DNA of 24,990 nt from a virus: the IMG/VR virus record IMGVR_UViG_3300007276_000280, positions 1 to 24,990 of that record; one strand, 5' to 3'. The translations under genes and the position numbers were made by a program. This document shows, piece by piece, positions 1 through 24,990 of this stretch. Below the pieces are notes generated by a model. It searched no databases, was not told where the DNA came from, and was given only the letters and a program-made list of their open reading frames with translations. How positions within the stretch are numbered: the first letter of the stretch is position 1; each line of letters starts with the position of its first letter.

Positions 1-1
1 C

Positions 2-73
2 AAGCGTGAAGCTAAAAAGGCTGGTATAAAGAATTATAAAAAGAAGATGAAAAAGTTAGAGCAGATGCGATAA
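2..73 (+). CDS. C-terminal end of an unidentified protein (partial)
   Basis: An open frame enters from the left edge and ends at TAA 71-73. Only 23 residues are visible. They are rich in Lys, Arg and Glu (9 Lys) and end in KKLEQMR, so the tail is basic and probably helical. No domain can be named from so little. It reads in the same direction as everything downstream and is followed at once by the GC-richer non-coding stretch, so this gene may be the last of an upstream transcription unit. That it codes is inferred from the uninterrupted frame and codon style only. Confidence 0.5.
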   Translation, partial: KREAKKAGIKNYKKKMKKLEQMR

Positions 74-79
74 CTAGAG

Positions 80-360
80 TTTCCCTCGCCTGTGCCTGTT
101 ATGTAATAAATAGGGGAGTAGGCAAATCGTAAGACCTACTGCGAGGAAGGGGTGACGCCAGTGTTAAAACACCTAATAGTCAGCAGTTGGTGGTCTGACT
201 GAACAAAACCACCACCTTATTTGGGTTCATTGGTCTTAGTAGCACTACGGTGATAGGCTTAGTAAGATAAGTTAGTATAATGAGGGTGAGACCTACCTCA
301 ACCCACCAGAATTCAGGGGCGCTAGCGTTAACCTGAATGAGTGTTTTGGCATTTGCGCCT
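80..360 (+). ncRNA. candidate structured non-coding RNA with two possible pseudoknots
   Basis: This stretch has no credible protein gene and is visibly richer in G and C than its neighbours. It is dense in complementary segments on the + strand. CCTCGC 84-89 pairs with GCGAGG 141-146 and encloses hairpin AGTAGG 117-122 / CCTACT 135-140, stacked directly on it. AGTCAG 178-183 pairs with CTGACT 195-200 while its loop (188-194) pairs with 208-214, an H-type pseudoknot. TGGGTT 222-227 pairs with AACCCA 300-305 around TGAGG 281-285 / CCTCA 296-300. ATTCAGG 311-317 pairs with CCTGAAT 332-338, and its loop GGCGC 318-322 can pair with GCGCC 355-359, a second pseudoknot. I compared it from memory with tmRNA, RNase P RNA, 6S RNA and group I introns and found no diagnostic match. 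Ends and strand are inferred. Confidence 0.45.
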
Positions 361-399
361 GGTTTTAACTCTGAACAAACTTAAGCTGCGGCTCGATTT

Positions 400-439
400 T
401 GGTAGTTTTTTATAGCCTCTAATATACAAAAAACTACCA
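400..439. terminator. 12-bp perfect hairpin with T-run, possible terminator
   Basis: Bases 400-411 (TGGTAGTTTTTT) are the exact reverse complement of 428-439, with a 16-base loop. The six-T run inside the left arm could end transcription of the candidate RNA upstream. The opposite arm gives a T-run on the other strand, so the element is symmetric. It is not a classic GC-rich hairpin followed by Ts, so the terminator role is a guess; the palindrome itself is plain. Confidence 0.35.
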
Positions 440-464
440 CTTGAAATATGATAGATAATGATTA

Positions 465-472
465 TATAAATA
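465..472 (+). promoter_or_regulatory. T4-type late promoter (TATAAATA) for the sHSP gene
   Basis: An exact match to the T4 late-promoter consensus lies 58 bases upstream of the sHSP start codon. The same octamer occurs upstream of four other genes here (14039, 15340, 23898, 24568), which supports it as a real late signal read with gp55/gp33/gp45-type factors in T4. A TTGAAA at 441-446 could add sigma-70 activity. Confidence 0.6.
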
Positions 473-530
473 ACTATGACATGCTCATTAGAGGTGTCGA
501 ATATAAACTTGCTTAACAAAGGAGATTAAT

Positions 531-983
531 ATGACAAATCACAAAGCAATTCATTCAATTTTTACAGGACTAAGACCGTTTACCGTGGGGTTTGACGATA
601 TGTTTGAACATTTCGACCACATGACTAATCATCTACCTAGTCTAACAGCCAATAACTACCCACCATACAATATCGTAAAGACAGGTTCTTTAACATATGA
701 TATTGAAGTGGCGTTAGCTGGCTATGGTAAAAAGGATATCTCAGTAGATTTTGAGGATAATATTCTTAAAATCCAATCAGTAAAAAGTAAAGAAGAAAAA
801 GAAGTGGAAGACAATGATGGTGTATTACATCAAGGCATTGCTAAGAGAAGCTTCTCTAAATCATTTACAGTTGCTGATGATATCGAAGTTAAAGGTGCTG
901 AATTAAAAGATGGTCTTTTAAAAGTATCTTTAGAGAAGATTGTTCCAGACCATAAGAAAGCTAGAACTATCAACATTAAATAA
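531..983 (+). CDS. hsp20: small heat-shock protein (Hsp20/IbpA family)
   Basis: This 150-residue protein should be an ATP-independent holdase that keeps unfolding proteins soluble in the infected cell. The alpha-crystallin domain spans about residues 46-136. It begins at the PPYNIVK and YDIEVALAG strands and ends with AELKDGLLKVSL, the family's A-x-x-x-x-G-x-L-x-V-x-L signature. The C-terminal tail carries INI, the I-x-I anchor that docks into neighbouring subunits during oligomer assembly. Length is normal for IbpA-like proteins. ATG 531 is preceded by a strong AAAGGAG site. sHSP genes of this kind are common in marine T4-like phages. The gene stands alone between a late promoter at 465 and a hairpin terminator at 997, so late expression, perhaps helping head or tail assembly, is inferred. 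Confidence 0.93.
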   Translation: MTNHKAIHSIFTGLRPFTVGFDDMFEHFDHMTNHLPSLTANNYPPYNIVKTGSLTYDIEVALAGYGKKDISVDFEDNILKIQSVKSKEEKEVEDNDGVLHQGIAKRSFSKSFTVADDIEVKGAELKDGLLKVSLEKIVPDHKKARTINIK

Positions 984-996
984 TAATTAGACTATT

Positions 997-1027
997 GGCG
1001 TCCTAGGCTTGACATTAGGACGCCTTT
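997..1027 (+). terminator. hairpin terminator after hsp20
   Basis: GGCGTCCTA (997-1005) and TAGGACGCC (1016-1024) form a perfect 9-bp stem with a 10-base loop, starting 13 bases after the sHSP stop codon and followed by TTTAGT. The T-tract is short. The -35 box of the next promoter (TTGACA 1009-1014) lies in the loop, so the two signals overlap physically. Confidence 0.6.
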
Positions 1028-1037
1028 AGTGTATTAT
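1009..1037 (+). promoter_or_regulatory. sigma-70-type promoter for the tRNA pair
   Basis: TTGACA (1009-1014), a 17-base spacer and TATTAT (1032-1037) stand 18 bases before the first tRNA. The surrounding GCTTGACATT matches the GCTTGCCATT context of the other promoters in this window, with a better -35 match to the bacterial consensus. Confidence 0.7.
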
Positions 1038-1055
1038 TGTAAACAATGAACAAAT

Positions 1056-1129
1056 GCGGAGTTAGTATAAAAGTAACACACTTGGTTTCCAACCAAGAGA
1101 AGATTGGGCAGTACAATCACTCCGCTCCA
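1056..1129 (+). tRNA. tRNA-Gly (anticodon UCC), CCA encoded
   Basis: Acceptor strand GCGGAGT (1056-1062) pairs with ACTCCGC (1119-1125), followed by discriminator T and an encoded CCA (1127-1129). The anticodon arm CTTGG-TTTCCAA-CCAAG gives anticodon TCC, reading GGA and GGG. The D-arm is weak. The T-stem GATTG/CAATC is intact, but its 7-base loop is GGCAGTA instead of the usual TTCRANY, so the T54-Psi55-C56 signature is missing. It may be a divergent but working phage tRNA or a degenerate one. The second tRNA-Gly follows 7 bases later. Confidence 0.8.
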
Positions 1130-1136
1130 AATTTAT

Positions 1137-1211
1137 GCGAGTATAGCTCAGAAGTAGAGCGCTTCGTTGCCAACGAAGAGGTCGGGATTGCGAAATTCCC
1201 TACTCGCTCCA
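1137..1211 (+). tRNA. tRNA-Gly (anticodon GCC), CCA encoded
   Basis: Acceptor GCGAGTA (1137-1143) pairs with TACTCGC (1201-1207); discriminator T and CCA 1209-1211 follow. The D-arm GCTC-AGAAGTA-GAGC is canonical. Anticodon arm CTTCG-TTGCCAA-CGAAG gives GCC, reading GGC and GGU. The T-arm is GGGAT-TGCGAAA-TTCCC: one closing mismatch, and loop TGCGAAA has G where Psi55 is expected. GGT is a heavily used Gly codon in this window, so this tRNA fits the phage's own demand. Together with its neighbour it covers all four Gly codons. Confidence 0.85.
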
Positions 1212-1235
1212 ATATTTAATTATGAAGGATATAGA

Positions 1236-1769
1236 ATGATACCAAAAAGAATACCCAATGTAACTTTCCAATGCCGTGTAGGTGATGAACAACCAGAAGA
1301 AGGTGGTTGCCCTATTGGTGGTGAGTATGTTGGCCTATCATCAACTGAATTGTTTGGTGGTAAAAAAGTAATTTTATTCTCATTACCTGGGGCATTTACT
1401 CCTACTTGTAGTACATATCAACTACCAGGTTTTGAAGAGAACTATCAAAAATTTAAAGATGCTGGTATAGATGAAATCTATGTAGTGTCTGTTAATGACA
1501 GTTTCGTTATGAACGCTTGGGCAAAACACTTAGGCATAAAAAATGTTAAAGTAATACCTGATGGTAATGGTGAGTTTACCAATGGTATGGGTATGATAAC
1601 AGATAAATCCGATGTGTGTTTTGGTAATCGGTCATGGCGTTATGCATGTATCGTAAATGATAATGTAATTGAGAAATGGTTTATTGAACCTAAAGATAGT
1701 GGTGAAAATGACCCATATGGTGAAACATCTCCAGAAAATGTAGCTAAGCATCTTGGACTTGCCATTTGA
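1236..1769 (+). CDS. peroxiredoxin (Prx5-like subfamily)
   Basis: This 177-residue thiol peroxidase would reduce hydrogen peroxide or organic peroxides. The peroxidatic-site motif PGAFTPTCS contains Cys58. SVNDSFVMNAWAK and the conserved Arg of GNRSWRYA complete the active-site architecture typical of the Prx5 group. Further cysteines (13, 25 and two near residues 130-140) exist, but I cannot say which, if any, is resolving. An earlier in-frame ATG would begin inside the tRNA, so ATG 1236 was chosen; it has GAAGGA at 1224-1229. No separate promoter is visible, so it is probably co-transcribed with the tRNAs. The gp45 promoter's -35 overlaps its last codons. As a phage auxiliary gene it may protect the infected host from oxidative stress; that role is inferred. 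Confidence 0.9.
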   Translation: MIPKRIPNVTFQCRVGDEQPEEGGCPIGGEYVGLSSTELFGGKKVILFSLPGAFTPTCSTYQLPGFEENYQKFKDAGIDEIYVVSVNDSFVMNAWAKHLGIKNVKVIPDGNGEFTNGMGMITDKSDVCFGNRSWRYACIVNDNVIEKWFIEPKDSGENDPYGETSPENVAKHLGLAI

Positions 1770-1787
1770 TGAGATATGATATATAAT
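1759..1787 (+). promoter_or_regulatory. TTGCCA-N17-TATAAT promoter for gp45
   Basis: TTGCCA (1759-1764), 17 bases, and a consensus TATAAT (1782-1787), with 25 bases from the -10 to the gp45 start. The -35 lies in the last codons of the peroxiredoxin gene. It is a member of the recurring promoter family of this window. Confidence 0.8.
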
Positions 1788-1812
1788 TAATTTTTTAAAG
1801 GAGAAATATATT

Positions 1813-2478
1813 ATGAATATAAGTAGTGAAACAGTTGCCGTTCTAAAGAACTTTTCTGATATCAACCAAGGTATCGTTGTTAGTCCTGGTAACAAAATTC
1901 AAACTATCTCTACACTTAAAAATATTTTGGCAGAAGCTGAAATCGGTGAGAAGTTTGAACAAGAATTTGCAATCTATGATTTGCCTGAATTCTTACGAGC
2001 AGTTGACTTGTTTGACAAAGCAAGTTTGAACTTTAATGGTGGTCAAAAACTGACTATTAAAGATGCTAATGGTAAGCAATCAATCAAATATTATTTTGCA
2101 GATAAATCAGTTGTAGTGGCGCCAACAAAGCCTATTACAATGCCAGATAAGTTTGTAACATTCCAACTTACCAAAGAGATGTTTACTAAACTTATGAAAG
2201 GTGTTAACACACTTGGTCTACCAGATGTGGCCGTTGAAGGCGATGGTAGTACAATCAAGTTGATTGCATTAGACAAAAAAACTCCATCTTCAAATGATTA
2301 TTCAATTGAAGTAGGTCAATCAGACAAAACTTTTAAGGCATATTTCAAAACTGAAAACCTTAAAATGATTATGGGCGACTATGATGTGGCGATTTCTCAA
2401 GCGAAGATTTCACACTTTGTAAACAGAAACCAAAAAGTACAATATTGGATTGCTGTTGAACCTGATAGTGAATTTTAA
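1813..2478 (+). CDS. 45: sliding clamp (T4 gp45 homologue)
   Basis: This 221-residue protein is close to T4 gp45 (228 residues). It trimerises into the ring that tethers gp43 polymerase to DNA and, in T4, also activates late transcription as a mobile enhancer. The start MNISSETVAVLKNFSDIN, the NQGIVVSPGNKI segment and the C-terminal VQYWIAVEPDSEF are recognisable family features. It lies immediately before the clamp-loader gene gp44, as in T4 transcription order. ATG 1813 follows AAAGGAG and has its own strong promoter at 1759. Because TATAAATA late promoters are present in this genome, a dual replication/late-transcription role as in T4 is likely, but it is inferred from the family. Confidence 0.95.
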   Translation: MNISSETVAVLKNFSDINQGIVVSPGNKIQTISTLKNILAEAEIGEKFEQEFAIYDLPEFLRAVDLFDKASLNFNGGQKLTIKDANGKQSIKYYFADKSVVVAPTKPITMPDKFVTFQLTKEMFTKLMKGVNTLGLPDVAVEGDGSTIKLIALDKKTPSSNDYSIEVGQSDKTFKAYFKTENLKMIMGDYDVAISQAKISHFVNRNQKVQYWIAVEPDSEF

Positions 2479-2504
2479 ATTATGAAACAATTGAGGAGTA
2501 TATT

Positions 2505-3452
2505 ATGTCAGAAGAGTATTTGTGGGTCGAGAAATATCGGCCACGAAAAATTAAGGATTGTATCCTTACAGAAAGTCTAAAAGAAACATTTTCAGAGTTT
2601 CTTAAACAAGGCGAAATACCAAATCTGTTATTAAGTGGTTCTGCCGGTACAGGTAAGACTACTGTTGCTCGTGCTTTATGTGAAGAAATGGGTGCTGATT
2701 ATATCATCATCAATGGTTCAGATGAAGGCCGACAGATTGATACATTAAGGCACAAGATTAAAAACTTTGCCTCTACAGTATCATTAACAGAACAATCAAA
2801 CCATAAAGTGGTGATTGTAGATGAGGCAGACTATATGAATGCCGAGTCCGTTCAACCTGCCTTGCGTAACTTCATTGAAACATTTTACAAGAACTGTAGA
2901 TTTATATTTACTTGTAACTATAAGATGAAGATTATACCTGCTTTACATAGTCGTTGTACTGTTATTGATTTTGCAATTAAGAATGGTCAAAAGGTTAAAA
3001 CTGCCAAGGCATTTATGACTAGACTATCTGGTATTCTTAAAGATGAACAGATTAAGTTTGACCCAAAGGTTCTTGCAGAACTAATACAAAAACATTATCC
3101 AGACTTCCGTAGAACTATCAATGAACTTCAAAGATATTCTGTACGAGGTGAGATTGACACTGGTGTATTGTTTAATTTATCTGAAAGTAATACCAAAGAA
3201 CTTATGTCTAGTTTAAAAGACAAAAAGTTTAATGATATGCGAAAGTGGGTTATCAATAACTTAGATAAAGAACCATCATCTTTATTTTCTACAATCTATA
3301 ATAATCTATACGAGGCACTTGAAAAAAAATCAGTACCTCAAGCAGTATTAATTATTGCAGGTTATCAATACAAAGCAGCCTTTGTTGCTGACCAAGAAAT
3401 CAATATGGTTGCATGTCTTACCGAGATTATGGCAAACTGTAATTTTAAATAG
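2505..3452 (+). CDS. 44: clamp loader large subunit (T4 gp44 homologue)
   Basis: This is a 315-residue AAA+ ATPase (T4 gp44 has 319). With gp62 it opens the gp45 ring and loads it at primer-template junctions. Visible motifs are the N-terminal WVEKYRP box, Walker A GSAGTGKT (residues 45-52), Walker B VDEAD (105-109) and the SRC arginine-finger motif (149-151) used in trans between subunits. The start ATG 2505 follows TTGAGGAG. The gene sits 26 bases after gp45. It ends in TAG, which matters when judging the TAG inside gp41, because here TAG clearly works as a stop. A GIY-YIG-like gene follows before gp62, unlike T4, where 44 and 62 adjoin. Confidence 0.96.
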   Translation: MSEEYLWVEKYRPRKIKDCILTESLKETFSEFLKQGEIPNLLLSGSAGTGKTTVARALCEEMGADYIIINGSDEGRQIDTLRHKIKNFASTVSLTEQSNHKVVIVDEADYMNAESVQPALRNFIETFYKNCRFIFTCNYKMKIIPALHSRCTVIDFAIKNGQKVKTAKAFMTRLSGILKDEQIKFDPKVLAELIQKHYPDFRRTINELQRYSVRGEIDTGVLFNLSESNTKELMSSLKDKKFNDMRKWVINNLDKEPSSLFSTIYNNLYEALEKKSVPQAVLIIAGYQYKAAFVADQEINMVACLTEIMANCNFK

Positions 3453-3460
3453 AGGGTGTA

Positions 3461-3916
3461 ATGGTAAAAGGCATTGGTTACCTAGACTATTGTAAAGATA
3501 GACTAGATGAAGGCCATAGAACTCAAAAGACCAAAGACGGCACTGGCTATGAAGAAGCTGGTCAAGAACGATTTGTATTATACTTTGGCAGGTCACACAT
3601 TAAAGATTTTGAAACAGGTGTACTTGCAAGAGGTGAATTAAAAATCGGTCAGGCCAAATTTCTTAGTGCCGTAATGCGAAGTAGAAACCAACCAGGAAAT
3701 GATTTCAGATGTTATGTAGAGATTGTATTATCTTCAACATTAGAAACATATGAAGCGGAAGGTATTGTAAAAAAATTATACAAAGGCAGACGAATACAGT
3801 TAACACAAAATCAACAAGAACTATATAATATAAGAGATGACGAACTAGAAGATGTTGTAAATTTTGTATTGACTAAATTGCCTTTCAAACCGAAAGAGAT
3901 TAAATATTATGTATGA
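3461..3916 (+). CDS. GIY-YIG/T5orf172-like protein of unknown role
   Basis: This 151-residue protein lies between the two clamp-loader genes and overlaps gp62 by 8 bases. The core ERFVLYFGRSH (residues 36-46), LKIGQAKFLSAVMRSRNQPG (60-79) and a later Glu in YEAE (98-101) followed by helix IVKKL resemble the Y-x-G, KIG...R and Glu pattern of the GIY-YIG nuclease fold in its T5orf172/MUG113 variant. Tyr41, Arg73 or Arg75, and Glu100 would be the catalytic candidates. I recall similar proteins in marine T4-like phages, but no known function. It could be a structure-specific nuclease acting at the fork, or a non-catalytic partner of the loader. ATG 3461 has GAGGGTGTA upstream. The fold is inferred from the motif pattern only. 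Confidence 0.6.
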   Translation: MVKGIGYLDYCKDRLDEGHRTQKTKDGTGYEEAGQERFVLYFGRSHIKDFETGVLARGELKIGQAKFLSAVMRSRNQPGNDFRCYVEIVLSSTLETYEAEGIVKKLYKGRRIQLTQNQQELYNIRDDELEDVVNFVLTKLPFKPKEIKYYV

Positions 3917-4304
3917 ATTGAAAGATTACCTAAACTCTATCAACTACAGTAAAGAACCTTTACTTGATAGTGAAGACACTGAATGGACTAAGAAGTATGC
4001 ACCATTCATTATTAACAAGTGTGTATCTATGCATTATGATACCGTGATGAATGCTAATGAAATGAATGGTTATCATTTCTTACCAAAAACAATGCAATTT
4101 CATTATCTTATAAATAGTATCCGAAAGAAGAAGCGATTTGGTGGCAAGTGGTTATCACAAGCCAAACTAAAGGACATGGATATAGTGAAAGAGTATTATG
4201 GTTACAGTAACACAAAAGCAAAAGAAGCTCTCAACCTATTGTCTAACGACCAAATTGAAAGTATAAGAATAAACCTTTCTAAGGGTGGGAGAAAAAGAAA
4301 ATGA
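3909..4304 (+). CDS. 62: clamp loader small subunit (T4 gp62 homologue)
   Basis: The 131-residue protein is the non-ATPase subunit that completes the gp44(4)/gp62(1) clamp loader. The opening MYELKDYLNSINYSKEPL, the segment YAPFIINKCVSMHYDTV with NEMN after it, IRKKKRFGGKWL and YYGYSNTKAKEAL are the family's hallmark blocks. It is shorter than T4 gp62 (187 residues), as I recall for marine relatives. Its start overlaps the upstream gene's stop and its own stop overlaps regA by ATGA, so the three are probably translationally coupled. The basic tail GGRKRK is the end of the frame. A TATAAATA late-promoter octamer lies inside this gene at 4109. Confidence 0.92.
   Translation: MYELKDYLNSINYSKEPLLDSEDTEWTKKYAPFIINKCVSMHYDTVMNANEMNGYHFLPKTMQFHYLINSIRKKKRFGGKWLSQAKLKDMDIVKEYYGYSNTKAKEALNLLSNDQIESIRINLSKGGRKRK
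4109..4116 (+). promoter_or_regulatory. possible internal late promoter inside gp62
   Basis: TATAAATA matches the T4 late consensus, and the 13 bases around it (CTTATAAATAGTA) are identical to those at the late promoter at 15338-15350. It could give late expression of regA and the ATP-grasp gene downstream. Because it lies in coding DNA (Tyr-Leu-Ile-Asn-Ser), chance cannot be excluded. Confidence 0.35.
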
Positions 4305-4747
4305 GCGAAGAAATTATAAGTTGGTCGGCTAGTGATATGTTAGAGGTCACTATCTCACAACCAGATGATTTTTTAAAAATCAGAGAAACATTAACAAGGA
4401 TTGGTGTTGCTAGTCGTAAAGACAAAACATTATACCAATCATGCCATATTTTACACAAGCAAGGCAAGTATTACATTACACACTTCAAAGAGTTGTTTGC
4501 CTTAGATGGTAAAAAATCTACTTTAGTTGAAAACGATATTCAACGAAGAAACACTATTGCATTATTACTACAAGATTGGTCACTAGTTGCAATTGTTGAT
4601 ACTAAAAAAGTAGAAGAAAAAGCACCACTAAGCCAAATTAAAGTATTACCATTTAAAGAAAAGAATGAATGGAACTTGACTGCTAAATATAACATAGGCA
4701 AAAAGATTGAAGGAACTGATGGCGGAAATGTTAGTACCAAAGTTTAA
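4301..4747 (+). CDS. regA: RegA translational repressor
   Basis: RegA binds the start regions of early phage mRNAs and represses their translation, including its own. The block LEVTISQPDDFLKIRETLTR (residues 14-33) aligns with the T4 RegA N-terminus, and LYQSCHILHKQGKYYITHFK (43-62) and KNEWNLTAKYNIG near the C-terminus are the other hallmark blocks. Twelve residues precede the T4-like start. ATG 4301 was chosen because it overlaps the gp62 stop (ATGA) and has a GGGAG site, while the internal ATG 4337, which would give a T4-sized N-terminus, has none. At 148 residues it is longer than T4 RegA (122) because of this extension and a divergent tail beyond NIGKK. It overlaps the next gene by 29 bases. 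Confidence 0.93.
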   Translation: MSEEIISWSASDMLEVTISQPDDFLKIRETLTRIGVASRKDKTLYQSCHILHKQGKYYITHFKELFALDGKKSTLVENDIQRRNTIALLLQDWSLVAIVDTKKVEEKAPLSQIKVLPFKEKNEWNLTAKYNIGKKIEGTDGGNVSTKV

Positions 4748-6116
4748 AGATTTTTTATCAGAAGCAAAAAAAGAACAACCTTTTCTAAGATTACTCATCG
4801 TAACAGATGAACCTGAAGAGGCGAAGACTTTTCATACGGCTGATAGACTACAAGAGGAGTGTGATAAACTAAAATATCCACACTACTTGTTTAAACTTAC
4901 TGGTGGTTACACAACGCTAGAAGACGGTGTTCGTAGATTTCATAATCAAGACGATAAAAAAGGTTTTGAAATCGACAAGAGAACTGTTGCTATTATTCGT
5001 GGTAGTATTACCAGAAAAGATAGTTGGATGGACTTTGTTTCTATTTTAGAAAAAGAAGAAGTTTGTCTAGTTAATAATAGACAGTGTATTTCAATTTGTG
5101 CTGACAAGTATAGAACTTCATTAAGACTTGCAGATTATGGTTTAACAGAACCAAAAACCTTTTTAATAAACGACCCCGAAAAATCAGTAGAACAAGTAGA
5201 GAATGCTGGTCTTAAATTTCCTCTTATCTTAAAAACTTTAAGAGGTAGTAAAGGTGTCGGTGTATTGTTTGTTGAAAGTGCTAAGTCATTAGACAGTATT
5301 GTACAACTAATACACAAACAAGATGAAGACACAGATTTATTGGCACAACAATATATTAAAACAGACTATGATGTTAGAGTACATGTATTAGGTGGTAAAG
5401 TTATTGCAGCTATGAAACGACCAGTTATCGAAGGAGATTTCAGGTCAAATGTATCACAAGGTTCAGAACCAGAAAACATTGAACTAACAGAATTAGAAAT
5501 AGAAGAAAGTCTTAGAGCTGCTAAAGCAGTAAACGGGACATGGTCGGCAGTTGATTTTATACCTAGTAAGAATAGAGATAAAGAACCGCCATTTATGCTA
5601 GAGGTGAACTCATCACCTGGAACTGAGGGAATTGAAGATGCGAGTAATCAGAACATATCTCGTGAGGTTATCCAGCATTTTGCTGATAAAAGAAATAGAT
5701 ATACTACTCCAACGGAGTGTGGCTACAAAGAAGTGGTCACAATCAAACCTTTTGGAGAAATTGTTGCTAAGTTTGACACTGGTAATTCAGGCATGCCTGT
5801 CATACATAGTGATAAGTTTTCGGTATCTGGTAGACAAATTAGATGGTCTCTTCTCGGCAAAACAATAACTTCTGATATTGTTCGTAAAGAAGAAATCAAA
5901 GTTGGTGGCCTAAGAGATTATGATGAAGACCGATATGTCGTAAAACTAGATGTAGAATTCGCTGGTGGTTTTTACAAAGATGTAGAATTTACCATTGATG
6001 ATAGAGAAGATAGAACACCTATTCTTCTTGACCGTGCATTTATGAATACATTAAATGTCATGGTAAACCCACAAAGAAAATATGTAATAACAACGAAATA
6101 CAGCTTGCCAAATTAG
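4719..6116 (+). CDS. ATP-grasp ligase (RimK-like) fused to retropepsin/RimB-like domain
   Basis: A 465-residue fusion. Residues about 20-330 form a RimK-type ATP-grasp amino-acid ligase: a pre-ATP-grasp segment, ATP-binding ILKTLRGSKGVGV (Lys172), the RVHVLGGKVIAAMKR strand pair, and metal-binding FMLEVNSSPGTEG (Glu295, Asn297). Residues about 340-465 resemble PF05618 (RimB, formerly ATP-dependent zinc protease), an aspartic retropepsin fold. Asp353-Thr-Gly is the candidate catalytic triad, and DRTPILLDRAFM is the paired psi-loop-like segment. In bacteria RimK adds Glu to ribosomal protein S6, and RimB is encoded nearby. Here writer and presumed trimmer are one chain. The start is ATG 4719 with AAGGA four bases upstream; TTG 4707 is a weaker option. 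Near the N-terminus, KFKDFLSEA resembles a capsid-targeting peptide. The target in the phage or host is unknown. Confidence 0.85.
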   Translation: MAEMLVPKFKDFLSEAKKEQPFLRLLIVTDEPEEAKTFHTADRLQEECDKLKYPHYLFKLTGGYTTLEDGVRRFHNQDDKKGFEIDKRTVAIIRGSITRKDSWMDFVSILEKEEVCLVNNRQCISICADKYRTSLRLADYGLTEPKTFLINDPEKSVEQVENAGLKFPLILKTLRGSKGVGVLFVESAKSLDSIVQLIHKQDEDTDLLAQQYIKTDYDVRVHVLGGKVIAAMKRPVIEGDFRSNVSQGSEPENIELTELEIEESLRAAKAVNGTWSAVDFIPSKNRDKEPPFMLEVNSSPGTEGIEDASNQNISREVIQHFADKRNRYTTPTECGYKEVVTIKPFGEIVAKFDTGNSGMPVIHSDKFSVSGRQIRWSLLGKTITSDIVRKEEIKVGGLRDYDEDRYVVKLDVEFAGGFYKDVEFTIDDREDRTPILLDRAFMNTLNVMVNPQRKYVITTKYSLPN

Positions 6117-6133
6117 GTCAGTTGTGTTATAAT
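6105..6133 (+). promoter_or_regulatory. TTGCCA-N17-TATAAT promoter for the Sm-like gene
   Basis: GCTTGCCA with TTGCCA at 6105-6110, a 17-base spacer and TATAAT at 6128-6133. There are 23 bases from the -10 to ATG 6157, which has AAGGAG in between. The -35 overlaps the stop region of the ATP-grasp gene. It would start the Sm-like/ferredoxin/gp43 unit. Confidence 0.8.
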
Positions 6134-6156
6134 GTTTAAATAATGAAGGAGTGAGT

Positions 6157-6483
6157 ATGAAGAATATTAAGATAATTCGTTTGGCAACAGGCGAAGATGT
6201 AATTGGTGATATCGAAGTGACGGATACCGAAGTTAAGGTTAAAAAGTCTTTCGTATTGATACCAAGACAACAGGCACCAGGACAACCTGTGCAATTGATG
6301 TTGTCACCATGGCAACCATATACAGATGATGCCGAAATCACAGTAGATAAAGATAAAGTTATCACTATGATTAATCCTAAAAAAGATATTGCAGATAACT
6401 ATGCTGAAAATACTTCAGGTCTTATCAAAGCAACACCATCACAATCAAAACTTATAACTGAAGCAAAACTGCCGAAAGTATGA
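6157..6483 (+). CDS. small beta-rich protein, possibly Sm/Hfq-like
   Basis: This 108-residue protein begins KNIKIIRLATGEDVIGDIEV, which resembles the Sm1 pattern (a strand, then a G-E/D-x-V/I-x-G turn), followed by alternating strands (KVKKSFVLIP, VQLMLSPWQPY, EITVDKDKVITMI) and a Lys-rich tail. An Sm/LSm-like small barrel that could bind RNA or assemble into a ring is my best guess; no signature proves it. ATG 6157 is favoured over GTG 6151 because AAGGAG (6146-6151) ends five bases before it. It is the first gene after a strong promoter and overlaps the ferredoxin gene by ATGA, so both are probably translated together just upstream of gp43. Confidence 0.75.
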   Translation: MKNIKIIRLATGEDVIGDIEVTDTEVKVKKSFVLIPRQQAPGQPVQLMLSPWQPYTDDAEITVDKDKVITMINPKKDIADNYAENTSGLIKATPSQSKLITEAKLPKV

Positions 6484-6830
6484 TAACCATTTTCTTTCAC
6501 AGAGAAGTGGGGGAAGTTACTTATGTCCAGAAAGTTAAAGTACCAGAAGGAACGACACTCATGGAGGCCGCTAAATTTCACTCGGATCCTCCCATTGAAG
6601 AAATACCAGCAACTTGTGGTGGTACTTGCTCGTGTGGTACTTGTCATGTTTATATTGGAGATATGTGGCTTGACAAACTTGGTAAAATAGATTATAATAC
6701 TCCTGAAATCGACTTATTGGAATATAAGAAAGGTTACAAGCCAGGTGTAAGCAGGTTGGCCTGTCAAATTGAATTGAATAAAGACCATAATGGTCTAATT
6801 GTTATGTTGAGGAATGATGAACTTTTATAA
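6480..6830 (+). CDS. 2Fe-2S ferredoxin, adrenodoxin/Isc Fdx type
   Basis: This is a 116-residue electron carrier. The cluster ligands follow the C-x5-C-x2-C...C pattern: Cys46, Cys52 and Cys55 in TCGGTCSCGTCHVYI, and Cys95 in SRLACQI. This arrangement and the long acidic segment (residues 60-82) mark the adrenodoxin/Isc-Fdx branch rather than the plant-type photosynthetic ferredoxins known from cyanophages. An extra Cys50 sits inside the cluster loop. It overlaps the gene before (ATGA) and gp43 (about 14 bases). Phage partners could be ribonucleotide reduction, host Fe-S assembly or an oxygenase; none is shown by this window, although a 2OG-Fe(II) oxygenase lies at 13208. Family assignment is firm, role unknown. 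Confidence 0.92.
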   Translation: MITIFFHREVGEVTYVQKVKVPEGTTLMEAAKFHSDPPIEEIPATCGGTCSCGTCHVYIGDMWLDKLGKIDYNTPEIDLLEYKKGYKPGVSRLACQIELNKDHNGLIVMLRNDELL

Positions 6831-9303
6831 AAATGTTATAGAACACCGTGGTAAACTTCTTGTACGAGGTATTAAGAATGGTAAAGATTATAAACAGAGA
6901 ATGGATTTTATGCCAACTCATTATTCTCTTACTAATGAAAAATCACCATACAAAAATCTACAAGGTCAAAACCTAAAACCTTTTACTTTAGATAATATCT
7001 TTGATGCTAGGCGTTTTCGTAAAGAGATGACCGAGATGAGGTCGCCTGTTTATGGTTTAGAAAGATATCACTATCAGTATATCGGCCAAGAATATCCTAA
7101 AGATATTGAATGGTCAAAAGATTTGATTAAGATTTTCACAGTTGATATTGAAACAACTTGTGAAGCAGGTTTTCCTGATGTAGAAAATCCACAAGAAACA
7201 ATTATTTGTCTTACAGTAAAAAATCAATCTAACAAACAAATCATTACATGGGGTATCGGCGAATACAAGAACGATAGACCAGATGTAACTTATGTTTATT
7301 GTAAACATGAGAAAGAATTAATATTTCAGTTTATGAAATTCTGGATTAAAAACTATCCAGATGTTGTCACTGGTTGGAATTGTAAATTCTTTGACATGCC
7401 ATACTTGATGAACAGAATTAAAGCAATTGCAGGTAGTGAAGTGGCAAACAAAATGTCACCTTGGAATATTGCAGAAGCAAAAGAAGTCAGAACACAAGGT
7501 CGTGTACAAACTGTATATGATATCAAAGGTGTTGCTGTACTAGATTACCTCGACTTGTACAAGTGGTTTATACCAACAAGGCAAGAGAGTTACAAACTAG
7601 ATTTCATTGGCGAACTAGAACTAAAACAACCAAAGAATGAAAACCCTTACGGCACATTCAAAGAATTTTATGAGAAAGACTTTCAAAAGTTTGTCGATTA
7701 CAACATACAAGATGTTGAGATTGTTGATAAACTAGAAGATAAACTTGGTCTTATTGACCTGTCACTTACTGTTGCATATGAAAGTAAGGTAAACTATGAT
7801 GATATATTCTCACAAGTTAGAGTGTGGGATACCTTGATTGCAAACTATTTGATGGAGAGAAAGATATGTGTACCACCTAGAGAAGAACACACAAAGGATT
7901 CCAAGTATGAGGGTGCATATGTAAAAGACCCTATACCTGGTCAACACAAGTGGATGGTTTCATTTGATATCAACTCTCTATATCCACATATTCTTATTCA
8001 ATACAATATCTCACCAGAAAAACTATATGGTTCTCACGATACTATTCCTGGTGTTGAAAAGATGCTTCACAAAAAACTTGATTTAGATTTTCTTAAAGAG
8101 AATGATTTGACCATGACACCAAACGGTGCAATGTTCAAACGAGATAGTCAAGGTTTTCTATCTGAGATGATGGAGAAGATGTACAAAGAACGAGTGATTT
8201 ACAAGAAGCGAATGATTAAGGCAAAGATTGAATTCGAAAAGACTGGTGATGTCACACTTAAAAGAGAGATTGCTCGATGCCATAATATTCAATGGGCAAG
8301 AAAGATTGCCTTGAACTCAGCTTATGGTGCAGTTGGTAATCAATACTTTAGATATTATGATGTACGACAGGCCGCTGGTATCACAACTGCTGGTCAGTTT
8401 ATCATTCGTTTTGTTGAAAACCACATGAATAAATATCTAAACAAGATATTGAAAACTGATAATCAAGATTATGTTGTGGCTTCAGATACAGATAGTATCT
8501 ATGTTCGACTTGATAAATTAGTTGAGGCAACATGTCAAGGTAAAACAGATGACCAGATTGTAGATTTTCTAAACAAGGTTTGTGAACAGAAGTTTGAACC
8601 AGAAATCGAAAAGTGGTTTACTGAACTAGCAGATTATTCTAACGCATTTAAAAATGCAATGGTGATGAAACGAGAAGTTATCGCCAACAAAGGTATTTGG
8701 ATTGCCAAGAAAAGATACATGCTGAATGTACTAGACGAAGAGGGCGTAAGACTTGCTAACCCTAAGTTGAAACTTATGGGGATTGAAGCAGTCAAGTCTA
8801 GTACACCTCAGGTGTGTCGTGGTAAAATTAAAGAAGCGATTACTGTAATTATGGGCAAAGAAGAACATGACTTACATAAACACATTTCAGATTTTAGAAA
8901 AGAATTTATGAAGTTACCAGCAGAAGCCGTATCGTTTCCAAGGTCTTGTAACAATCTTAGAAAATATCGTGATGCAAGTAACATCTTTGTTAAAGGTACA
9001 CCAATCCATGTGAAAGGTGCATTGATATATAATCATAAGATTGAAGAACTAGGATTGCAGAACAAATATCCTCTTGTACAAGAAGGCGATAAGATTAAAT
9101 TTATTAAATTAATACCTGCCAATCCATTCAAGTTTGATGTGATTAGTTATGTGACCACATTACCAGAAGAGTTTAAATTACAAGAGTATGTTGATTACAA
9201 TATGATGTTTGACAAGACCTTTCTTGACCCTATGCGATTTATACTAGACGCAATAAACTGGAAAGCAGAACCAACTGCCAACCTGGAGGCATTCTTTGGA
9301 TAG
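6817..9303 (+). CDS. 43: DNA polymerase, family B (T4 gp43 homologue)
   Basis: This is the replicative polymerase with 3'-5' exonuclease, 828 residues (T4 gp43 has 898). Exonuclease motifs: VDIETT (Asp and Glu near residues 110-112), WNCKFFDMPYLMNR, and YNIQDVEIV. Polymerase motifs: A, FDINSLYPHILIQYNISPE (Asp near 384); B, KIALNSAYGAVGNQYF; C, VASDTDSIYV (Asp near 557 and 559). The C-terminus LEAFFG resembles the hydrophobic clamp-binding tail of T4 gp43. Of two adjacent ATGs (6814, 6817) the second is better spaced from GAGGA. It overlaps the ferredoxin stop. The frame ends in TAG with no interruption, and no intein or intron is present. A small membrane-peptide gene begins within its last codons. 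Confidence 0.97.
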   Translation: MNFYKNVIEHRGKLLVRGIKNGKDYKQRMDFMPTHYSLTNEKSPYKNLQGQNLKPFTLDNIFDARRFRKEMTEMRSPVYGLERYHYQYIGQEYPKDIEWSKDLIKIFTVDIETTCEAGFPDVENPQETIICLTVKNQSNKQIITWGIGEYKNDRPDVTYVYCKHEKELIFQFMKFWIKNYPDVVTGWNCKFFDMPYLMNRIKAIAGSEVANKMSPWNIAEAKEVRTQGRVQTVYDIKGVAVLDYLDLYKWFIPTRQESYKLDFIGELELKQPKNENPYGTFKEFYEKDFQKFVDYNIQDVEIVDKLEDKLGLIDLSLTVAYESKVNYDDIFSQVRVWDTLIANYLMERKICVPPREEHTKDSKYEGAYVKDPIPGQHKWMVSFDINSLYPHILIQYNISPEKLYGSHDTIPGVEKMLHKKLDLDFLKENDLTMTPNGAMFKRDSQGFLSEMMEKMYKERVIYKKRMIKAKIEFEKTGDVTLKREIARCHNIQWARKIALNSAYGAVGNQYFRYYDVRQAAGITTAGQFIIRFVENHMNKYLNKILKTDNQDYVVASDTDSIYVRLDKLVEATCQGKTDDQIVDFLNKVCEQKFEPEIEKWFTELADYSNAFKNAMVMKREVIANKGIWIAKKRYMLNVLDEEGVRLANPKLKLMGIEAVKSSTPQVCRGKIKEAITVIMGKEEHDLHKHISDFRKEFMKLPAEAVSFPRSCNNLRKYRDASNIFVKGTPIHVKGALIYNHKIEELGLQNKYPLVQEGDKIKFIKLIPANPFKFDVISYVTTLPEEFKLQEYVDYNMMFDKTFLDPMRFILDAINWKAEPTANLEAFFG

Positions 9304-9397
9304 TTTTGGCTTGCCATTAGCAATATTATATAGTATAATACCCTTATTATTGATGGCAATTTTATTATGGATATGGAACAATGAAGACCCTAGATAG
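9296..9397 (+). CDS. 33-residue single-span membrane peptide
   Basis: This small frame starts at TTG 9296 inside the end of gp43, with an excellent TGGAGG site (9284-9289) six bases upstream, and stops at TAG 9395-9397, 17 bases into the next gene. It encodes a short polar start (MDSFG), one continuous hydrophobic helix of about 23 residues (LPLAILYSIIPLLLMAILLW with IW after it) and a charged end NNEDPR. This is a clean transmembrane layout. An inner ATG at 9353 would lose most of the helix. The promoter of the next gene lies within the frame. The good ribosome site and coherent hydrophobicity argue for a real gene; function is unknown (holin-like, membrane anchor of the replication complex, or host-membrane effector are all possible). 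Confidence 0.6.
   Translation: MDSFGLPLAILYSIIPLLLMAILLWIWNNEDPR
9311..9339 (+). promoter_or_regulatory. TTGCCA-N17-TATAAT promoter for the DruA-like gene
   Basis: GCTTGCCATT carries TTGCCA at 9311-9316; after 17 bases comes TATAAT at 9334-9339. The next ATG is 41 bases further on. The element overlaps the small membrane-peptide frame, so the same bases would serve as coding and promoter DNA. Confidence 0.7.
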
Positions 9398-10484
9398 AGA
9401 GCAAGCACTACATTGTGCTAATATATTTAATGACTACTTTGGTCAGTTTGACAGAATAGACCAATACATGCGTGACCAGAAAATGGCTCAGATAGAAAGT
9501 TTACCGACTTCTCTTCCTGGTATGGGGTTTGATAGTGATATGTTTGATGATTTTACCATATCACCACAAGACATGGACATTGAAATTGTTGAACTAGATA
9601 ATCACACATGGGACAGTTGCATAAATATGATTTCTTCCCATAGTAATATGGTATCTATTCCAGGAAAGGCATTGAAACTTGCCGTCAAAGATAAGATTAC
9701 TAATAAGTTTTTGGGCTTTATCCGTTTTGGTAGTCCTGTTATTAATTGTAAACCTAGGAATGACCTCTTGGGTAATGTCCCTAATCTCACTGTTTTTAAC
9801 AAAACAGCCATTATGGGTTTTGTTATTGTGCCTTGTCAGCCCTTTGGTTATAATTATCTCGGTGGTAAGTTATTGGCTGGCATCTGTTGTTCACACTATG
9901 TTAGGGAAAAGTTGAATGAAAAGTATGGTATGAACCTGGTGCTATTTGAAACCACATCTTTATATGGGAAAACAAAAGGCGCTTCGATGTATGACGGAAT
10001 GAAACCATTTCTAAGATACAAAGGTAATACAATGTCAGATTTTATTCCTATGATGCATGGTAAACCATACCTAGATATGGTAGAGTATGTTGAAAATATT
10101 ATTGGTAAAGGTCAACTAGTAAAAGTAGATGCATCAAGTCGTAAACTTAAAATGACCACTGGTATTATTGGTCTTGTAAAGAAAGCCCTTGATGGTGATG
10201 AACTAGAAAAGTTTAAAACTACCATTGCAAATGCAAAGAATTTGACCGAACAAAAAAGATATTACACAAGTAATTATGGTATAGAAAACTATATAGATAT
10301 TATAAATGGTAAGACAGATAAGATTGTCAAAGCAGATAACTATGATAGATATACCGTACCTGGAGTTGTAGAATGGTGGAAGAAAATAGCCACCAAAAGA
10401 TACAACAAATTAAAAGAAGAAAACCGTATCAGAAATGATTTAGAAATATGGACAAAAGATGCTGAAATTGATATTATCAGATAA
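9381..10484 (+). CDS. DruA-like (DUF4338-type) protein
   Basis: A 367-residue protein placed between polymerase and recombinase. The middle, about residues 98-215, resembles the DUF4338 domain best known from DruA of the Druantia anti-phage system: LKLAVKDKITNKFLGFIRFG, then NKTAIMGFVIVP, a helix GGKLLAGICCSHYVREKL, and YGMNLVLFETTSLYGKTKGA, matching the family's order of strand, helix and ETxxxxxG-x-x-A segments. The C-terminal third is basic and ends with VVEWWKKIATKRYNKL. DruA's activity is not something I can assign here. In a phage replication module it may act on DNA, or be an ancestor or decoy of the defence protein. ATG 9381 has only GGATATGGA upstream. The similarity is from memory and moderate. 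Confidence 0.65.
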   Translation: MKTLDREQALHCANIFNDYFGQFDRIDQYMRDQKMAQIESLPTSLPGMGFDSDMFDDFTISPQDMDIEIVELDNHTWDSCINMISSHSNMVSIPGKALKLAVKDKITNKFLGFIRFGSPVINCKPRNDLLGNVPNLTVFNKTAIMGFVIVPCQPFGYNYLGGKLLAGICCSHYVREKLNEKYGMNLVLFETTSLYGKTKGASMYDGMKPFLRYKGNTMSDFIPMMHGKPYLDMVEYVENIIGKGQLVKVDASSRKLKMTTGIIGLVKKALDGDELEKFKTTIANAKNLTEQKRYYTSNYGIENYIDIINGKTDKIVKADNYDRYTVPGVVEWWKKIATKRYNKLKEENRIRNDLEIWTKDAEIDIIR

Positions 10485-10486
10485 GC

Positions 10487-10515
10487 TTGCCATTCATACT
10501 AAACTATGGTATATT
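10487..10515 (+). promoter_or_regulatory. TTGCCA-N17-TATATT promoter for uvsX
   Basis: GCTTGCCATT immediately follows the upstream stop codon; TTGCCA is 10487-10492, the spacer is 17 bases, and TATATT is 10510-10515. The uvsX ATG lies 21 bases further on, with AAGGAG at 10526-10531. Confidence 0.75.
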
Positions 10516-10536
10516 ATATGAAACTAAGGAGAAATG

Positions 10537-11562
10537 ATGAGTGATTTTTTAAAAGATATAATCAAACAAACAGGCAATGAGTATGCCTCACTAGCAAGTG
10601 ACGGCACAGGTGGTGATGTAGATAATTTCATTGACACAGGTTCATATTCATTTAATGCCTTACTAAGTGGTTCAATTTATGGTGGACTACCAGATAGTAG
10701 AATTACGGCAATCGCCGGTGAAGCTGCGACAGGTAAAACCTTTTTCGCATTAGGTATTGTAAAGGCTTTCTTAGATAAGGATCCAGATGCTGGTGTTATC
10801 TACTTTGAAAGTGAAAGTGCAGTATCAAAATCTATGGTTGAAAGTAGAGGCATTGATAGTAAACGATTAGTTGTAATGCCTGTATCAACAGTACAAGAAT
10901 TTAGAACACAATCATTGACAGTATTAGACAAATACATTGCTCAAGATAAGTCTGAGAGAAAACCTATAATGTTTGTCTTAGATAGTTTAGGTATGTTATC
11001 GACTACAAAAGAAATGGATGATACAGCCGCTGGTAAAGAAACTAGAGATATGACTAGAAGTCAGATTGTAAAATCAACATTTAGAGTATTGACATTGAAA
11101 CTAGGCCAAGCAGGTGTTCCTATGATTATGACCAATCACACATATGATGTTATTGGTTCTATGTTCCCACAAAAAGAAATGGGTGGCGGTTCAGGTTTGA
11201 AGTACGCTGCTTCATCAATCATCTACTTAGGTAAACGAAAAGAAAAAGAGGGTACAGAAGTAGTAGGTAATATTATACATTGTAAAAATTATAAGTCCAG
11301 AATAACTAAAGAGAACGCACAAATTGATGTAAGATTATCATACAAACATGGTTTAGATAGACACTATGGTTTGTTAGAACTTGCAGAAGAGGCTGGTATC
11401 TTTAAGAAAGTATCAACAAGAATTGAATTGCCGGATGGTACAAAACAATTTGGTAAAACAATCAATGATAATCCTGAAACATATTTTACAAAAGAGGTAT
11501 TAGACCAAATTGATGAGTACACAAAAAGAAAATTCAGCTACGGCTCTGACGAAGACGAATAG
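10537..11562 (+). CDS. uvsX: UvsX recombinase (RecA/Rad51 family)
   Basis: This 341-residue strand-exchange protein drives T4-style recombination-dependent replication and repair. Walker A GEAATGKT (about residues 61-68), the VIYFESE catalytic-Glu strand, the Walker B strand [11 protein letters not shown], and the DNA-binding-loop region leading to [15 protein letters not shown] and [21 protein letters not shown] fit UvsX (T4: 391 residues). The acidic tail YGSDEDE is typical. Of two adjacent ATGs (10534, 10537), the second has the better distance to AAGGAG. It has its own promoter and heads a unit continuing through the 110-residue gene into gp41, with overlapping frames. The stop is TAG. 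Confidence 0.96.
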
Positions 11563-11845
11563 AAGATATGTCTTTGCTCAAAAAGAGGGCGAAGACCATA
11601 CTTGTATTAAGTTGACCGAAGGACCATTTGCTGATACCATTTACAAATATGGTAAGGTTGGCATACCACCAAAAGTGGAAGAAGATGCTGAGGGTAAATT
11701 ACCTTTGACATTTGATTATACAGTAGTAAAAAATCCAAGAGATTTAGACCTGCTTGATAATCAAGAATTTATAAATTATATAGGTGATATATTGGTAGAA
11801 TTACTTGATGAACAACTAAAGAATGGGACGGCAATAATTGAATAG
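11513..11845 (+). CDS. conserved phage protein of unknown function
   Basis: A 110-residue protein lies between uvsX and gp41, overlapping the first by 50 bases and the second by 8. The central segment [20 protein letters not shown] followed by [13 protein letters not shown] reads as a small beta domain; the C-terminal [21 protein letters not shown] is an amphipathic helix. I recall proteins of this kind at the same place in marine T4-like phages, without a known role. ATG 11513 is the best in-frame start, but it lies deep inside uvsX and has a poor ribosome site; translation may be coupled to uvsX. It is not T4 gene 40, which has this position in T4. Confidence 0.7.
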
Positions 11846-13025
11846 AATAGAAACCACAATACTGAGCAATCTCTTTTTCAGAGAAGATTACACTAGAAAA
11901 GTATTACCTTTTATTAAAAAGGATTACTTCAATACAAGAACTGAACAGTTACTATTTGAAGAAGTGTATAAGTTTATTGATAAGTACAATAATCTTCCTA
12001 CAAAAGAAACTATCTTAATTGAACTTAATACTCGTAAAGATATTAATGAAGAAGAACATACAGCAATAAAAGAATATGTTGTAGGTTTATCAGATGAGAA
12101 GAGTGATGAACAGTGGTTGATTGATACTACTGAAAAGTTTTGTAAAGACCGTGCTGTACATAATGCTGTATTGTCTGGTATTAAAATCTTGGATGGCAAA
12201 GACAAGGCGATGACGCCAGAGGCAATACCAAGTATCTTATCAGATGCATTGGCCGTGTCGTTTGACAATCATGTTGGCCATGACTATATTGAAGATGCAA
12301 AATCCAGATTTGATTGGTACCATACTAAAGAGAAAAGATTTCAATTCGACCTTGATTACATGAATAGAATTACAAAAGGTGGTGTTCCAAGTAAAACTTT
12401 GAACATTGCTCTTGCAGGCACAGGCGTTGGTAAATCACTATTCATGTGCCATGTAGCATCATCTTATTTGACACAAGGTATGAATGTATTGTATATCACA
12501 TTAGAGATGGCAGAGGAAAGAATTGCAGAAAGAATTGATGCAAACTTACTTGATGTATCTATGGAAGATTTACATGTCATGCCAAAAGATTTGTATGATA
12601 ACAAGATGGATAAGATACAAGCTAAGACAAAAGGTAAACTTATCATCAAAGAATATCCAACAGCTTCTGCTCATAGTGGTCACTTTAGAGCATTGTTGAA
12701 TGAGTTATCATTGAAGAAGAGTTTTAAACCAGATGCAATCTTTATTGACTATCTAAACATTTGTTCTTCAAGTAGATTTAAAGGTGGTAATATATCATCA
12801 TACTTTTATGTAAAAGCAATTGCAGAAGAACTTAGAGGTCTTGCTGTAGAGTTTGATGTACCAATCTTTAGTGCAACACAAACCACAAGAACTGGTTTTG
12901 TCAGTACAGATATTGGTCTTGAAGATACTTCAGAAAGTTTTGGTCTGCCTGCTACGGCAGACTTTATGTTCGCTTTGATTTCAAATGACGAACTAGAACA
13001 ACTAGGTCAAATTAAAATCAAATAG
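11838..13025 (+). CDS. 41: replicative helicase gp41 (DnaB family), main part, ended by in-frame TAG
   Basis: This is a 395-residue DnaB-type helicase that unwinds DNA 5'-3' at the fork and works with the primase. The N-terminal domain (about 1-150) is followed by the RecA-like core with Walker A AGTGVGKS (193-200), LYITLEMAEERIAERIDANL, Walker B AIFIDYLNIC, and VPIFSATQTTRTGF. The frame stops at TAG 13023-13025 after QIKIK, but the same frame continues LKNRYNDP through 60 more residues that are plainly gp41. In relatives the junction reads KQLKNRY, so TAG replaces a Gln codon. The lost part holds the conserved Lys-x-Arg that in DnaB supplies the arginine finger. The start is TTG 11838; upstream ATGs in frame are closed by stops. 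With the remainder the length is 456 residues, near T4's 475. Confidence 0.92.
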   Translation: MNRIETTILSNLFFREDYTRKVLPFIKKDYFNTRTEQLLFEEVYKFIDKYNNLPTKETILIELNTRKDINEEEHTAIKEYVVGLSDEKSDEQWLIDTTEKFCKDRAVHNAVLSGIKILDGKDKAMTPEAIPSILSDALAVSFDNHVGHDYIEDAKSRFDWYHTKEKRFQFDLDYMNRITKGGVPSKTLNIALAGTGVGKSLFMCHVASSYLTQGMNVLYITLEMAEERIAERIDANLLDVSMEDLHVMPKDLYDNKMDKIQAKTKGKLIIKEYPTASAHSGHFRALLNELSLKKSFKPDAIFIDYLNICSSSRFKGGNISSYFYVKAIAEELRGLAVEFDVPIFSATQTTRTGFVSTDIGLEDTSESFGLPATADFMFALISNDELEQLGQIKIK

Positions 13026-13208
13026 TTGAAAAACAGATATAATGACCCTAGTACAAACAGAGCATTCATTGTGGGTGTTGACCGTAGTAAAATGAGGTTG
13101 TATGATGTAGAACAAACAGCACAAGATATTGTTGACGCTAATCAAACTAATCAACCTTTTAAAAAGAAAGAGGACGCTTACGATAAGTTTAGCGATTTTA
13201 AAGTATAA
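13026..13208 (+). CDS. 41: gp41 C-terminal part, same frame after the TAG
   Basis: Sixty residues in the same frame follow the TAG directly. LKNRYNDP corresponds to the DnaB H4 motif (K-x-R-N/Y), and FIVGVDRSKMRLYDVE is the last strand region of T4-like gp41. Nothing suggests decay: there is no further stop, the codon style is the same, and the end is a normal TAA overlapping the next ATG. It could be reached by readthrough or by a suppressor tRNA, or be made separately from the TTG at 13026, which lacks a good ribosome site. A sequencing or assembly error is the dull alternative. The K-x-R pair here should be needed for ATP hydrolysis, so both parts must end up in one hexamer. Confidence 0.6.
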   Translation: MKNRYNDPSTNRAFIVGVDRSKMRLYDVEQTAQDIVDANQTNQPFKKKEDAYDKFSDFKV

Positions 13209-13759
13209 TGCAACAATACGCCAAATTATATAAAGGTGCTGTATCTGAAAGTCTATGTGAACATACGGTACATGCCATGGGTACTATAAATTTTCAGAAA
13301 CATAATTTTTATAATGCAACAACAGGTGAAACTAAACCTAGAGATGAAGATAAAGAATTATCTATGAGTTGGGATAATGTACCAACTAAAAATCAACTAA
13401 ACAAAATTGTTGATGACACAGCAAGCCAATATGTTAAAGATTTAAATATGCCTTGGTTTAGTGAGTATCAAGGTTACTCACATGTAAGATTTAATAAGTA
13501 TGAAGAGAGTAAAGAGATGGCTCTTCATTGTGACCACATACATTCTATGTTTGATGGTGAAAGAAAAGGTGTTCCTATACTAAGTGTGTTAGGTTTACTT
13601 AATGATGATTTTGAGGGTGGAGAATTCTTTATGATAGACAAACAAAGAGAGTTTTCAAAAGGTGATATTCTAATTTTTCCTAGTAATTTCATTTATCCAC
13701 ATGTCGTAAAACCAGTAACTAAAGGTATTCGTTACTCATTTATAAGTTGGATATGGTAA
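13208..13759 (+). CDS. 2OG-Fe(II) oxygenase (prolyl-4-hydroxylase-like)
   Basis: A 183-residue dioxygenase of the cupin-like double-stranded helix fold, using 2-oxoglutarate and Fe(II). The iron ligands are His107 and Asp109 in ALHCDHIH and His165 in IYPHVVKPV; Arg175 in GIRYSFISWIW would bind the 2OG carboxylate. GGEFFMIDKQREFSKGDILIFPS is the typical strand region between the ligands. Such genes are frequent in marine T4-like phages; protein, nucleic-acid base and small-molecule substrates are all possible, and the sequence does not decide. The ATG overlaps the gp41 stop by one base (TAATG), so it is translated with the helicase unit. It overlaps the next small gene by 7 bases. Confidence 0.93.
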   Translation: MQQYAKLYKGAVSESLCEHTVHAMGTINFQKHNFYNATTGETKPRDEDKELSMSWDNVPTKNQLNKIVDDTASQYVKDLNMPWFSEYQGYSHVRFNKYEESKEMALHCDHIHSMFDGERKGVPILSVLGLLNDDFEGGEFFMIDKQREFSKGDILIFPSNFIYPHVVKPVTKGIRYSFISWIW

Positions 13760-14016
13760 GAACTAGAAAAAAACAAAAAGTAAGATTTCATAAAGGCGAT
13801 AAACGACCACCGGAGGATTTAAAAACTGTGAGTTATACTACTGAGATGATTAAAGAAGGCAAGAAGATTTTATGGGGTGTCCGAGAGGAACCGACAAACA
13901 ATATTGTTGCTAAATATTTTTTTGAAGAAGACGCTAAGAAACTTGCAGACTTTCATAATAAAGAGAAAGTTTGGTTGCCTAATGGTGGTATTCCTAAGAT
14001 GCTCTGGAATTACTAG
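13753..14016 (+). CDS. small unknown protein
   Basis: This 87-residue protein overlaps the oxygenase by 7 bases (ATG 13753; an in-frame TTG lies at 13747). The N-terminus is strongly basic (MVRTRKKQKVRFHKGDKRPP), followed by a small alpha/beta part in which ILWGVREEPTNNIVAKYFFE and EDAKKLADFHNKEKVW look like a strand pair and a helix. It may bind nucleic acid through the basic start; no family is recognised. It is the last gene of the uvsX-gp41 unit before a new promoter at 14017-14046. Confidence 0.65.
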   Translation: MVRTRKKQKVRFHKGDKRPPEDLKTVSYTTEMIKEGKKILWGVREEPTNNIVAKYFFEEDAKKLADFHNKEKVWLPNGGIPKMLWNY

Positions 14017-14046
14017 TTGCCATCTTTCCTAGGTGTGTTATAAATA
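14017..14046 (+). promoter_or_regulatory. composite promoter: TTGCCA plus late TATAAATA
   Basis: TTGCCA (14017-14022) is followed after 16 bases by TATAAATA (14039-14046), which is both an acceptable -10 and the exact T4 late consensus. The ATG at 14063 is 16 bases after it, with AGGAGA between. The gene downstream may be read in both middle and late phases. Confidence 0.65.
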
Positions 14047-14062
14047 TGTATAGGAGAGATAA

Positions 14063-15337
14063 ATGTTACTTACTAAAACACAGTATAAACTTGTAGAACA
14101 AGCAGCTGCCAAAGCTGGGGCTAAGATATCTTATGAAAAAAAGAAATCTACATTAAGTGCAGATGTGTTTTTTGCTAGAGCAGCTAGTAGACCTACTGCT
14201 AGAAAACATGTTGGTAATCATTTTAAAAAACTAAAACTACCTGTTACAGAAAAGAAAACATCTTTATCTAGTGAAGACATTACCGAAACAACTATTGACG
14301 GCAAAACAGTACGAATAGTTTACAAACCAATGTCTGGTGGTATGACAGAGACCACTTTAAACTCCACAATTACAGAACTTATACCTTGCCTTGCATTTTT
14401 AAATGGCATTACAGAAACAAATATAGATAAACTATATGAAAAAATTATAGGATTATCTAGTAAGTTACAACCACCTTATGTCACACAGAATGACTTAAAG
14501 GCTGGTTTAGATTTTATCGAACAAATGCCAGAGTCCTCTTTGTATAGTGTGAAGATGACTAACGCAATGGCGATTAGAAAATATTTAAAAGATACAAACA
14601 ATAATAAGAAAATAGATACGGTATATTGGACATATCGTGCAAAACCAGTAGGTGTTCCAGCTAATTCACCTGCTGATATTGTTATCTTCTTTAATGATGG
14701 TTCACTATTAGGTGTTTCATTAAAAGCTGGTGGTGAGTCCACAAAAGAACCATTGCTAAACACATATGTAAAACCAATCTATGAATTTTTTGATAGAGGT
14801 AATACCAAATCTATCAAACTAAGAAAGAAACTATTAAAAGAAGTTTACAATGAGATTGATATTACAGCATCTAACTATGATGAGGGTGCTGAAAGAAATA
14901 AAACACTAGATGTATTAGAACAATTTGAAAGAGATAATCTAAAAAAATATGAAGAACTATATGACAAAGGTCTATATTGTATTCGTGAAGAGCTTTCAGA
15001 TTTAATGGTACAAGATTACCATAAATTTTCAGATTGGTGTCGTGCTCAGATATTAAAACAATCAGATGTACCAGTTACTATTATCAAGGCAGTTAACGAC
15101 ACATACAGAGAAGTAAAGGATGGTAACAGATTGAATGCTTACCTATCAAAGGCAACTAGTGTAAAAGTAGAGATTTCCACCACCTCAAAACAGAACTTTT
15201 CATTCTGTTTATATCAAGGTAGTAAGAAAATTGCTACCATGAACATGGCTGTAAGGTCAAATAAGGTCGGTGTTCAACACAAACTAGGTCAATTCTTCAA
15301 CCTGGCCGTAAAATATAATGGACTAAACGACCATTAA
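14063..15337 (+). CDS. unknown protein with possible PD-(D/E)XK nuclease core
   Basis: A 424-residue protein of unclassified function. About residues 185-225 read TVYWTYRAKPVG, then ADIVIFFNDGSLLGVSLKAGG. Asp205 on a strand, a hairpin and then S-x-K (219-221) resemble the D...(E/Q/S)xK active site of the PD-(D/E)XK nuclease fold. The N-terminal 70 residues are Lys/Ala-rich with AAAKAGAKISYEKKK; a helical middle section (300-360) follows, and the last 60 residues form beta strands (VKVEISTTSKQNFSFCLYQG). The AGGAGA site supports ATG 14063. The promoter is of late type, so a packaging, head or superinfection role is as plausible as DNA metabolism. The nuclease idea is inference from one motif. 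Confidence 0.7.
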   Translation: MLLTKTQYKLVEQAAAKAGAKISYEKKKSTLSADVFFARAASRPTARKHVGNHFKKLKLPVTEKKTSLSSEDITETTIDGKTVRIVYKPMSGGMTETTLNSTITELIPCLAFLNGITETNIDKLYEKIIGLSSKLQPPYVTQNDLKAGLDFIEQMPESSLYSVKMTNAMAIRKYLKDTNNNKKIDTVYWTYRAKPVGVPANSPADIVIFFNDGSLLGVSLKAGGESTKEPLLNTYVKPIYEFFDRGNTKSIKLRKKLLKEVYNEIDITASNYDEGAERNKTLDVLEQFERDNLKKYEELYDKGLYCIREELSDLMVQDYHKFSDWCRAQILKQSDVPVTIIKAVNDTYREVKDGNRLNAYLSKATSVKVEISTTSKQNFSFCLYQGSKKIATMNMAVRSNKVGVQHKLGQFFNLAVKYNGLNDH

Positions 15338-15366
15338 CTTATAAATAGTAGTGGATTTGTTAATGG
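15331..15366 (+). repeat. 8-bp inverted repeat around a late promoter
   Basis: CCATTAAC (15331-15338) and GTTAATGG (15359-15366) are perfect inverted copies separated by 20 bases. The first overlaps the stop region of the 14063 gene, and the spacer contains TATAAATA. It may be a protein-binding site or a weak hairpin; there is no T-run. Confidence 0.5.
15340..15347 (+). promoter_or_regulatory. T4-type late promoter of the late cassette
   Basis: Exact TATAAATA in the context CTTATAAATAGTA, 84 bases before the ligase-like gene. It should drive the long overlapping run of genes up to 23331 late in infection, in parallel with the sigma-70-type promoter at 15382. Confidence 0.7.
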
Positions 15367-15381
15367 ATTGACTGAGAGGGC

Positions 15382-15410
15382 TTGCCAAACCTCAACTTTT
15401 ATAGTATAAT
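15382..15410 (+). promoter_or_regulatory. TTGCCA-N17-TATAAT promoter for the ligase-like gene
   Basis: GCTTGCCA with TTGCCA 15382-15387, a 17-base spacer and consensus TATAAT 15405-15410. The ATG is 21 bases on, preceded by GAGAGG. The late cassette thus has two stacked promoters of different classes. Confidence 0.8.
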
Positions 15411-15431
15411 GGACAAAAATGAGAGAGGCAA

Positions 15432-16649
15432 ATGTTTAGTTTTAAAGGGTTTCAAACACAAGATACGAATACACACCTAGAACATCTGGAAGATGATATC
15501 ATCAACCGTGGTTCAAAGGGTGGCGATAATGCGTTAAACTTCCTAATGACTGTAAGAGATATGCTTGCTGGTTCTGCCAGAAGTAAGGTCAATATTACGG
15601 TTAAATGGGACGGTGCGCCTGCTATTATCTGTGGTATCAATCCAGAAAACGGCAAATTCTTTGTCGGCACAAAATCAGTATTCAATAAAACACCTAAGAT
15701 AAACTATACCAATAGAGATATTGATAGTAACCATGGTGGTGTTGTTGCACAAAAATTAAAAGTATGTCTTGCTTATCTATCTAAATTAAACATCAAAGGC
15801 ATCTTACAAGGTGACCTATTGTTCACAGGTGATGACAAAAAGAATGTCACTATAGACGGTGAACCAATGATTTCTTTTACACCAAATACAATCACATATG
15901 CTATGCCAAAAAATAGTGCAGTTGGTAAAAAGATTGCAGCTGCCAAAATGGGTATCGTGTTTCATACACAATACAATGGTAAAACTATGGCAAGTTTAGC
16001 TGCTAGTTTTGGTTCAGTAACAGGTTCTACAAATAAAAATATATGGTTGGCAAGTGCAAAGTACCAAGACACTTCAGGTTCTTCAACATTCACTCAAGCA
16101 GAGTTAGCTAAGTTTGATGCACAACTTAGAATGGCACAAGGTTCATTATCAAAAGCAAAACCAATTTTAGATTTGATGAGTGGTAATATCAACGATGAAC
16201 TATCTGTAGGTTACAGATTAAAAACATACTTTAACTCATACATTAGAAATTCAAATTCAAGCATGGCTAAAGTTAAAATCATGCAAGCACAGTTTAGAGA
16301 TTACTTCCAGAATTACTTACAACAAGAAATTGATAGTAAGAAAACAGAACGAGGAAAAGAAAAATACAAAGTTGCTTTGAAAAAAGGTTTACAAATTATT
16401 GACCGAAATCAATCAGCATTATACTTTGCTATTTCCTCACACATTACATTAGGTATTGCAAAAGGTACTTTACTACAGAAGATGAACCAGATTAAGTCTA
16501 TTGGTCACTTCTTACGAACAAAAACTGGTTACAGAGTAACGGCACCAGAGGGTTATGTTGCAATCAACAGTACAGCAGGTGCAGTTAAATTTGTAGATAG
16601 ATTAGAATTTAGTAGGCAAAACTTTACTATGCCAAAGGGTTGGAATTAA
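15432..16649 (+). CDS. ligase-like nucleotidyltransferase (KxDG motif)
   Basis: This 405-residue protein carries the motif order of covalent nucleotidyltransferases (DNA/RNA ligases and capping enzymes). Motif I is VKWDGAPAI with candidate nucleotidyl-lysine Lys58; GKFFVGTKSVFNK follows (74-86); LQGDLLFTG (125-133) resembles motif III, and MGIVFHTQYNG (173-183) motif IV. A clear motif V is not seen; the C-terminal 200 residues are helical. I recall the family as a conserved marine-phage protein (perhaps DUF6267, unverified), often opening with a peptide followed by NTHxEHxED, seen here as NTHLEHLEDD. The start MFSFKGF is a weak version of the capsid-targeting peptide on the next genes. It overlaps adenylate kinase by one base. 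An activity as ligase is inferred, and the substrate is unknown. Confidence 0.75.
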   Translation: MFSFKGFQTQDTNTHLEHLEDDIINRGSKGGDNALNFLMTVRDMLAGSARSKVNITVKWDGAPAIICGINPENGKFFVGTKSVFNKTPKINYTNRDIDSNHGGVVAQKLKVCLAYLSKLNIKGILQGDLLFTGDDKKNVTIDGEPMISFTPNTITYAMPKNSAVGKKIAAAKMGIVFHTQYNGKTMASLAASFGSVTGSTNKNIWLASAKYQDTSGSSTFTQAELAKFDAQLRMAQGSLSKAKPILDLMSGNINDELSVGYRLKTYFNSYIRNSNSSMAKVKIMQAQFRDYFQNYLQQEIDSKKTERGKEKYKVALKKGLQIIDRNQSALYFAISSHITLGIAKGTLLQKMNQIKSIGHFLRTKTGYRVTAPEGYVAINSTAGAVKFVDRLEFSRQNFTMPKGWN

Positions 16650-17227
16650 TGAAGACATTTAAACACTTCTATTTTGAGGCAATAAACGGACCTAAAATCA
16701 TTATGATAGGTGGACCTGGTTCAGGTAAGTCAACATACTCAGAAATTATTACTAAAGAGTTAGGTATTCCACATATCTACACAGGTGAAATGTTAAGAGC
16801 AATCTCAAAACAAAACACCGAAGATGGTAAAGAAGTAAAAAGATTATTAGACCAAGGTAAATTTGCACCAACACCTTTGACAATTAAGATAGTAAAACAA
16901 AGATTAGAAAAACCAGATGCACAAAAAGGTTATATCTTTGATGGTTTTCCTAGAAGTGTTGAACAAGCAAAGATGATGGAAGAACAAGGTATTGAGTATG
17001 ACTATGTAATAAATCTTGTTATACCAGAAGAAGAAATTATAAAAAGATTGACAGCAAGAGGTAGAGAAGACGACAAACCAGATATTATTAAAAAGAGATT
17101 GGCGACTTACGAAAAAGAAACTAGACCTTTATTGCAGTATTATAAGAAAGAAATAATAAATATTAAAGCATATGGTGATACGCCTGAAAGTATTGCTAAA
17201 GAAATAATAAACAAGGTAAAGAAATGA
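16649..17227 (+). CDS. adk: adenylate kinase with capsid-targeting-like N-terminus
   Basis: A 192-residue nucleoside-monophosphate kinase (AMP + ATP to 2 ADP). P-loop GGPGSGKS (21-28), NMP-binding TGEMLR (45-50), DGFPRS (98-103), and the short-type lid RLTARGREDDKPDIIKKRL with its arginines are all present. It is somewhat shorter than bacterial Adk. Fused before the kinase fold is an extra MKTFKHFYFEA, close to the T4 capsid-targeting sequence MKTYQEFIAEA, whose E-A bond is the type cut by the prohead protease gp21. ATG 16649 shares a base with the preceding TAA; the upstream in-frame TTG is less likely. It overlaps the next gene by ATGA. Packaging into the head is inferred. Confidence 0.93.
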   Translation: MKTFKHFYFEAINGPKIIMIGGPGSGKSTYSEIITKELGIPHIYTGEMLRAISKQNTEDGKEVKRLLDQGKFAPTPLTIKIVKQRLEKPDAQKGYIFDGFPRSVEQAKMMEEQGIEYDYVINLVIPEEEIIKRLTARGREDDKPDIIKKRLATYEKETRPLLQYYKKEIINIKAYGDTPESIAKEIINKVKK

Positions 17228-17919
17228 AGACATTTGACCAGATAAGATATCAAGACTTAACAGAGGGTGTTTATGATAAGAACATCTTTAAGGCTTTCTT
17301 TTTAGCTGGTGGTCCAGGTTCTGGTAAATCATTTGTAACAGGTAGTGCATTTGCTGGTTCAGGTTTAAAAGTTATAAATTCAGATAATGCATTTGAAAGA
17401 GGTATTAAAAAGGCAGGTCTGTCATTGAAAATGCCTGATAGTGAAGCAGATGCTAGAGATATGGTTCGTGCCAGAGCAAAGGCAACAACTAGTAATATGT
17501 TAGACTTAGCATTAGCGGGTCGTTTAGGTTTAGTAGTTGATGGTACTGGTAGAGATTTCGATAAGATTTCATATCAAGTAAGAGCATTGAAAGAATTAGG
17601 TTACGATGCACATATGATATTTGTTAACACATCTTTAGATGTTGCATTGCAAAGAAATCAAATGAGAAGTAGAACAATACCAGAATATATTGTAACTAGA
17701 AGTTGGAATGATGTACAATCAAATATTGGTAAGTTTCAAAACCTATTTGGTCCTAGTAACATGGTAATTATTGATAACAATATATCAGATAAAGAATTAA
17801 CAACACAAACAATGACCAAAGTAAGTAAAGCAGTTAACAAAATGCTTAACAATCCAATCAAATCTTATACAGCTAAAAGATGGATTGCTACTGAACTAAG
17901 GAACAAGAGAAGAAAATGA
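17224..17919 (+). CDS. P-loop kinase, zeta-toxin-like
   Basis: This 231-residue protein has Walker A GGPGSGKS (29-36), a following VINSDNAFE segment, and VVDGTGRDFDKISYQVRAL, a pattern of zeta-toxin/AAA_33-type kinases, some of which phosphorylate nucleotide-sugars and others nucleic-acid ends. ALQRNQMRSRTIPEYIVTRSW supplies the lid-like arginines. The substrate cannot be read from the sequence; a polynucleotide 5'-kinase role would suit the ligase-like neighbour. The N-terminus MKTFDQIRYQDLTEG lies before the fold and resembles a capsid-targeting peptide with an L-T-E cleavage-like site. Both ends overlap neighbours by ATGA. It is not accompanied by an epsilon antitoxin. Confidence 0.85.
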   Translation: MKTFDQIRYQDLTEGVYDKNIFKAFFLAGGPGSGKSFVTGSAFAGSGLKVINSDNAFERGIKKAGLSLKMPDSEADARDMVRARAKATTSNMLDLALAGRLGLVVDGTGRDFDKISYQVRALKELGYDAHMIFVNTSLDVALQRNQMRSRTIPEYIVTRSWNDVQSNIGKFQNLFGPSNMVIIDNNISDKELTTQTMTKVSKAVNKMLNNPIKSYTAKRWIATELRNKRRK

Positions 17920-20300
17920 AAAAGTTTAGAGAAGTCATAGAAAGTATTATTGATATACCAAGACGGACATATGCACCGGCTGTATTCAATGATGCAGATA
18001 CCAATGACCCTAAAATTAAACCAAGTGTTAAGGCACAGATAGAGAAACAGTTAAAGGTATTTGAGAGTGAATATCCTGTACTACAGTATTCTTTAATTGG
18101 TTCTATTTTAACTAAACGATATAGAAATGATGCAGATTTAGATATCAATGTATTGTTTGATGTACCATTAGGTCAAAGAGAAGACGAAAGAGTTAGACTT
18201 TCTAAGAAGTATTTGTCTGCCTCAAATCCTGATAACATTCAAGGTAAAGTAATACCTGGTACAGAACATCCAATTAACTATTATTTTATTACAGACAAAG
18301 CAACTTACGATGACCAAAACAGAAAGGCAGATGCCGTTTTTGATATTGAAAGAGATGTGTTTGTAAAAAGACCAGAAGATTTTGTATTTGATGTTGACAT
18401 GTACATTGGTCAGTTTACTAGAAAAGTCCAAGAACTTGATGTAGTTAAAGGTGAATTAACAAGAGATATCATTGACTACAATGAATTAAAAGATTTATCA
18501 TCAAACGATGTTCTAAACTTACAAGATAAAATTAAAGATAAGTTAGAAGAAATCGAAGATGACTTACGAGTTATCATTAGAATTGGTGACGGTGTTGATG
18601 CAGAAAGAAGAAAAGCATTTGACACAGATATGGCACCAGATGAAATTAGAGATTACGGTGTTAAGAATAGACTACCAAAAAATGTTATCTATAAGATGTT
18701 AGAGAAATATCACTATCTAAAATTCTACAAGAAGTGTAAAAAGATTTTAGAAGATGGTATTGTAACTGATAAAGAAGTACAAGATTTAGAGATGCATGAG
18801 GCAACTAAGAAGTCCGTTGCGTTTGCATTTGGTCGTTTTAATCCGCCTACAATTGGTCACGAAAAACTTATTAGTAAAGTCAAGTCGCAACCTACAAATG
18901 ATTACAAAATCTATTTAAGTAGAAGTGAGGATCCTAAAAAGAATCCACTATCTCCTAAAGATAAGTTAACGATTATGAAGAAGTTATTTCCTAGTCATGC
19001 TAGAAATATTCAAATTAATCCTACTAATATGGTACTTGACCTTGCAACTGACCTACACAATAAAGGTTATACAGATGTAACTATGGTTGCAGGTTCAGAT
19101 AGAGTAAGAGAATTCGATACTATTTTAAAGAAATACAATGGTGTAAAATCAAGACATGGTCTATATGATTTTCAAAGTATTAAAGTTGTATCTGCCGGTG
19201 AAAGGGACCCCGATGCTGAGGGTGCCACAGGTATGAGTGCTTCTAAGATGAGAGCTGCAGCTGCCAAAGGTGACCTTGCAAGTTTCAAAAAAGGTTTACC
19301 AGGAAATGCAGATGCAACAACTATTATGAAACAAGTAAGAAGAGGTATGAAACTAGCTGCCTCATTCGGTGGTGCAGCCGCACATATCGGTCTTGCTCAG
19401 AAACCAATTGCTAGTTTAAATGAATTCGAACAACAACAAATTAGAGACCTTTATATCAGAGAACAGATATTTAATATCGGCGATACTGTAAAGTATATCA
19501 AAGAAAATATTGAAGGTAAGATTGTAAGAAAAGGTACTAATTATATTGTTGTAGAAGATAACAAAAACAATTTGCATAAAGCGTGGATTTGGGATTGCAT
19601 TCCAGAAGCCAGCGATAGGGAGGCACAAGTGAGAGAATATAACTTAGATGTTGACTATGGTTTTGAAGCAGTATCAGATGTACAAGAAGATATGGATGCT
19701 CAACCACAGGATAGAGATGTCAAAAAGAAAAAAGGTACACAACCTAAAAAGTATTACAAAGACTTAAAGAAAGATACTAAAGACAAAAGAGCAGACCACT
19801 TTAAGAATAAAGATACTACAAAGAACGATAATAAACCAGCACCAGGCGATAAAGATGCTAAGACTAAACCAAGTATTCATACAACAAAGTATAAGAAAAT
19901 GTTTGGTGAATTTAAGAGAGATTTACAAGATGCTTGTTGGGTAGGTTATAAAAAAGTAGGCATGAAGAAAAAAGGTGATAAGATGGTACCAAATTGTGTA
20001 CCTGAAGAGATGAGTATAGAAGATGCACAAAAAGTAGAGGGTTTTGTACCTGAGTCCTATGAAATTGGGCATGATTATGCTAATCATACAAAAGAAATGA
20101 CACCAGGTGAAACGCCAGATGTAGCACCAGTAGATGCTAAATTAAGAGGCACACCTAACGACCCTAAATCTATTGGCAAAAAAGATATAAAAGAATGGGC
20201 TTCTTCAGCTGAAACAATTGATAAATATAGGGAACGATACAAAGAGGAATGGCGAACTAGATTAGAGGATGTCGTTTCTAAGATGATAGAGAAACTATAA
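17916..20300 (+). CDS. double nucleotidyltransferase: Pol-beta-like plus NMNAT-like, with phage modules
   Basis: A 794-residue mosaic. Residues about 45-170 form a Pol-beta/MNT-type nucleotidyltransferase: Gly62-Ser63, then Asp74-Leu-Asp76 (DADLDINV), the two metal carboxylates. Residues about 298-480 form a HIGH-superfamily cytidylyl/NMN-adenylyltransferase: GRFNPPTIGH (306-315) and GMSASKMR (439-446), the ISATxxR-like motif. About 517-567 is a small beta module (NIGDTVKYIKENIEGKIVRK then NYIVVED and WIWDC). A Lys-rich linker leads to the marine-phage motif CWVGYKKVGMKKK...MVPNCVPE (674-697) and an acidic tail. It starts MKKFREVIES, like its neighbours' targeting peptides. NAD synthesis, RNA-end chemistry or coenzyme capping are possible; none is proven. 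Both ends overlap neighbours. Confidence 0.85.
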   Translation: MKKFREVIESIIDIPRRTYAPAVFNDADTNDPKIKPSVKAQIEKQLKVFESEYPVLQYSLIGSILTKRYRNDADLDINVLFDVPLGQREDERVRLSKKYLSASNPDNIQGKVIPGTEHPINYYFITDKATYDDQNRKADAVFDIERDVFVKRPEDFVFDVDMYIGQFTRKVQELDVVKGELTRDIIDYNELKDLSSNDVLNLQDKIKDKLEEIEDDLRVIIRIGDGVDAERRKAFDTDMAPDEIRDYGVKNRLPKNVIYKMLEKYHYLKFYKKCKKILEDGIVTDKEVQDLEMHEATKKSVAFAFGRFNPPTIGHEKLISKVKSQPTNDYKIYLSRSEDPKKNPLSPKDKLTIMKKLFPSHARNIQINPTNMVLDLATDLHNKGYTDVTMVAGSDRVREFDTILKKYNGVKSRHGLYDFQSIKVVSAGERDPDAEGATGMSASKMRAAAAKGDLASFKKGLPGNADATTIMKQVRRGMKLAASFGGAAAHIGLAQKPIASLNEFEQQQIRDLYIREQIFNIGDTVKYIKENIEGKIVRKGTNYIVVEDNKNNLHKAWIWDCIPEASDREAQVREYNLDVDYGFEAVSDVQEDMDAQPQDRDVKKKKGTQPKKYYKDLKKDTKDKRADHFKNKDTTKNDNKPAPGDKDAKTKPSIHTTKYKKMFGEFKRDLQDACWVGYKKVGMKKKGDKMVPNCVPEEMSIEDAQKVEGFVPESYEIGHDYANHTKEMTPGETPDVAPVDAKLRGTPNDPKSIGKKDIKEWASSAETIDKYRERYKEEWRTRLEDVVSKMIEKL

Positions 20301-20647
20301 TGAAAACATTTAAAGAATTCGAAAATATTGATGAAGCATGTGAAGAGTGTATCTTTGAGCACGAGCTTGAGGGTTTACAAGAGGCTGAGTATCAAGGTAA
20401 GAAAGTTAAATTAAACGACCCGATTAGAGGTGGCAGTAAGAAGTTTTATGTTTATGTTAAGAATGACCAAGGCAATATTGTTAAAGTGTCATTCGGCGAT
20501 ACAACTGGATTAAGTATTAAGAGAGATAACCCAGCTCGAAGAAAGTCTTTTAGAGCTAGGCATAATTGTGATAATCCAGGTCCTAAATGGAAAGCTAGAT
20601 ACTGGTCGTGTTATCAATGGAGAGCGGGAGCAAAGGTAGACAACTAA
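20300..20647 (+). CDS. small conserved marine-phage domain protein
   Basis: A 115-residue protein. The N-terminus MKTFKEFENIDEA is again a capsid-targeting-like peptide, followed by an acidic, Cys-containing stretch (CEECIFEHELEGLQEAE). The rest is one conserved block: YQGKKVKLNDPIRGGSKKFY, VKVSFGDTTGLSIKRDNPAR, then RKSFRARHNCDNPG and KARYWSCYQW. I recall this block from many marine phage proteins (possibly DUF6321, unverified). Cys and His residues near the end might bind a metal. The start shares a base with the preceding TAA. The function is unknown; after removal of the N-terminal part a basic domain of about 85 residues would remain, a size like T4 internal proteins. Confidence 0.82.
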   Translation: MKTFKEFENIDEACEECIFEHELEGLQEAEYQGKKVKLNDPIRGGSKKFYVYVKNDQGNIVKVSFGDTTGLSIKRDNPARRKSFRARHNCDNPGPKWKARYWSCYQWRAGAKVDN

Positions 20648-20648
20648 A

Positions 20649-22373
20649 ATGAGCAGATATAGACAAACATTCACAGAGGCGATGCAACAAGTAGCGCTGA
20701 CTGAAAAAGAAGTAAGCAAATTAAAAAACGGTGTTAAGGTATTAGGTAACGCTTTACCAAACAGAGCATTGGCACAGAAAATGGCCGACAAGGCTAATAA
20801 AGAAATGGGCAAAGATGCAGATGTATACCAATCTCCGTTTAATAACAGATTTTATGTAAGAATTAAAGAGGCTGCCGACCATGAGATTTCAATGGCTCGT
20901 GGAGAACTAGAAGCTATATCTGATAAAGCATTAAAGTTATCTTCTATCTTACAAGGTAAAACAGATGATGCACAACTAGAAGCATGGGTGCAATCTAAGA
21001 TTACAAAAGCAAAAGACTATATCAATTCAGTTTCAGATTACATGGAGTACAATCCAGATAATGCAAATGAAGAACTAGAAGAAAGTTTTTCAGATAGTCA
21101 AATTAAACAGTTACAGAAACAATACGAACCTTTAAGAGGTAAGAAGATTTCTATTGACAATGCAAACAAATTAGGTGCAATGTTTACCAAGTTTGATAAA
21201 GACAAGAACGCATTAGAAAAATTATATGGTGGTGATATACCATTTGTATCAGTAATGGCCATGACTAGACTTATGACCAAACATAATTACAAAGCTGCTG
21301 ACTTAAATAAACTTGGTAAGATTAGAATGGAAGAAATCGAAATCTTAGACGAGGCTACACAAGAGTTAGTAGATGTTACTGAGGGTAAGATTGACGCAAA
21401 GAAATTTGATAGTTTGAAGAGAGGTGATACAATGAATATCACTTACAACTCAACTATGGGTGGTAAATCTACACAAAAATTTGTTGTAAAGAGTAAGAGT
21501 AGAAGTGCTAAGTACAACACAGACAAAGTAACAATGTATCCTGATGGCAAACCAAATATGTCAAGATACTTCTTATACAAAAGAGCAAACGGTGATGTAT
21601 CAATGGCAACAGGTGATATGGCCGCTTCAATTATGTCTGTAGAAGGATTTACAGAGAGTGTTGAGTATGTAGAATACATGGCAAAGAATTCAGGTGAAGC
21701 AGGTAGAATTGCTAATATGTTTAAAGGTAAAACAGGTGGTGGAGAAATTCATAAATCTGGTTCAGAAGTTAGAATTGATAGTGCCAAAAACATTGAGAGT
21801 ATTCACAAGCAAGTAGTTGCAAAGTTTCCAGACACAAATGTAATGACAGTTGAAGATGCTGATTTAGAAGAAGGTATGATGAGTAAGATTGATGCCATGC
21901 AAAAAGATGGTAAGTCAGCGGCTGATATTGCAAAAGAATTAAAATTAAAAGTATCTGTAGTAAAAGGTATCTTAGGTGAAGAACTAGATGAAATGAAAAA
22001 AGATGATGCATACGCAATTGGTATGGCACAAGCAAAGAAATCTATGAACGATGAACCACCTTTAGATAAAAAGACTATAGAAAAAGGACATGAGATTGCT
22101 AAAAAGGTAATGAAGAACGAAGACCATCCAGCAAAAGAGATGTATGAACAAATCAAAGGTCTAAAAAACAAAGCTGAAAAATCAGGAATGCCTTACGGTA
22201 TTTTAAAGAAGGTTTACGATAGAGGAATGGCCGCATGGAGAGGTGGACACCGACCAGGTGCTTCACAGCAACAATGGGCATTTGCTAGAGTAAATTCATT
22301 CGTAACAAAATCCTCTGGAACATGGGGTGGAGCTGACAAAGACTTAGCTGCCAAAGTTAAAGGGAGTAAATAA
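20649..22373 (+). CDS. mosaic late protein with HTH-like segment and DUF5824-type C-terminus
   Basis: A 574-residue, highly charged modular protein. The N-terminus MSRYRQTFTEAM resembles the targeting peptides nearby, and VALTEKE gives another L-x-E site. Recognisable modules include a segment near 255-330 (GDTMNITYNSTMGGKSTQKF to DVSMATGDMAASI), a helix-turn-helix-like stretch near 410-447 (KDGKSAADIAKELKLKVSVV), a segment with DDAYAIGMAQAKKSM, and at the end GMPYGILKKVYDRGMAAWRG followed by HRPGASQQQWAFARVNSF, which I associate with DUF5824. All are modules recurring in marine phages. An internal-head or injected protein is the best inference; no enzyme motif is seen. ATG 20649 follows the previous stop by one base. 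Confidence 0.8.
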   Translation: MSRYRQTFTEAMQQVALTEKEVSKLKNGVKVLGNALPNRALAQKMADKANKEMGKDADVYQSPFNNRFYVRIKEAADHEISMARGELEAISDKALKLSSILQGKTDDAQLEAWVQSKITKAKDYINSVSDYMEYNPDNANEELEESFSDSQIKQLQKQYEPLRGKKISIDNANKLGAMFTKFDKDKNALEKLYGGDIPFVSVMAMTRLMTKHNYKAADLNKLGKIRMEEIEILDEATQELVDVTEGKIDAKKFDSLKRGDTMNITYNSTMGGKSTQKFVVKSKSRSAKYNTDKVTMYPDGKPNMSRYFLYKRANGDVSMATGDMAASIMSVEGFTESVEYVEYMAKNSGEAGRIANMFKGKTGGGEIHKSGSEVRIDSAKNIESIHKQVVAKFPDTNVMTVEDADLEEGMMSKIDAMQKDGKSAADIAKELKLKVSVVKGILGEELDEMKKDDAYAIGMAQAKKSMNDEPPLDKKTIEKGHEIAKKVMKNEDHPAKEMYEQIKGLKNKAEKSGMPYGILKKVYDRGMAAWRGGHRPGASQQQWAFARVNSFVTKSSGTWGGADKDLAAKVKGSK

Positions 22374-22374
22374 C

Positions 22375-23331
22375 ATGAAAAATAACTTTGATAAAAAGCC
22401 CGGCAGTATAGAAGATGTAGTTGCCGGCATGACTAACCATACTAGAGAGAATGCTTATCAAGATAAATTCAAAAAAGAATTAGAAAAGACAGGCAAAGGC
22501 ATTGGTGCAATGACACCAAAAGAAAAGTCTGCTTTCTTTAGTAAGATTGATAAAGAATACAAAGCAAAGAATGAAGAAATAACTGAAGAAACAATTGTAG
22601 AATTTTCTTCACAACAAATTAAACAAGCATATGGTATTGCAAATGACCCTAGATACAAACAAGGTAACTATTCAGGTGCAGTAAAAGCTATTGAGAAACT
22701 TGCAAAAGGTTTATCACAACATCCAGATGTACAAAAGGTTTTGAAAAGAACTAACGAAGATTTAGAAGAAGAAAAAGTAGAATGTCCTCAGTGTAAAGGT
22801 AAAGGGTGTGACCATTGCGATGGCAAAGGGTATCACATGGAAAGCCATATGGGACAAACTAAGAAAGCAAATCAATCTCAGAAAGATGCCAAAGGTGAAA
22901 AAGAAATCATCAAAACTGTTTCAGAAACCGTATTAGATATGTGGAAAGAAGCAGCTGGCGAAAAGAAAGAGAAAGAAGTTGAAGAAGAAGAGGTTAAAAA
23001 AGAAGAACCTAAGAAAGACGAAGACGCTGCTAAAAAAGAATTAGAAAAAAAAAGCGATGAAGTCACACTTCTAAAACAAAAGGTTGACTTAGAGAAAGCT
23101 AAGGCTGTTCAAAAGGACACACAGAAGATGGTTAATCCTGAAACTGGTGAACCTCTTTTACAGGTAGGTATTGCATACAAAGCTCTTAGAGATAAGATGA
23201 AAAAAGAAGAAATTGAACCTACTAAAGAGAAAAAGGTCAGTGAAACTGAATTAAAGAACAAAAAGCGAACAGATACAGAAGAAAAACCAAGTGAAATCGA
23301 AGTAAATCCAACAATTAAATACAATAAATAA
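22375..23331 (+). CDS. charged protein with a single zinc-knuckle, likely head-internal or scaffold-like
   Basis: A 318-residue protein dominated by Lys and Glu. About residues 75-127 hold a recurring marine-phage module (EFSSQQIKQAYGIANDPRYK and VQKVLKRTNED). CPQCKGKGCDHCDGKG (137-152) gives C-x2-C-x4-C-x2-C, equal to about half of the DnaJ zinc-finger region, enough for one zinc. Residues 180-310 are coiled-coil-like and extremely charged (KEVEEEEVKKEEPKKDEDAA), with TVLDMWKEAA before them. The composition recalls scaffold or internal head proteins, but no homologue in T4 can be named. The start has AAAGGGAG and lies one base after the previous stop. It lacks the targeting-like N-terminus of the five genes before it. 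Confidence 0.78.
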   Translation: MKNNFDKKPGSIEDVVAGMTNHTRENAYQDKFKKELEKTGKGIGAMTPKEKSAFFSKIDKEYKAKNEEITEETIVEFSSQQIKQAYGIANDPRYKQGNYSGAVKAIEKLAKGLSQHPDVQKVLKRTNEDLEEEKVECPQCKGKGCDHCDGKGYHMESHMGQTKKANQSQKDAKGEKEIIKTVSETVLDMWKEAAGEKKEKEVEEEEVKKEEPKKDEDAAKKELEKKSDEVTLLKQKVDLEKAKAVQKDTQKMVNPETGEPLLQVGIAYKALRDKMKKEEIEPTKEKKVSETELKNKKRTDTEEKPSEIEVNPTIKYNK

Positions 23332-23343
23332 GCAAAATAGTGC

Positions 23344-23372
23344 TTGCCTTTAGTGTGGAAGTATGTTAGGAT
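23344..23372 (+). promoter_or_regulatory. variant TTGCCT-N17-TAGGAT promoter for the HAD gene
   Basis: GCTTGCCTTT keeps the family's -35 context with TTGCCT at 23344-23349. The 17-base spacer leads to TAGGAT (23367-23372), a weaker -10. The ATG is 28 bases on, with AAAGGAT between. Confidence 0.55.
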
Positions 23373-23400
23373 ATACACATAATAAAGAAAAGGATACACT

Positions 23401-23889
23401 ATGAAAAATTTACCTAGAATATATTTAGATATGGATGGTGTTCTTTTCGATTTTGTTAAGAATATTGAGAAGACTACTGGTCTTACAATCAATCAATGGA
23501 CTAAACTTGGTAGAAAAGAGCGTTGGGATCCAATCATCGCAAACAAAAAGTTTTGGTCTGACGGACCTTGGTTGAATGAGGGTAAGAAATTATTTACCTT
23601 TGTAAAGAAATACAATCCTCACATACTAAGTGCTTATGTAGAACATGCTCACGACCCTAATTGCATTCCAGGCAAGAAGAAGTGGGCTATGAAGAACACT
23701 GGCATACCTGCCAATAAAATCAATCTTGTGATGAGAAGTCAAAAAAAGAACTATGCAAGTCCTGGTTCTATACTGATTGATGATTACGAAAAGAATACTG
23801 CTGAATTCAATAGAGCAGGTGGTACAGGTATCACATTCAAAACTGCCTCACAGACAATCTCTGAACTCAAAAAACTTGGTTTCAAGTAA
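23401..23889 (+). CDS. HAD-family 5'(3')-deoxyribonucleotidase-like phosphatase
   Basis: A 162-residue HAD hydrolase. Motif I is YLDMDGVLFDF with nucleophile Asp10 and acid/base Asp12. Motif II is probably Ser77 in HILSAYV, motif III lysines are in GKKKWAMKN (about 91-99), and motif IV is LIDDYEKN with Asp127 and Asp128. The compact size and the WDPIIANKKFW cap fit the NT5C/deoxyribonucleotidase group, which removes phosphate from dNMPs and could balance phage nucleotide pools, opposite in direction to the adenylate kinase upstream. It stands alone with its own promoter between the late cassette and the structural genes, and ATG 23401 has AAAGGA upstream. Confidence 0.88.
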   Translation: MKNLPRIYLDMDGVLFDFVKNIEKTTGLTINQWTKLGRKERWDPIIANKKFWSDGPWLNEGKKLFTFVKKYNPHILSAYVEHAHDPNCIPGKKKWAMKNTGIPANKINLVMRSQKKNYASPGSILIDDYEKNTAEFNRAGGTGITFKTASQTISELKKLGFK

Positions 23890-23897
23890 CCAACTCA

Positions 23898-23905
23898 TAT
23901 AAATA
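23898..23905 (+). promoter_or_regulatory. T4-type late promoter for the structural gene at 23965
   Basis: Exact TATAAATA, nine bases after the HAD stop codon and 59 bases before the next ATG. The AT-rich leader that follows contains an AAAGGGAG ribosome site. Confidence 0.7.
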
Positions 23906-23964
23906 GTCCTGTTATAACACATAATATACGAATTATTATTTAACTTTATAAAGGGAGAAAAGAT

Positions 23965-24531
23965 ATGAGTTTATGGGGAGCAACGGACTCTGACGAGAGT
24001 AAGCCTAAAAACTTAACTACAGCCGAAAAGAAAGAGGTATTCGCTACCTCAAAAGGTTGGGTTAGAGAAGCAGGTTCTATTCAGTCAGGTAACGATAATA
24101 CAAGCGCTACACCAGAAGTTTTAGTTGCCATCGGCGATTTACAAACTGCTCTTGGTGCCGCTGACATTACAAGTATTGATTTTAATATCACAGCATTTGA
24201 TAAATCAGATGGTGGTACATTATCAGTAACAGCCAGATTTAATGAAGCAGTAGATGTAACAGGTACACCTCAGCTTACAGTTGTAAATGACCAAAGAACA
24301 AATCACACATTATCATATGCAAGTGGTACAGGTACTAACGAATTAGTATTTACATTAGCTATTGGCGCTGCTAACGCAGCTACAAACGCTGGTGATGTTC
24401 TATCAATTGGTGCAAATGCAATGGCATTAAACGGTGGTACAGTTAAAGACGCAGGTACAGCAACAGTATCTACAATAACTAACTCCGCTGGTATTGGTAC
24501 AGCAGCTGGTACAATTACAGTAGCAGCATAA
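23965..24531 (+). CDS. virion structural protein with Ig-like beta domain
   Basis: A 188-residue protein rich in Thr, Ala, Ser and Gly with almost no Cys or Trp, typical of surface beta structures. The N-terminus MSLWGATDSDESKPKNLTTA and the GWVREAGS that follows resemble the conserved start of structural proteins in marine T4-like phages. The rest (FDKSDGGTLSVTARFNEAVD, TGTPQLTVVND, TNELVFTLAIGAANAATNAG) looks like the bacterial Ig-like fold used in adhesins. A capsid decoration or fibre role is inferred. It has its own late promoter and a strong terminator just after it, so it is a single-gene late unit, suggesting high expression. Confidence 0.82.
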   Translation: MSLWGATDSDESKPKNLTTAEKKEVFATSKGWVREAGSIQSGNDNTSATPEVLVAIGDLQTALGAADITSIDFNITAFDKSDGGTLSVTARFNEAVDVTGTPQLTVVNDQRTNHTLSYASGTGTNELVFTLAIGAANAATNAGDVLSIGANAMALNGGTVKDAGTATVSTITNSAGIGTAAGTITVAA

Positions 24532-24539
24532 CAAAATTG

Positions 24540-24566
24540 AAAAGGGGGCTTAGGTCCCCTTTTCTT
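24540..24566 (+). terminator. rho-independent terminator
   Basis: AAAAGGGG (24540-24547) pairs perfectly with CCCCTTTT (24556-24563) around a loop GCTTAGGT whose ends may add a G-T pair; CTT continues the T-tract. It starts nine bases after the structural gene's stop and is the clearest terminator in the window. Confidence 0.88.
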
Positions 24567-24567
24567 G

Positions 24568-24575
24568 TATAAATA
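24568..24575 (+). promoter_or_regulatory. T4-type late promoter for the gene at 24646
   Basis: Exact TATAAATA two bases after the terminator's T-tract, giving the next gene an independent late start with a leader of about 60 bases. The leader holds a small TGTAG/CTACA hairpin and CAGGAG before the ATG. Confidence 0.7.
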
Positions 24576-24645
24576 ATTATATGAACAAAGTGATGTAGTC
24601 AACTGGCTACAGTAGCATTCCCTAAGGGGTTAACAGGAGAAAAAA

Positions 24646-24990
24646 ATGGCAGATAAGAAAATAACACAGCTTACCAATCTAGGTACAGCTTTAGCAGGTG
24701 TAGACCTGTTTCATGTAGTAGATGACCCAAGTGGTACACCTATTAACAAAAGTGTTTCAGCAGAAAACATCTTTAATTATATTCCTACTTGGTTAGGACT
24801 AGCACAATCTTCACAGGCAATTGTAGCAGACGGTTCATCAGCAACAGCTATTGATGTAACATCAGCTGTAACTGAAGTCAATGCAACATCAGCTACACAC
24901 GCAGGCGCATTAACAGATGGTGTAGCAGGTCAAATTAAGATGATTTTAAATACATCAACAAGTGGTACTAACAATGTAGTTATTACACCG
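24646..24990 (+). CDS. structural/fibre-type protein (partial, N-terminus)
   Basis: The frame begins at ATG 24646 behind CAGGAGA and is still open at the right edge after 115 residues. The opening MADKKITQLTNLGTALAGVD and FHVVDDPSGTP with NKSVSAENIFNYI is the familiar start of phage tail-fibre or virion-associated proteins, in which this segment is followed by repeats. The following residues are rich in Ala, Thr, Ser and Val, as in its upstream neighbour. Late promoter and terminator placement make it the first gene of a new late unit. Which virion part it belongs to cannot be told from the fragment. Confidence 0.8.
   Translation, partial: MADKKITQLTNLGTALAGVDLFHVVDDPSGTPINKSVSAENIFNYIPTWLGLAQSSQAIVADGSSATAIDVTSAVTEVNATSATHAGALTDGVAGQIKMILNTSTSGTNNVVITP

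Follow-up and report, generated by a model that had tools for sequence, protein, structure and literature searches.

Five adjacent proteins encoded in the window, the 24,990-base stretch of DNA of a marine T4-like virus analysed here, have at their N-terminus a peptide whose make-up resembles that of the capsid-targeting sequence (CTS) of the T4 internal proteins. Aromatic or hydrophobic residues three apart are followed by hydrophobic-x-Glu, the form of the T4 prohead protease (gp21) site. We consider it very likely that these leaders are T4-type CTSs; packaging, cleavage and injection are inferred for this virus. This reading is supported by the conservation of the positions decisive in T4, the form of the protease site, the portability of the leader across unrelated domains, a profile search and the virion proteomes of relatives. 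Since several enzymes bear the T4-like label, they probably travel in the particle and enter the host with the DNA, again by inference.

Leader-bearing genes of the window

The preliminary description had placed a shared short peptide at the start of five consecutive proteins (genes 16649 to 20649, named by their first position) and had noted overlaps between their genes. All five N-termini were found where it located them, with scores above chance, and the gene run is almost without gaps: the end of 15432 and the start of 16649 share one base, 17224 and 17916 each overlap the preceding gene by 4 bases, 20300 overlaps by 1, and a 1-base gap separates 20300 from 20649. The enzymes named as cargo (adenylate kinase, zeta-like kinase, double nucleotidyltransferase) match their Pfam domains; 17224 is called only 'zeta-like' because its substrate is unknown, and no solved relative of it was found by sequence. 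The clearest case, a RimK-like ATP-grasp protein (4728), is absent from its list. Gene 4728 lies outside the span of the earlier finding.

Features of the window. All positions are those of the whole stretch; a slash marks the predicted cut.
Feature	Position	Strand	Leader or motif	Predicted cut	Pfam
RimK-like ATP-grasp protein	4728..6116	+	MLVPKFKDFLSEA (codons 4728-4766, ATG at 4728)	LSE/A, after Glu12	RimK 6.2e-36 (read from 4722)
T4-late-promoter-like site upstream of 14063	14039..14046	+	TATAAATA		
phrog_2496 protein, function unknown	14063..15337	+	possible weak leader MLLTKTQYKLVEQ		
T4-late-promoter-like site upstream of operon	15340..15347	+	TATAAATA		
DUF6267 protein	15432..16649	+	degenerate, MFSFKGFQTQ, without Glu		2.4e-122
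Adenylate kinase	16649..17227	+	MKTFKHFYFE/A (codons 16649-16681)	YFE/A	ADK 1.4e-46
Zeta-toxin/AAA_33-like kinase	17224..17919	+	14 residues ending DLTE/G	LTE/G	Zeta_toxin 1.7e-11, above cut-off
NTP_transf_2 + CTP_transf_like protein	17916..20300	+	MKKFREVIE/S	VIE/S	both domains
phrog_7595 protein	20300..20647	+	MKTFKEF, conserved site LQE/A	LQE/A	
Long protein, C-terminal DUF5824 domain	20649..22373	+	MSRYRQTFTE/A	FTE/A	1.9e-17
Next gene of run, without leader	22375..23331	+	own motif M..L..KPGS[IL]E		

The leaders of the five proteins and of the RimK-like protein are about 9-28 residues long, and the site that follows is hydrophobic-x-E-small. When N-termini were scored against the T4 reference leader (from NC_000866), a score of at least 16 was reached by 17 of the 445 genes annotated in the window (28), HTVC008M (196) and Melnitz-2 (221), compared with 1.5 expected from shuffled N-termini. 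The window adenylate kinase ranked first among the 445, and the six window genes 15432-20649 outscored the remaining 22 (p = 0.0023, one-sided Mann-Whitney test). A looser motif (F/Y/W/L-x-x-hydrophobic plus hydrophobic-x-E within 32 residues) was useless alone, being present in 101 of the 417 HTVC008M and Melnitz-2 genes.

Exact T4 spacing (F-x-x-F-hydrophobic-x-E near the start) is met by only two of the 28 window genes, 16649 and 4728; the leaders of 17224, 17916, 20300 and 20649 are variants with a different residue at position 7 or a later cut site. Aromatic residues at 4 and 7 are exact in 16649 and 20300, shifted by 2 in 4728 and approximate in 17224 (F4, I7), 17916 (F4, V7) and 20649 (Y4, T7, F8). 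The first seven residues of the 20300 product are identical to those of T4 IPI. The 16649 leader had been described as matching T4 almost residue for residue in spacing; the strict spacing is indeed met, and of the 11 residues of the ipII/ipIII leader MKTYQEFIAEA five differ, including a Y/F exchange. The hydrophobic residue of the T4 cut site is L or I, and the Y and F of window sites are looser. No gp21-type prohead protease or gp22-type core was recognised among the genes of the fragment; in HTVC008M and Melnitz-2 the annotated genes include those for a prohead protease, a core protein and the major capsid protein.

Conservation among homologues

Homologue N-termini were read at starts picked by a simple rule that weighed the start codon, bases resembling a ribosome-binding site and proximity to the end of an upstream gene. 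Rows were kept when the match reached the N-terminus without X, identical proteins being counted once, which reduced adenylate kinase from 53 to 25, the zeta-like kinase from 96 to 68 and phrog_7595 from 118 to 69. Searches of viral contigs covered all 51 relatives of 17224 and all 30 of 16649; for 20300 the best 80 of 597 were kept, and for the RimK-like gene the best 80 of 120.

In the T4 CTS, targeting depends chiefly on residues 4 and 7 and processing on residues 8 and 10 (PMC9026906, available in part). Homologues hold constant the positions that T4 mutagenesis showed to be decisive (4, 7 and 10 in the adenylate kinase): F4, F/Y7, F/I/Y/V8 and E10 each occur in 25/25 aligned sequences of 53 matches. 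The 16649 product contains an ADK domain with the P-loop GGPGSGKST, and its residue 16 or 17 aligns with residue 2 or 3 in most listed solved adenylate kinases. Most of these solved adenylate kinases start past the leader, and the objection foreseen in the preliminary description, non-phage homologues with the same N-terminal residues, does not arise for this enzyme. That the leader lies outside the fold is accordingly upheld for the adenylate kinase, from solved adenylate kinases only. Among 41 adenylate kinase homologues, near-identical ones included, amino-acid differences per codon pair amounted to 0.283 in the leader, 0.304 in the first part of the enzyme and 0.442 in the linker. This comparison lends support but does not decide the question.

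In the zeta-like kinase family, 67 of the 68 rows aligned show [LI]-x-E-G, with one gap and a free middle residue. Homologues of 17916 begin with MRFKDFINES, MKQFKDYILES or MISSFKSYLVEE. For 20300, LQE/A occupies residues 26-29, ahead of the conserved domain; among the phrog_7595 matches listed, E is found in 65/69, A or S next to it in 69/69 and I/L/V two before in 67/69, the middle residue again being free. The AlphaFold model of this product (pLDDT 79.4, pTM 0.72) predicts a helix at 4-16 and strands from 27; a fold search with it gave no PDB match at E <= 0.001. The motif F-x-x-[FY]-[IL]-x-E is present in all 39 distinct RimK homologue N-termini among the best 80 of 120 relatives, and the Melnitz-2 RimK starts with MTQKFSQFITEEP. 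The 20649 leader is retained in homologues whose bodies differ. In six 20649 homologues a Pfam scan recognised no enzyme in the variable middles: five had DUF5824, three of them with an additional weak HTH-type match below cut-off, and one gave nothing. In HTVC008M the starts of the 15432, 17224 and 17916 orthologues are shortened or lack the site.

Leaders in published virion proteomes

In S-CREM2 the strict motif occurs in 6 of the 218 CDS read (1.07 expected from shuffles), and five of the six are in the published virion mass spectrometry list: a SAM hydrolase, a kinase, a cytidylyltransferase, gp13 and gp136. The motif is thus carried by 5/28 detected non-structural or hypothetical proteins versus 1/167 undetected ones (p = 2.4e-4). 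It was formulated after the S-CREM2 N-termini were known, and the structural gp85 was left out of the scan. Most of the 28 detected proteins have no leader, and their leader scores are not above those of the undetected proteins (Mann-Whitney p = 0.48).

A profile was trained on 118 IMG/VR N-termini, leaving out T4 and S-CREM2. Of 1,326 T4 starts it ranks ipIII 5th, ipII 6th and ipI 25th; Alt (rank 471), gp67, gp68, gp21 and gp22 score poorly. Its separation of the S-CREM2 proteins is weaker than that of the strict motif: at the best of five thresholds it matches 5/28 detected versus 2/167 undetected ones (p 7e-4 to 9e-3), and among the five the gp160 match is off register. The S-SZBM1 cytidylyltransferase is missed (score -1.0) and a leaderless DUF6267 protein is placed first, which indicates that the profile partly learned domain residues; the missed enzyme slightly lowers our confidence in the CTS reading.

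The S-SZBM1 scan comprised 159 minus-strand genes (1-161 without 73 and 74), with two plus-strand genes inspected by eye; it did not extend to genes from 162 onward, where 20 of the 30 detected proteins are encoded. The strict motif was found in one of the 159, the cytidylyltransferase, the sole enzyme among the 30 virion proteins. The virion citidylyltransferase T4-GC190 of S-SM1 begins with MKKFSAFLNEA, and the kinase g130 of S-CRM01 with MISFDQFLSEK; literature available in part refers to a kinase in the virions of S-CRM01.

Alternative explanations

The shared start could be a feature of translation, A/T-rich early codons (ATGAAAAC...) favouring initiation and the peptide having no targeting role. 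In its favour, the MKT and MKK starts are rich in A and neighbouring genes in the run touch or overlap, but this leaves unexplained the fixed aromatics three apart, the later [LI]-x-E-small with its free middle residue and the tie to virion proteomes. Moreover, most RimK leaders among the best 80 of 120 relatives open with MQV rather than MK yet retain F-x-x-[FY]-[IL]-x-E, and we find this explanation scarcely credible. It is very unlikely, though somewhat less so, that the leader-bearing enzymes in cyanophage virions are abundant lysate proteins that co-purified, the motif enrichment being coincidental. The S-CREM2 authors consider co-purification possible in the available part of their article, and the cytidylyltransferase peptides are few (3 in S-CREM2, 2 in S-SZBM1). 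Against this, cytidylyltransferase/NMNAT-like proteins recur in the virion proteomes of several phages, as far as the partly available sources go, and in S-SZBM1 the leader-bearing enzyme is listed while its leaderless DUF6267 neighbour is not. Gene neighbourhood by itself does not settle the matter there, because the leaderless neighbours 136 and 139 were also detected.

The published proteomes, in the portions available, are of whole virions and do not give the location of a protein within the particle, so the leader might be a general virion tag for tail or baseplate attachment. It nevertheless fits the T4 head-interior signal and head protease site, and the marine-trained profile recovers the T4 internal proteins; very little credence can be given to such a tag. 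Entry into the prohead as scaffold or assembly factors, rather than for action in the next host, is unlikely but the least easily dismissed: T4 IPIII affects head assembly (PMC9026906, available in part), and the long 20649 protein has no known function. However, enzyme families account for three of the five products, and a scaffold would need no such activity.

Proposed delivery and comparison with known systems

Under the T4-type CTS reading, the leader would form a short amphipathic helix binding the gp22-type prohead scaffold core, so that the enzyme would be trapped in the prohead. A gp21-type prohead protease would then cut after Glu and free it. The mature adenylate kinase, zeta-like kinase, double nucleotidyltransferase, phrog_7595 protein, DUF5824 protein and RimK-like ligase may thus be injected with the DNA and act ahead of phage transcription.

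The window leaders resemble those of T4 IPI, IPII and IPIII in position and usual length (10-19 residues in T4; PMC9026906, available in part), in aromatic residues 4 and 7, in the hydrophobic-x-Glu cut site and in preceding unlike cargo. Unlike the small, basic T4 proteins, the cargo consists largely of enzymes (kinases, nucleotidyltransferases, a RimK-like ligase), several tagged genes lie in one operon, one propeptide reaches up to 28 residues, and four of six leaders are off exact T4 spacing. The T4 Alt ADP-ribosyltransferase is likewise a head-carried enzyme acting immediately in the host (PMC9026906, same portion); its start is not picked out by the marine profile. Relatives or analogues of the cargo (cytidylyltransferase/NMNAT-like proteins, APH/ChoK-like kinase, SAM hydrolase) are reported from purified virions of S-CREM2, S-SZBM1, S-SCSM1 and S-SM1, and the leader is present in S-CREM2, S-SZBM1 and S-SM1 N-termini. 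In the parts available, those articles propose entry with the virion and do not name a targeting peptide. The ejection proteins of the giant phage SPN3US, processed by a prohead protease, also combine packaging with proteolysis in the head, in a different phage group (source available in part).

Although CTS biology itself is known, no description of its use on marine-phage enzymes was found in the literature searched. Whether the T4 internal-protein signal became a general enzyme-delivery code in marine T4-like phages seems to us evenly balanced. If it did, genes counted as auxiliary metabolic (adk, NMNAT/cytidylyltransferase-like, RimK-like, kinases, SAM hydrolase, Cas9-annotated) would be virion cargo reshaping nucleotide, NAD and ribosome chemistry within the first seconds, and the leader could be used to predict injected proteins of uncultured viruses. 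The CTS reading itself supplies a sequence rule for telling which phage enzymes are carried in virions and a reason for the repeated NMNAT-like proteins and kinases in cyanophage virion proteomes. Under it, pelagiphage-type adk and RimK-like genes count as probable injected effectors instead of 'metabolic genes expressed during infection'.

Upstream genes and late-promoter-like sites

A late promoter had also been proposed for the run. Copies of TATAAATA do precede 14063 by 24 bases and 15432 by 92, but the statistical support is weak: the window contains 6 copies versus 3.8 expected, and 14 of 100 shuffles reach 6. The suggestion of a weak leader in 15432 (MFSFKGF) holds as to a degenerate form, the Glu of the cut site being missing. 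Homologues of this gene start with MINFSKYITED, MQTFKTYIVEA or MNDFQEYITEQ; the leader is absent from the DUF6267 homologues of five cyanophages (S-SM1, S-PM2, S-SZBM1, S-CAM9 and S-CRM01). The model of the 14063 product (pLDDT 82.5, pTM 0.57) gave no PDB match at E <= 0.001 in a fold search; assignment as a PD-(D/E)XK nuclease is unsupported, the best weak fold matches being nucleotidyltransferases (E from 0.018). A clearer form of the leader is present in the genes at the corresponding position of Melnitz-2 (MQGFKTFLSEAK) and HTVC008M (MLSFTGYSNLSEAR), which align with 14063 at only 12-19% identity.

Leaders of the T4 internal-protein type

The preliminary description had placed short T4-like capsid-targeting peptides at the starts of five consecutive gene products. 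These are an adenylate kinase (gene start 16649), a zeta-like kinase (17224), a double nucleotidyltransferase (17916), a phrog_7595 protein (20300) and a DUF5824 protein (20649). All five N-termini are as described, and the first, MKTFKHFYFEA, is indeed spaced as T4 MKTYQEFIAEA. The latter begins both ipII and ipIII (NC_000866); ipI begins MKTFKEFTSTTTPVSTITEA, and its first seven residues are those of the 20300 product. Among the 445 annotated genes of the window, Pelagibacter phage HTVC008M and Melnitz-2, 17 reach a T4-leader similarity of at least 16 (BLOSUM62) versus 1.5 expected from shuffles, and six have the exact T4 spacing (1.58 expected). Two of these belong to the window, the adenylate kinase and a RimK-like gene (4728); exact spacing is absent from four of the six window leaders. 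The leader of the preceding DUF6267 gene (15432) is degenerate, and the following gene, 22375, has none. Leaders are not universal, the HTVC008M orthologues of 15432, 17224 and 17916 being shortened or without the cut site. As far as sequence can tell, the RimK-like protein has the clearest and most conserved leader in the window, with F-x-x-[FY]-[IL]-x-E in 39 of 39 distinct starts (best 80 of 120 relatives). This protein also has a weak C-terminal match to PF05618 (zinc protease-like).

Conservation of the leader and its cut site

IMG/VR relatives were taken for 20300 (best 80 of 597), 17224 (51) and 16649 (30). According to the accessible part of a T4 review (PMC9026906), mutagenesis of the IPIII signal assigns targeting mainly to residues 4 and 7 and processing to residues 8 and 10. 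In 25 aligned adenylate kinase homologues these positions are invariably F (4), Y/F (7), F/I/Y/V (8) and E (10), residues 3 and 6 being variable. For most of the solved adenylate kinases listed, the alignment runs from their own residue 2 or 3, opposite residue 16 or 17 in the phage protein, and the leader is therefore an addition. Of 68 zeta-kinase homologues, 67 have [LI]-x-E-G ahead of the fold (one gap), x differing widely among them. Residues 26-29 of the phrog_7595 family, on the N-terminal side of the conserved domain and abutting it, have E in 65 of the 69 homologues listed, I/L/V two positions before in 67/69 and A/S next in 69/69. Judged by residue pattern alone, the conserved sites of both families have the form cut by gp21, the T4 prohead protease.

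Leaders of this type occur on unlike proteins. Among them are DUF6267 relatives starting MINFSKYITED or MQTFKTYIVEA, proteins whose similarity to 17916 is confined to its CTP-transferase half (MISSFKSYLVEE, MIKNFSQYLIEE) and short proteins that resemble 20649 in the DUF5824 part alone (MKSFNNFIKEDA, MITFKTFISESG, MISFKKYLDEK). Long DUF5824 proteins include 22 homologues of 463 to 1203 residues starting MSRYR; 13 of these align with the 20649 protein only from residue 141 or a later position. One 17916 relative (L092) starts MRFKDFIDIDN, with a PAP2 domain behind and no clear cut site. Outside Kyanoviridae, the 17224 homologue of Aeromonas phage 65 (Straboviridae) starts MKKFSEFIKLEE and the DUF6267 protein of Stenotrophomonas phage DLP_6 starts MMKFTQFLAES. 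In Agrobacterium phage Atu_ph07, a 778-residue protein (757-3093) contains a 17224 homologue from about residue 250, with VTE-G exactly at the junction, and by analogy may be likened to a cut polyprotein. After its operon, HTVC008M has three more small genes (16283, 17674, 18048) starting MKSFKDF, MRTYRAF and MKTFTDF; the start of the second product (first 45 residues) is very basic, as in T4 internal proteins.

A marine-trained profile applied to T4

A 10-column profile was trained by expectation-maximisation on 118 diverse IMG/VR N-termini without any T4 sequence, and the 1,326 T4 ATG codons followed by at least 50 open codons were scored. ipIII ranked 5th, ipII 6th and ipI 25th; Alt, gp67, gp68, gp21 and gp22 ranked 327 to 542. 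The marine signal is thus of the internal-protein type. The two best matches were gene 61.1 (MKTFKEFIKED; 19130, minus strand) and an in-frame Met near the uvsW end (MLLEFKQFLYEAS; 114210, plus strand). The top match, gene 61.1, is not called an internal protein in the accessible parts of the T4 literature examined; it adjoins the anti-toxin gene 61.2 (PMC9391042). Either product may be an unrecognised packaged protein.

Published virion proteomes

The virion data below rest on the accessible parts of each source. Cyanophage S-CREM2 has a list of 52 virion proteins (PMC10665884). The T4-spacing motif (F-x-x-F-hydrophobic-x-E near the start) was found in six of the 218 CDS analysed (219 in all), versus 1.07 expected from shuffles. 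Five carriers are listed (SAM hydrolase, APH/ChoK-like kinase, cytidylyltransferase, gp13, gp136); the sixth, gp175, was not detected. The motif occurs in 5/28 detected non-structural or hypothetical proteins versus 1/167 undetected (Fisher p = 2.4e-4), and in 5/51 of all detected proteins analysed (p = 0.003). It was defined only after sight of the S-CREM2 N-termini. At its best threshold the marine-trained profile gives 5/28 (one of these hits being off-register) versus 2/167, and the figures for plain T4-leader similarity at score 14 are 5/28 versus 3/167; a rank test across all 28 was not significant (p = 0.48). By eye, virion-detected gp155 has FEEL...LREG, and gp12, Cas9-annotated and also detected, has FASFMAEAA near residue 20. 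gp12 and S-CRM01 g128 share an N-terminal RW..WS.G, then leader-like FASFMAEAA or LDSFIKEAA (about residues 17-27).

In S-SZBM1 the motif is confined to one of 159 genes scanned, a cytidylyltransferase (MRFRQFIIEA) that is the only enzyme among 30 detected virion proteins (PMC9146016). Its leaderless DUF6267 neighbour is missing from the list of detected proteins, which does include leaderless neighbours 136 and 139. The marine-trained profile misses this cytidylyltransferase (score -1.0) and ranks DUF6267 first. T4-GC190 of S-SM1, starting MKKFSAFLNEAERSF, was detected in virions (PMC3037559), as was NMNAT in S-SCSM1 (PMC9602691); for S-CREM1, with 14 virion proteins, the accessible text names no such enzyme (PMC9964418). 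S-CRM01 virions reportedly contain a kinase (PMC10665884), which we infer to be g130, encoded between DUF6267 and the cytidyltransferase and starting MISFDQFLSEK.

Proposed packaging and cargo

In the AlphaFold model of the 20300 protein, residues 4-16 are helical (mean pLDDT ~77), with a separate domain behind. We infer that the leader would dock on the prohead core as an amphipathic helix, that a gp21-type protease would cleave it and that the freed protein would be injected; packaging in this virus is unmeasured. Prohead protease, core and major capsid proteins are annotated in HTVC008M and Melnitz-2; the window stops short of them. By inference from families, the adenylate kinase would rebalance adenine nucleotides and the zeta-like kinase phosphorylate an unidentified small molecule or nucleotide; NAD precursors and the ends of nucleic acids or small molecules are possible substrates of the double nucleotidyltransferase, and the RimK-like protein may modify a ribosomal protein. 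The accessible text of a pelagimyophage survey counts adk as an auxiliary metabolic gene (PMC7029224). Among the papers listed, none was found, by title and abstract start, to describe a capsid-targeting sequence on marine phage enzymes, subscription journals being mostly uncovered. We class the signal as of a known kind and its use on these enzymes as a new variation.

Gene content and relatives

T4-type replication genes lie in the first half of this 24,990-base virus fragment, and the operon of tagged genes comes after.

Replication genes and the RimK-like gene of the window
Feature	Position	Basis or remark
Sliding clamp	1813	BLASTP vs annotated genes of HTVC008M and Melnitz-2
Clamp loader	2505	same
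Clamp loader subunit	3909	same
RegA	4301	same
RimK-like ATP-grasp protein	4728-6116	leader MLVPKFKDFLSEA; outside the five-gene run
DNA polymerase	6814	BLASTP, as for sliding clamp
UvsX/RecA	10534	same
Primase-helicase	11838	same

The gp41-like helicase, a single gene in HTVC008M and Melnitz-2, is matched here by two neighbouring ORFs (11838-13025 and 13026-13208), so the helicase gene of the window is interrupted by a stop codon. HTVC008M is the nearest named phage for 15432, 17224 and 20300 (51, 56 and 70%), and Methylophilales phage Melnitz for 17916 (41%). The adenylate kinase has no match in HTVC008M or Melnitz, its best being other phage records (up to 46%). HTVC008M, Melnitz-2, C48C1 and the opened cyanomyovirus records carry the label Kyanoviridae. 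A 5'-nucleotidase-like enzyme (23401-23889) has no leader in the window, but its N-terminus is extended in HTVC008M (MKYSAFKAETLNLHLVQE) and elsewhere; a side reading is that one and the same enzyme has gained or lost a leader.
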